DNA from: Chaetoderma sp. LZ-2023a
Lineage: Eukaryota > Mollusca > Caudofoveata > Chaetodermatida > Chaetodermatidae
DNA: 64,000 nucleotides
Direction: 5' to 3'
Assembly: GCA_034401795.1 (NCBI GenBank)
Contig: CM067360.1
Location: forward strand, 49,376,573 to 49,440,572
The notes below the pieces were generated by a model. It was not told the DNA's origin. It saw only the letters and a list, made by a program, of their open reading frames with translations, and ran no database searches. Positions 1 to 64,000 of the stretch are shown in pieces. The first letter of the stretch is position 1. Every line of letters begins with the position of its first letter. Both the position numbers and the translations under genes were made by a program.

Positions 1-2768
1 AACGTTATCGGCCAATCTGGAGATTGTTTTGAAAACTCTCACGGACTTGGGCTGGATAGTCAATTTCCAAAAATCAGAGCTAACTCCATCCCAGAAGTTT
101 GTTTACCTGGGCATGTTCTTCGATCTGGAGAGGGGATATGTTTATCCCACTCAGGAGAGGGTTCAAAGACTCATCTCAGTAATACAGTCGGTGTGCGACA
201 GTCGTCATGTCCTGGCACGGGTTTACTTGAGAATGCTGGGATTGATGGTTTCATTGGAACCAGTCATTCCGCAGGCCGCCTTGCGCAGGCGCCCGATCCA
301 GTTGTTTCTCATGACACAGTGGACCCAGAGTTCAGGTTCGCTGGACTCGAACGTGTCAGTGTTGGCGCCTCTGATTCACCACCTGCAATGGTGGTTGAAT
401 ACAGGGAATCTCTTGCCGGGGGTTTTGCTAACCCCTCCCCACCCTCAGGTGACTTTGTATACAGATGCATCGATGGAGGGGTGGGGAGCTTGTCTGGAAG
501 AGTCCACAATATCAGGGCTTTGGGATCTGGATCAGTCCAAGGAACATATCAATCTACTAGAGCTAAGAGCAGTAGTCCTGGGCCTGGAACATTTCTTACA
601 GAAAGTTCAGGGCAAGATTGTTCTAATTCGTTCAGACAACTCAACAGTAGTGACTTACATAAACCGCCAGGGCGGAACGAAGTCGCCCAGTCTCTGTATG
701 ATGACATGGAAACTGCTTTGTTGGTGCCTAGATCATGGGATCACCTTGAAGGCAGTTCATATTCCGGGAAGGTTAAATCTGCTAGCAGACTCATTGAGCC
801 GAAGGATGAGTGTTTTACCCACGGAATGGCAACTAAATCAATGTGTGGCGGATCGTCTGTTCGACCATTGGGGGAAACCCAACATCGATTTGTTCGCAAC
901 GAAGAAGAATGCGAAGATGACGACGTACGTCTCTCCGATTCCAGACCCAAGCGCTTTCGCAACAGATGCGTTAGCTATCAGCTGGGGGGGAATGTATGCA
1001 TACGCATTCCCTCCAGCAATCCTGATTCCAAAGGTGCTTCAGAAAATCAGGCAGCAGGAGTGCCAAGTGCTTCTGATCACCCCGGATTGGCCAAGCCGAT
1101 CGTGGTATACGGATCTGCTGGACCTTCTGGCCTGCAGTCCGGTTCCTCTGCCTCTGATGGACGACCTTATCTTCCAGGGCAAGGCCCTTCACGACAATCC
1201 GTCAATGTTCAGATTGACTGCGTGGATGTTGTCAAGGAATCTAGAATTAAGGAGGGCTTTTCTGAGCAAGCGGCCATGTTTATGGCCAAAGCCAAGAGGG
1301 GGTCAACCTCCAGAGCATATAATTATAAAATCAACAGATTTGCAGAGTGGTGCTCAAAAAGATGTATTGATCCAATGGACTCATCTATTCAGGTAGTGGC
1401 TGATTTCCTCTTTCACCTATATGATGCCTATAGCCTCAAGCCTAACTCTATTGCGGGTTACAAATCAGCATTAATGACTGTTATCCCTTGCTTGGCTAAT
1501 AGGGGGAGTGATGAAGTAAGTACATTAAATGTATTAATTAAAGGCATGGGCAATCTAAGACCAAGGAATCCTCCTCTGATTCCGTCTTGGAGTTTATCTC
1601 TGGTGCTTCAGGTACTAGGAGATAAGCCTTTTGAACCACTTAGTTCCATTTCTATGAAAATGTTAATGCTTAAAACTGTATTTTTAATTGCTGCGGCCTC
1701 GGCAAGGCGTAGGAGTGAGATTCACGCCTTATCAGCCGAGGATGACCGTTTTGTGGTTACAGGGGAAGGCCTTAAGCTTCTACCTAGGATTAATTTCTTG
1801 GCTAAGAATCAGTCATTGAAATATCCAGGTCAACCTATTTTTTTGCCATCTTTAACTAGATATGATCCTAATTCTAAAGCATGGTGCACCGTCCGGGCGC
1901 TGCTCCGGTACAAACAGCGTACTTCGGAGTGGCGTACCGACCTATCAGCGTTATGGTTGTCATATATTGAACCCCATGGCAGGGCGTCTAAGGACACCAT
2001 TTCTAGGTGGATTGTGGAGTGTATTCAGTTTTGTCACAAATCCGCCACCGGGAGACAGGTTGATGTGGCCAAGGCTCACGGTGTCCGCGGTGTCGTGGCA
2101 TCCACTGCCCTGTTTAGTGGGGTCCCTGTGGATGACATTATGTCCGTGGCTCAGTGGCACTGTGAGTCGAGTTTTACAGACCATTACCTCCGTGACACCT
2201 CTAACCCTCTCGCCTTGTCGATTTTGAAACATTAATCGTTTTTACATTTTGTGAGGAGTGCTTCCGCATTGCTTATATACTTCGCAATTTAGCGATGGTA
2301 ACAACCACTTGTCGGGACTGCATCAGGCTTCTCTACTGGGATCATGATGACAGTTTCCAAGTTCAACAAGGTCAGTCTTGTTCATGTGTTGTTCATTGCT
2401 ACTTGTATTGTCACGTTACCCATTATTATTAATATGGTGATGGTTTATGTGGGAGGTGGTTCATCATAGAGAGTATACGAAAATGGAGCCTTTTCGTCTC
2501 TGTCCTATAGTACTGGGCACTAGTATGTAGAGAGCATATAGGACATTGAGGTCATCTAGTCTTCCTCCCAGGAGGGGGGGGGGGGGAGCGCATATGACAT
2601 TCGGTCATCTCTCATGCATCGGTTGTGTTATCCGATGGTTTGTCAAATCCTGACTGTGTTCTCACACTTTTCAGACGTCATAAGTGCCTTAAACGTGTGA
2701 AAGCGTATAGGGAAGAGCTGGTCTTTTGACCTCGCCTCCCTCCCGCCAGATTCACTTTCGAATTCTGG

Positions 2769-2872
2769 CAATATCAAAAGTATTAGGGAGGTAAGTATAC
2801 TCTTGATGTGAAATAAAGGAAATCAAGGATTTCTTTTTTCACGAGAGAGTTGATACTTACCTCCCTAGATAC
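2769..2872. repeat. Internal complementary region of DIRS copy A
   Basis: A head-to-head pair of short segments. The first half is complementary to the outer left end of the element family, the second half to the outer right end of this copy (compare 3095-3149). This layout is diagnostic of DIRS1-type elements and templates completion of the ends through a circular intermediate. Confidence 0.85.
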
Positions 2873-2934
2873 GGACCCGGCCTCTCCACCCCACAGAGGC
2901 TCGATCTTCAGGCTCTTGGTAGTTGCATGTGTTA

Positions 2935-3149
2935 GCCAATAAATTAGTCAGAGGAAGTAGTAGTCGGCGCATGCGCGATGGTGGGGCTGGCATCCGCCGG
3001 ACTACCTCTGACTACCTGCCCAGTAGGGGCACCTAACTGTTTTTAATCTGAGTGTTTTATTGAGTGAAAGCCAATATTTAGCAATATCAAAAGTATTAGG
3101 GAGGTAAGTATCAACTCTCTCGTGAAAAAAGAAATCCTTGATTTCGTTT
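2935..3149. repeat. Right inverted terminal repeat of DIRS copy A
   Basis: Runs from the AATAAATTAGTCAG motif through GGGGCACCTAAC to the terminal CGTTT at 3149. It is nearly identical to 35378-35578 and inverted relative to 29110-29303. It contains AGGTAAGTA, a consensus 5' splice site. Confidence 0.85.
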
Positions 3150-5570
3150 AAACTGTAACAACAATGCAGTCATTAAAGACTCAGAAACGTACTCATCCTC
3201 GTTTGTCTTTAACCAATCAAATTCGCCACTAACCATGGCAACCGTCAGTCTTCTTGATAAAGGTTTAGGATTCAGTCCTACGGTTTCAGAACCAAACATG
3301 GGCAGCCTCTATATTGATTTACAGGCCTTTTTCAGACGCATGCGCCTGAAACACTTCTTCACACACCCCACCCACACACTTCACACGCACTCCTACAACA
3401 GGGAACCGGTACGACATTCCCTCCCATGGCACCGGCTCCACCAACATTCCAAGACGTCATAATCAGAAAATTTGCCGCCAAAAAACCTTCAATGCCACCT
3501 CCAACCTTGGATGCGCCATTTGAAGCTTTTTTCAAAGCAATCAGGTACAAATTTAGTAGGCACGTTCACCACAGAACTAATACCAGCAATCTGAGCGAGC
3601 AGGAACAGTCAGCTCTAGTGCAACTCTAGCACAACCACACAATAGTGGTAAAAAAAGCTGACAAAGGGCAAGCAACCGTCATCCAAAACAGAACAGATTA
3701 CATAGCAGAAGCAAATCGCCAGCTAGCGGATGAACGGTTCTATACAAAGGTTGAACAAGATCTAACATATAAACACACAAAACTGGTTGAAAAACGACTC
3801 GACCAATTAGTCAGGGATAAGGAAATTGATGCTACAACCGCCAGTAGATTAATTCCAAACCCAATAACCACCAGATTCTACCTACTACCCAAAGTGCACA
3901 AAAAGAAGTCAAATGGCCTAGTTCCCGGCAGACCTATCATCAGTGGTATAGGCTGCCCGATGGAGCTGATAAGCAGTTTCGTGGATGAACACATCAAAGT
4001 GCACGTCACTAAGACCAAATCGTATGTGAAAGACACCACGGATTTCATAAACCAGATTGAAGCCTTTGGCAAAACAAAGGCCGGCACTCTTCTGGTGACC
4101 ATGGATGTCACATCACTATACACAAACATCCCCAACAACGAGGGACTTAGAGCAATAGCCAGATTCTGCCACAAGTATGGAGTACCAGGTGATCTATCAA
4201 TCAGAGGTCTTCTCAACCTCCTAAAACTTGTCTTAGAATGCAATAATTTCGAGTTTAGCGGCGAACATTACCTACAAGTTGGCGGCACCGCCATGGGAAG
4301 CAAAGCTGCATGCACCTTTGTATGCATCATTATGGCGGATCTAGAAAAAAATCTCCTACAAGCGGCTCCCCACAAGCCAGCCTTCTATGTCAGATACATA
4401 GATGACATATTCATGTTTTGGGAACATGGCAAACCCGCCCTCGATGAATTTGTCACATACATGAATGCAGAGCACCATAGCATCAAATTCACAGTGGAGT
4501 CTTCTAAAACACATGTTTCTTTCCTTGACACCATGGTCAAACAAACAGAAGAACATGATATCATTTTCGACCTCTACACAAAACCAACAGACACCCATGG
4601 CTACCTCCACTACGATTCAGCACACCCCTCCTCCTGCAAGGATTCATCCCCATATGGACAATTCCTCAGGTTAAGACTCATCTGTAGTCAAATACAAAAC
4701 TACGACAAAAATAGTAATGTTTCTACAAGGATACTTTGAAGCAAGGGGTTACCATATCAAAATTCTCAACGAATCCAGGGCAAAAGCCAGATCAAAGGAC
4801 AGACACAGCATCTTACACCCACCACAAACACTCTACAGAGGCCCATTTTTGTCTGCGAGTTCACATGAACTGGCATCTTTCTGAAGAAAACCATCAAGAA
4901 GTTCTGGCCAATTCTGGAAGCTAGCAGCAAATGCAGAAATGCTTTCCCAGAGCCTCCTCTCTTCAGTTATAGAAGAAACAAAACAATCCAAGATATGATG
5001 GGAAGGGCTAAACTTCCATCAGATAACGCCCCTACACAACACAGAAACCCTCTAAAAGCATGCACCACTAAGAACTGTAACATCTGCCAATGGATGCAAA
5101 AAACAGATTCTTCTCTAGCTGACACACAGGCCTAACATACAGATCCAAGATCATAGGCAACTGCCAGACGCGGAACATCGTCTACCTACTAACTTGCAAC
5201 AAATGTAAGAAACAATATGTAGGAGAAACTCTACGCACCTTCAAAATCAGAATCCAAGTACATCTGAGATTGATATCAAACCTCCACAGGAATGAATGAT
5301 ACGACACACCCGTATCCAGACATTTCAATAAACATGGACATTCTAGAACTGACATGCAGTTTAGAATTATCCAGGTACTCTCATCAGACCCAGACGATGA
5401 AAACTCCACCCCATGGAGAAAACAGAAGGAATGTCATTGGATACACCAGCTCCACACAATGGAGCCTATGGGCATAAACCAAGCCAGATAAGGGCGGCTT
5501 CTCCCCTGGGCCAACACGCCCACCACAGGCGGACATGCCCAGTACGTTGTTATTAAACTTTAATTCCAAA
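3150..5570 (+). mobile_element. Penelope-like retroelement, copy 1 (5' truncated)
   Basis: Begins directly at the right end of DIRS copy A. Fragments read in order: the conserved N-terminal motif [17 protein letters not shown] (about 3247-3300), the RT core in 3645-4739 with [29 protein letters not shown] and the catalytic YIDDIF, and the C-terminal GIY-YIG endonuclease around 5065-5480, with a Cys linker (C-TTKN-C-NI-C), IVYLLTCNKCKKQYVGET and a final HWIHQLHTMEPMGIN. Penelope-like elements use an RT related to telomerase. This copy is broken, with several interruptions and no upstream frame like that of copy 2. The exact 3' end is uncertain. Confidence 0.88.
3645..4739 (+). CDS. Penelope-like reverse transcriptase core, copy 1
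   Basis: An open stretch of 364 codons covering the palm and fingers of a Penelope-type [12 protein letters not shown] at the start, [39 protein letters not shown] and [14 protein letters not shown] are all visible, the last holding the two catalytic aspartates. It is part of a larger broken element and not a host gene. Confidence 0.85.
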   Translation: MVKKADKGQATVIQNRTDYIAEANRQLADERFYTKVEQDLTYKHTKLVEKRLDQLVRDKEIDATTASRLIPNPITTRFYLLPKVHKKKSNGLVPGRPIISGIGCPMELISSFVDEHIKVHVTKTKSYVKDTTDFINQIEAFGKTKAGTLLVTMDVTSLYTNIPNNEGLRAIARFCHKYGVPGDLSIRGLLNLLKLVLECNNFEFSGEHYLQVGGTAMGSKAACTFVCIIMADLEKNLLQAAPHKPAFYVRYIDDIFMFWEHGKPALDEFVTYMNAEHHSIKFTVESSKTHVSFLDTMVKQTEEHDIIFDLYTKPTDTHGYLHYDSAHPSSCKDSSPYGQFLRLRLICSQIQNYDKNSNVSTRIL

Positions 5571-6254
5571 AGTGTCCCCAAGAATCCATCTTTTCAGTTA
5601 GATAATATGTATCTACACATCTTTTGGCGACGTCATCACCATCGCCATAGACGTCACACATTGACGTCATACCCATTGTCATCACCTCGCATCTTTTTAA
5701 GATGCTTCTAAATATGGCAGTTTTACATGGATTTCAGCACAAAGCTAATTCTCCATAATCTTTAGATTTAAATAAAAATTTAATTTAATTACATCATATA
5801 AAAGAACAACAAAGACGCATACTCACCAAGTTTGTCGTGCTTCTCTATTTTATTCCTCCTTTATTTTTTAAAAACAAATTTTCGAAACATAAGTAAATTC
5901 TTCATAACTTCAAATATCTAACCAGTTTTGATTTTGATTTTGTGTAACCGTGATCTATATTTTCCCATCGAAATCTCCAAAACATGTAGGATAGCCAGGG
6001 ATTTCCAATACACTCCTTGTCTTTCAATCCAAAACACCCACACCATAGTTGCCATATCAGAAAAAAGTGGAGCCCAAAAATGCCCACTTCCAGTTGACAA
6101 AACTTCGCCTCTGATGAGTTCCACTCAAGAAACGAAACGCCATGAACTCTGAATCAAAACAGAGATGACTACATATGATCATTACCCACACAAATAGCCA
6201 CGAAATTCTCCTCCAAAGGATCACTCTCCACGAACTTGACCTACAGAAACCCTT
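5571..6254. other. Intronic sequence, no gene seen; CRE-like motif cluster
   Basis: AT-rich, no supported exon on either strand. Three ACGTCA/TGACGTCA-type motifs lie within about 40 bp at 5628-5670. On the - strand near 5822-5850 a donor-like CTTGGTGAGTATGCG follows a short purine-rich stretch, but no start codon or family match supports a gene. Confidence 0.4.
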
Positions 6255-6600
6255 AGAAATTTGTCACCAAAATGACTTACAACCGGTAAAAAACTTAAAC
6301 CGCCAAAATAGTTTTTAAAAAAACGCTAAAAATGGACACAACCAGTAATACTTCCACAACCGGTAAAAATTACCACAACCACCAAAATGGCCCAACCGCC
6401 AAAAATGGCAGAACCACCAAAAACCCACAACCGGTAAAAAATACACGACCACCAAAATACGGACACAACTGCCAAAAAAGCTCAACCGGTAAAAAAAGTC
6501 ACAACCAGTAAACTTGACCCCAACCGGCAAAATACAGGTCAACCTGTAAAAATGTTGGACCACACCGCCAAACCTCCAAAAATTTCAAATGGTAGAACCG
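6255..6600. repeat. Degenerate minisatellite with ACAACCGGTAAAAA-type unit
   Basis: About 20 imperfect copies of a 14-20 bp unit alternating between ACAACCGGTAAAAA and ACCACCAAAATGG or ACCGCCAAAAATGG forms. The CCGGTAAA core recurs at least six times. It lies about 220 bp before the 6820-6906 exon of HSD17B4. Confidence 0.75.
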
Positions 6601-6819
6601 GCAATCTGGTTTTTCTCTGTCAATATATGGTCATGTTCGACCCAATCCACAGGCTCGCCCAGAAAGGGTATAAAAGGGACGAAAATTCCATTCAGACTTG
6701 GTCTCACATCGCGACCAAGGGTCAGGCTAAGTACCTTCTAGTAGCTCATATTACTGACTACGTTGTTATTTACTACCTAAATGATTCTCACTGTACTATA
6801 TTTGAATTGTTGATCCTAG

Positions 6820-6906
6820 GTTAGATTTGCGAAACCTTTTCTCCCCGGCCAGACCATTCAAACAGATATGTGGAAGGAAGGTGACAGAGTACACTTTCAG
6901 TGTAAG
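6820..6906 (+). CDS. HSD17B4: HSD17B4 exon: end of the hot-dog (enoyl-CoA hydratase 2) domain
   Basis: This 87-bp, phase 0-0 exon follows TCCTAG and precedes GTAAGG. It encodes 29 residues beginning [12 protein letters not shown] and ending HFQCK. The family pattern RFAKP-x2-PGQT-x3-MWKEG-x2-HFQ-x-K belongs to the last strands of the second hot-dog fold of MFE-2. It is too short to stand out as an open frame and was found by its motif. It lies between a Penelope-like element and a DIRS element, and the next exon is 11.4 kb away because of the DIRS copy and satellite in the intron. No earlier exon was recognised in 1-6819. Confidence 0.92.
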
Positions 6907-9900
6907 GTAAGGAACCACAATACCCGATGTTTGCATTATAATGTTATCATAACATAATCTCTTAAAGTAACCATGATGCATTATATCCAGTGCTACCATA
7001 TTCATGCTGGTGTAATATAGGAATTCACAATAGAAAAAACTTGACCTTTGCTAGACTGGTATACTTACTCCAGTTTGGAGACCAGTCATAACAATCTGCC
7101 TCTGTTGTGCAACTGTAATTGTCTTCAATGTTATGGCCAAAGATTGAGACTGGGATAATAGTACATAAGATCTGATGTCATATACTAACCCATATTATGT
7201 CATAATAGTAAGTAATATGATGTCATATACTAACCAGTATGATGTCATAATAGTAAGTAATATGATGTCATATACTAACCAATATTATGTCATAATAGTA
7301 AGTAATATGATGTCATATACTAACCAATATTATGTCATAATAGTAAGTAATATGATGTCTTAATACTAAGTAATATGATGTCATAATAGTAAGTAATATG
7401 ACTTCATAATAGTAAGTAATATTTGACATCATGAGAACATACTTACCTCCCTAACAATATGATGTCATAATAGTAAGTAATATGACTTCATAATAGTAAG
7501 TAATATTTGACATCATGAGAACATACTTACCTCCCTAACACTCTTGATATACTAGTATATCGGCTCTAAGTTCAATAATATTCAGAAATATAAAAAGTTA
7601 GGTGCCCCTAATGGGAAGGGGATGTACACAGGCATGCACATGACAGACCCCACCTACTGCACATGCGCATATTGGTACTTCCGTTTTCTAATATATTGGC
7701 TGACAAGCTACATGTGGAAAACTTTTCCAGTCTCTTTTTTGAGAATTTTCAATACTTTTTATCATCTTTTTGGATTATGGCTGATTCAAAGTCTGCAGAG
7801 GAAGCTTCCTCATCACCTGTTAAGGTGATATTGTGCCATTTATTAATTTAGACTTGTAACTTTTATATGTTACCGGTTTTCGTTCGCGGCCGTTTTGTTG
7901 TTACCGCGATTTCAGGCGCTGGGAATCCTTGCTAAATTCTCCCAGCACCTAGGGCTATTAATCCCTTGTGCCTTGTGTCCACAGGTTCAACTTATGGATG
8001 GTAAGGGTTCCTGTTCTTCTCTTGAAGGTTGTTCACGTCTCTTTTTTTACTTATCATTATGATATGTCTAAGGGTTGGAGATATAGTAAAAAATAAAAGA
8101 AATATCTCCTTCCTTTTGTCCCATCCCTCTCATCAGTTTTCTACAGAAAGAAGAGTCTCGGCGGATGGATGGACGTGTTCTCCTGCACAAGAGGACGGTT
8201 TTGCCTGTGCTCAGGCTAAGGGAGTTTATTAGTTATGGCACATAATTACTTGAAAATATTCACAAATTTCTGCTGCCATTTGTTATTGCACTGTATTCTC
8301 CCTTGTATGTACATGGGTTCTCGAATATATATATATATATAATATTATATTATTCTGGAGTAATGAATGTCTTTAGTCTCTAGATGTTTTCTTGCATTCA
8401 TTTCTGATGTCCCCTCTCCTTGAAGGAGCTGTTGCATTGAGGTTTGATGTCTTAATCAACCAGAGTTTTTTCTCTTTCCTTGATGTCATAATCTTAGTTT
8501 AGAGAAATCTTTTTGATGTTTTTATCATCCTTTATTATGAATGTGGAGAGATATCTAGATAGTCAATAATCTTTCTCTCTCATTTTTAATTTGGGATCCT
8601 GGTTGTGATTTGTTATTATTAACAAGAGAAGTCAGCTGTCCCATCAGGGTTGTCTGTAATAAAAGTGGGTGTCTTCTCCCTCGAGTTTGTTCTTGTTTTT
8701 TACTAATAGTCAAATAACAAGGTTTTACAAACTATAATACTCATTGACTTGGTATGCCTTCCTTTCTTCTGAAGGCTAAATTCTTCCCCAACCCTTTGTA
8801 CAGTTTGTAGGCTGTCCGGCAAATGTGTCATTTGTAAAGAGTGGGGGGGGGGGTGGGTGGGGGTGGGGGTTGAGGGATCTAACATCTGAATTCTTTGCTT
8901 TTCAGGCTAAGCTGATGACTTGGGCGGGCAAGAAGGTAAAGAAGGAGGGTAAGAAGAAGGCCTCTGAGAAGGGTGAGCTCAAGGCCTTCAAGGTTGAGTT
9001 AGTGAGTGAGATGCGCAGGACTGAAAGATCTGATGCCTTACATGCTTCGTGGCATGTTGCCGGGCACAGGTGTTTCAACTTCCTGCACATCGACCTCAAT
9101 GCAGATAGCCCCCGTCCCTGGATCATGCCCCACTAGCTCGGACAAAGTGTTTAGTTATCCAGGGGCGGCCATCTTGGACCCAGGCTTGATGTTCGCACCG
9201 CCTGGTGATCCAGCGGCGCGAGCAGCATCAGGCGGGACCCGACCAGCGGGCCTAACCACGATCACTCGCGGAGTACCCTCATCATCTGCTTTCGGGCATT
9301 CTCCTAGTCAGTCTGGTTTAGTTTTTCTTGCTAACCCAGAGTCTAACTTTCCTGACCAGGAAGATGATGAAGACTACCTGCTCGGTCGACATGATGATCA
9401 TGAAGACATGGATGCGAGCGTCTACACTCCTCTCATGGGGAGCATGGCTGCTCGCACCTATGGCTCTGTTCCCTTGGGAGCAGGTTTCATGATTCAGCCT
9501 GTGGGCCGGTTTGGAGTAGACGGCCACCCGTATAAGATTCCATGCTTAAGCGTGGAATCTCATACGGACGATCCGGGCTGTGCTGGTGTGCCTGATACCC
9601 CACACACAAGCGCGACCTCGGTGCCCAGCCACCCTATGGAGAATGTTATGCCAGTATGCATTCCCTGGGCAACCGAGTTCGTCTATAGCCTCCACCTCAG
9701 CCCTACCTGCGAATGCCATTGAGGATGACGAGGGCCCGCTGCTCGTCGACAATTCACAGGTAGCCACGGATGAAGACTGGTCTGACGCGTGCGCGTGGCT
9801 CCTCGCTGTCAGACCAGAGCTCTCTGTGGATGAAATGGCCGCCAGTAACCCTCGGACATGGTTACAGGAAAAGCTGTTGGCCAACGCGACTCAGTCTCTG

Positions 9901-12900
9901 CCATATACTGAACATCTCTTAGATATCTTCTCGGCGGCAGAGGAGTCGATTAGACCGAAAGGTCGCCTTGCGAAGGCCCCCCCCCCCCCAGCGAGGTTGC
10001 TAGGCGATGTCGAGTTACTGCTAGTCAGTATGCTCAATATGGCCTAGCGACCAGACTGAACGCGGACGACCACGCCGCTCTGGGAGAAGATACGCGGAAG
10101 GGATCCAGTGCTGACACGGGAGCGTTGTGCTCGGACGCTATGCGCTTGGCTAATGCCACCTTGTGTGACACCGAGGAGAGCTCGCGAGCAGCGATTAGTG
10201 TGCTGTCTCATGTGTCTCAGCTGCTATCTGGGGTAGTAGCAGCCTCGGTGCAGCAACAACCTGGTCCAACGAGTCATCCAGGATGGGATCAACCTGGCAG
10301 TGGACTGTCTGACTAGGTCAGTCACCACATCACTGAGGATGAGGCGCACTTTTGCGTTGGACAATTTGTACCTGTCACAAGAGATCAAGATGCGCTTGTT
10401 GCAAGCACCGATGGCGGGCCCTGGTCTTTATGGAGGTGAAGATTGTTGGCACCTCCAAGAGACAGTGACTTTGGTGAATAACCAGAGGGCGCTGCACGCA
10501 TGCAGAGAACATGTGCGTGTTCAGCCCTCGCCTGCTCGACAGCAGTATGCTCGTGGCGGTGCTGGCATTGTCAGAGGCCAGCAGGCCGGCCGGGTTCAGA
10601 GACAGCGTCGGCCGTGCCAGCAGCAGCGTGCTGCTGTACGTCAGCCAGTGCTTCAAGTGCAGCCAGCCAAACAGCAGGCCGCGCACCGAGGTGCATGCGG
10701 CGCTGGGCAAGGCACGCGAGGAGCGGAGCATGGTAACCGGGCCTGATGGGCCTGGTGGTACCACAGGTACCACTCGGGTGTTGTCACTCGTACTAGAGAC
10801 ACACCCACTTCTAAAATTCATGGGCACCCCATCACTAAAATTCATGGCACCCCGTCAACCTTAGGTGCACCAGTGGGGGGTCATTTGACTTGCCACATTC
10901 AGAAGTGGGAGCGGTTAATTCAGGACCGCTTAGTCTTGCAATGGCTTTCGCGCAGATACAGTCCAGAATGGATAAAAGGTCCGCCATTGCATCTGTCTCT
11001 GGTACCAAATTTCAAATTCCAAGAGATCCAGGCAAGCGGTTGTGCATAGAAGAGGAGATAGAGTCTCTAATTCTAAAAGAAGCAATTCAACCGGTGCAAG
11101 ATTGTCCGGGCTTCTATTCAACCGTGTTTCTTGTGACAAAGAAAAACGGGGGGTGGAGACCAATTCTCAACCTCAAACCTCTAAACAAGTTTATAGATAC
11201 ACCGAGTTTCAAAATGGAAACAATAAAATCTGTGTTGTTGGGGTTAGAGAAGGGGATGTGGACAGCATCAATAGATCTCAAGGATGCTGACCCCTCCCCA
11301 CCCTCAAGTAACAATGTTTACGGATGCATCGATGGAGGGATGGGGAGCTTGCCTGGAAGAAGCCACTATATCAGGGCTTTGGAATCTGGAACGGTCAAAG
11401 GAACATATCAACATGCTAGAATTACAGGCTGTAATTCTAGGTCTGGAACACTTCTTAAAAGAAGTGGATAGAAAATCTGTGATTATCCGTTCAGACAACT
11501 CTACAGTAGTGAGTTACATAAACCGCCAGGGTGGAACGAAGTTGCCCAGTCTCTGTATAATGACCTGGAAGCTGCTTTGCTGGTGCATGGATCATATGAT
11601 CACCTTGAAAGCAGTTCATATTCCGGGAAGGCTGAATCTGTTAGCAGACTCATTGAGCCGAAGGATGAGCATTCTGCCTACGGAATGGCAACTAAATCAA
11701 TGTGTGGTGGATCACCTGTTCAATCATTGGGGAAAGCCCAACATAGATTTGTTCGCAATGAAGAAGAAGGCGAAGATGACAATATACGTTTCTCCGATTC
11801 CAGATCCAAGCACTATTGCAATAGATGCACTAGCTATCAGTTGGAAGGGAATGTATGCATATGCATACCCTCCAACAATCCTGATTCCAAGGATTCTTCA
11901 GAAGATCAAGCAGGAGGAATGCCGATCATGGTTTACGGATCTGCTGGACCTTCTGGTCTGCAATCCGGTTCCTCTGCCTCTGATGAACAATATTATCTTC
12001 CAGGGCAAGACCCTTTACAACAATCCGTCAATGTTTCAATTGACTGCATGGATGTTGTCAAAAAATCTGCGATTAAGGAGGGCTTTTCTGAGCAAGCAGC
12101 CAATTTCATGGCCATAGCCAGAGTATATAATTATAAAATCCAGGAGGGGGCCAACCTCCAGAGCAAATAATTTTAAAATCAATAGATTTGCAGAATGGTG
12201 CTCAAAGAGATGTATCAGTCCAATGGATGCATCTATTCAGGTAGTAGCTGATTTCCTCGTGTCACCTGTATGATGCCTATAGCCTCAAGCCTAATTCTAT
12301 TGCTGGATATAAATCAGCATTAATGACTGTTATCCCTTGCTTGGCAAAGAGGGGAAGTGATGAAATAAGTGTTTTAAATACTCTTATTAAAGGTATGGGC
12401 AATCTCAGACCGAGAAAATCTCCACTGACACCGTCATGGAGTCTTTCCCTGGTTCTTCAAGTTTTGAGTGATAAACCTTTTGAACCGCTTAGTGTTATAT
12501 CTATAAAATTATTGACACTTAAAACTGTATTTTTAGTTGCGGGAGCATCAGCCAGACGCAGGAGTGAAATTCATGCCTTGTTTGCTGAGCCTGACCGTTA
12601 TATAGTTACAGGTGAAGGCCTTAAGATTCTACCAAGATTGGATTTCTTGGCTAAGAATCAATCTTTAAAATATCCGGGTCAACCTATCATTTTACCTGCC
12701 GTAACCAGATATGATCCTGGTGCTAAAGCATGGTGTCCTCTCCATGCTTTAAATAAGTACAAGAAAAGAACTCAGGTTTGGCGGACGGACCCATGTTCCC
12801 TATGGTTGTCATATATTGAACCCCATGGTAGGGCGTCAAGAGACACTATTTCCAGATGGATAGTAGAATGTATTCAATTTTGTCATAAGACAGCCACTGG

Positions 12901-15900
12901 AATTCAAGTAGATAGAGCCAAGGCTCATAGTGTCCATGGTGTGGTACTTCCACGGCATTATTTAATAGTGTTTCTATTGAAGACATTATGTCAGTAGCCT
13001 AGTGGCACTGGGAATCAAGTTTTACCGACCATTACCTTCGTGATACTTCTAACCAGCTTGCCGTCTCAGGCCTCAGAAAATAAATAAATGTAGATGTATA
13101 TATTTGTAATTAGTTTTCCTCCTCTGTTATTTGCAAATATCACATTTGTTGGTAGGGTATCCCTACTATTAGCTGGTACAATTCTCTTCAACCGGTGGGG
13201 AAAGAGATGAGTGCCGCACCCAAGACATCAGAGGTCAGTATATGTGACCATTTAATTTTTTGTCTTAGTGATGGTGTAATTTTTTATTCATTTAATATGG
13301 TGACGGTTAATGTCTCTTAATTGTGGTTCTTTCAGAGAGTTTTTGAAATTGAAGCAATTCTTTTTTTCCAATGTCTAGTAATACTTTCATCAAGTATTAG
13401 AGAACGTGCTAGTCATTTAGAGCAGCGGGCTTTTTTCCCTAACCTTCCTCAGAAAGAGGGGTGTGTGGGGGGGAGCGCATTTGCCTTTTGATCAATCTCT
13501 CTTCATCAGTCGATTATCTGATGCAAAATTCTATTCCTGGTTGTGTTTTCAGACACGATTTCAGATGTTTTAAATCTCTTGAAAATTCAAAGAGCCTAGT
13601 CTTTTCGAGGGTGTGCTGGTTTTCAGGACCTTGCCTCCCTCCCACCAAATTTACTTTCAAATTCCGGTTTTTGTCAAGAGTGTTAGGGAGGTAAGTATGT
13701 TCTCATGATGTGAAATAAGAAAATTTAGCAAATTTCTTTTTCACGAGTGAGATGACATACTTACCTCCCTAACAGGTTCCTGGCCTCTCCACCCCACGGA
13801 GGCCTGTTCCTTCGGTTATTTGAATAGTTGCTTCTATGGCAGCCGATATTTATACCGGAAGTACCAGTATGCGCATGAGCAGTATGTGGGGTCTGTCATG
13901 TGCATGCCTGTGTACATCACCTTCCCATTAGGGGCACCTAACTTTTTATAATTCTAAATATTATTGAACTTAGAGCAGATATACTAGTATATCAAGAGTG
14001 TTAGGGAGGTAAGTAAAATGACATCATAATAGTAAGTAATATGATGTCATAATAGTAAGTAATATGATGTCATAATAGTAAGTAATGATGTCATAATAGT
14101 AAGTAATATGACCTCATAATAGTAAGTAATATGATGTCATAATAGTAAGTAATATGATGTCAATAGTAAGTAATATGGTGTCATATACTAACCAATATGA
14201 TGTCATAATAGTAAGTAATATGATGTCATAATAGTAAGTAATATGATGTCATAATAGTAAGTAATATGATGTCATAATAGTAAGTAATATGATGTCATAT
14301 ACTAACCAATATGATGTAGTAATAGTAAGTTATATGATGTCATATACTAATCAATATGATGTCATAATAGTAAGTAATATGATGTCATAATAGTAAGTAA
14401 TATGATGTCATATACTAACCAATATAATGTTATAATAGTAAGTAATATGATGTCATAATAGTAAATAATATAATGTCATATACTAACCAATATGTTGTCA
14501 TAATAGTAAGTAATATGATGTCATATACTAACCAATATGATGTCATAATAGTAAGTAATACATGTCATATACTAACCAATATGATGTCATAATAGTAAGT
14601 AATATGATGTCATAATAGTAAGTAATATGATGTCATATACTAACCAATATGATGTCATAATAGTAAGTAATATGATGTCATATACTAACCAATATGACAT
14701 CATAATAGTAAGTAATATGATGTCATAATAGTAAGTAATATGATGTCATAATAGTAAGTAATGATGTCATAATAGTAAGTAATGATGTCATAATAGTAAG
14801 TAATATGACATCACATTGTATTATTAATGTGTAATGTCATGTCCAAGCAAGGAATACTTTTTGTAATAAAATGATTCAGTTAGTCAAAGCCATAGACACA
14901 GTAAGATAATGCAAGTCTGTGAAATAGACTAGACCTTGGCTAGACATCATGGGCAAGGCAGAGAATAAAAATTTCAACTACATATTATCAGTACACCTGT
15001 TCTCATGTATTGGAATGCCTTTTCCTCTAGCCTAGGTGACTAATACATATTCAATGTCATATTCCCAATAATATGTACAATCTCGCTATACGTGTCTGTG
15101 CTGAAATGAGTATGTATGTTCAATATAGGAATTATTCCCATGCAAGACAATGTTTATAGGTAAACCACTACCATTATCACTATCTCCATCACCGCCACTA
15201 ACATCTCCACCACCACCAACAACAACACCAGTATAATAACCACCACTTTACAGGCCCTGGATAAATAATTTGAGCAAAGCTCTGTTCAACAGAACTAGAT
15301 AAATGTTCTCTATGGTTAATTAGCTCACCTGGCCAGAATGGCCAAGTGAGCTTATGCCATGGCGACCGCCCGTCTCCGTCCGGCATCCGACCATCAACTT
15401 TTGCTTAAAAACGCTTCTCAGTAACTGCTTAGCAGATTTCAACCTAATTTGTCTGGAAGGATCCTATGGGAGTAGGCTTCAGAACTTATATACAGAATAT
15501 TTATTGGTCCATTTTTTCGTTATCCATCTTGAATTTTCCAAAAAATGGTGGCAAATCGTTTAAGGTACTACTCATTAACTGGTTGAGCAATTTCAACCAG
15601 ACTTGGCTGGAAAGATACTAGGCTGGTAGGTTTAAGAACTTTATTACAGAATTTTGATTGATCAACTTTTCAGGTGGCCATCTTGGATTTTCTGAAAATT
15701 TCTGTAAATCAGTTAAAAGACTGCTCCTTAACCACTTGAATGAGCAAGCAAACTCGGCTGGAAGGACTTTTAAGTGGTATGCTTCCGAGCTTGTATACAG
15801 AATTTTGATTGATCAATTTGTTCAGTGGCCATCTTGAATTTTCCGAAAAAAATGGCTGAAAATCGTTTATAACGTTGCTCCTCATTAACTGCTTTGGCGA

Positions 15901-18900
15901 TTTCAACCAGACTGGCTGGAACACGCTTAGCGCGCTAGGCTTCAGAACTTGTATACAGAATTTTGATAGGTCAATTTTTCCGGCAGCCATCTTGGATTTT
16001 CTGAATATTTTGGGAAATGTGTTAAACGGCTGCTTCTCATTAACCACTTGGCCGATTACCAAACTCAGCAGAAAGAACCCTAAGCCGGTACGTTTCAGAA
16101 AATGTATACAGAATTATGACAGCTTGATTTTGATGGTGGCCATCTTGGATTTTCCGAAAAATGGGAATTTGTATAAAATGCTACTCCTCATTAATCGCTT
16201 GGGCAATTTCAACCAAATTTGGCTGGAAGGATCCTATCATGATAGCCTCTAGAAATGTATTCAGAATTTTGATAGGTCAATGTTTTGGCAGCCATCTCTG
16301 ATTTTCTGAAAGTTTTCCGGAACCATTTAAAAACAGTACTTCAATCAATAGCCCGATTTCAACAAAACTTGGGTGGAACGATCCTATGATGGTAGGCTCC
16401 AACATATTAAACACGAATCTTGATTGGTCAATCTTGTTAGCTAACCTGGCCAGAATGGTCAAGTGAGCTTATGCCATGGCGACCCTCGGGCGTCCGTCCA
16501 TCTGTCCGTCAACTTTTTTCTTTAAACGACTTCTTCTCAAGAACCACTGTGCCGATTTCAATTATATTTGGCAGGAAGTATCCTTAGGGCATAGGGATCC
16601 AAGTTTGTTCAAACAAAGCCGATCGGCCAATTTGGCCGGTGGCCATCTTGTTTTTTGGACCGATTTTAGGAAATGGCTTTAAAAATCGTCTCCAAAACCG
16701 CTTGATGGATCGATTCAAAACTCGCGAAATATCATATAGGGCAAGAGCTGAACCAAGTTTGTTCGAAGGAACTTGATTGGCCAAATGGTTCGACGGCCAT
16801 CTTGGATGACCTAGTTTTCATGAAAACAACTTATTCTGCAGAACCGCTGAACGGATCGGGCTGAAATTTTGGGAATATGATTATGGACTAAGTTTGTTCA
16901 TGGGAAGTTGATAGGTAAAAAACATGGCCGCCGTGGACCAATCAAATTTTAGCGTGTTTGGATGCCATATTCAATTTTTTTTATTTGATGGATTTTGAAG
17001 CCCAAATTAGTTTTCTTAACTCTGCTTACTTGTCAGTCAGCTGTTGTATAGCGATGACACCATCCGTCTTCTGTATGTCCATCCATCCATCTGTCTGTCC
17101 GTCACCAACAATGGTAGCTCATTTTGTTATTTCTTGACGGATTGACACCAATAAATATTTGCAGTCTCACTTTCATAGGGCAAATATAGGTTTGTTCCCA
17201 CCGTCCATTGATTTATCACTATGTCAGATTTTATTGCCAAACTAGATATTAAATTCCAATTAACAGATTAACCTTTCCAATACTGCCGAAATATTTAAGA
17301 TATGTATTATGTGCTCTGACATCTATGCTCTTAAAAATATTTTGAAATGTATTTGATTGAAAGTTGTTGCTGCCTTAGGCAGCAGTGAAAGTTGTTGCTG
17401 CCTAAGGCAGTGAATTAATCAACTCCAGCTCATCCTACCTCTGCTGCTAACTCGGTGATTCAGCCAGATGTGCATGTGTTAAATGGATTGTGTGTTGGTG
17501 GGAAATAACCTGCTATAAAGACCACCTACCTGCCTTTAGAGACCATTTTCTTCAATTGTATTTAAACCTCTAATAACCGTCTGACTGAGTTTTTGCAGAT
17601 GACATATTCCAAAGGTTATATCTCTGAACCTGATAAATATTTTGAAAACAATTGGACTGAGATTTTTGGTAGCTAAGCCGCCAACAACTTTCAGTCGTAT
17701 TGTTTTCAAAATATTCAACAAGTGAAGAGCTTTTGAAAATTGAAATTATTGGCTGCACTGGCTTGCAGGAGTGAGACATTTAAGAAACCAGCTGTAGTTA
17801 GCACTGATATCATCTATTTTTACTTAAACATTGTTCAAAATCACTAATGCAAAAAAACAGTCCAGAGATTGTTGTCAATATCTCGAAAACTAAATCATTT
17901 GACTGAAAGTTATTGGAAATGACACCGATGGATGTAAAACTTAAGTAAGATTAGTTGAAATGCCAATGTTCCAGGTAAGCGATACAGGCCCATTGGGCCT
18001 CTTGTTTTATGGCCATCTTGGATTTTCCAAAAATGACCCATCATGTCTATTTAAATGCAAATGGTTTAAATGCCAATGGTCCAGGTGAGCGCCACATACC
18101 CTTGGGCCTCTTGTTCCTGAGTGGCAGATTGCCTGATTGATATCAGGTAACTATTTAATAGATGTGAATGGGTGAAAATCACAGATGATTTGTCCAGGAA
18201 CAAGCTGTATGAAATGTATAAATATTTCCAAATAACATCCTGTGATATTCGTGAAGCTAACCTTAAGATGTGCGCTGTTATAACAAGAAGTGTAATGAAT
18301 TAATGGTATTATTGTTAGCCTGATACCTGTGTTTATCCATAGGTAGTAGAGAATGGTAATGACTGCTTGACAGGAGCATATATTGACCTCGGTGCAGCAG
18401 CTCAGGAGAGTCGTGCAGCAGAGGTTCAGGACAGTGCTCATACTGACAATGTGGAGGTAAGAATACACGATGAATCTGAGAAAGCAAAATGGATAGAGAT
18501 CAATCTGGATTTTGTCCACAATCCGTCGACCCTTTCAACAGTAGGCTGACGTCATATTCATTATGCCATGAATGACTCAATTTTGTTCATCTTAAACGCT
18601 TAATAGTCTGTCAGGTTGTACAAATATTATGTCTACTATTTAATAAGCATACTGTTGAATGTTTTGAAATTAATTTGACTGGGTGCTGTTTCTGCCATGC
18701 ACCAAGTCAAATTTTTTTCAAAATATTCAACACCTTAGCTGTATAGTTTTCTGGAAATTGAGATTCGGAGAGTACAGGGATCGATCGATCACAACTGGGG
18801 CAATGTGCAGTGTTGCCCACAACATCTGATTTTTGGGGGTCCCAAGGACCCCACACCCTCAGATTTGGGGGTCCCACTGTAAAATCTGGGGGTCCCATGG

Positions 18901-21900
18901 GGTCCTCATATGAAATATGGGGTCCCATGTTTTTTTATTAAAATAAACACAACACATTGATCTAATTATAAAGCACTTTATTAAACATGTTGAAAACAAT
19001 GCCAGTCATTCCAGTGGTAAATTCTCAAAAATATGTATTCTGTGATCTACAATGGTGGCTAAAATTGATCTATTGAAAAGGCCCTTGTATATTTAACTAA
19101 TAACATTTGAACTGCATGTCAAGAAACAATAACTTAAAGCACTGTACTTGTTTGTTGTCTGATAAACCAACCAACCTACATTGACAACCTTGTATGATTA
19201 ACATTTCCAAAGACCACGACATTAGTAATTAGCAAAGACTACTGCATTAATTTTTCTATTAAACCCTAACTTGACTTTGGACAAATTGAAAAATTACGAG
19301 TATCTGGGGCGAGTTTGCTCAAGGACGACTTGACCTACTTCGATATAATGCGCGCGTATTTTTTATAATTTAACTGGAATGACCAAATATAGTGGAATAC
19401 ATAGTTTAAGATTAGACAAAACAATAATTTATCAAAAATAATCTGTATAAATCAGATTAAACTGCGTAATTAGTGAAAATGTATCAGCCAATAACCGAAT
19501 GTGTCTAATTCATAGGGAGTAACTATGTAACGCGATTGCTGATTGGTTGAAGCATAGATAACGCATTAGCGTGTATCCAATAAGGACGCTTGTATCGGGG
19601 AGCTTTGAGCTACACGCTGTTTGGAAAAAAAAAATCAATATTTTAACGCATGCCTACCTGTAAATCGATGATATCGTTGAACATCGCTGCTGGGATGAGC
19701 TTTTTAGTTGAGAAATTGGGAACACCTAACGATCGAGTATTGTTAAACATTATAAACACTAATCCATCAGTCAATCAATCAGCCGCTATTGCTAAATAAA
19801 AGACGGCTTATCGCGCATATTGATACCGTTATTCAAACAGCAGTACAAAGACAGTGCCGCTAATCCGTATATTCCTTCATCCATTTAGATATTTAGATAA
19901 GTAAATAGAAAAAGATATTTTGCCTGTAAGTCGTTGCTGCTTTAGGCAAGTAGGCATGCGCAAATTAATTTCAAAATATTCAGCAGATTAGTGATAACAA
20001 CGTTGTGATCTGTCCAATGTTCTGAGCTGTGAAAGGGTTAAGACGCCCAGTCATGTTTGTATACGCTTGATCAGTTGTATTGGATTCTCAAGCATGAGTT
20101 CCTCTAGAGGGAGATTCCGCTGTTATCCAATCAAATACTGACACATCACACTGACGTTTAGCACAACAGACAGAAACATGGCAGGTATTTTTGCAATTTG
20201 TAGGCCAAACAAGGCGACTAACATCGGGCTTGTAAACTCATTATTTATCAAAAATTAGATCAAATGGAATACTAAGGATGATTTGGGGATTGTGTTTACA
20301 ATTAAACGTGCTGGTTGAATCTGATTTATGGGCATGAACAACTTTGAGTTGTGCAAGAAAACATACAACAAATCATAGTCTTACACAACGCAGTAAGTTC
20401 GTTTTTATTGAACACAATACATATTAGGTATATTTTTTAAAGTAAAAACATTCACAAATAAATATACACACATGATAATATAATCGATAATTAAGCACAT
20501 GCAAAGTTACCAGTTTCCATTACACTTTTTCACTGCGTCCCTCGTGAGTCCTCGGGGACGCTGAGGGTTAATTTTTATGCATCCCTCTGCCATTTTCATG
20601 CGTATATACGCGCAAAAGGACGCATAAGGGCAACACTGGCAACGTGTGAGTGGAGCTTAGCTAGAGATGGATGACATGTATCTAAAGCTGGATTCCTCAA
20701 TTTTACTAAAATTTGGCTAATGTTTAGGTTAGTTGGCACCCAAACATCAAGATCTTGTAGGGGCTAGGGAAAGGAAACCTGGTACAGTTAATAGCATGAA
20801 TGTATTGATGTATTGATAACTTAGGTTTGATGAAATTTTGCTTTCCCGTTGTATGTCAATGTTCCCAAGCCCATATTCCTTCCCACTTTATGCCATATGG
20901 ATGCTTTTTGATGTTTTAGCGGACAAAATTAACCCGTTTTCGTAGGTCATCAAAACAGATGACAGAAAGGGATAATGGAGACTGGTACCCGACTCCAAAT
21001 TTTCTGCAATAGTAATTCAATAGGGAACCGGGTACCAATGAACTGTAGTCGACTACGATCAAGTTCGACTGGGCATAGCAACTGTGCATGATAGTAAACC
21101 AGCAAACTGACTATAGTTAGCGAGTCAAACTTGACCCTGGAATGCTGTTGTATAATTTTCTTTAATTAAGCTTGACAACCGAATCAAAAATTAATAATTA
21201 GTACACCGCCTGAAATTACTAAAGGAATTAAAAGGAATTATGTTCAGTGGTTATTGCCTAACACTGCAACTAAGTATATACTTGGTATTTCACGACAGAC
21301 TCGGGGGGGGGGGGTCTGCAGCGAAAGAAAGAAAATTATATAGCAATTCGACAGAGTAACTAGCTGGTTTTCTCAATGACAAAGGTGTTACCTCGCTATT
21401 CTTAGCTGGTTTACCATAGAGCTTTGTGTTTTGATTAGGACTTAGTGAACACATGCGTGAAGCGATCAAGAAAAAACACAATGGATACATGCGTGAATGG
21501 ATTATAACTGTATTCTTTTACTGCTGAATGATGAGTTTTAAAATCTTAGTCTGCTCAATTTTTTTTCAAATACATCGTAGAAAACCCGAGAAATTTTTTT
21601 TAAGTCGCAATTTTCAATTAAATCGCGAAATCGTGCAAGCCTATATAGCTGGTGTTCATTTTAAAACATATATTGAAGTAAGCTGTAGTGGTCTATGACA
21701 GTGACAACCTTCAGCAACATTGATTCCTAAATATACACCAGAAAGGCCTCTAATTTCTTATTATAAACATTGTGTAAGGCCAGTTTTCATCAAGCAAGTA
21801 ATTTGTTTAGTTAAATTCAACAAAATCTGGGGGAAAAGTCATATTTTAATTTCAAGCATTATCAAACAGGTTCAATTACCATCAATTGATTGAAAAGTAT

Positions 21901-24900
21901 GGCCAATCAGCATTCATGTAAATATGGCATCATTCTCTGACCAAAGTTACAAGATCTGTCGAAACATTGATTCGATAGAAGAGCTCTGATTTTGAATCTA
22001 ATTTGACTGCATGTCATTGCAAGGCTAAGGCATCAATAAATTTTAGTCCAGTTGTTTTCAAAGTCTATCTCTAGCATGTACTGAATGCCATGTATTGCCT
22101 CTATATTTAGATTGATCAAGTGCTGTTATATTCATGCATTATTTCACAAATAGGAGGAATCTGGACCCGCGCTTGCCAGTGATCGTGTGTTTAATGACCT
22201 GAGACAACAGTTGAGTTCTAATCCAGACCTGGTGAAGATGGTGAAAGCTATCTTTCAGTGGGACATTACAAAAGATGGCCAGCAAGCTGTTACATGGAGT
22301 GAGTAGCTGATATTCGTGTGGTACAAGGAAGCCAGTGTGCATTGGCTATCATGTATATTTACTGTTGTGGTATTGTTTAAGTTCTCTGAACTCATAAATT
22401 ATGGCATTAATATAAGGTATATCTGGGCGTAATTTGTTAATTTTTGTGCACTTTAACAAAAAAAACTTTAAAAGTGAGGTCAGCCGTGTTAGTCTGTTAA
22501 TAATAATAACAACAGGATTCTAGGTGGTACCTTTTAAGACAAACCTTTTTTAATAAGCTTACACACATAACTGTGCTTCATCATCTGCATCATCAGCTCA
22601 TCAAAATAAACTACGTCTTCAATGGTTTCGACTGGTCATGAAATCTTATAAAGAATTTCTTATGCCTGATCATTTGGATCGAAATCCGATTTCGATCCAA
22701 CTGATCAAGCATAAGAAATTCTTTAGACGATTTCACGACCAGTCGAAACCTATTCATATACCACGAGAAGTCTGCATTCAGCTATCCTGTATCCCGTACC
22801 TAGATGCTCTATACTGGCTGATGGCAGCAAGCACATCACTAATTCTATGCAGATCCAGCGAAACACTGGTGGATCTGATGAAAGACACTGGGTTAGGAGA
22901 AGATCAACACCCGAGAAAGAGAACCAGGCCTAATGAGAACGACATTGATGAGAACACAGTCTTCCACGAAAATCCTAAGAAGAGACCAACTATTCCAGCT
23001 GAGCTTCAGGGAAGCTATAAGCAATGGAGGAACTCCTCTTGCAAACTAGTCAAAATCCAACTACAAATGGATAAACTAGAACTCTCCATTGCTAGTGGAA
23101 AAGTAATACCCCTTTTACAAATAAACTGCCGGTATGTGCCACCATCTGATGATACCACCATCGAAAAGGAGTGGGAGAAACATATCAAGGAATCTAGTCT
23201 ACACTTGACTGGACAATTTCTAGATTTACTACGAACTCGTGCAACCACGCTCACTGACAGAGTCAAACGAGTGAAAGCAGGATTCAAAGCCGCTGCCGAA
23301 ACTAGTGACGTAGTACTTGAAGCAGAGAGAGCAGTCCGATCCACTATATTGAAAACAAGGGACAGGTCAACTAGCCCGCCAAAGCGCCGACGAACTGAAG
23401 GAGCAACCCAAACCAAACAGAGGACACAGAAGAGAAGGCCGGAGAAGTTGAACAAGCACGAGTTCTGCAACATATGGGACAAAGTGCAGAAGAACGACAA
23501 GAACTTTGATACTTTAAACAAAGTTCTAAATCTGCTGAAACAGTTTGAACGCTAACTGTCATGAACTACATTCAGACAGACAGCAATCACGACTGTCATT
23601 TTTTAAACTAGAAATAAAAATTATGTCAATAAAACATGTCAAAAAAACAAAAAAACCAAAAACCCTGTGAAAGAGAACTCTCTGAGATCTGCTTTGTTAA
23701 AAGACCTTTCTGAGAAACAACTCAGTCAGGATGTTGTACATGTACTATCATTAGGGTTGGGATTCAGTCCCACAGTAATCGAACCAAACATGGGTAGATT
23801 ACATTCTGACCGTAATAAATTATTCAGGAGGCTACGCCTCAAACTACATTTCGAACACCCTCCTTTCCTATGGGGCAAGGATGAAAGCAATGTATCAACG
23901 GTGGACACACCCATACCGCCACACCCACCAGTCTCCACATTCACAGAAAACCTAATCAGAAAATTGAAATCACGCAGCCAATGGACACCACCAGCTGGCA
24001 ATGACCACGTTTTAGACACCTTTATCAAAAAAGTAAAACATGATCTGAATAAAGTAAAACACAGGCGTAATTTCAGATGCAACATCTCCCAGGCTGACAG
24101 AAAGCTAACACAAATGCTAGCAAATGACAAATCCATTGTCATTAAGAAAGCCGATAAAGGACAAGCCACAGTCATACTAAACTCTTATGACTATAATGCT
24201 GAAGCCCTAAAACAACTCAGACACACGCTACTATGAACTCGTGACAGAAAATCTGACCATCAAACACGCTGAAATGGTAGAAACAGCCATCACTGGGCTG
24301 GTTCTGAAAGAGGAGAACACTCGTGACACCGCCTAAGAGTAGACAACCCACGCACACTGTGAGTCTATCTTTTACCAAAAATACACAAAAACACTACACC
24401 CACACCAGGCAGACCAATCATTAGCGGCAATGGCTGCCCTACTGAATACATCAGTAGCTTCATAGATGAACATCTCAAAGTTCATCTCCCGAACATTCCA
24501 TCATACGTCAGGGATACAACTGACTTCATCAATAAACTAGAAACTTTTGGTACGCTACTGCAACACGCTATTCTAGTCACCATACACAAACATCCCACAC
24601 AATGAGGGACTAAAAGCCGCCGCACAACATATCAGAGAATTAGGTATGCCTGGCGACCGTAGACCAAGATCACTCTTGGAGTTGCTATCTAATGTATTAA
24701 GATGTAATAATTTTGAATTTAATGACAAACAATACCTACAAATGGGAGGGACAGCTATGGGCACAAAAGTAGCACCAACATATGCTGTTATCTTCATGGC
24801 CCAACTGGAGAAAAAGCTACTGCTTCATTCTCCCCATAAACCGGCCCTCTACCTCCGATACATCGACGACATATTCATGATCTGGACATCTGGCCAACAA

Positions 24901-27900
24901 AAACTTGATGAATTCATCCACTATATGAATACTTCTCACCAAAGTCAGCTTTTTGGATACATATGTATACATTGATACTGATCGCTCACTCTGCTTTGAT
25001 TTATACTGTAAACCTACGGACACACATGGCTACCTACATTTCCAATCAGCACACCCACAGTCCACCAAAAACTCCAGCCCGTATGGACAATTCCTTAGAC
25101 TACGCAGAATCAGCAGCAAGGAACTAGATTTCCACAAACATGGCCATGAACTCATTGGTTACTATCAAAGGAGAAATTACCCTCCCAATCTTCTTCTAAA
25201 CAGCTATCAGAAAGCATGCGCACATTCAAGAGTTGATCTCCTAATACCCAAAGTTAAAAACACAGAGATAAACACACGTATCCTATGCATAATGGACTTT
25301 CACACTCAAATCCATAAAGCAAGCAAAATTATCAAAAAGAACTGGGAACTACTAGATAGTAGTCCCAGATGTAGAAGCACATTCCCAACTCCACCGATGT
25401 TTGGCTACAGAAAGAATCAAACTTTCAGAGACACACTTGTCACCGCCAAATTTGAGTTTCCCGCCAAATTAGGCCTTCAAGGAAAAACTTTCCAAAATCC
25501 AATCTGTCCATGCACAAGAAAAAATTGTTTCTTCTGCAAGAATATGGCCAGTATACGTGAATTCACTAGCACACACGGGTCTAAAATACAGATGTACGGT
25601 CAGAATATACTGCGACACACGCAATGTCATATACCTACTCATATGCACACAATGTCACAAACAGTATGTTCCACGTATGAGTGAAAGAACATCTAAGGGA
25701 TATTAAAAAACACAAAGATACCCAATCATACTGGACAAAATGTGTCCTACAAAATTATACAAATTCTCCCTCAGACCCTGAGGATACTGATAGAACTCAT
25801 ATCAGGAAAGAACAGGAGAAGTACTGGATACAACAACTGCACACGTTAGACCCTATAGGGATTAATCATGCAGATTGGTGATTCCACAATATGAGTTGTT
25901 CTTTAAGTCTTCAATGGTGCTACCATTAAATTATGTTGTTTTTAACAAACTAGAAGTTTAAATGCCAGTTTAGATAAGTTAGCCATCACCATATTATGTG
26001 AACTTATTGTGTGCGCTAGATAAAAGAGTTTGTGTAAAAGTATAATATCACCGCTAGTATCTTCATGATCTTAGTCATTCAACATCTAGATTTTTCATGT
26101 GTATTGTGTTTTCATAAACTATTTTGCAGCAATGGATTTGAAGAATGGCGCCGGTGCTATCCATCGCGGTGAACCTAAACAAGGCAAAGCTGAATGTACT
26201 ATGATCCTCTCTGATGAGGACCTGGTTGCCATGTCAACTGGAGAGCTCAATCCACAGCAGGTAGATGGTCGTTGTTTTGTATTGATGACTGATAGTGATG
26301 TTTGTGTCCTCTCTAAATATGCGAATGGGGAACTACCATCTTGTGCCTGGATTGGGCTATTGACCTGTTAACACTCAAGCGGGCGTAAATGTCTTTTGCA
26401 GTTGTCTTCACAAATGTACATTTGGAGACCAAGAGAAGTTGATTTTTGATAATTTTTCACTGGAATGATGGGCTCGATGCCAGAGCCGGTCATTCCAGTG
26501 AGACGTATCCAAAAATAATCTCGAGGTCTGCAAATAGACATTTTCTATGAGAAAATTAACAAAATTTTGATGAAATTTGAGGGTTAAATGGTTAAAGACA
26601 GATTCTTACATTCTTAATGAACTATTTTACAACGGCAATTGTGCTTCCCACTCTTAGATAGTGGGGTCAAAGGTCATGATGACCCAATATTAACCTGAGG
26701 TTTCACGCATGGTTCTAATGACCGCTATTGATTAAGGGATCAAAGATCACGTTCATATTGAGACAATTAACAAAATTTTGTTTTGTTTCTGGATGATGGC
26801 TCAAGTTCTACATAAGGGATCTTGGCCAAACTGGAGTAGATCTGAGGTGGAAGAACACTATTGATTTTTAGGTCAGAGTTCAAAATCATTAACTAATTAA
26901 CATATTTTCATTTCAAGATCACTAGAGTTCTACTAATCAGATTTTCACCAAACTTTGATGGGATGTTGATGTTGTGTTAAATGATCTCCATTGAATTTGG
27001 CCTCAAGTCAGGTCATAGCAACCCAATTAATCCTTTCATGCCTTAATTTCTTTACGAAATGTTCTGTGTGGACTAAATTAATTTTCCAAATTCTCTGTAA
27101 ATTTGACATTTTTCTTACTATCATAAAAAGATTTTGTTGAAATAAATTAAATTATATTTATGCTCACTTCAGACTGTAGCGTCCCAGGCCGCCCCATACT
27201 TTACTAATGCTATTTCTGTCACTGCTATGTGATTATAAATTAATAAATAAATAATCACTGCATCTGGCGCTTGGGCTAGCTGCCAATCTTCTTAAAATAA
27301 CTTCAACGCATATACTGGTACTGTATTTCACCGCACAAATATGCCTGCATAATACAGACGGCTAGCAGGGAAAGGGAGAGCACTCTTCCAGGAAGAATTT
27401 GGTCGTGAGTGCCTCTGGTAATGTATGGGGCTGTTACAGTCTGGAGTGAGCAGTATGGCCTGGGACATTACAGGAAAGTAAAGGGTTAATGAAATTGTAT
27501 TGCAGATGGGGGAGCATAGATCTAAATTCTGGATTGTCAGTCTTATTATGCAGTACTTTGGTTTATACATATTGATGTTTCCATAATTATACTGTCCATT
27601 GTTTTACAGGCATTCATGAGGGGACAGCTGAAGATTAAAGGTAATATTATGTTGAGTCAGAAATTAGGACAATTGTTCAAAGCACAAGTAAGTGGCAAGA
27701 AATCACCTGCAGCACCCCAGCAAGCACCTGTCGTTTCTAAGCCAGCCCATGCTGCCTCTAAGCCAGCACCTGAAGCTCCATCTTCCTCATCATCTTCCAC
27801 AGACCAGGTAAGTAAGCACATTGCTGTTATCAGCTTGGATAATACATGTACCTTGATTTTATGTATCTCAAGACCACTTTTCCTAATCCATACCGTGAAT

Positions 27901-30900
27901 CAATGCATTTTTGTGTGAGTTATGTTGAAGTAAATCGCTGAAACTGTAAATGCACATGATTGATTCAAATAATAGTATTATGTAGGTGTAGGAGATTATA
28001 TATATGCCTTGTTAAACTCTTGTGTCCAAATTTGCTGTTTTTCCGCTTATCATTCCCTGTCATTCGTCCCTGCCTGTCATTGGTCCCTGTTGCTGGACCA
28101 TGCACTGTCATTGAGGCATACCCCGTCATTATGGCATTCTCAGTCAATGATCTATACACATCATTGGGCCATACCACATCATTGGCGCAATCTCTGTCAT
28201 TGAGGCATTCTTCATCAAGACTACCACAGAAACCAGTTTTCTCCGCCTTGACCAATAATGTGCTAGATACATGTATATAAATTAAATTATTATTGTTACA
28301 TTGTTGAATGATTCTGTAATGGAGTATGTTTTAAGTAAACAACCAATAGAGAAATCCATTTCTAGCTTTGCCCGCCCATTTCTAGCTAAGCTCCGCCCAT
28401 GCTTTGCCCATGTTAGGATCGATCGAACCCTCAATTCCCAGAATCCCAATATTACGGTAAGCTGTTGAATATTTTGAAACTAATTTGACTGGATATTGTT
28501 GACAGCACTCAGTCAAATTACATTCAAAATATTCAACAACGTTTATTAAATTACTAAGCCATGCAATTCGTACACTTGATGGACTATTAAGCATTCCTGA
28601 CGAACTTAAATACGCCATTGATTACATATTATGATTGTGATGTCAGCCCACATGTGACATAACTGATTATGATGTCATATACTTGAGTGACAGATCAGAT
28701 TCATCCATTCTAACATGTATTTAAGGTGTTTACCCTTTCATGGTTAAGATCGGCCTTTGCAGTGGTCTTGAGTAATATTCATTTGCAGGCCCAGCTTAAT
28801 GTTATCAGACACCGAGTCAGTCCTGTGTTGTGTTGAACTTTCAAAAGTAATATTTTGCTATACCAAAATAGACATTTACAAAACAAGAATTTAAGTTTTC
28901 TTAATAAATCTTGACCGTTAATGGGTTAAAAAGTCTGTCATATTAATTAAATGTTTTCAAAAATACATTTAACTATCTCACATCCGTCACAGGTAGTGTT
29001 TGTAAAATGTAGCAGTTATCGCCCTTGCTACATTTAACTAAGTGTCAGTAGTTAGTTAGACATGTACTTACTTTTCACACAATTTGTCTCATGTCTTTGA
29101 CTTCTATATTTTCACTTCAAGAGTATACTTACCTCCCTAATACTCTTTGATATTGCTAAATATCGGCTTTCACTCAATAAAACACTCAGATTAAAAAAGT
29201 TAGGTGCCCCTACTGGGCAGGGAGTCAGATGACAGTCAGGCGGATGCCAGCCCCACCACCGCGCATGCGCCGACTAGTACTTTCTCTTTGCTAATTTATT
29301 GGCGGAGGGTCTACACATGCTTTGTTGCTTTAAGCTTTTCTTAGCTGTTTAAGACTTAAATTCATACTCTATTATATATCCTGTGTGAGATGGCAGATCG
29401 TCTATATTCGCCGGAGGAGGGCCCAGGACCTAGCCGTCAGGTGACTTCTAGTATATTTTAGCGAGTTTATCCCATTGTAATGTGTTTCCGGGACTCGCGT
29501 TTATCATGATAAGCGCCTAAAATAACTAGTTTATTTCAAAATGGCGCTATGAAATACTAATCTCTCTTTGTGTTTATGTCCACAGGTATCTACCTAGGAA
29601 TGTTAGAACATCACATCTTCAGAGAGTTTGTTTTTCTCTCCACCAAGGTTCCATTTCCTACTAACATTGTTAGGTTATCTAACCAAAATTCCTTTCCCAG
29701 TGAGTTAGAGGCCTCGGATGAAGGTCTTCTCACTTTGCCCTCTTGATCCACTTCCTTCCCCCTAAGGTGGAGAGAGTTAAGAGATCATAAGGTTGGTGGA
29801 GCGTCCGGTTCATCAGATCAGTTGGTTTGTCTATGCTAAAGACTCAGGTACTCTAGTTATGATATGAGGCATTTCAATTATATTTGACAATATTTATAAA
29901 ATCTTACTGCCATTTATCATTGTTTATCTGATGTTTGCATAGTCTGTATAAACTATCCTGTCTAGTTAGGATGTTCTGGATATGATTGCAATTCATCCTT
30001 ACACCTGGAGGTTTTGTTTCGGATCGATTTAACTTCTTATTTTTGAAGTTATGATGTCATAATCAGCCTTGCGCCTTAATATCAGTTATAAGTTTTGTCC
30101 AGCGCTGATTTATTATCATTATTAGCTTGGGTCTTATGGCCCCTTCCTCCTTGTTTATTTCGTGTTGAGTTCTAATTCAATATCTGTAATACTCATTCTC
30201 TTCATCCTCTGCTGTGTTTCAGAGGCCTGGTTGTCCTTCATGTGGAAGATTTATCCTTGACAAGTTCTTCCCCCAATTATGCTCCCAGTGCAGCCTGTGT
30301 GGGCCATTGCTAAAATGTGAGATCTGTAAAAAGGGGTGGGGGGGAGGAGCTAATGTCTGAATTTCTCTCATTGCAGACCAGGGAGAAGGCTCCAGAGGAG
30401 GAGAGGAAGAGTAAGAAAGAGGCTTCTGGTAAGAAGGGTAAGAGGAAGGCCTCGTCCGCTATGGATATGGAGGCCTTCCGTATTGAGATGATGGGAGAGA
30501 TGAAGAGGACAATTAAAGATTTGGTCCCAGAGTTGCTTCGTGGCATGCTTCCTGGTCCAAATCTTTCGTTGTCCTCTTCATCTGCTCCGGAGCAGATAAT
30601 CCCCGCCTCTGAATCGGTACTATTTAGGGACCTATCAGTTTTCGACCATGATTCAGAGGTGACCCTAATAGAGGGTGAAATCCATGGTAAAAACACTGGC
30701 AGCAGGCTTGCCGCGCCGGTTGTTCATGGTCAGGTGTCGCTGGAACCTGCCTGCCTATCAGGCCAGGATTATCCGCACCCTGCAGGTACCAGTTCCTCCT
30801 ATGGTACTTCTCCTGGCCAGTCCGGGTTAGCATTCTTTGCTAACCTGGAGTCTAATTTTTCTGGCCAGGAAGAAGAGGATTATCTGCTGGGTTCTCCTGT

Positions 30901-33900
30901 TGCCGTGGCCATGGACATTGACATACGTGCACCCCTCGCGGGGACCACAGGCATCATTGTCCACGGTACTACTCGCGCAGGAGTAGCGTTCACGGCAAAT
31001 AAGCTAGCCCGGGCTGGATCTGATGGCCAGTTTTACCGCATACCTCGGCTTGCCGATGGTGTAGCAGGTGCTGGCCAGGGCCGTAGTGTGGCAAAATTTT
31101 CCCCACGCAATGCCACAGCGCCTGCTACTGGTCAAGCCAGTTCCTCCAGCCACATACACACCTGTGATTGCTCAGGAAGATGACGAAGGCCCTCGACTTG
31201 TAGAGCATTCGCAGGTGGCCACGGTCTGATGCTTGTCAGTGGCTAATCAACGTCAGACCAGATCTTGCCGTGGTTCAGTCGGCCAGTCAACGGGACCAGC
31301 GCCCGTGGCTGACAGGTAAACCAACTGTTACCGCTATGCCATCTTTGCCGTTAGCTGATCATATTGTTGATATGTTCACTGCAGCGGAGACGTCCATTAG
31401 TGCACATGGACGTTTAGGGAAGGCCCCCCGCGAAGTGGCAAAGCGGTGCCGTATTACAGCTGATCAATATCAGCTATACAGTGTAGTACCGAAGCCAAGC
31501 ACGGATGACTGTGCTGCGCTGGGTGAAGATACGCGGCTCCCCCTGTGTATCATCCCCTGCAGGCTCGAGGTGGCGGTGGCCAGGTCAGAGGCCAGCCACC
31601 AGCGCAGAGTTGGCCACGGCCACGTGTGCTTCGGCCAGCAGCGAGGGGGGGCGCAGGCAGCCGCCCGCGCACCATGGTGCGGGCCATGGTGCGCGAGGAT
31701 CTGGTCGTGGTAATCGTACCTGACAAGGTGATTACCACAGTAAGAGCTACCCCAGTGCATCTGCACCAGGAGACGGTGCCACTCTTGCGCTTCTTATGTC
31801 CACCTCTCTCCCTAGGTGGACCAGTGGGAGGCCGATTGGCCAACCACATGCAAGAGTGGGAACGGTTGACTCAGGACTGTTTAGTCTTGCGATGGCTTTC
31901 AGTCGGGTATCATTCCGACTGGATAACAGGCCCACCATCACGACTGTTTCTGGTGCCGGTCTGGACTCAAATTCCAAGAGATCCAGATCAGCGGTTGTGT
32001 ATAGAGCAGGAAATAAATTCCCTCATACACAAGGAAGCAATTCAACCGGCGCAAAATGGCCCTGGCTTCTATTCAACTGTGTTCTTGGTAACGAAAAGCA
32101 CTGGAGGGTGGAGACCAATTCTCAACCTCAAGCCATTGAACAAGTTCATAGACACACCCAGTTTCAAGATGGAAACTGTGAGATCGGTGTTGGCAGGGTT
32201 GGAGAAGGGAATGTGGACAGCTTCAATAGATTTGAAGGATGCTTATTTCCACATTCCAATAGCGAGGAGTTTCCGTCGCTTCCTGAGATTTGCATTCCAG
32301 GGCAGACAGTGGGAATTCAGGGTGTTACCCTTCGGAATTTCTACAGCTCCTCGGGTCTTCACCAGGGTGATTCTTGCGATAACAGCATACCTCCGCAGGA
32401 GAAGCATAGCAGTCCACACGTACATAGACGACTGGCTGTTAAAAGCACACAACCAGGAAAGTTTATCAGCAAATCTGGAGATAGTTTTGAAAACTCTCAC
32501 AGATTTAGGGTGGATAATAAATTTTCAAAAATCAGAGCTGACTCCATCCCAGAAGTTTGTTTACCTGGGAATGTTCTTCGATCTGGAGATAGGATATGTT
32601 TATCCTACTCAGGAGAGGGTACAGATACTCATCTCAGTAATACAGTCAGAGTGCAACAGTCGTCATGTCCTGGCACGGGTTTATCTGAGAATGCTGGGAT
32701 TGATGGTTTCTCTGGAACCAGTCATTCCTCAGGCGGCCTTACGCAGGCGGCCGATACAGTTATTTCTCATGACACAATGGACCCAGAGTACAGGTTCACT
32801 GGACTCAAGCGTGTCAGTGTTGGAGCCTCTAATTCATCACCTTCAATGGTGGTTGAAGAGAGAGAATCTCCTGGCGGGGGTAATGTTAACCCCTCCTCAC
32901 CCTCAGTTAATGATGTATACAGATGCATCGATGGAGGGGTGGGGAGCTTGCCTGGAAGAATCCACAATATCAGGGCTTTGGAATCTGGAACAGTCAAAGG
33001 AACATATCAATTTACTGGAATTACGAGCAGTAGTCCTGGGCCTGGAACATTTCTTACAGACAGTTCAGGGCAAGAGTGTTCTAATTCGATCAGACAACTC
33101 AACAGTAGTGACTTACATAAACCGCCAGGGCGGAACGAAGTCGCCCAGTCTCTGTATGATGACTTGGAAACTGCTTTGTTGGTGCCTGGATCACAGGATT
33201 GCCTTGAAGGCAGTTCATATTCCGGGAAGGTTAAATCTGTTAGCAGACTCATTGAGCCGAAGGATGAGTGTTTTACCTACGGAATGGCAACTAAATCAAT
33301 GTGTGGCGGATCGTCTGTTCGACCACTGGGGGAAACCCAACATAGATTTATTCGCAATGAAGAAGAATGCGAAGATGACGACGTACGTCTCTCCGATTCC
33401 AGATCCAAGCGCTTTCGCAACAGATGCGTTAGCTATCAGCTGCGTGGGAATGTATGCATACGCATTCCCTCCAGCAATCCTGATTCCAAAAATTCTTCAG
33501 AAAATCAGATGGGAGGAGTGCCAAGTGCTTCTGATCGCCCCAAATTGGCCAAGCCGATCATGGTATACGGATCTGCTGGACCTTCTAGTCTGCAATCCGG
33601 TTCCTCTGCCTCTGATGGACAATATTATCTTCCAGGGCAAGAACCTTCACAACAATCCGTCAATGTTCCGATTGACTGCGTGGATGTTGTCAAGGAATCT
33701 AGAATTAAGGAGGGCTTTTCTGAGCAAGCAGCCATGTTCATGACAAAAGCCAGGAGGGGGCCAACCTCCAGAGCAAATAATTTAAAAATCAATAGATTTG
33801 TAGAATGGTACTCAAAAAGATGTATTAATCCAATAGATTCATCTATTCAGGTAGTAGCCGATTTCCTCTGTCACCTGTATAATGCCTATCACCTCAAGCC

Positions 33901-36900
33901 TAACTCTATTGCTGGCTATAAGTCAGCTTTAATGACAGTTATCCCTTGCTTGGCTAATAGGGGAAGTGATGAAGTAAATACATTAAATACTTTAATCAAA
34001 GGCATGGCCAATCTAAGACCAAGGAATCCCCCAGTGATTCCGTCTTGGAGTTTATCACTAGTGCTTCAGGTGCTAGCTGATAGGCCGTTTGAACCACTAA
34101 GCTCCATTTCTATGAAAATGTTGACGCTTAAAACTGTATTTTTAATTGCTGCGGCCTCGGCTAGGCGTAGGAGTGAGATTCATGCCTTGTCAGCCGAGGC
34201 AGACCGTTTTGTGGTTACAGGGGAAGGCCCTTAGGCTTCTACCCAGGATAAATTTCATGGCGAAAAACCAGTCTGAAATATCCGGGTCAACCGATAATTT
34301 TACCAGCTTTGACTAGGTTTGATCCTAATTCAAAACTATGGTGTCCAGTCCGAGCATTAATCCGGTACAAACAACGTACTCAAGATTGGCGGACGGACCC
34401 AACAGCGTTATGGTCGTCATATATTGAGCCCCATGGCAGGGCGTCAAAGGACACCATCTCTAGGTGGATTGTAGAGTGTATTCAGTTTTGCCATAAATCC
34501 ACCACAGGTAAACAAGTTGACATGGCCAAGGCTCACAGTGTCCGAGGTGTAGTGGCTTCCACTGCCCTATTTAATGGGGTACCTGTGGATGACATTATGT
34601 CAGTAGCTCAATGGCACTGTGAGTCAAGTTTTACCGACCATTATCTCCGTGACACCTCAAATCCTCTCGCCTTATCGATTTTGAAAAGCTAATCTAGCTG
34701 TACATATTTTGATGAGGTATCCTCATTTTTTATATATTTCACATTTAATCAATGGAAACATCTACTTTATGGGCTGCATCAGTCTTCACCAATGGGGAGA
34801 TGATGACAGCACCAATCTTCCACAAGGTTAGTCTTGTGTGTGTTGTCCATGGTTTTTTGTAATGTCACGTGACCCTTCGTTATTAATATGGTGATGGTAC
34901 ATGTTTTATGGGGTTCATTATTGAGAGTATACGAAAATGAAGCCTTTTCGTTTAATGTCCTATAGTACATGGCACTTGTACGTTGAGAGCGTATGGGACA
35001 TTGAGGTCATTCAGTCTTCCTCCCAGGAGGGGGGGAAGCGCATATGACTTTTGGTCATCTCTCAGCCATCGGTTTGTGTTAGCCGATGTTTCTCTTCTAT
35101 TCCTGATTGTGTTTCCACACAATTTCAGAAGTTTAAGTGCTTTAATCGCAGAAAAGCGCATAGGGAAGAGCTGGTCTTCCTCCCGCCGAATTCACTGACA
35201 AATTCTGGCAATATCAAAGAGTATTAGGGAGGTAAGTATACTCTTGAAGTGAAATAAACGGAATCTCGGATTTCTTTTTTCACGAGCGAGTTGATACTTA
35301 CCTCCCTAATACGGACCCGGCCTCTCCGCCCCACTGAGGCTCGGTCTTCAGGCTCTTATTATGTTGCATGTGTGTCAGCCAATAAATTAGTCAGAGGAAG
35401 TACTAGTCGGCGCATGCGCGGTGGTGGGGCTGGCATCCGCCTGACTGTCAGGTAGGGTCACCTAACTTTTTTAATCTGAGTGTTTTATTGAGTGAAAGCC
35501 GATATTTAGCAATATCAAAGAGTATTAGGGAGGTAAGTATCAACTCTCTCATGAAAAAAGAAATCCGAGATTTCGTTTAGCTTATTGCAATGTTTCAATA
35601 CTATCATTAGATCATTACTTTGGCAATGTCTGTTTTTTCCCATGTATAGCCACCACCAGAGCTAGCCAGTGATAAAGTGTTCACGGACCTAACAGAACGT
35701 CTAGAGGCAAACCCAGATTTGGTGACGCAAGTGAAGGCAGTATTTCAATGGGACATTACTAAGGATGGCAAACCAGCTGTAACTTGGAGTAAGTCAGAAC
35801 TAACTCGCTAGCCTGGGGAGACTAGAGATTGGCCAACTCTATTTGTGCATTAACCATTTAACACGCAGAGACAACAAATTTCTGCTGAATGTTTTGACAG
35901 TAATTTGACTGGGAGTTGCTGCAGTTAAATTATCTAAAATATTTAACAGGTTTCCTTTATAGTTGTCTTGAAATTGCGACACTGGAATTTCAAGAGTTAA
36001 GGAGTTACCTAGCCCTGACTGGGCTACTACGCGATTGTATTGTAAACATTACATGGATAACATAAACTAGCCAATAAGTCATATTCCACAGTTTTTAGGA
36101 ATGTAGTATAATTTTGAAAATAGTGTCACTTGCTGCTTTTCAAAATTGTATCAGTTATTATCCAAATGTGAGGTGAATAACATAAATTCATCCTGATGTA
36201 GATCTGTTATAGTTTTATTCAATACATTTTGATGTAATTGTGCGATATGCTTCATGATGTGGCTTAGCTAATTAACCTGTCCAGCGGAGCAGATATGTGT
36301 TATGTTTCACCTGTCCAATGGGAAAAATTACTTGCCATGGCCAGGTCAAGCAATGTTACCAACTTTGGCACACCGTTTGGTAATGTGAATACGGAGGCCA
36401 AGTTCGAATTGCGTCACTTTACGTCCAGAGTAATTTGCACTTGAAAGTATGGAATTCAAAAAAAAATTTCCATTTCTAGACAATAACTTGTTTGGCAGCA
36501 CCTATTTGAACCAACTTCGGCATATTGCTTAGTAATATGAATAAGAGCCAAGTTCAAATTCCGTCAATTTATGTCATATTTACCCGAAGTTGTCCTCCCT
36601 TGAAAAAATATAAACGTTAGTTTGACAGTTTCCAGCCAGTAACTTGTGTTATACTAAACCGATTCAAACCAAATTCGGAATATAGCTTAATACTACCGAG
36701 GCTGATGTGATGCTTGTGTTCCATTACTTTTCAACAATATTTGCCAGTTATCATCCTTGAAAAATACAAACTTTGTAATTTGTCTGTTTCTGGGCAATAA
36801 CTCATGCTAGACTAAATGGATTTGAACCAAATTCAGAATTTAGATTAATAATATTAAGACGGAGATCAAGTTCCTATTTTGTTTCCATCAATAATTGCCT

Positions 36901-38340
36901 GAGCTATCACCCTTGAAAAATACAAACTTCATTAATTTAACATCCCCATACACCAAATACTGTAATGTAAGCACATATACCAGTTATAGGGAGCCGACCA
37001 GTGAATTGCCCAGCTTCCTTACATGTCCTTTCAAGCGGGGATCAAAGGGATTTGTATTGCTTGCAATGCCTTGTTATAACCTGAAATGGGTTAATTACAA
37101 AACAATATCATGCCGTTATACATCACGCTCAATCTATCATAGTTAAGATTAAACATTTGACCTCCTAAAGGCCTAATCTGAAAGAAACAGTTCCAATGTA
37201 ATAAACAGCCTGTTGAATATTTTGAAATAATTTGACTGGGATCTGGTGCTGCCTATAGCATCAATAAGTTCCTGTCAAATGAGATTTAGCATATTCACAA
37301 ACTTACCTAGGTATAATAATAACCTTGAAATGGGAGTTTCATGGATCACATAGTTAATCAACCCTGTGCACACATCATCTTATAAAATTTACCACTGGAA
37401 TAACTGGTTCGGTTACATTTCTCAAGACCACTGGAGAAGGCGTTTTGGCTGGTAAGGGTGTTAAAGAGTTAATCTAATTGTGTTTTTGTTTCAAGCTATG
37501 GATTTGAAGAATGGCGCCGGTGCTATTCATCGCGGTGAACCTAAACAAGGCAAAGCTGAATGTACTATGATCCTCTCTGATGACGACCTGGTTTCCTTGG
37601 CAAGTGGACAGCTCAATCCACAACAGGTAGAGACTTAACTCTTTCACACCTACGGCACAGATGTAACAAATTTCTTTCATAATAAAACCTGTCCCTAAAT
37701 TCAAGACTTCCATCTACTATGCTCAGCCACTTTGGCATGATTGGACCATGTTAGCTTATGTGTGTATGCTCATCTAAAAAATAAGCCAATCAATATGATA
37801 TACTGTTTACAAGATATTGTGAATGGATGGACAGGCGGATGGACAGTGATTACTATAGTCCAGATAACCAAGCTTTTTACAATGGATTTTTCCATTTTAT
37901 CCATCAATCATATGTCATAATCAACTATGGGACTTGTAGGATGATGTCATATTCAATGACGTCATGAATGACATAGATAAGTTTGTCACGAATGCTTAAT
38001 TGATGATGGACTAAGCGTTGTTGTATGTTGTTGTAATAATTGTATGTCTGCTATTTAAAAAACATGCTATTGAATATTTTGAAACTAATTTGACTGGGCG
38101 CTGTTGCTGCTATAGGCAACACTATGATCTATGATCACCAAGGTTACGTCTTGGTTATGCCTTTGGGTAAAGGTGTCTGGTGTGTCAACTGTGCTGTAGC
38201 TTTCATATCACTAAAATTCTAGGTAATGTTAATTCCTCTTTGTTTTGCAGGCCTTCATGAAAGGACAGCTGAAGATCAAGGGTAACATTATGCTGAGTCA
38301 GAAGCTTGCACAACTCTTCAAAGAGCAATCAAAACTCTAG
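6820..38340 (+). CDS. HSD17B4: HSD17B4, 3' part of gene (8 visible exons, tandem SCP2 domains)
   Basis: Peroxisomal multifunctional enzyme type 2 handles the hydratase and dehydrogenase steps of peroxisomal beta-oxidation of branched and very-long-chain acyl-CoAs. In the vertebrate protein the order is SDR dehydrogenase, hot-dog hydratase and one SCP2 domain. Visible exons are 6820-6906, 18343-18456, 22154-22298, 26130-26260, 27610-27807, 35650-35788, 37496-37626 and 38251-38340. All have AG/GT borders and compatible phases, and they read as one frame of about 344 codons to a stop. From memory the residues align with human HSD17B4 through RFAKP, PGQT, MWKEG, the A-Y-x-DL strand, WDITKDG and GNIMLSQKL. 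Unlike the human protein, two complete SCP2 domains follow each other. The protein ends QSKL, a PTS1 signal. The SDR part and the first hot-dog exons must lie left of the window. HSDL2 and SCPx also carry SCP2 domains but match less well, and neither has the hot-dog exon. Confidence 0.93.
6907..7164. other. Intron start, nothing recognised
   Basis: Sequence between the HSD17B4 hot-dog exon and the satellite. No repeat family, RNA gene or exon was recognised. Confidence 0.4.
7165..7506. repeat. 22/23-bp satellite array, left block
   Basis: Tandem units of two related kinds: ATGATGTCATAATAGTAAG plus TAAT (23 bp) and ATGATGTCATATACTAACC plus AAT (22 bp), often alternating to give a 45-bp higher-order unit. 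Each has the near-palindrome TGATGTCA. The array is interrupted at 7423-7458 by a copy of the left end of the adjacent DIRS element and continues beyond that element at 14010. Confidence 0.9.
7507..14016 (+). mobile_element. DIRS-type retrotransposon, copy C, inside a satellite array
   Basis: About 6.5 kb with inverted terminal repeats (left 7507-7700, right 13840-14016) and an internal complementary region at 13673-13773. Parts: a gag-like region (about 7770-10860, with a Lys-rich start after a poly-G run near 8850), RT (from about 10930, [18 protein letters not shown]), RNase H and methyltransferase-like region (about 11285-12120) and YR (about 12050-13080, with [12 protein letters not shown] and the DHYLRD end). 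It belongs to the same family as copies A and B but to a distinctly diverged subfamily. Its two ITRs still resemble each other strongly, so the copy is moderately young. It is clearly broken, with roughly ten or more interruptions. Satellite of the same kind flanks both ends. Confidence 0.9.
13673..13773. repeat. Internal complementary region of DIRS copy C
   Basis: GTTAGGGAGGTAAGTATG and its inverted partner CATACTTACCTCCCTAAC lie about 45 bp apart. The first half is complementary to the element's left end, with the CATCATGAGAACATACTTAC motif also seen at 7510. Confidence 0.8.
14010..14815. repeat. 22/23-bp satellite array, right block
   Basis: About 35 units of the same 23-bp (TAATAGTAAGTAATATGATG type) and 22-bp (ATACTAACCAATATGATG type) repeats as at 7165-7506. 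The 23-bp form is commoner here. The block begins immediately at the right end of DIRS copy C. Confidence 0.9.
14816..15314. other. Intron with a CCA-type trinucleotide-rich stretch
   Basis: No exon seen. At about 15171-15245 there is an imperfect ACC/CCA/AAC trinucleotide microsatellite. The rest is unremarkable AT-rich intron of HSD17B4. Confidence 0.5.
15410..16435. repeat. Seven-copy degenerate tandem repeat, period about 153 bp
   Basis: Inside D1. The landmark TACAGAATTTTGATTGGTCA recurs in degenerate form at about 15491, 15643, 15796, 15951, 16106, 16259 and 16412, a spacing of 152-155 bp. Each unit also has GATTTCAACCAAATTTGGCT and GGCCATCTTGGATTTT. Because 153 is divisible by 3, long chance open frames run through the array on both strands. 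Confidence 0.8.
16436..18006 (+). repeat. Second dispersed repeat D2 nested in D1
   Basis: Again starts with the hairpin form CTAACCTGGCCAGAATGGTC followed by AAGTGAGCTTATGCCATGG and ends GGGCCTCTTGTT at 17995-18006. The D1 phrase GATTGGTCAA ... GGCCATCTTGGATTTTC is interrupted at 16435 and resumes at 18007, so D2 is the younger insertion. Confidence 0.7.
18343..18456 (+). CDS. HSD17B4: HSD17B4 exon: last hot-dog strand and linker to SCP2
   Basis: A 114-bp phase 0-0 exon, with acceptor ATCCATAG and donor GTAAGA. The peptide begins [17 protein letters not shown], which aligns with the human segment VQETGDIVISNAYVDL, and continues into an Ala/Glu/Ser-rich linker that ends DNVE. The linker is acidic and probably flexible, separating the hydratase from the first SCP2 domain. 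Confidence 0.92.
18540..20690 (+). repeat. P2 palindromic MITE copy, split by a hAT-like element
   Basis: The left part (18540-18807) has the P2 landmarks TTAATAAGCATACTGTTGAA, AATTTGACTGGGTGCTG, the inverted arm TTTTTTCAAAATATTCAACA and GGGATCGATCGATC. The right part resumes at 20639 with GTGGAGCTTAGCTAGAGATG. The hAT-like element 18808-20638 separates them. Confidence 0.7.
18808..20638. mobile_element. Non-autonomous hAT-like element H1 with 8-bp target duplication
   Basis: An 1831-bp element with terminal inverted repeats CAGTGTTGCCC ... GGGCAACACTG. The flanks are GCAATGTG (18800-18807) and GCAACGTG (20639-20646), an 8-bp duplication with one mismatch. Near the left end, GGGGGTCCCA-type boxes recur four or five times (18833-18930). 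No transposase frame is seen. A fragment of P1 palindromic repeat lies at about 18995-19075. A shorter inverted relative is at 51208-52269. Confidence 0.85.
20691..21139. other. Intronic sequence, nothing recognised
   Basis: No exon, RNA gene or clear repeat family identified between the split P2 copy and the next hAT-like fragment. Confidence 0.35.
21140..21646 (-). mobile_element. Fragment of hAT-like element (family of 42178-43240)
   Basis: Reverse-oriented half copy. Its outer end AATCGTGCAAGCCTA is at 21632-21646, and the inner part (CTGCAGCGAAAGAAAGAAAA, TAGCTGGTTTTCTCAATGAC) matches 42470-42560 and 63180-63245 inverted. It has a G11 run at 21303-21313 and no second terminus. Confidence 0.7.
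21647..22153. other. Intron before SCP2 exon, no gene seen
   Basis: AT-rich intron. A weak P2-like fragment is possible around 21995-22065 (AATTTGACTGCATGTCATTG). Nothing else recognised. Confidence 0.35.
22154..22298 (+). CDS. HSD17B4: HSD17B4 exon: SCP2 domain 1, first third
   Basis: A 145-bp exon, phase 0 to 1, between an AG acceptor and GTGAGT. It encodes 48 residues with the core [14 protein letters not shown], then [13 protein letters not shown] and AVTW. This is the N-terminal helix and first strands of an SCP2 fold, which binds fatty acyl-CoA or sterol. Its counterpart in the second module is the exon at 35650-35788, with the same phases and about two thirds nucleotide identity. Confidence 0.95.
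22624..22750. repeat. 127-bp near-perfect hairpin in the 5' part of Penelope-like copy 2
   Basis: Two 63-bp arms separated by one base (22687). The arms match at 58 of 63 positions by eye. They begin GGTTTCGACTGGTC and meet at GGATCGAAATC/GATTTCGATCC. The candidate start of the upstream frame (ATG at 22638) lies inside the left arm. Confidence 0.9.
22638..23555 (+). CDS. Upstream frame (ORF1-like) of Penelope-like copy 2
   Basis: 305 codons with no stop, ending TAA-free until 23555. Composition is charged. A predicted helical segment (about residues 125-235, rich in K, E, L) is followed by a basic stretch with SPPKRRR (a likely nuclear signal), [11 protein letters not shown] and a C-terminal NLLKQFER. 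No catalytic motif is recognised. It precedes the RT frame by about 110 bp. It could be a nucleic-acid-binding accessory protein of the element. The true start is unsure because the first 35 residues come from the hairpin. Confidence 0.6.
   Translation: MKSYKEFLMPDHLDRNPISIQLIKHKKFFRRFHDQSKPIHIPREVCIQLSCIPYLDALYWLMAASTSLILCRSSETLVDLMKDTGLGEDQHPRKRTRPNENDIDENTVFHENPKKRPTIPAELQGSYKQWRNSSCKLVKIQLQMDKLELSIASGKVIPLLQINCRYVPPSDDTTIEKEWEKHIKESSLHLTGQFLDLLRTRATTLTDRVKRVKAGFKAAAETSDVVLEAERAVRSTILKTRDRSTSPPKRRRTEGATQTKQRTQKRRPEKLNKHEFCNIWDKVQKNDKNFDTLNKVLNLLKQFER
26130..26260 (+). CDS. HSD17B4: HSD17B4 exon: SCP2 domain 1, middle third
   Basis: A 131-bp exon, phase 1 to 0, acceptor TTTTGCAG and donor GTAGAT. 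With the base carried over it encodes 44 residues running from [10 protein letters not shown] to GELNPQQ and includes TMILSDEDL, the usual SCP2 core. It differs from the exon at 37496-37626 at only about 9 of 131 positions, and the first 88 bases differ at two. The flanking exon pairs are far more diverged. Confidence 0.96.
26368..26587. mobile_element. P1 palindromic TTAA-flanked MITE, intronic copy
   Basis: TTAACACTCAAGCG at the left and GAGGGTTAA at the right enclose a diverged palindrome with GACCAAGAGAAG, CACTGGAATGATGGGCTCG and CGGTCATTCCAGTG. It starts about 110 bp after the SCP2 middle exon of HSD17B4. Confidence 0.7.
26588..27609. other. HSD17B4 intron, no gene seen
   Basis: Contains GATTTTCACCAAACTTTG and similar phrases typical of old dispersed repeats. 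No exon or RNA gene recognised. Confidence 0.4.
27610..27807 (+). CDS. HSD17B4: HSD17B4 exon: SCP2 domain 1 end plus P/A/S-rich linker
   Basis: A 198-bp, phase 0-0 exon (acceptor TTTTACAG, donor GTAAGT). The first 26 codons, [17 protein letters not shown] onward to FKAQ, finish the SCP2 fold. The following 40 codons form a low-complexity linker of Lys, Pro, Ala and Ser that ends in a Ser run and TDQ. A second perfect donor, CAA followed by GTAAGT at 27688, lies exactly where the SCP2 homology ends and is also phase 0. Its use would delete the linker without a frameshift. Confidence 0.95.
28060..28215. repeat. Short degenerate tandem repeat (GTCATTG-GGC type)
   Basis: About nine spaced copies of a 14-20 bp unit with the core TCATTGG or TCATTGAGGCAT. 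Seen in GTCATTGAGGCATACCCC, CATCATTGGGCCATACC and GTCATTGAGGCATTC. Confidence 0.55.
28345..28700 (-). mobile_element. P2 palindromic MITE, reverse copy
   Basis: Left end CCATTTCTAGCTTTGCCCGC, centre hairpin TGTTGAATATTTTGAAACTA / CAAAATATTCAACA at 28462-28542, then GTGATGTCAGCCCACATGTG and GAGTGACAGATCAGATTC. Layout is inverted relative to 54983-55377. Confidence 0.75.
28701..29109. other. Intron with a diverged P1-like fragment
   Basis: GTTTACCCTTTCATGGTTAA near 28727 and CCGTTAATGGGTTAA near 28915 look like remnants of a TTAA-flanked P1 element. No exon seen. Confidence 0.4.
29110..29303. repeat. Left inverted terminal repeat of DIRS copy B
   Basis: TTTCACTTCAAGAGTATACT at the end, then TTACCTCCCTAATACTC, GTTAGGTGCCCCTAC and GCGCATGCGCCGACTAGTAC, up to TAATTTATTGG. 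Matches 35378-35578 inverted except for the outermost 15-30 bases, which differ between the two ends as expected for DIRS1-type elements. Confidence 0.88.
35209..35312. repeat. Internal complementary region of DIRS copy B
   Basis: The first half, up to CTTGAAGTGAAA, is the reverse complement of the left end. The second half, from AATCTCGGATTTC, is the reverse complement of the right end. The join corresponds to the circle junction and fixes both element ends at 29110 and 35578 to within a base or two. Confidence 0.9.
35378..35578. repeat. Right inverted terminal repeat of DIRS copy B
   Basis: Ends GATTTCGTTT at 35578. Contains GGGAGGTAAGTATC at 35528-35541, a consensus 5' splice site in the sense orientation of HSD17B4, 117 bp before the exon at 35650. 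Confidence 0.88.
35650..35788 (+). CDS. HSD17B4: HSD17B4 exon: SCP2 domain 2, first third
   Basis: A 139-bp exon, phase 0 to 1, acceptor CATGTATAG and donor GTAAGT. It encodes [32 protein letters not shown] and AVTW. Same architecture as 22154-22298, two codons shorter at the start. The right end of a DIRS retrotransposon lies only 71 bp upstream, so the 3' splice site and branch point sit in a very short stretch of original intron. Confidence 0.95.
35855..36010. repeat. P2-type palindromic fragment
   Basis: TTAACCATTTAACACGC at the left, then CTGAATGTTTTGACAGTAAT, TTGACTGGGAG and the inverted arm TCTAAAATATTTAACAGG, with GAATTTCAAGAGTTAAGG at the right. A diverged member of the TTAA-ended variant of P2 also seen at 56998-57212. 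Confidence 0.6.
36340..36940. repeat. Four-copy degenerate tandem repeat, period about 145 bp
   Basis: Each unit has AACCAAATTCGGAATATAGC-like, CTTGAAAAATACAAACTT-like and AATAACTTG landmarks; units start near 36355, 36490, 36645 and 36795. Repeat of unknown class in the intron between the first and middle exons of SCP2 domain 2. Confidence 0.65.
36941..37495. repeat. Intron with partial P2 and P1 copies
   Basis: P2 centre arm TGTTGAATATTTTGAAATAA at about 37211-37230. Right half of a P1 element at 37385-37473, TTACCACTGGAATAACTGG to GGTGTTAAAGAGTTAA, which stops 22 bp before the SCP2 exon acceptor. Confidence 0.6.
37496..37626 (+). CDS. HSD17B4: HSD17B4 exon: SCP2 domain 2, middle third
   Basis: A 131-bp exon, phase 1 to 0, acceptor TTTCAAG and donor GTAGAG. 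It encodes 44 residues from [10 protein letters not shown] to GQLNPQQ. The 5' two thirds is almost base-identical to 26130-26260, including silent sites. The intron sequence on either side does not obviously match between the two copies. Confidence 0.96.
37880..38130 (+). mobile_element. P2 palindromic MITE, 5' part
   Basis: TGGATTTTTCCATTTTATCC (terminal repeat form), CATATGTCATAATCAACTAT, GTCACGAATGCTTAATTGAT, TGATGGACTAAGCGTTGTTG and ATTGAATATTTTGAAACTAA are the consecutive P2 landmarks. The copy stops just after the central arm. It lies in the last HSD17B4 intron. Confidence 0.7.
38251..38340 (+). CDS. HSD17B4: HSD17B4 last exon: SCP2 domain 2 end and PTS1 signal
   Basis: Acceptor TGTTTTGCAG. 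Thirty codons counting the TAG stop at 38338-38340. The residues run from [17 protein letters not shown] to FKEQSKL. The final SKL is the canonical type 1 peroxisomal targeting signal, so the protein is expected in the peroxisome matrix. A polyadenylation hexamer follows about 100 bp downstream. Confidence 0.96.
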   Translation, partial: AFMKGQLKIKGNIMLSQKLAQLFKEQSKL

Positions 38341-38437
38341 CCATGTGACCTGATTATCATCGTCATCATTATCACCATCTTCATCAGCATCTAGATACAC
38401 TCCAAAGAGAAAACCTATCAAGTCAGACATCTGTTGC

Positions 38438-38443
38438 AATAAA
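38438..38443 (+). terminator. HSD17B4 polyadenylation signal
   Basis: AATAAA lies 98 bp after the stop codon, with T/G-rich sequence following within about 60 bp. It is the first canonical hexamer downstream. Confidence 0.7.
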
Positions 38444-39016
38444 AGTCCTGTCTACATAGAAATCACTGGTTTCAAATTGATTGTAAACCATTGTCTTTGA
38501 TTTGTCAAGATTATGATTTCTTGTGATCATTCTAGAGATATTAGAAAGCAATTTGTTAAACGTATGCATGCATGTTGGGCGCATGCGGGCATATATGCCT
38601 ACATATCTATGCATGTGTGGATGCCTACCTTGCCATAACATTCTGTCTTCTAAGTGCTACATTATGATAATAAGCTACTTTCTGTGAATATTTGACTAAT
38701 TTACAAGACAATCAAGTATCAGTTTCTGAGTAATTTTGTTATGTATTTTGTTAATGTTTGTTGTGAGGGATCCTTGCATTCATATGATCTGGTGAAACAG
38801 TCAGAATGTTCAACTCTTTCCTCTTCATATGTCGAGAGAAATATCTTTTGACGACCAAAATTAATCATTCACAAGAAAGTAAGTTTCCCTGTCGTCCTTG
38901 AAATTAGCATTCTGGGAATTCGGGGTTTCAATTAGATTCCAACACGCATAACATACTGGGCGGAACTTGGCTAGAAAATGGTGGGACATAGATAGAAACG
39001 GGCAGGACATCACTAG
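38444..39016. other. Downstream of HSD17B4, fragments only
   Basis: After the polyA site there is ordinary AT-rich sequence, with a P2 3' fragment near 38895-39010 (CATTCTGGGAATTCGGGG, ACTGGGCGGAACTTGGCTAG). No gene seen. Confidence 0.4.
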
Positions 39017-39935
39017 ACATAGATCCTCTCCTTCTTCTTCTTCTTTTCGATCGCTGGTATCACACTTGGAGAGCCGTTCTCAAGATGAAATCTGTGGTTT
39101 TCTGCAGTTCTTCCACAGGCCCATACAGCTTTTCAAGAAAAGAGGTTGACAAAGGCCAGATCTCTTCTCTCAGCAGCTGATACGTACTGCAACATTGAAG
39201 TATGTGCTCTGTGGTCTGTTCTGCTTCTCCACAAGGACAAGCGGGCGATGTCGTAAGGTGGAACCGCCTGTACATGTGTTGGTTTAGTCTGTTGTGTCCA
39301 GTTCTGAGACGAAAAATGGTCACTTGCTCTGGCCTCGAGAGATGATGGTAGGCATCTTCTGATTGAGGTGTTCTATAGAGTGACTTGATGATAGTCTTCA
39401 TCTCTGTATGGGTAACCATGTTTTCTGTCTGATCCTCTTCTGCACCCACCTTTGCCATCTTGTCTGCTTCCTCATTTCCTTGGACTCCACAGTGTGAGGG
39501 GATCCACTGCAATGCTATCCGAAAGCATTTGATGGTTTGTAGTGCTTCTTCAAGTTGTGGCAGCTTACCTTTGGTGATAGCCTCAAGGATGGAGCGGGCA
39601 TCAGATAAAAAGACAATCTGTGCAATACGGTCTGCTGTTCTGCTGATGGTATTAGCTGCATGAACCAGTGCTTCGACTTCAGCTCTGTAGTTTGTGCAGT
39701 GTTTGCCTGTCGGTATTGCAGCTGACTCATGTTGTCCGTTTGGATACTGTATGTGCAGTCTAGCACCTCCGCTCCTAATTGCATCTTTGGCTGATTCATC
39801 TGTGTAGATCCTTATCCATGTCTCCCGAGGGTACATTTCTTGGCATCTTTGGCTGATTCATCTGTGTAGATCCTTATCCATGTCTCCTGAGGGTACATTT
39901 CATGGCTAGGGTCAGGGCCTTCTTGCTCACATCAC
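39017..39935 (-). mobile_element. LINE 3' fragment with RNase H (I/Jockey-like non-LTR retrotransposon)
   Basis: The - strand frame 39836-39060 gives 258 residues: a type I RNase H with all four catalytic acidic positions visible (YTDES, YRAEVEAL, LSDARS, GNEEADKMAK), IPSHCGVQGN, then a domain LRTGHNRLNQHMYR and the Cys/His motif CPCGEAEQTTEHILQCC typical of the C-terminus of I-clade LINE ORF2. It ends in a short (GAA)n tail at 39017-39035. The upstream endonuclease and RT are absent, so the copy is 5' truncated. A 62-bp tandem duplication (39781-39842 and 39843-39904) sits at the start of the RNase H. Confidence 0.85.
39060..39836 (-). CDS. RNase H / C-terminal domain of truncated LINE ORF2
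   Basis: Open for 258 codons with no internal stop. The first Met (MYPRETWIRIYTDES) is only the first methionine of the surviving frame. In a complete element this would be the tail of a much longer ORF2. RNase H would remove the RNA strand after reverse transcription. Preservation of D-E-D-D suggests a recent insertion. Confidence 0.8.
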   Translation of the reverse strand: MYPRETWIRIYTDESAKDAIRSGGARLHIQYPNGQHESAAIPTGKHCTNYRAEVEALVHAANTISRTADRIAQIVFLSDARSILEAITKGKLPQLEEALQTIKCFRIALQWIPSHCGVQGNEEADKMAKVGAEEDQTENMVTHTEMKTIIKSLYRTPQSEDAYHHLSRPEQVTIFRLRTGHNRLNQHMYRRFHLTTSPACPCGEAEQTTEHILQCCSTYQLLREEIWPLSTSFLEKLYGPVEELQKTTDFILRTALQV

Positions 39936-41272
39936 TGTTCATCTTTGGTTGTGAGATGAGGTACTGTGGTGCGAATAGCTATGCTCTCTAGTTTGTTTTC
40001 CCAGGGTGGATCCTCTCTATTGGCTAATTAAACAGTATAGGAGTTATCACCATTGTTGAATATTATTGTCAGTAAAGGGTTAGAAGGAATGGGAAGGAAA
40101 ATGTGCCTTTGGAAATGTTGATAAATTTAGATTTCACAGAAAATTATGTAGTTTTGTGTCTGTGTCTCTGTGTGCATGTGTTAAATGCATAAATTAATGT
40201 TAGCAAACATCGTGTAATAAATTTAAAAAATAGTCTTGCAAACATGGCAGTTGTGATATAATTAATTCTGAACAATTTAAACCTCGATGTAAATTTCATT
40301 ATTGATGCGAGCAATGGATAATATAAGAATTGTGATAATATAATGTAAATTGTTTTTTATAAATTAATTATTAAAAATGTATAGGTTTTTTATATCTCAT
40401 TTCATATCGGTGTCATCACAAAATATATCATCGCTACAAGTCTCAGTTTGTGTGTTGTTAATTATGTTAGGACTCCATATCGGTTTCTACATTATTTAAT
40501 ATCCAAGACATATTCTGCTAGAGATTTTGAAACTAATTTAACTGTTGCTGCAGAAGTCAAATTAGTTTCATAATAATACACTTAGATCAATAAGATGTTG
40601 AATCTTAACTATCTGTATGTATGGTAGCTATATGTAAAATAGCCATTCTTTAAAGGTCAGCAAAATCAAGATCTTTGTTCATTTAAAAGCCTAAAGGTAT
40701 TCTCTGAAAATTTACCATTAGGAGAACTGGCTCGTTTATCAAGCCAGCCATTTCAGTAGTAAATTGTCAAAAAAAACTCCTTGGCCTGCAAATGGACATA
40801 TCTGTAGACGGGATTTGGCTTCTTTTGTCCGTATCATGGCCAGTTTGGAACAGTAAGCTCCAATGCTGTGTAAGAATTGAGCCAAACCAGATGAGTTCTT
40901 TAAAAACAGCTCGTACAGAGATGCAAACAGCCCAGAATGCAATAAAATCTTCACCTTATTCACCTTACTGACGGATGTGCTGTTTTAATGCTACAAAATA
41001 TGTCAGATTTCTGTTTAGACATATGAAATCTATCACCCAAGCTTTTGCCATTTGAGTTTGATTAAAATTAGCCAGGCAATTAATGAGCAAGTAGTCTTTT
41101 CACACTTTCATGGTCAAGCCTGTCAGAAATGTCTTCTATAGAGGTTTTGAGAAATATACATTTGTAGGCGAAAACTTTGAACAGTTTCCATAGAAATGGT
41201 TGGTTCAATAAATGGAGCCAGTTATTCATATGAACGATTTCTAAATTAATCTTCATAGATGATCTTGATAAT
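39936..41272. other. Intergenic, MITE fragments, no gene
   Basis: A P2-type arm pair at about 40510-40575 (TTTTGAAACTAATTTAACTG and GTCAAATTAGTTTCATAATA), a P1 fragment at 40705-40805 (ACTGGCTCGTTTATCAAGCC, CTTGGCCTGCAAATGGACAT) and GGTTTTGAGAAATATACATT remnants. No exon or RNA gene seen. Confidence 0.5.
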
Positions 41273-41483
41273 TAACCCTTAAATGGGCATACTGGCCAAA
41301 ACTGTGCTATGTTCCTATGGAATGTCCATTTACAGGCCAAGAGAAAACAATTTTTGAAAATTTACCAACTGAGCCAGTCATTCGTGATACATTTTCAAAA
41401 ATTGTATTCTCTTGGCTTCTAAATGGACATTCAATAAGAAAATATGAAATTTTTTGGACCAAATTTGACCATTAAAGGGTTAA
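41273..41483. mobile_element. P1 palindromic TTAA-flanked MITE
   Basis: TTAACCCTTAAATGGGCATA at the left and CCATTAAAGGGTTAA at the right. The palindromic arms carry ATTTACAGGCCAAGAGAAAA and TTCTCTTGGCTTCTAAATGG. Confidence 0.8.
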
Positions 41484-42177
41484 AAGATTAGAGAATTTTC
41501 TGACTTAGAAAATCCAAGATGACTGACCAAACCTTCCATGAAGAACAGCGAGCCGAGATTACACACCCCTGCCCTCCCATTTTTATCACATTTTAACGAT
41601 TTTTCAAATTTCCTGGATTTTTTCAGATCATGCCCACAGTTGAGAAATCCTAGTGTACAGTCACACCCTTATTTGCTTTAAAATTTAAGCCAAATCTGAG
41701 ATGGACCTGTAAATTCCAGGATATCCATAATTATTTGATCTGGTTTAGCTGTGTTTTTATCTGGATCACTGCCAAGTCTTGAAATCCTATTTTACAGTAA
41801 GTTCCTTTGTCGTGTTAAAATTTGAGCCAAATCTGATCTCTAGTATTTAAGATACAGCTCCAGACAAACAGTCTAATCCTAATACAATACCCTCTTTTCC
41901 CTTACGGGGCGAGGGTAATCAGATTTCTGTATAGAGTCTAAATCCTAACACCTAAAGTCCTTTCACTCAAGTTCCAAGCAAGCTTATTTAAAATCTTGAA
42001 GATTTAATTTAATGTTCCAGCGGTCCCAAACTGCATTGTATGAATGGTCCCAAGCTACATTATGAGTATATACCCTCAAAAGGACTATTATGAGAATTGC
42101 CGAGTAGTCAGCTTTTAAATGATTTACACGATTTTCAGAAAATCCAAGATGGCCACCAAGAAAAGGTGATCAATTAG
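41484..42177. repeat. Dispersed repeat-like intergenic sequence
   Basis: Recurring phrases AAAATCCAAGATGGCC, AAGTCTTGAAATCCTA and GCCAAATCTGA in several degenerate copies, related in style to 55750-56050 and 60240-60480. No gene seen. Confidence 0.45.
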
Positions 42178-43240
42178 TAGGCTTGCGAGATTTTTCGATT
42201 TAATCGTGAAGTTCGATTTATTTTTAAACTCGTGATTTTTACGATGTAATTCAGGAAAAATCGGAAAATCATCAAAAATTTAATATTTGTTTAAAATCTG
42301 AAGTGTGTACTTTTCCGTCGCATTCTAGCAGTACATGAGTACAATTATAATCGATTCACACCTGTGTTCATTGTGTGTATATCCTGCCGTGCCATGCACG
42401 TGTGAAATAATTACTCATCACAACACAAAGCACTATGATAAACAAGCTAACAATAGCTAGATAACACCTTTGTTATTGAGAAAACCAGCTAGTTACTCCA
42501 TCGAATCGCCATATCATTTTCTTTCTTTCGCTGCAGACCCCGAGTCTGTCGTGAAATACCAAGTATATATATATTTAGTTGCAGAGTGTTAGGCAATAAT
42601 CAGTGAACATAATTCTTTTTAATTCTAGAGTTAGCAATTTCAATTAATAACATGGTCAGGCGGTGTAATAATTGTTCCTCTTTGACTGGATTATCATGTC
42701 TAATTAAAGAAAATAAAGCAACAACTGTGTGTTCTGTTGATCATGAGTAAATGTAAATCGTACAGTCTCAAAGCAACTGCACTATAGGATGAGTTTACAC
42801 CGTCACTCTCGTAGCTACTGGATGCTACCGTCCTATTTATGTGGATTGCGCACTATCTCCCCAGGTACTAATATTAGCGTCTTCGCACTAAACTCATCCT
42901 ACAAAGCGGAAGCTGATACACATCTATTGATATTTTGTCGAATTTTGATGAAATAAACGATTTTTATTAAACTATACGCAATATTTAGGCGGTCCCAATT
43001 CATAATTTCACTCCCGCGATGATGTCTATAACGTATACATTAAGCATAGTCATAAGATGTTAAGGATTTGTCGCATGAAATTGCGTTCTAATTTTGTACT
43101 ATATTTTACCAGTTTTCGTGACTTGTCATGTTACCCCGCTTTGTACTTTTGGGAATTTGGACCTACGATTTAATCGAAAATCGTAATTTTTTTTTACAAA
43201 TTCAATCACGATGTTTCAAAGCAAAAATTGTGCAAGCCTA
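42178..43240. mobile_element. Non-autonomous hAT-like element H5
   Basis: 1063 bp bounded by TAGGCTTGCGAGATTTTTCG and AATTGTGCAAGCCTA, with flanks TCAATTAG and CCAATCAG (8 bp, two mismatches). Subterminal sequence is rich in CGATTTAATCG. A second copy begins at 62887 and an inverted half copy is at 21140-21646. No transposase frame is recognised. Confidence 0.8.
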
Positions 43241-43369
43241 CCAATCAGATTTCTGCACAGATGATCAGAGGCCTACGACGCTAACGGTTCTTTCAGCCAG
43301 TTTGATTAAATTCATCTGAGCATTTAATTGACAATAGCCAGTAACCATGAGATCAGCTCACTTAGCTCT

Positions 43370-43700
43370 TCGGACCACGCGAACTAAGTGTCTGAACGCG
43401 ATTGGTATGCCATAGTCTATCAGTACAGTACAACAGAGGCGCAGTGGCTGCGGCGTTGTGTCCCTGAGCAAGGCACTTCACTCTGCCTTGTTCCAGTACA
43501 CCTGTCTGTAAAATAGGTACCTGTGAGGGCAGTGTTGCCAATACAGAATGTAAAAGCCATTGAGCACCTATATATGGCAGCCTGACTGTATGCTCCCTAA
43601 GGGAGTTGAGATTATGAAGGAATGAAAAAGTAAGGCCCAATAACCATGGGGTAGTTGGAAAGTCAGATGAGCGCGCAACTGGAAGCAGACTATAAACCCT
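43370..43700 (+). repeat. SINE-like dispersed repeat
   Basis: Contains GAGGCGCAGTGGCTGCGGCG, TGTCCCTGAGCAAGGCACTT and GGGAGTTGAGATTATGAAGG, phrases typical of invertebrate SINE families. No clear A and B boxes could be placed and no target duplication was found, so the class is tentative. Confidence 0.5.
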
Positions 43701-43799
43701 GACCTAGACCTATAGCATATGATATGAGTTGTGTGTAAGGTCTTCAAAGCTGAAAGATCATGTTCAAAGATTTGATAGTAACTGAAATCTATACCAATA

Positions 43800-44083
43800 G
43801 AAGGATCGATTTGTAGCTATGCCCCGCCCATTTCTAGCTAAGCTCCACCCACTTTATGTCTGGAATCGATTTAAAGACTGAAACCTGAATTCCCAGAATC
43901 TAAATTTCAAGGTAATTATTAGACATGTAAGTTGAATATTTTGGAATTAATTTGACTGGGAGCTGAAGATAGTTTCAAAATATTCTGCAGTGTTTATTAA
44001 ATTGTAAACTCATCGAAGACATACAATTCATGATGGAATGCTTGACGGAGTACGTCATTATGATTGTCATGTCAGCTACCAGG
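43800..44083 (-). mobile_element. P2 palindromic MITE, reverse copy
   Basis: GGATCGATTTGTAGCTATGC, CCCGCCCATTTCTAGCTAAG, AGTTGAATATTTTGGAATTA, the inverted arm TTTCAAAATATTCTGCAG and GATTGTCATGTCAGC. It is followed directly by a forward P2 copy, giving a head-to-head pair. Confidence 0.65.
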
Positions 44084-44089
44084 TGATGT

Positions 44090-44563
44090 AAAGGATTCCA
44101 GTTTATCCGTCATGATCAACTACGTGACGTGTAGGATGATGTCATAATCAATTAATAATCATGAATGATGTAGCTAAGTGCGTCACGAACACTTAAACCG
44201 TTAACCCTTAAATGTGTTCAAGAAAATTTTAATTTTCTCATGGAGAATATCCATTTGCAGACCAAGAGATTATTTTTGAAAATTTATCACTGGAATGACT
44301 GGCTCGGTTATCGAACCAGTCATTCCAGTGATAAATTTTCAAAAATAGTCTCTTGGTCTGCAAATGGACATTTCTCAAGACGACTGCAGAGGCCGTTTTT
44401 GGCTGATATGTGTGTCAAAGGGTTAATTGATAACGGACTAAGCATTGTTGTACGAATTGTATGTCTTTACTATTTAACAAACATGCTGTTGAAAATTTTG
44501 AAACTACCAGGTGATGTAATTGATTATAATGTCAGAACCTTGAGTGACAGATCTGATCCCTCC
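44090..44563 (+). mobile_element. P2 palindromic MITE, forward copy split by P1
   Basis: Left piece 44090-44210 (TTCCAGTTTATCCGTCATGA to TGCGTCACGAACACTTAAAC), right piece 44427-44563 (TAACGGACTAAGCATTGTTG to AACCTTGAGTGACAGATC). The P1 element 44211-44426 lies between them. Confidence 0.7.
44211..44426. mobile_element. P1 palindromic TTAA-flanked MITE inserted in P2
   Basis: Bounded by TTAA on both sides, starting TTAACCCTTAAATG and ending TGTCAAAGGGTTAA. The inner arms (ATCCATTTGCAGACCAAGAG ... GACTGGCTCGG and its inverse) form a nearly perfect palindrome of about 65 bp per arm. Confidence 0.88.
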
Positions 44564-45062
44564 ATACATGCTCGTTTTGGTAACTCGCCATCAGAGATCC
44601 AGGCACTGATGCTTAAATATGACCGGCTACAATTCATGGTCCAATATAAAATAATGTGCACAATAGTCAACCCGAGGCCTGTATTGCTAACCTGGAAGAT
44701 TGGCATGTCACAAATCCTACATGTATGGCCATATAAAGTATCACTAGAATTGTGGTCTGGCAGTTTAGGAGCAGTATTTTAAACGAATGCCTGGACATTT
44801 TTGGAAATCCAAGATGGCCACACACGGCTTCATCACCCATAGACATCTATAGAATTTCTGAAGCCTACCATATTAGGGTCTTTACAGCCAAGTTGGATTA
44901 AAATTATCCTGTGCAATACAGTCCCGCTATCATTGAAGGTGGACATACAAAGATATTCTATGTTTGGCCATGTTCTGCGAGCCTTTAAATTGTTTGTATT
45001 CAGTGCCAACATTTACCAAGCCTTTTGAAGACGCCACTGCACAAACTTAAGTGTGCTACATT
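44564..45062. other. Intergenic, nothing firmly recognised
   Basis: A few dispersed-repeat phrases (AAATCCAAGATGGCCACA near 44803) but no gene or bounded element. Confidence 0.4.
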
Positions 45063-46561
45063 TAGGCTTGCACGATATTGTCCTAGGAGGTATTGCGATA
45101 TATCGTGGTGAGAAAATCGCGATATATCGGATAGCTTATTTTATGGCATGAATTCACAGGGTGAATTGGTCTTGGGTTGAGTTGGACTGCACGGTTTGGC
45201 TTATGTAGACATGTCGGCTTCGCTATAAGTTTTCATATCAGTTTTAACCGAATATGACTTATAACTGGTAAATTTCAACAAAAACATTAAATGCAGTTGC
45301 CAAGATGCTTAAAGAACGATCGTTAATAACACGAAAATAGGACATTTCCCAGTGTAAATCTTTGATGCCTTACACCTTGGCTTAATGTATACCTTGTCCA
45401 TCATTGCAGGAGTGAAATTATTACATTGGACAACCCAACTATTGCGTACTCTCTTATAACCATCGTTTATTAGACCAAAATCTAAAAATTTGACATTTAG
45501 TATAGTCTGTGAAAATTTACTAATCACGTGATATTATATCCATAGATATCTAATGTTTAGATCTGATCTGCATTTACCGAGTACCCGTTTACTAATAATA
45601 GTTAGCCTTCAGAAACATCTCGGATAGTTCACCTTGCTGGCTAAAGTGTGTATACTGTTTCATTTAGCTATCACATTTGTGAATGCACCACCTCTCGTCT
45701 CCAAAAGCAAGAGAGCGAGCAAAACCACGTGATTTATATATTTTACTAATAATAGTTAGCCTTCGGACACATCTCGGATAGTTCACCATGCTGGCTAAAG
45801 CGTATATACCGTCTCATTTAGCTATCACATTTGTGAATGCACCACCTCTCGTCTCCAAAAGCAAGAGAGCGAGCAAAACCACGTGATTTATATATTTTAC
45901 TAATAATAGTTAGCCTTCGGACACATCTCGGATAGTTCACCATGCTGGCTAAAGCGTGTATAATCACATTTGTGAATGCACCACCTCTCGTCTCCAAAAG
46001 CAAGAGAGCGAGCAAAATCACGTGATTTATATATTTTACTAATAATAGTTAGCCTTCAGAGACATCTCGGATAGTTCACCTTGCTGGCTAAAGCGTATAT
46101 ACCGTCTCATTTAGCTATCACATTTGTGAACGCATCACCTCTCGCCTCCAAAAACAGGAGAGCAAGCAATATCACATGATTTATATTTAAACCATTTATT
46201 GACAAATTTAGATTTTATAAACCATGCTTATTAAGAAATATACAATATTTATACCGTCCCAGGTAATAATTTCACTCACGCGATCATGGTTTTGAGGTAT
46301 ACAGTGTGGCGGCAAGAAATTGTACCAGTAAATTGTGTTAAATTTTCGTATTATTAGTCCGTCTTTTAAAACAATTTTGGAAATAAATTGAACAACTTGC
46401 GATAATAGAAGGCTATGCTACAAATACATGACAAATAGGCAGAATATGACGTGACAGTAAAATTTTTTGCGATATTTTGATTTTTCAAAATCGTATCGTA
46501 AAAAATTGTGGCTGAAAACCCCCAGTGATTTTCGATAATATCGGACAATCGTGCAAGCCTA
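45063..46561. mobile_element. Non-autonomous hAT-like element H3 with internal tandem repeats
   Basis: 1499 bp with ends TAGGCTTGCACGATATTGTC and GGACAATCGTGCAAGCCTA. Flanked by a perfect 8-bp duplication, GCTACATT at 45055-45062 and 46562-46569. Subterminal sequence has repeated GCGATATATCG. The centre is a four-copy tandem repeat (45588-46190). No transposase is seen. Confidence 0.92.
45588..46190. repeat. Four-copy tandem repeat of about 155 bp inside H3
   Basis: Units start at TTTACTAATAATAGTTAGCC near 45588, 45741, 45896 and 46035. Three are about 153-155 bp and the third about 139 bp. Each includes CATCTCGGATAGTTCACC and CACCTCTCGTCTCCAAAAGC and ends near CACGTGATTTATAT, an E-box type palindrome. 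Confidence 0.88.
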
Positions 46562-46899
46562 GCTACATTACAATCTACAATAAGCTGGACTGGGTATATT
46601 GAGGGCCAAGAAGAACCTGAGTGAGCTAAGGACTCTCACTACGGACAAGAGTGGTCAAAGAGGACTGATTGCAGCTGCAGGATGTTTTCAAACTACTTGC
46701 AGTCACATAACATAAGCGGTAATGAGTAGTACATAGTCCTAAACCCACGCTAGGTAAACCATGGTCTACAAGCATAGCCGTAAAGATTTTGGACAAAATT
46801 GTAAGTCTGTTTCAGGAACAGAGAATGCTAAGTTTGTGCAAATTTATGATGAAAACAAATATTTGATATAGACAATTTTGGGCCAGGTGAGCTAAAACA
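46562..46899. other. Intergenic, nothing recognised
   Basis: No gene, RNA or bounded repeat identified after the H3 target duplication. Confidence 0.35.
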
Positions 46900-46989
46900 A
46901 ATCGGGACCTACAATGGAAAAAACATGCCAATCTAATAACTGTAAAAAAATTGGAAAATTAATACCATGTTCATAATGTGCAGTAAATG

Positions 46990-47480
46990 TATATAATTTG
47001 AAGAGGGCTTATTATTTCTCTTCATATCAAAAGCAAAATTCTCTTAATTAGGTCAGTGAACTTAACCTTTGACCCCTAAAATAATGCAGTTTCTTCAGAC
47101 TACCAATGGCAACTTGTATGCATGTTTGGTACGGATCCATTCAGTAAAAACAGCATAATCTTAACTGGATCATTGACCTTTGAACGCCCAAAGATGATGG
47201 CACTTCTGGCCACCAAGGGCAACTACCATGCCAAATCTGGTAATGATCACATAAGTCAAAGTTGAATTATTGTCCAAAAACAATCTTAACTGTGTCAGTG
47301 ACCATAAGCTTTTGACCACAAGCATATATTGTGGCCTCTTCAGGTCAAGTGTCATAAGAATCCCTTCAGTAAAACTAGAAATATTGACCAAAAGAATTTA
47401 ATTGCATCAGTGACCTTGACCATTGACCCCCAAAACGTCACTAAGGGCTACCACCATGCCACAGATAATAAGTAATAGCA
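46990..47480. repeat. Four-copy degenerate tandem repeat, period about 118 bp
   Basis: The landmark (G/A)TCAGTGACCTTGACCTTTGA occurs in degenerate form near 47050, 47165, 47288 and 47405, each with GGCAACTACCATGCCA-like text. Similar in style to the 153-bp and 145-bp arrays, but a different sequence. Confidence 0.65.
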
Positions 47481-47946
47481 GCCATACTAGTCTTTCAGCC
47501 ACATTTGATTGAAATTGGACAAGTAGTTAATGTGTAAAAGTAATATTTTTTTTAATGTAGCCACGAAAAAAAGTTGACCAATCAAAACTCTGAATAAAAA
47601 TTCACAAGCCTACCGCGATTTGCCCCTGGGATCCTTCCACCCAAGTTCCGTTGAAATCATGCCATTTGTTAAGGAGTAGCGTTTTAAAGTATGGTAATCA
47701 AGACTTTCTTTAGAGTTTCAGGAACACACTGCCAGGTGGTTCCTGCCAGTCAGCTTTGGTGGTAAGCAACCCAGAATTTTATGAGATACTGTTTAAAGCA
47801 AAAGTTAATGAACTAAGCTAATAATGCGCTTAACGGAAGAGAAAAGGGAACTATCAAATGCTGTTGATTGGTAATTGAAGAAACTGGAAATGAATCTGAA
47901 TACTTTAGAAAAATCATTTAGTGACCAGTAGTGGTAGACGTTTTGC

Positions 47947-48155
47947 TTAAACCCTCAACCCTCTAGAAGTTGTTCTACACAATTTCAATTTTCTCATACA
48001 AAATGTCCATTTGCCGACCAAGAGAAGACTATTTTTGAAAATTTACCACTGGAATGACTGGCTCAGTTGTCGAGCCAGTCATTCCATTGGTAAATTTTCA
48101 AAAATAGTATTCTCCTGGTCTACAAATGGACATTTCTTAAGACCACTGACATGAG
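47947..48155. mobile_element. P1 palindromic MITE
   Basis: TTAAACCCTCAACCCTC at the left. Arms ATTTGCCGACCAAGAGAAGA ... CACTGGAATGACTGGCTCAG and their inverse to about 48135. The right TTAA end is decayed (GTGTTCAATTAG). Confidence 0.75.
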
Positions 48156-48299
48156 TGTTCAATTAGTGCCGCTGATGGTCTTTCGCGCGCCATCGTGTGT
48201 CGTCTGTATCTACAGATACTGCAGACCTGAATATACTTCCGTTAGCAGTACAAATAATATTCTCTGTAAGAGCCAATATAGAGAAATTATTTTGCTACT

Positions 48300-48510
48300 G
48301 TTAAATCACTGTGATCAGTTTTCAAATTAAGTTGCTGTTTCTGGTGGAAGCAACAAGTGTCAGTCAAAATGTTTTCAAAATTGCTGGTTTCCAACGTCGT
48401 AACATAATACATGCTGAATAGTTGGAAATCAATTTAACTGAAAGTAATTCGTCGCTGGAAAAATGGCTTTCAGTCAAATTGTTTTAAAATTAAGCAGTAT
48501 TGTACCTGTA
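48300..48510. repeat. Two adjacent P2-like hairpin fragments
   Basis: GCAACAAGTGTCAGTCAAAA with TGTTTTCAAAATTGCTGG, then GCTGAATAGTTGGAAATCAA and GGCTTTCAGTCAAATTGTTT. Both resemble the variant at 54447-54545. Confidence 0.5.
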
Positions 48511-48587
48511 TAACAGTGTCTGATCAGCTTAGCGCAAATATAACTGAGATTATATGATCGGCCGTAGAGGATATTATTTATTCACCT

Positions 48588-49024
48588 TAGGCTTGCGCGG
48601 TTATTGCGGTGAGTGATCGCGACTGATTATTTAAAAATAATCGTGATTACTCGATTAATCAGCTTGGATAAAAATTACCAAGCCATAACAACGAAAGAAT
48701 ATCAATGACGAAAATTGTAATGGTGTTTAGAAGTCCATTTGCAGGGCAAGAGAAGACTATTTTTGAAAATGTATCACCGGAATTCCAGTAATACATTTTC
48801 AAAAATAGTCTTCTCTTGCCCTGCAAATGGACATACATTCACTAAGCAAAATGTCATTTTTCATGACCAATCACATTAAAAAGTAATTGAAAGTTAGGTT
48901 TTGAAATATTTTATGCAATAGAAAATATTCACGAGTATTCGATTATTTAATTTTCAATCATATAAATACACAATTTAAAGCATAATCGCGATTTTCGATT
49001 TAATCACGTAATCGCGCAAGCCTA
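48588..49024. mobile_element. Short hAT-like MITE H4 containing a perfect palindrome
   Basis: 437 bp, ends TAGGCTTGCGCGGTTATTG and CGTAATCGCGCAAGCCTA. Perfect 8-bp duplication ATTCACCT at 48580-48587 and 49025-49032. Inside, 48733-48832 is a P1-type palindrome with two 42-bp arms that match exactly by eye. Confidence 0.92.
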
Positions 49025-49445
49025 ATTCACCTTCATAAACCTGAGCGCTAAGGACCATGAGTATCACTAATTGGTCTCTACACGGGCAAAATGGCTGCAC
49101 CCATTAGTCACATATATGGTATTTAGCTTTTGTCAATTATTCCGAGTTATTTGTTTTTTACTGGTGGCTATAGTTATATTATTATATGGAGTCATCATTC
49201 AACAGTATTTGATAGTTCCCAGTTTCTTTAACATGCTTCTCATTCAGTAAGCTGATCTTGACATGACCTTTTTCAGACAAACAATCATGATAACAGCTCT
49301 GCTATTGTGTAGCGCTAGATTGCTGGCATTAACAGTACTGTATATCACCTAATAATACCCGCATTCTTAATAGAAGTCGCATGCCAATTTTCGAGGTTCA
49401 GCCATCCTAATTTTTTAGCAGTTTTTAAAACAGCAAATGTATCTA
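49025..49445. other. Intergenic, nothing recognised
   Basis: No gene or bounded repeat between H4 and the TA-flanked element. Confidence 0.35.
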
Positions 49446-50546
49446 CCGTATTTCGCTTAATAATAGGCTTCTATTAGGACAAGTGGTGTTCAATTTACAA
49501 CCAAACATCTCTGAGAAAGGGGGGTGGGCTTATATTACAGTTTTCCCAAAAAAGTTCTAAAATTTTTACCACAGAGATTCAATGTATTTTCTCCTGTAAA
49601 AATTCCCACCGCCTACGTTTAATGTATACCTCAAAACATCACCGGGGAAGTGAAATTATTTGATTTGAGCGCCTAAATATTGCGTATCCTTTAATAAAGC
49701 TTGTTTATTACATCAAAATTAATCCACAATTTGATATAAAATGGCGTCGCGAAAAAATACAAATCACGTGATTCGCCTCCAATTGAAGAGTATTTTAGAG
49801 CGAGTAATCAGATATAAATATTCTGGAACTGGGGACTCGGAACTTTGGAATATCTATATATTATCATTGCGTGATAGGAACCGAGTATTATCCTGATCTT
49901 AAAAAATGGGTACCCGTTTGATAAACTCCCGTTAGCGTATAATATCTCGCGAGAACATGATGCCTCCAATCTCAAGAACCGCTGGCTCGCCAACTTAAGA
50001 AGCCGGCTATATTGTCGTTCGTAATAATTCAATTTGGATCATTTAATGTTGATCGGCGTTACAAAATTGATGCACATTTTCTCCCGTGCTTGTTGTTTGG
50101 TACATAAATTTGGTCTTAAAATATATTTATAAGGAAGGTATTTAATCACGCCAAGACTGTTTTACGCGCATTTTGACAACAAAGGTGTGGAATAAACTTT
50201 ATTATATCTTGAACATACGTGGCCTACTACTAGTATTAATCTAATAGGCGGTCGAGATTTACAAATCCGAGGCCTGTATTGACTTCTAGAGGGGCCGGGA
50301 ATGTATCAGGGCAGAGATCGGTCTGAAGTAGACACACCCTGTGACATGATTGTTATTATTATACACGCTATTCTTACAAATTTGCTCTTAAGAAAAATTT
50401 TCCTATACAGTCTGCTGAGTTAGGGGGTGGGCTTCCAATACAGAGTTTTGCCGTTTTGAAACTGCTAAGAAATCATTGAAGCTCATATGTCAAAGTTAGG
50501 GGGTGGGCTTCTATTAGAGCATAGGCTACTATTAAGTGGAATACGG
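49446..50546. mobile_element. TA-flanked non-autonomous DNA transposon (copy 1)
   Basis: 1101 bp, TA on both sides, terminal inverted repeats CCGTATTTCGCTTAATAATA ... CTATTAAGTGGAATACGG (about 19 of 23 matched). An internal GGGGGTGGGCTT box recurs near both ends and at 50425. It contains a stretch shared with H5 (about 49640-49740). A related copy is at 60830-61637. TA duplication fits the Tc1/mariner group, but no transposase supports that. Confidence 0.75.
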
Positions 50547-50793
50547 TAATAGAAGTCGAATCCAAATTTCAGCAGTTTATGTAAATAAATAGAAAAATTT
50601 GAGTTAAATAACTTATAAATGTTAAATGAAACGAGATTTGAAATGAAATTTTGCAATACCTTCATGGAAATACCATCCAAATTACACCACTTCCTTGTAT
50701 GCTACAACTATCAATGGAAAAAGTTGTTTTAACGGCTAGCAAATATGCGGATCGGATTGAATGTATACTACTCGATCACTATCACGTAATGAT

Positions 50794-50796
<3 letters not shown>

Positions 50797-50827
<31 letters not shown>
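50797..50827. repeat. (AT)n microsatellite
   Basis: An uninterrupted AT dinucleotide run of about 31 bp. Confidence 0.95.
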
Positions 50828-50831
<4 letters not shown>

Positions 50832-50901
50832 ATTCCGAGTTCTCGAGTCCAGTATATTAGGTCCGTAAAATGCGGACGATTCTACTGAGTATTAATAAGC
50901 T

Positions 50902-52440
50902 TCCGCGCTAGAACGAGTTTACACCGTCACTCTCGTAGCTACTTGAAATTCCCCCATCCTATATATGTGGATTAAGCAAGTCTCTACCCGGGTACTAATA
51001 TTAGTGTCTTCACACTACCCGTGTAACGACCTAAACTCGTCCTACAAATGGAGACAATAAGCGGAAGCTGATAAATCACGTGATTTCTATTTTTTCCTGA
51101 CGACATTTTATGCCAAAATTTTGATGAAATAAACAATGTTTATTAAAGTATGCGCACTATTTAGGCGGTCCAATTAATAATTTCACTCCCGCGATGATAG
51201 ATATAAGCAGAGTTGCCCTTATGCGTCCTTTTGCGCGTATATATGCATAAAAATGGCAGAGGGATGCATAAAAATTAACCCTCTGCATCCCCGAGGACGC
51301 ACGAGGGACGCAGTGAAAAAGTGTAACAGAAACTGGTAACTTTGCGTGTGCTTAATTATCGATTATATTATCGTGTGTGTATATTTATTTGTGCATGTTT
51401 TTACTTTAAGAAATATACCTAATGCATTGTGTGTTCAATAAAAACAAACTTTCTGTGTTGTTTAAGACTATGATTTGTTGTATGTTTTCTTGCACAACTC
51501 AAAGTTGTTAATGCCCATAAATCAGATTCAACCACCACACTTAATTGTCCCCAACACAATCCCCAAATCATCCTTAGTATTCTATTTGATCTAATTTTGA
51601 TAAATAATGAGTTTACAAGCCCGATGGTAGTCGCCTTGTTTGGCCTACACATTGCAAAAAATACCCGCCATGTTTCTGTCTGTTGTGCTAAACGTCAGTG
51701 TGATGCGTCAGTATTTGATTGGATAACATCGGATTCTTCCTCTAGAGGAACTCATGCTTGAGAAATCCAATACAACTGATCAAGCGTATACAAATGTGTC
51801 TGGGCATCTTAATCGTTTCACATCTCAGAACATTGGACAGATCAAAGTTGTTATAACCACAGGCCTTTGAATTTTCGTCCATCCATCCCTCTACCACATA
51901 TTCCCCCTACCATATATAATATACACAAGGTGTGAAACCTTCATCTGTGGGCACCATTGTCAGAAAGCTGATTGGTTGGTTTGTTGTCAAAGTCTGCATA
52001 GTTAATATTCTCTATATACACATTAACATTATTTACACAATGTCATATACACATTAACATTATTTACACAATGTCATACCTAGTGCTTTCAACATGTTTA
52101 ATAAAGTGCTTTATAATTAGATCAATGTGTTGTGTTTATTTTAAGAAAAAACATGGGACCCCCATATTTCAGATGAGGACCCCATTGGACCCCCAGATTT
52201 TACAGTGGGACCCCCAAATTTGAGTGTGGGGTCCTTGGGACCCCCAAAAATTAGATGTGGGCAACACTGGATATAAGGTATACATTAAGCATAGGCATAA
52301 GACATAAGATTTGTGAAAATGTGTTCTAATTTCGTGTTACTTTTGTACTATTTTTTTTCTATTTTTTCTTGAAACATACCTAACAGTTAAGCCCCTTTCT
52401 CAGAGGTTTGTACTTAAATAATTTACAGCCCTTGTCCTAT
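50902..52440. repeat. H5-family fragment split by hAT-like element H2
   Basis: 50902-51207 (ACGAGTTTACACCGTCACTC, CACTATTTAGGCGGTCC, ACTCCCGCGATGATAG) matches 42790-43020, and 52270-52440 (GGTATACATTAAGCATAGGC) continues it as in 43030-43110. Confidence 0.7.
51208..52269. mobile_element. Non-autonomous hAT-like element H2 (inverted relative of H1)
   Basis: 1062 bp, ends CAGAGTTGCCC and GGGCAACACTG, perfect 8-bp duplication GATATAAG at 51200-51207 and 52270-52277. In reverse orientation it matches both ends of H1, including the GGGACCCCCA boxes at 52150-52250 and GCGTCCTTTTGCGCGTATAT. It is about 0.8 kb shorter than H1. Confidence 0.92.
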
Positions 52441-52474
52441 TAGAATGCGCTTACTAATGAGCATTTTATGTTAA

Positions 52475-52800
52475 TCCATTTCTAGCTCTTCCCTACCAAT
52501 TTCTAGCTAAGCTCCGCCCATGTATTACATTATGTTGGGATCCATTTATATACACTGTACCCAATTTCAATGTAAGTATACAGGTAAGCTGCTGAATATT
52601 TTGACACTAATTTTACTGGGTGCTCTTGCTGCCTAGGGCATCAACAGTGCCAAGTCGAATTAGTTTCAAAATATTCTACAGAATGTTTATTAAATAGTAC
52701 AAAGACATACAATTCGCACAGTGATGTCAGCCTACTTGTGACACAATTGATTATGACATCATATAGTTGAGTGAGAGATCGCATTTCCCCATTAACCCGG
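52475..52800 (-). mobile_element. P2 palindromic MITE, reverse copy near the SSR2 3' end
   Basis: CCATTTCTAGCTCTTCCCTA, TAAGCTCCGCCCATGTATTA, GCTGAATATTTTGACACTAA, the inverted arm TTTCAAAATATTCTACAG and GAGTGAGAGATCGCATTTCC in the P2 reverse order. Confidence 0.7.
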
Positions 52801-52891
52801 AATCCTTTAAGATGCCATGTCAGCTCTAAGTTAATCTATTCTACGATTATGGGGAAAACCAGGAACCAGAAGCTATGTATTATATAAAATA

Positions 52892-52897
52892 TTTATT
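52892..52897 (-). terminator. SSR2 polyadenylation signal
   Basis: AATAAA on the - strand, 123 bases past the SSR2 stop codon, the closest canonical hexamer downstream. Confidence 0.65.
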
Positions 52898-53019
52898 CGC
52901 ATAGAACTTTACAAATATTAATGTGATGGAATCTTTTTTTAATGAACATGTGATCGATGTTATTCATGTTATGATTTTGAATTATTTTGCTTAAAATGTT
53001 CTAAATTTTACTAAAATAA

Positions 53020-53133
53020 CTAATTCCTCTTAATTGTTTTATACGCGTCAAACTTTTTCTTGCTGCCATACCAGAGCATAAATGGAATACCAAGAGATGG
53101 CAGGGTCATCACTGCAAACACGGCCCAGTCTAG
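53020..53133 (-). CDS. SSR2: SSR2 coding exon 5: membrane helix and cytosolic tail
   Basis: Acceptor GTTTACAG. It encodes [20 protein letters not shown] followed by [17 protein letters not shown] and a TAG stop. The helix spans roughly [19 protein letters not shown]. The tail is short and lysine-rich, as in other TRAP-beta proteins. Confidence 0.96.
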
Positions 53134-56100
53134 CTGTAAACACAATACAATAAACAGTATGACCAACCAGTAAAGCAATGTAAATGACAACACAATAAAC
53201 ATGATCCTTAAGCGAGATGGTAAAATTATCAGTCATTATCTTAAAACAGTAGCATATGCACTTAATTTCAAATTAATCTGTGGAAATGTCATAAAAATTG
53301 GCAGGATATTATTCGGAAGCAACAAGGAGTAACTCTCATAATTTTTTCAATCAATATTCTGGACGCAACAATCAACAGACTACTCTAGGACTACTCGATG
53401 TGAGCAAACTGTACGATTATCATATCATTCAGTTTTAAATGGGAATTAATATTTGCACTGATATAGATCCACTGATTAAAGAACAATTTTCACTCTGGCT
53501 TCACTGGACACTTACTGATCGCACGTATTACACAGACCGATCACACATACATTTGACAAGTGGCATCCTAAAACAAACTGAAACTTAGTTCGTGCCATGT
53601 TTCACTAACACTGACAAATCTTAAGTGCCAAGTTTCCGAGAAAATACATTAGAACAGAGGTATCATCCGAAAATGCAATATCCATAAATTGGTCATCGTG
53701 AGTGTGACATTTTGACCCCATAATCAATAAATGGATCCAATCTGTCACTCAAGTATCGGATGTCACTTGTTAACTGACATTAATCAAATGACATTGGTCC
53801 AGCATGAAAGGAGAAATGGTCAGACAGTGACCAGCTGAAGTTTTTGGTGATTTACAATTTAATAATAAAGATGTTGTTGAATATTTTGATACTAATTTGA
53901 CTCTCCAATAAGTTCAACAGCTTAGCTGTATTGCTACCTGGAAGTTGAGATACCAGGAATTCAGCGTTCAAAGACAGTCAAAATCAATTCAAACCAGTGT
54001 ACAGAGTGGGTGGAGGTTAGCTAGGAATGGGCGGGGCATAGTCAGAAATTGATCCCCCTATCAGGTTCTTCGGGCTGCCACAGGCATTATGCATGACAAA
54101 CATTTGGCCAAACAGTAAAGAACCCTCAGTAAAACTTGAGTTATGCTGTGAGAATAGACACCCATTGACAATTCAAACTGTAATATGCCTCAATCTATAT
54201 AGAATGAGGGTGGTGGTCAGTGGTGATGGAAGAAGTAGCTACATGTTTTACCTATTGTCAATGGTTTCTGGAAAGAAGCTATACATCGAACTCACCACAT
54301 GAGGAGAGAAGCGTCGCTCAAATTCTTTGATGTTGATAATAACTCCCTCACCCGGCGAGCTTGTGTAACCAGTCTACAATAAAATAATATTCACATTTTA
54401 TTAATTGTCTGACTGCTACTAGCCACTAGACAGTAATTTAAACCTTGGACCAGTTGAATAGTTTGAACACAATTTGACTGAAAGTTGTTGGTGGCTTAAC
54501 AACCAACAACTTTCAGTCAAATAGTTTTCAACATATCCAATATAATCAAGAATTAAATCCCAATAGAAACTGTTAATCACCGGAATTGGTGTAACCAGGT
54601 TATAATAAAATCATATTCATATTTTCCTAAACAAATTAAAACAATTAGATATTCAGGCATATCAGGTTTAAATTTTCACTATCTCAGATTACAAAACAGA
54701 TAGATATTTTACAATTAATTTGATATGAAGTTTTTGTTGCCATTGGGGTTTTTTCAAGTAAAATTAATTTCAAAACGAAAGACCAAAAGATCCTGTCTCT
54801 TACCTGAAATAATTGTATTTGTTCAAACCAAGGTTGAACGTTTAAAGATTTAGTAACATCGGGTGAACAATCAGATATTTGTCTACGAGTTGTGTGTGAA
54901 TATGGTGTGTGAATAATTCTTTGTCTAGACATTAGGAGGCCTTACATCATGGTCAAATTTGATCCATAAAGATTTTAGAGAGAATGGACCTTTCCAGTTT
55001 ATCCATCGATCATATGACGTCATAATCAACTATGTGACGTGTAGTATGATGTTATAATCAATGATGTAATGAATGGCGTAGATAAGTACATGTATGTCAC
55101 GAATGCAGAACTAATGATGGGCTAAGCGTTATTGTATGAATTGTATGCTTTTACTATTTAATAAACATGCTGTTGAATATTTTGAAACTAATTTGACTGG
55201 GCGCTGTTGCTACCACCCAGTCAAATTAGTTTCAAAATATCCAATAGCTTACCTGTATAGTTTACTGAAAATTGATAATCAGAGAGTTCAGGGATCGATC
55301 GATCCAAACACGAGCGAGGTGTGGGTGGTGAATAGCTAGTAATGGGCGGGGCATGGCTAAAACTGGAAAGGTCCATTGCAACAGTTTATCTCAGGAACAG
55401 AGAAAATAGCTCAAGTGATAATGTGCACAATGTCATGTATGTAATTCTATATAATTTAAGGTTTCAGTATTCATAACCACATTATTAGCTCAACTAGGTT
55501 AGGTTATACAATAGCCATTTGTCCGTCATCTGGTTGTCTGTCAACAATTGTGGCAAATTACACCATATATTGATGCATTAAAAACAGACTTGGCAGAAAG
55601 GTTCCTTTGGGCAATATCTATTGAGCTATGAATTTGAAGTGGGAATGCTTTAAAAAACTACGACCCTTGCTATGTTAAATTGACAAATTATTGAATCCTA
55701 TGGGGAACATACTATTGTGACACATTTTGTCCATTGTTGTGAGCTTTGACTCGCAAATCATCTAAGTCACGCGGATAGCAGCTCAATAAACCACCATGTC
55801 CCATAGTTAGTCAGAAAAGCTAATTCTGTATCTAAAAAAATCGGATTTGGCTCAAATTTCAACACACCGAAGGAATTTGATGTCATGAGGATTTGCACGC
55901 GTTTGCAAGTATCAGAATGAAAGAAGTCGCCTCAAGATCGGATCAAATCCTCGATCAGTATGTCAGTGGATATTTCGGAATGTACTGGTCTGATTGGGCT
56001 CAAATCTTAAGGGTTTTGATCGTACACTAGAATTCCACAAACTTTTACAAAATCAAGAAAATCTGGGAAATTAAAAAACCCAAAAGGAACATGCCGCTAC

Positions 56101-59100
56101 CGACATTCTATCGACTTTGTTACTTTTTTGACAATGCCACCTATATCACGACTATATGGCATTATGTGCTCATATATATAACTGTACATGTACATCATTT
56201 TAAAGTTTTTTTGTTAGGAAGATAATTCAACAAAATTCAACTTCAAATAGGAGTACACATTTGCTTGAGACACAACTAACAAATCTAACACCAGTAACAC
56301 TCACCTAGAGGATATAATCTTGCTTGGTCCAAAAAACTTGTACTAATTTCTTTAATTATTATTAACTGCCTCGCTAGCACTGAAAGCACCAGATAATAAT
56401 TTCAATGAGCAAAACTGACTTGCTGATGGCTTGGCTACCAACAACTTTCAGTCAAATTGCTTTCAAAATATTTCGCAGGTCCAGAAAGAAGTCGTCTGCA
56501 AAACCTCACCAGTCAGTTGGTAAAAGATTGATATTAATACAACTTACCGTTTTGTGCTGTGAATCCTCCGACGCTTGATAGCTGACCTCAGCCGCAGTGA
56601 AATTAAAATATCCTGATTTGACTGGTCTTAGAATCACAGCATGGGTGACGTTAAAACCGCTGAACAACAAGTCAAAGAATGTTGCACAAATTTGTTGAAA
56701 AACGTACACCAGTTCACCTTTTAATTTAATTTGAAAATTAAAATTTTGACACCAGAGTGGTAAGGGTTAAAATTATAAAACCTTTCAGTATTTTAATGAT
56801 TCAGGTGTTGTACTCATATATATTTTAGAAGTTTTGGTTACAGATTATTATAATTATTATTATTGATGTATGTTGTTGAAGGTCTTGAAGTTTTGGTTAC
56901 AGATTTGTGTGTTGAAAAATGACACTTATTCCTGACCCTGTTTAGTTATAACAAGAAAAAGCTCTAAATGTTCCACAACTTCTATAGATTTTAAAATTTA
57001 ACCCTTTCACCGGTGAATTCCCCATTGCATATCTCATTTTCAAGGCAACCATACAGGAAAACTGTTGAATATTTTGAAATTAATTTGATTGTAAGCCATT
57101 GCTACCTTAAGCAGCAAGTTTCCAGTCAAATTAATTTCAAAATATTGAATAGAATAACTTTTATATCAGTATGACTTTACTCTTTAAGGGATTTGTCTGT
57201 GAAAGGGTTATGGGTGGGTGGCCTTCTAAATCATATTATGATGCAAATCGAAAATTGGCTCTGCTATGAAGTAAATAATTACTACTAGAATTTCCCCCTC
57301 AAGACTTATCAAGATCAGTTCATCATTAACTGACTAATGATTTTAACATAACATTCTCAAGTCGTATCGAGTTCTGTTCATCAGTAATGGAAGTGTAGCC
57401 ATTTTACAGGGTGGTGGCGCCCTACTAAAACCCAGCAGGGTAGTGAATTGAAAATCCATTCCGCAACGATGTCAATAGTTACTCCTAGAACATCCCCTTC
57501 AAGTTTTATCAAGCTACATACATGCAGATTATCATTAACAGAGAAGTAGCTCTTTGAATATTTAAGGGTTGGGAGCCCTACCAAAAACCAGCAGGGCAGT
57601 GAATCGAAAATAAGGCTCTGTACTGATGGTGTGACTTCTCCCTAGAACACGTGTGTGAATTTTCAACGAGATTGTCTGAAAACTTAATGAGTAGCAAAAA
57701 GAAATATAAGTACACATTCCGAACAACAAGAACATGACCAAGTTTGAGATCTGTCCCGGAGATAAAAAGCATATTATCTCACCATTTCACTTGTTGTAAG
57801 GAATGAGTGAGTATTTACAGGTAAGTTGACAACAAATCTCAACAAGTTACATGAAGTATGAATCTGAAGTGACCGCAATGTCATCAAGCCAATTCTTAAC
57901 AGCATCTAGGCAACAATGTTGAAATATTTTTTTCATGTTGACATCAAAATTTACTGCAACATCATATTCCAAATTAGCACCTACATATTTCAATTTACTG
58001 TGACCTACCAAATGTATATGTTATATTAAACATGGTTTCTGAGCACTACTCTTAAACAACAAGTGATCCAATCGAATAGATAATACAAGCTTCTATACAT
58101 ATCCTTCATAAATGAAGCAAAATCTCACTGTACTATATTATGTTTGTAAAACCTCGTTCATACAGCAGATGCTGAATGCTAGTTTGTCATTCATAATAAA
58201 GGATACGGCGCTATTCTGTCCCAGCTAACTTGCGTAAATCCTTGAATAATTTCAAAGTCGGTCTCGGGAAAGCTCTGGTCTGACAGTTGAATGTCTAAAG
58301 CAGCGCTAGAAAAGAGATTAAAAGCATATACAGGAGAGTTTCCAAAATACAATGTACTGAACTGTACATTTAAAAAATACATAAGCAATATCTTCCAATC
58401 CAATTATGGTCAAAATATTTAACAGAACATTTCTTACTAACTTATTTCTGAGCTGTAAACAAAACATAACTGGAAAAAATAGTTTATACCAAGGTCAGCG
58501 ACCTTGAACTTTGACCGATTGACCTCTCAAAATCTTGTGTTCTAGCCCCTTGAAAAGTTGATATAAGGAAGCGTGTGTCTAAGTTTACTCCCTTTTACAT
58601 CATTTTCTCAGAAATTTTCAGAAAATCCAATATGGCCACCAAACATGGTACATTTTGATTGGTCCGCGGCAGGCGTGTTTTTTAATTACAGTATCAACTT
58701 CCCATGAACAAATTTTAATAGTCCCTAATCATATCTCGCAAAATTCGACCCGATCCATTCAGTTGTTCTGGAGAAGTGGTTTTCGCGAAAACTATGTCAT
58801 CCAAGATGGTCGCCGAATCATTTGGCCAATCAAGTTCCCTCACACAAAAATTAGATGGATCAAGATTCTGGAGTCCATCACCATAGGATCATTTCAATCC
58901 AATTTGGTTGAAATCGGGCGATATGGTAAGAAGTAATTTGACAATTTCTGGTAAATTATTCATAAAATCTAATAATTTCACCCAAATATCTGATGCAATC
59001 AAAATTCTGAATGGAAATTCTGGAGTCTATCACCATAAGATACTTTCAGCCCCATTTGTTTGAAATCAGTCAAAATGGTAATGGGAATGTTTAATAAAAT

Positions 59101-59571
59101 CTAAGACTTTCACTAAGAAAATTGAGGAATCAAAATTTTGACTGGTAAGAAGTCCATTAATTTGACAATTTTAAGTACATTTTTAATAAACTCTAAGTTC
59201 TTGAGTACAAATTGACCCAAATTTGGTTAAAATCTGGCTATTGGTTAAGAAGTAGCATTTTAAAACAAAATTTGATGGACGGATGGACGATTTCCATGGA
59301 CTAAGTTCACTTGAACCTTTGGCATGTTTGGACGATGTGAGCTAACATTTTCAATGTAATTATATATCATACATAATATACATAAATGCATCAAATCATA
59401 CCTGCTTCCAACATTGTATATTTTATATTCTACAGTCAGGTCTTTGCCTTCTACTAAATACTGATTGAGGATGTTTTTGGAAATGAGCAATCGTGCGCTG
59501 CCTTCATCTTCAGCGGCAGTGCTAATGCAAATTGCTAAGGATAGCAGAAATATACATGTAGTTGCTCTCAT
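53020..59571 (-). CDS. SSR2: SSR2, translocon-associated protein beta (5 coding exons, complete)
   Basis: TRAP-beta is a single-pass ER membrane protein of the TRAP complex beside the Sec61 translocon, where it helps nascent secretory chains enter. Five - strand exons (59571-59402, 58305-58207, 56659-56548, 54373-54296, 53133-53020) have GT/AG borders and matching phases and encode 190 residues; the human protein has 183. Visible parts are a signal peptide at residues 1 to about 20, a lumenal beta-sandwich with [29 protein letters not shown] and [11 protein letters not shown], two N-glycosylation sequons at N93 (NVT) and N109 (NFT), the EFERRFSPH motif, a transmembrane helix at about 157-175, and a short basic cytosolic tail ending KTIKRN. 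The start codon is preceded by a likely acceptor (CTATTCCAG, 5 bases before ATG), so a noncoding first exon probably lies further right. All introns carry MITEs. Confidence 0.97.
53740..54055 (+). mobile_element. P2-related MITE in the last SSR2 intron
   Basis: GTTGAATATTTTGATACTAA centre arm, then ATACCAGGAATTCAGCGTTC, GGTTAGCTAGGAATGGGCGG and GCATAGTCAGAAATTGATCC. The left part resembles CTGTCACTCAAGTATCGGAT. Confidence 0.6.
54296..54373 (-). CDS. SSR2: SSR2 coding exon 4: juxtamembrane lumenal segment
   Basis: A 78-bp, phase 0-0 exon, acceptor ATTGTAG, donor GTGAGT. It encodes 26 residues ending [12 protein letters not shown], which aligns with the human QREFDRRFSPHF that precedes the membrane helix. 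Confidence 0.94.
54447..54545. repeat. Hairpin repeat, P2 variant
   Basis: GAATAGTTTGAACACAATTT, TGACTGAAAGTTGTTGGTGG and the inverse CCAACAACTTTCAGTCAAAT form a stem of about 30 bp. It lies in the SSR2 intron next to the 54373 exon border. Confidence 0.7.
54983..55377 (+). mobile_element. P2 palindromic MITE, best-preserved copy
   Basis: 395 bp with perfect 18-bp terminal inverted repeats AATGGACCTTTCCAGTTT at 54983-55000 and 55360-55377. The inner hairpin at 55170-55248 has arms of about 31 bp (TGTTGAATATTTTGAAACTA continuing into ATTTGACTGGG). It gives the reference layout for the other P2 copies. There is no coding capacity. Confidence 0.9.
55378..56547. other. SSR2 intron with old dispersed repeats
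   Basis: Phrases such as TAGCTCAACTAGGTTAGG and AAATCGGATTTGGCTCAAAT, and a half P2 arm pair at 56435-56480 (CAACAACTTTCAGTCAAATT). No other exon seen. Confidence 0.45.
56548..56659 (-). CDS. SSR2: SSR2 coding exon 3: glycosylated lumenal segment
   Basis: A 112-bp exon, acceptor TTGTTCAG, donor GTAAGT. It encodes [20 protein letters not shown] and continues through [16 protein letters not shown] and NFT are the two sequons known to be glycosylated in vertebrate TRAP-beta. Confidence 0.95.
56998..57212. mobile_element. TTAA-ended P2 variant in an SSR2 intron
   Basis: Starts TTTAACCCTTTCACCGGTG, ends CTGTGAAAGGGTTATGGG. The centre has the hairpin TGTTGAATATTTTGAAATTA / TTAATTTCAAAATATTGAAT. 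It combines P1-like ends with a P2-like core. Confidence 0.75.
57213..58206. repeat. SSR2 intron, two-unit degenerate repeat
   Basis: AAACCCAGCAGGGTAGTGAA near 57427 and AAACCAGCAGGGCAGTGAAT near 57584 are about 157 bp apart, with similar text between them. The rest is unremarkable. Confidence 0.5.
58207..58305 (-). CDS. SSR2: SSR2 coding exon 2
   Basis: A 99-bp exon, acceptor TTTTCTAG, donor GTATCC. It encodes [20 protein letters not shown] and ends WDRIAP, with the last codon split. It matches the lumenal domain of TRAP-beta, including the invariant W-D-R-I-A-P. Confidence 0.95.
58480..59330. repeat. SSR2 intron 1, degenerate dispersed repeat chain
   Basis: AAGGTCAGCGACCTTGAACT, AAAATCCAATATGGCCACCA and several copies of ATTTGGTTGAAATC with TCTGGAGTC/CACCATAGGAT-like text (58855-59250). 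It resembles the reverse strand of the D1 chain at 15.4-16.4 kb. Confidence 0.55.
59402..59571 (-). CDS. SSR2: SSR2 coding exon 1: signal peptide and first lumenal strands
   Basis: Starts [20 protein letters not shown], a hydrophobic signal peptide with a likely cleavage after Ala19 or Ala20, then the conserved [10 protein letters not shown] and IYNVGS. It ends with two bases of a Ser codon before GTATGA. The bases TTCTATTCCAG just upstream of GCATCATG look like a 3' splice site, so the 5' UTR is probably split by an intron. Confidence 0.96.
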
Positions 59572-59649
59572 GATGCCTGGAATAGAAATAAAGTAACATT
59601 CGCTGAGACATTGAAGAAAACATGATTTTTCGAGAAATGCTAAACGGAT

Positions 59650-59885
59650 TTAACCCTTTACACCACTTGATCAAGAAAATTTCAATTTTCTCAAACAAAA
59701 TGTCCATTTGCAGACCAAGAGAAGACTATTTTTGAAAATTTAGCACTGGAATGACTGGCTCAGTTATCGAGCCAGTCAGTCCAGTTGTAAATTTTCTAAA
59801 ATAGTCTTCTCTTGGTCTGCAAATGGACATTTCTCTAGACCACAACAGAAGCCGCTTTTGGCTGATTTGAGTGTTAAAGGGTTAA
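59650..59885. mobile_element. P1 palindromic TTAA-flanked MITE just upstream of the SSR2 start
   Basis: 236 bp, TTAACCCTTTACACC ... GAGTGTTAAAGGGTTAA. The arms TGTCCATTTGCAGACCAAGA ... GAATGACTGGCTCAG and their inverse form a palindrome of about 65 bp per arm. It starts 79 bp upstream of the SSR2 start codon, probably within the intron that splits the 5' UTR. Confidence 0.88.
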
Positions 59886-59907
59886 ATGTGATGCCTTTAA
59901 ATATTAA

Positions 59908-60060
59908 CCCTTTCACAGACAAATCACAGAAAAAGTATATTCTTTGCAATATAAAACTTATTCTGTTGAATATTTTGAAATTGATTTGACTGGAAAACTG
60001 CCTACTTTCAGTCAAGTTCCTTTCAAAATATTCTACAGCTTTTCCGTATGGTTTCTTTGA
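59908..60060. repeat. TTAA-ended P2 variant, partial
   Basis: TTAACCCTTTCACAGACAAA at the left, then CTGTTGAATATTTTGAAATT and the inverted arm CCTTTCAAAATATTCTACAG. Same type as 56998-57212. Confidence 0.65.
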
Positions 60061-60829
60061 AAATGTGACATGGGAATGTACATGTATCTTAAGAAAACAA
60101 CACTTGTTATGGTGAGAAAAATCAACATATATACGGTAATAGTGAAAACATGTTCGCACAACAAACAGCAGCAATCAGAGATTTCAAAATCATGTCCTTC
60201 TGTTTTTGCCACATTGTAAACTAAAGGTCTTTAGATTTTTTTCTAATTTTCTGGATTTCTTCGGATCATGTCCAATGTTGTGGAATCCTACATGTATTGT
60301 ATGGTGACACCCTTTCTTGTGTTAAGATCTGAGCAAAATCATACCAGCAGTTTCCAAGACATTCATAGATCCAGAATTTAATCCGATCCAGATTCTTTCA
60401 TCCAGATCATGGCCCAAAGTATGGAAATCCTCTCAGGTTGTGTTAAAATCTGTGCCAAATTGTATCAGCAGTTTTTGAGATGCAGGTGAAGACAGACAGA
60501 CAGACACACACCAGGGCTTCAGCTAGTGCCAGGTGAGCTAAAAACCAACATCCCCCTGTTGGTTGTTTCCCATGGCAACACTGAAACCAGGAAGTGAAAG
60601 ATGATCGAAAATAACTTTTTTCCCCAAAAATGTTGCACTTATTAGTGAGTATAACAGAATGCTAAAATCTAGAAAAGAAATGTTGACTATTAATAAATGT
60701 GTATTCAGCCTACTTCTAAAATACATCACTAACTCACTAACAAAATCTAATATATCATTGTATATGAAACTGTTAGTTGACTGAAAGACAGTGTCTGCTA
60801 ATTTGTTTATATGTAGTATTTTTAGGTTT
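60061..60829. other. Upstream of SSR2, dispersed repeat remnants
   Basis: TTTCTGGATTTCTTCGGATC and similar phrases repeat with the style of 41620-41880. A promoter for SSR2 may lie here or further right, but no core element or noncoding exon could be assigned. Confidence 0.4.
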
Positions 60830-61637
60830 TATTTTTAGCAAATCATCACGGAAAAAAACCAAATCACGTGATTCCCCTCCAATTGAAGAGTCTATCTTAG
60901 AGCGAGTACTCGGATATAAATATTCTGGAATCGGGGACTCGGAACTCGAGAATTTCTATATATTATCATTGCGCGATAGGAACTGAGTATTATACTGATC
61001 TGAATAATGGGTACCTGTTTGATAAACTCCCGTTAGCGTATAATATCTCGCGAGAATACGCCGCCTCCCATCCCAGAGCCGCTGACTCGCCAACTTAAGA
61101 AGCCAGCTATATTATTGGTCGTAATAATTCAATTTGGATCATTTAATGTTGATCGGCGTTACAAAATTGACACACATTTTCTCCCGTACTTGTTTGGGCA
61201 AAAATACATAAATTTGGTCTTAAAATATATTTATAATAAGGAAGCTATTTAATCACGCCAAGACCGTTTTAAGCGCATTTTGACTACAAAAGTGTGGAAT
61301 AAACTTTATTATATCTTGAATATACGTGGCCTACTATTGGTATTAATCTAATTGGTGGTCGAGATTTACAAATCCGAGGCCTGTATTGACTACTAGAGGG
61401 GCCGGAAATGTATCAGGGCAGAGATTGGTCTGAAGTAGACACACCCTGTGACGCGATTGTTATTATTCGACACGCTATTCTTACAAATTTTCCTATACAA
61501 TCTGCTGAGTTAGGGGATGGGCTTCTAATACAGAGTTTTGCCGTTTTGAAACTGCTAAGAAATCATTGGAGCTCATATGTCAAAGTTATGGGGTGGGCTT
61601 CTATTAGAGCATAGGCTAAATTACGCAAAATATGGTA
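60830..61637. mobile_element. TA-flanked-type DNA transposon (copy 2, partial)
   Basis: Strongly similar to 49750-50520 over nearly its whole length (CACGTGATTCCCCTCCAATT, GATAAACTCCCGTTAGCGTA, GTCGTAATAATTCAATTTGG, GGGTGGGCTTCTATTAGAGC). The right end reads TTACGCAAAATATGGTA instead of the copy 1 terminus. Confidence 0.7.
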
Positions 61638-62886
61638 CCTTCCATTTTCTGTCTAGAAAAATCTTGATACATTCCTGTGTTTGCAATCAGCAACTGGCGT
61701 ATTCTGTCCATGTATGTATACCCATGTGCCTAACCCATAATCTTACAATCTACAGTAGCATAATAACGTTCTCTAAGCAGCATTGACGTAGTTAATATAG
61801 TTCATGAATAATCGTATGATCACGATTATTTTTTTTAATGATCGCGATTATGAAAAGTGAATAATCGTGCAACCCTAGGTACATGTAGGGAAATCGGAAC
61901 AACAAAAAATACTTTTTTGGGTAGGACTTATGGTCCTTCATAATGCGTGTGTTGTCCACTGCATGTTTTCCGTGTCCAAAATTGTGTGCTATTGTTATAA
62001 CGACGTAACATGTACATTGACTTCAGGCTGTAAAAAGATTAAATAGTCTGATACAGGCCTCTGCGGCCCGATAAAAGCTATATCTATCCCTACTTATGCA
62101 TATGTAATATGAGGTTTCGTTTACTGTTTCCTATTATTTTTCACACCCATGGACATGGAGTCGTGGTTGTTAATTGTGTATTATTTAGCGCTGTCACATG
62201 GAATTTAAGGCCCGATACCATGCCATTAACACTCAGATCGAATGTGCATTCATGTACTTACTTGCTAACATGCATTAATTCATGTTTTTTTAAAGTTATT
62301 TATTGATAAACGTGATTTGAAGATGGTAGTGGATGATATTTATCTACAGTATATGACGCTATTGTTACTATGAACGTTGTTGTTTGCATTTCCCCGCATT
62401 GATGAGGAGCACCATGACATGTCCCTACAAATTGTATAATGTCATTGGACTGGTGCAATGACATGCTGTATTTATTACAGGGTTTGTACACATTTATGTG
62501 TTTGAAATTCCAGGACTTTTCATATGACCAAAATTAACGAATTCCATGACCTTCAAGAATTAATATCTAGAAATCTTTTTTATTTATGACATAATTCCAA
62601 AATTAAGATCCACGTTATTCTGTAAAATGTCTGAATATTGCGTCTTGCTGCCTTGCAGTTCAACCAAGCCACAACCTTCTTTTGAAAATCTGCTGCCGTA
62701 ATTTTTATCGCATTTCCATGACCAGTACAAACCCTGTCATTAGTCAAATCTTTAGCTAATCCTCCTTTTCATTAGCTAGATTTCAATATTACTAGCATTT
62801 GGGTAATTGGCGAATGGGTAGGTTGGTCCCTGGACTTCACAAAGGCATTGTTGGATAGCTGCTGGATGATTTTATCACGTGATTTG
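61638..62886. other. Intergenic, hAT-like end fragment, no gene
   Basis: At 61810-61876 GATCGCGATTATGAAAAGTG and AATAATCGTGCAACCCTAG look like one end of another hAT-type element. No supported gene in the rest. Confidence 0.4.
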
Positions 62887-64000
62887 TAGGCTTGCGCGAT
62901 TTTTCGATTTAACAGTGAAGTTCGATTTATTTTTTAAATCGCGATTTTTACGATGTAATTGAGGAAAGATCGGAAAATCGTTAAAAATTTCATGTTTTTA
63001 CAAAACCTGAAGTGTGTACTTTTCCGTCACATTATATCAGTACATGAGTACACTTATAATCGATTCACACCTGTGTTCATTGTGTGTATATCCCGCCGTG
63101 CCATGCATGTGTCGAATAATTACGAATCACAACACAAAGCGCTACAATAAACAAGCTAACAATAGCGAGGTAACACCTTTGTCATTGAGAAAACCAGCTA
63201 GTTACTCCAGCGAATCGCCATATAATTTTCTTTCTTTCGCTGCAGACCATGAGTCTGTTGTGAAATGTCAAGTATATACAGTTTCAGAGTGTTAGGCAAT
63301 CAGTGAACATAATTTTGTTTAATTCTAGTTAGCAATTTCAGACGGTCTAATAATTTTTCCTTTTTGATTCGGTTGTCATGTCAAATTAAAGAAAATAAAG
63401 CAACAGCACTCCAGATTGTTTGATTTTGAACTGTGCGTTCTGTTGATTACTCTTAAATGTAAATCGTACATTCTGAAAGCAACTATAAATCGCACTATAG
63501 GACGAGTTTATGCCGTTACACGAGTACCTACTCAAACCGACTGTCCTATGTATGTGAATTGCGCAGTATTTCCCGCGCTACTAATATTAGCGTCTTCGCA
63601 TTACTCCGGTAATTACCTAAACTCGTTCTACAAAGGGAGGCTATAAGCGGAAGCATCACATAATTTATATTTTTTTCTCGGCGACATTTTATCTCAAATT
63701 TTGATGAATTAAATAATGTTTATTAAACTATACGCAATATTTAGGCGGTCCCAATTAATAATTTCACGCCCGCGATGATGGATATAAGATATACATTAAG
63801 CATAGATGCAGGATGGTAAGAATTCGTCGCATGAACATCATCATGTGTTCTAATTTCGTGCTATTTTTGTATGATTTATTTAAACTTTCTAGAAACAAGT
63901 CACGTTAACCCGGTTTATACTTTTGGGAATTTGGACCTACGATTTAATCGAAAATCGCGATTTTTTTCATGCGTGCGCAGATAACTGGCCGTCAAGCGTA
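62887..64000. mobile_element. Non-autonomous hAT-like element H6 (runs off the window)
   Basis: Starts TAGGCTTGCGCGATTTTTCG and follows H5 (42178-43240) closely: CAGTACATGAGTACACTTAT, CACAACACAAAGCGCTACAA, AACCAGCTAGTTACTCCAGC, ATATTTAGGCGGTCCCAATT. The distal terminal repeat is just beginning (CGATTTAATCGAAAATCGCG) when the window ends. Confidence 0.85.

Follow-up and report, generated by a model that had tools for sequence, protein, structure and literature searches.

The 64,000-nucleotide stretch of the Chaetoderma sp. LZ-2023a genome analysed here (the window, C2:49376573-49440572) contains the end of a gene that is very probably an HSD17B4 gene whose three-exon SCP2 module has been doubled head to tail. 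Its product would be one polypeptide with the order dehydrogenase, hydratase 2, SCP2-A, flexible linker, SCP2-B and SKL. The recognised part of this gene (the window gene, or gene 2) extends from C2 49,290,723 to 49,414,912, and a sister gene (gene 1) is recognised upstream, from C2 49,087,273 to 49,233,036. The gene structure predicts a single enzyme with two SCP2 units, as had been proposed in a first-pass annotation made from the sequence of the window.

Architecture of the SCP2 tail

Positions below refer to the window and features are on the plus strand unless stated otherwise. SCP2 module A is encoded by exons at 22154-22298 (145 bp, phase 0-1, with AG and GT splice signals), 26130-26260 (131 bp, phase 1-0) and 27610-27807 (198 bp, phase 0-0), the last of which contains the end of the SCP2 fold and a linker. 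Module B follows at 35650-35788 (139 bp, phase 0-1), 37496-37626 (131 bp, phase 1-0) and 38251-38340 (90 bp), where the reading frame closes with the C-terminal SKL and the stop codon TAG. An AATAAA polyadenylation hexamer was read from the sequence at 38438-38443, approximately 100 bp 3' of the stop. The intron leading from module A to module B (27808-35649) consists mostly of a DIRS-like retroelement (about 29110-35579). The borders and sizes of all six exons are those given by the first-pass annotation, with AG acceptors, GT donors and an in-frame join, and the phases it assigned to both modules (0-1, 1-0, 0-0) follow from the exon lengths.

When the six exons (22154-38340) are spliced in frame, they encode 277 residues without an internal stop, ending in EQSKL, with a Pro/Ala/Ser linker between SCP2 modules A and B and SKL-stop after module B. 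We infer that both modules would be co-translated in one chain. For domain searches of the individual modules, the tail was split at 27807/35650. Module A matches positions 1-101 of the 101-position Pfam SCP2 profile (cut-off 21.3 bits) with 95.1 bits, and module B matches positions 3-101 with 97.9 bits. Both modules thus pass the cut-off, in agreement with the earlier reading of two full SCP2 folds ahead of the SKL. The closest solved structures to the tail are the SCP2 domain of human HSD17B4 and its variants (8af3, 6z1x, 6z1w, 1ikt and 8af2), with E values of 3.3e-29 to 4.3e-29. In an NCBIfam search all matches to the tail fell below the NCBIfam cut-offs, and an Rfam scan of the window returned no matches.

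Linker, splicing and the peroxisomal signal

The last 42 residues encoded by exon 3 of module A are rich in Pro, Ala, Lys and Ser and take the place of the peroxisomal signal. SKL is found only on module B, and both genes end in it. Module A is unlikely to act as an alternative end of the protein, since in both genes it has neither a stop nor a peroxisomal signal.

The outer junctions of the modules are all of phase 0. A transcript that skips module A (joining 18456 to 35650) and a hybrid of the form A1-A2-B3 would therefore both remain in frame, and skipped or hybrid SCP2 isoforms are possible. Taken further, this would mean that the modules are used alternatively: splicing would leave out A or produce A1-A2-B3, giving isoforms with a single SCP2 domain, and would only rarely yield the tandem form. 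We consider this improbable. The phase 0 junctions are what such a scheme needs, but in both genes module A ends in a linker rather than in a stop or signal, the frame of the A-B linker has been retained, and the short tails added by reading through the A3 intron carry no C-terminal SKL-like signal in either gene. The simplest prediction is a single chain with the two SCP2 units in series.

The length of the linker may itself vary. A possible cryptic donor, CAA/GTAAGT (the slash marks the cut), was read from the sequence within exon A3 at 27688-27693 in the window gene only; it arises by a single base difference, the sister gene reading CAAGGAAGT at this place. If this donor were used, the exon would stop at 27687 with a length of 78 bp that preserves the frame, and 40 residues of the linker would be lost.

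Near-identity of the two exon 2 copies

The two copies of exon 2 share a 96-bp tract at exon positions 3-98, corresponding to 26132-26227 in module A and 37498-37593 in module B. Of 330 core sites, 48 differ between the modules yet agree between the two genes, and none of these lies inside the tract. A run of this length was obtained in 0 of 20,000 shuffles, in a test that treats all sites alike. Inside the tract the modules differ at 1/96 sites in gene 1 and 2/96 in gene 2; outside it they differ at 54/234 and 58/234 sites, respectively. Between the genes, the tract has diverged to an ordinary degree (4/192 sites, against 13/468 at other sites; p 0.79). The Fisher values for the tract are post hoc, its borders having been defined in the same data as the longest run without module-fixed differences.

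This pattern fits conversion between the two exon 2 copies better than constraint, because constraint should slow both comparisons and only the between-module comparison is slow. A single conversion event could have preceded the gene duplication, or each gene could have undergone conversion after it; the sites are too few to separate these possibilities. The competing explanation is an unusual constraint at the nucleotide level, for example by splicing signals or RNA structure. It would account for a tract that lies inside an exon with no visible sharing in the neighbouring introns, but it does not sit well with a sequence that diverges at the ordinary rate between genes and hardly at all between modules. 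A frozen nucleotide constraint on exon 2 was rejected on these grounds, and we give constraint about as little credence as alternative use of the modules. Gene conversion remains our preferred reading of the tract.

A sister gene in tandem

In the whole genome the 277-residue tail has 17 matches with E values of 10 or less, and 12 of these are the six SCP2 exons at each of two places on C2. The exons have identical lengths in the two genes, with no frame damage and no stop before the end, and the splice signals are intact throughout (AG acceptors 12/12, GT donors 10/10). Because six exons recur with identical lengths in a second gene of the genome, the SCP2 doubling is more than a chance arrangement. 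The proposal that a whole three-exon module had been duplicated is upheld: HSD17B4 contains two copies of the symmetric SCP2 module here, and so does the neighbouring paralogue. The remaining five matches to the tail are on C11 (two), C16 (one) and C2615 (two), at 30-57% identity.

The comparison of the two genes would lend no independent support to the doubling if the sister were an uncollapsed haplotype or an assembly artefact. Duplicated placement is possible in this assembly, as haemocyanin clusters on C8 and C17 have repeatedly equal scores. For the HSD17B4 pair we nevertheless regard this explanation as very improbable. Over 241 hydratase codons, the two genes show 25 nonsynonymous differences and a dS of 0.21. 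The six exons, together with the adjoining intron or 3' sequence, align locally at 84-91% identity. DIRS-like elements occupy different points of the equivalent A-to-B intron, and the two genes stand in tandem on one contig, their recognised ends approximately 58 kb apart. A haplotype duplicate was rejected on the divergence and the retroelement positions, and we treat the sister as a true second gene.

Gaps between gene 1 and gene 2 are absent from the six exons and present in 11/12 of the adjoining 150-bp flanks. The flank figures are rough, as they come from a forced end-to-end alignment of fixed 150-bp pieces of low identity (43-95%), one of which is 3' untranslated sequence; the local alignments are a better guide to flank identity.

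Age of the duplications and selection on the modules

Outside the exon 2 tract, dS between the modules is 1.26 in gene 1 and 1.42 in gene 2. Between the genes, dS is 0.05 for module A, 0.10 for module B, 0.21 for the hydratase and 0.12 for the dehydrogenase. As the between-module values greatly exceed the between-gene values, the module was doubled first, long ago, and the gene later. By these substitution estimates the SCP2 doubling is older than the gene duplication, and the between-module dS of 1.26 and 1.42 indicates that the two SCP2 modules have long been retained.

Outside the tract, the identity between modules A and B of one gene is 76-79%, and that between either module and the human SCP2 domain is 47-50%. 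Because the identity between A and B exceeds that to human, the doubling of the module appears to be later than the divergence from vertebrates, unless concerted evolution in the past masks an earlier date.

Over the pooled SCP2 cores, 10 of 140 synonymous sites and 7 of 520 nonsynonymous sites differ between gene 1 and gene 2 (Fisher p 0.0007), from which we conclude that the pooled SCP2 codons are under purifying selection since the gene duplication. Purifying selection is also significant for module B alone (p 0.003). For module A alone it is not significant (3 and 3 changes, p 0.105). No purifying selection was seen in the 42 codons of the A-B linker (0 synonymous and 4 nonsynonymous changes) or in the 38 codons of the hydratase-to-SCP2 exon (0 synonymous and 2 nonsynonymous changes).

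Assignment to HSD17B4

Two exons upstream of module A connect the SCP2 tail to a hydratase. The first (6820-6906, phase 0-0, 29 residues) encodes the final segment of the hydratase 2 (MaoC) core, as judged by tblastn to human residues 561-591 and by Pfam MaoC. The second (18343-18456, phase 0-0, 38 residues) completes the hydratase domain and continues into the linker that leads to SCP2-A; the hydratase C-terminus of human and fly MFE-2 aligns with the beginning of this exon. Both exons end at GT donors. Human HSD17B4, searched against the whole genome, has 51 matches with E values of up to 1, of which 29 are on the plus strand of C2 between 49.087 and 49.415 Mb. They form two stretches, and within each the matches are collinear from dehydrogenase to SCP2.

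Domain searches were carried out with concatenated homologous codon blocks, leaving out human residues 1-33, 74-93 and 251-349. In one chain of the window gene, Pfam recognises MFE-2_hydrat-2_N (128.9 bits), MaoC (104.0 bits) and SCP2 twice; the dehydrogenase blocks (190 codons) match adh_short with 83 bits. For the hydratase of this gene, the E value is 4.7e-95 against human MFE-2 hydratase (1s9c) and 4.3e-73 against fly MFE-2 (3oml). The features of HSD17B4 are thus present: a short-chain dehydrogenase, a double hot-dog hydratase 2, a C-terminal SCP2 and a terminal SKL, which is a predicted PTS1. The suggestion that the first SCP2 module might belong to another gene is contradicted by the hydratase and dehydrogenase exons upstream on the same strand and by the paralogue of the same architecture.

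Human HSD17B4 has exactly one SCP2 domain, whereas both genes here have a pair of SCP2 modules. By this predicted domain content the window gene is a variant, not a standard, member of HSD17B4. A single SCP2 domain is not required of the family, because the solved fly chain has none. That the gene is an HSDL2 or SCPx relative can be dismissed with near certainty: HSDL2, too, has a short-chain dehydrogenase joined to SCP2 (according to a part of PMC9863881), but it would lack the hydratase 2 (MFE-2_hydrat-2_N and MaoC) that sits here between the two on the same strand, and SCPx would have a thiolase ahead of SCP2 where the domain upstream of SCP2-A is hydratase 2.

The two genes differ in a conserved hydratase sequence. 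The motif reads GDWNPLH in human and GDKNPLH in fly. Gene 1 has GDYNPLH, but the window gene has GDYYALH, at a site outside the window (C2:49370010-49370150). The hydratase 2 motif is GD-x-NP-LH; the window gene has retained its Asp and His, and its Asn and Pro are changed. The MaoC score is 117.6 bits for gene 1 versus 104.0 bits for the window gene. These differences are suggestive only; the two HSD17B4 genes may be diverging in the hydratase. A fuller history, which we consider unlikely though somewhat less so than the alternatives weighed above, would be that a mollusc lineage long kept a double-SCP2 MFE-2, exon 2 was re-homogenised by gene conversion within the gene, the whole gene was then duplicated, and the window copy is now starting to lose hydratase function. 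If this were true, the window copy, with both SCP2 domains kept, would be on its way from an enzyme to a lipid carrier that has two tethered sites and a dehydrogenase.

Repeats in the window and other loci in the assembly

We take the sequences at about 1-3150, 7500-14000 and 29110-35579 to be DIRS-like pieces, with reverse transcriptase and recombinase-like ORFs, and the ORFs at about 3200-5500 and 22640-25880 presumably resemble Penelope-like reverse transcriptases; the latter region is inside the A1-A2 intron. By eye, TAATATGATGTCATAATAGTAAG-like unit repeats flank a DIRS-like element at about 7140-7540 and 14010-14810. Just 3' of the gene, the minus strand contains a 258-residue ORF (39060-39836), presumably similar to a retroelement's RNase H end.

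Contig C2615 is of bacterial origin. Among 77 relatives found for its dehydrogenase-SCP2 ORF, the best is a Desulfobacteraceae record with 89% identity. At C2615:30990-35841 this contig carries ORFs for hydratase, dehydrogenase and SCP2 that have no introns, and the reading frame of the hydratase overlaps that of the dehydrogenase-SCP2 protein. Intact ORFs that lack introns and look bacterial are also present at C18:2.5-3.5 Mb and C19:145371; for one C18 protein, no relative was found in a scan of a prokaryote genome collection. The haemocyanin beta-sandwich PF14830, a family of mollusc type, has at least 44 matches in the genome, which supports a molluscan source. The haemocyanin clusters with repeatedly equal scores are at C8:96985628-97015408 and C17:62634297-62663657, and represent either a recent segmental duplication or a duplicated placement in the assembly.

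Comparison with known systems

In the proposed architecture, the C-terminal SKL of module B would bring the whole chain to the peroxisome. The two SCP2 units would then constitute two tethered lipid or acyl-CoA binding sites beside the catalytic domains, and such a tethered pair could raise the local substrate capacity or widen the cargo range. The precise function of the SCP2 part of MFE-2 is called unknown in a passage of PMC3538638. A natural double SCP2, long kept and present in two genes, offers a comparison for its role, be it substrate feeding, sterol transport or import support only.

The genes described here share with SCPx and HSDL2 the C-terminal SCP2 domain. SCPx and HSDL2 are not known to have a hydratase 2 domain upstream of it. 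Drosophila MFE-2 (CG3415, PDB 3oml, 613 residues) has a hydratase of the same family as the window gene; in the solved chain the hydratase match extends to residue 601 of 613, leaving approximately 12 residues and no room for SCP2. The nematode system of DHS-28, MAOC-1 and DAF-22 provides the same peroxisomal beta-oxidation activities in split form: in C. elegans the catalytic domains of MFE-2 are separate proteins, as stated in a part of PMC3837297, unlike the arrangement here.

In the open PMC literature, as represented by titles and the starts of abstracts, we found no description of an HSD17B4 or MFE-2 with a tandem or duplicated SCP2. Two oyster MFE-2 entries are named in a portion of PMC7525975 that gives no domain information, and double-SCP2 examples may well exist in other molluscs.

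The closest counterpart is human HSD17B4 (MFE-2, D-bifunctional protein), which has the same order of dehydrogenase, hydratase 2 and SCP2 and the same C-terminal peroxisomal signal. The human SCP2 domain is 49-50% identical to either module. The human enzyme has one SCP2 domain, according to PMC3538638, whereas two are predicted here, connected by a Pro/Ala/Ser linker and present in two tandem genes. The number of SCP2 copies on MFE-2 thus varies among animals: the solved fly chain has none, the human enzyme one and the genes described here two. On the predicted gene structure, what appears to be new is a second SCP2 domain on the known enzyme HSD17B4.
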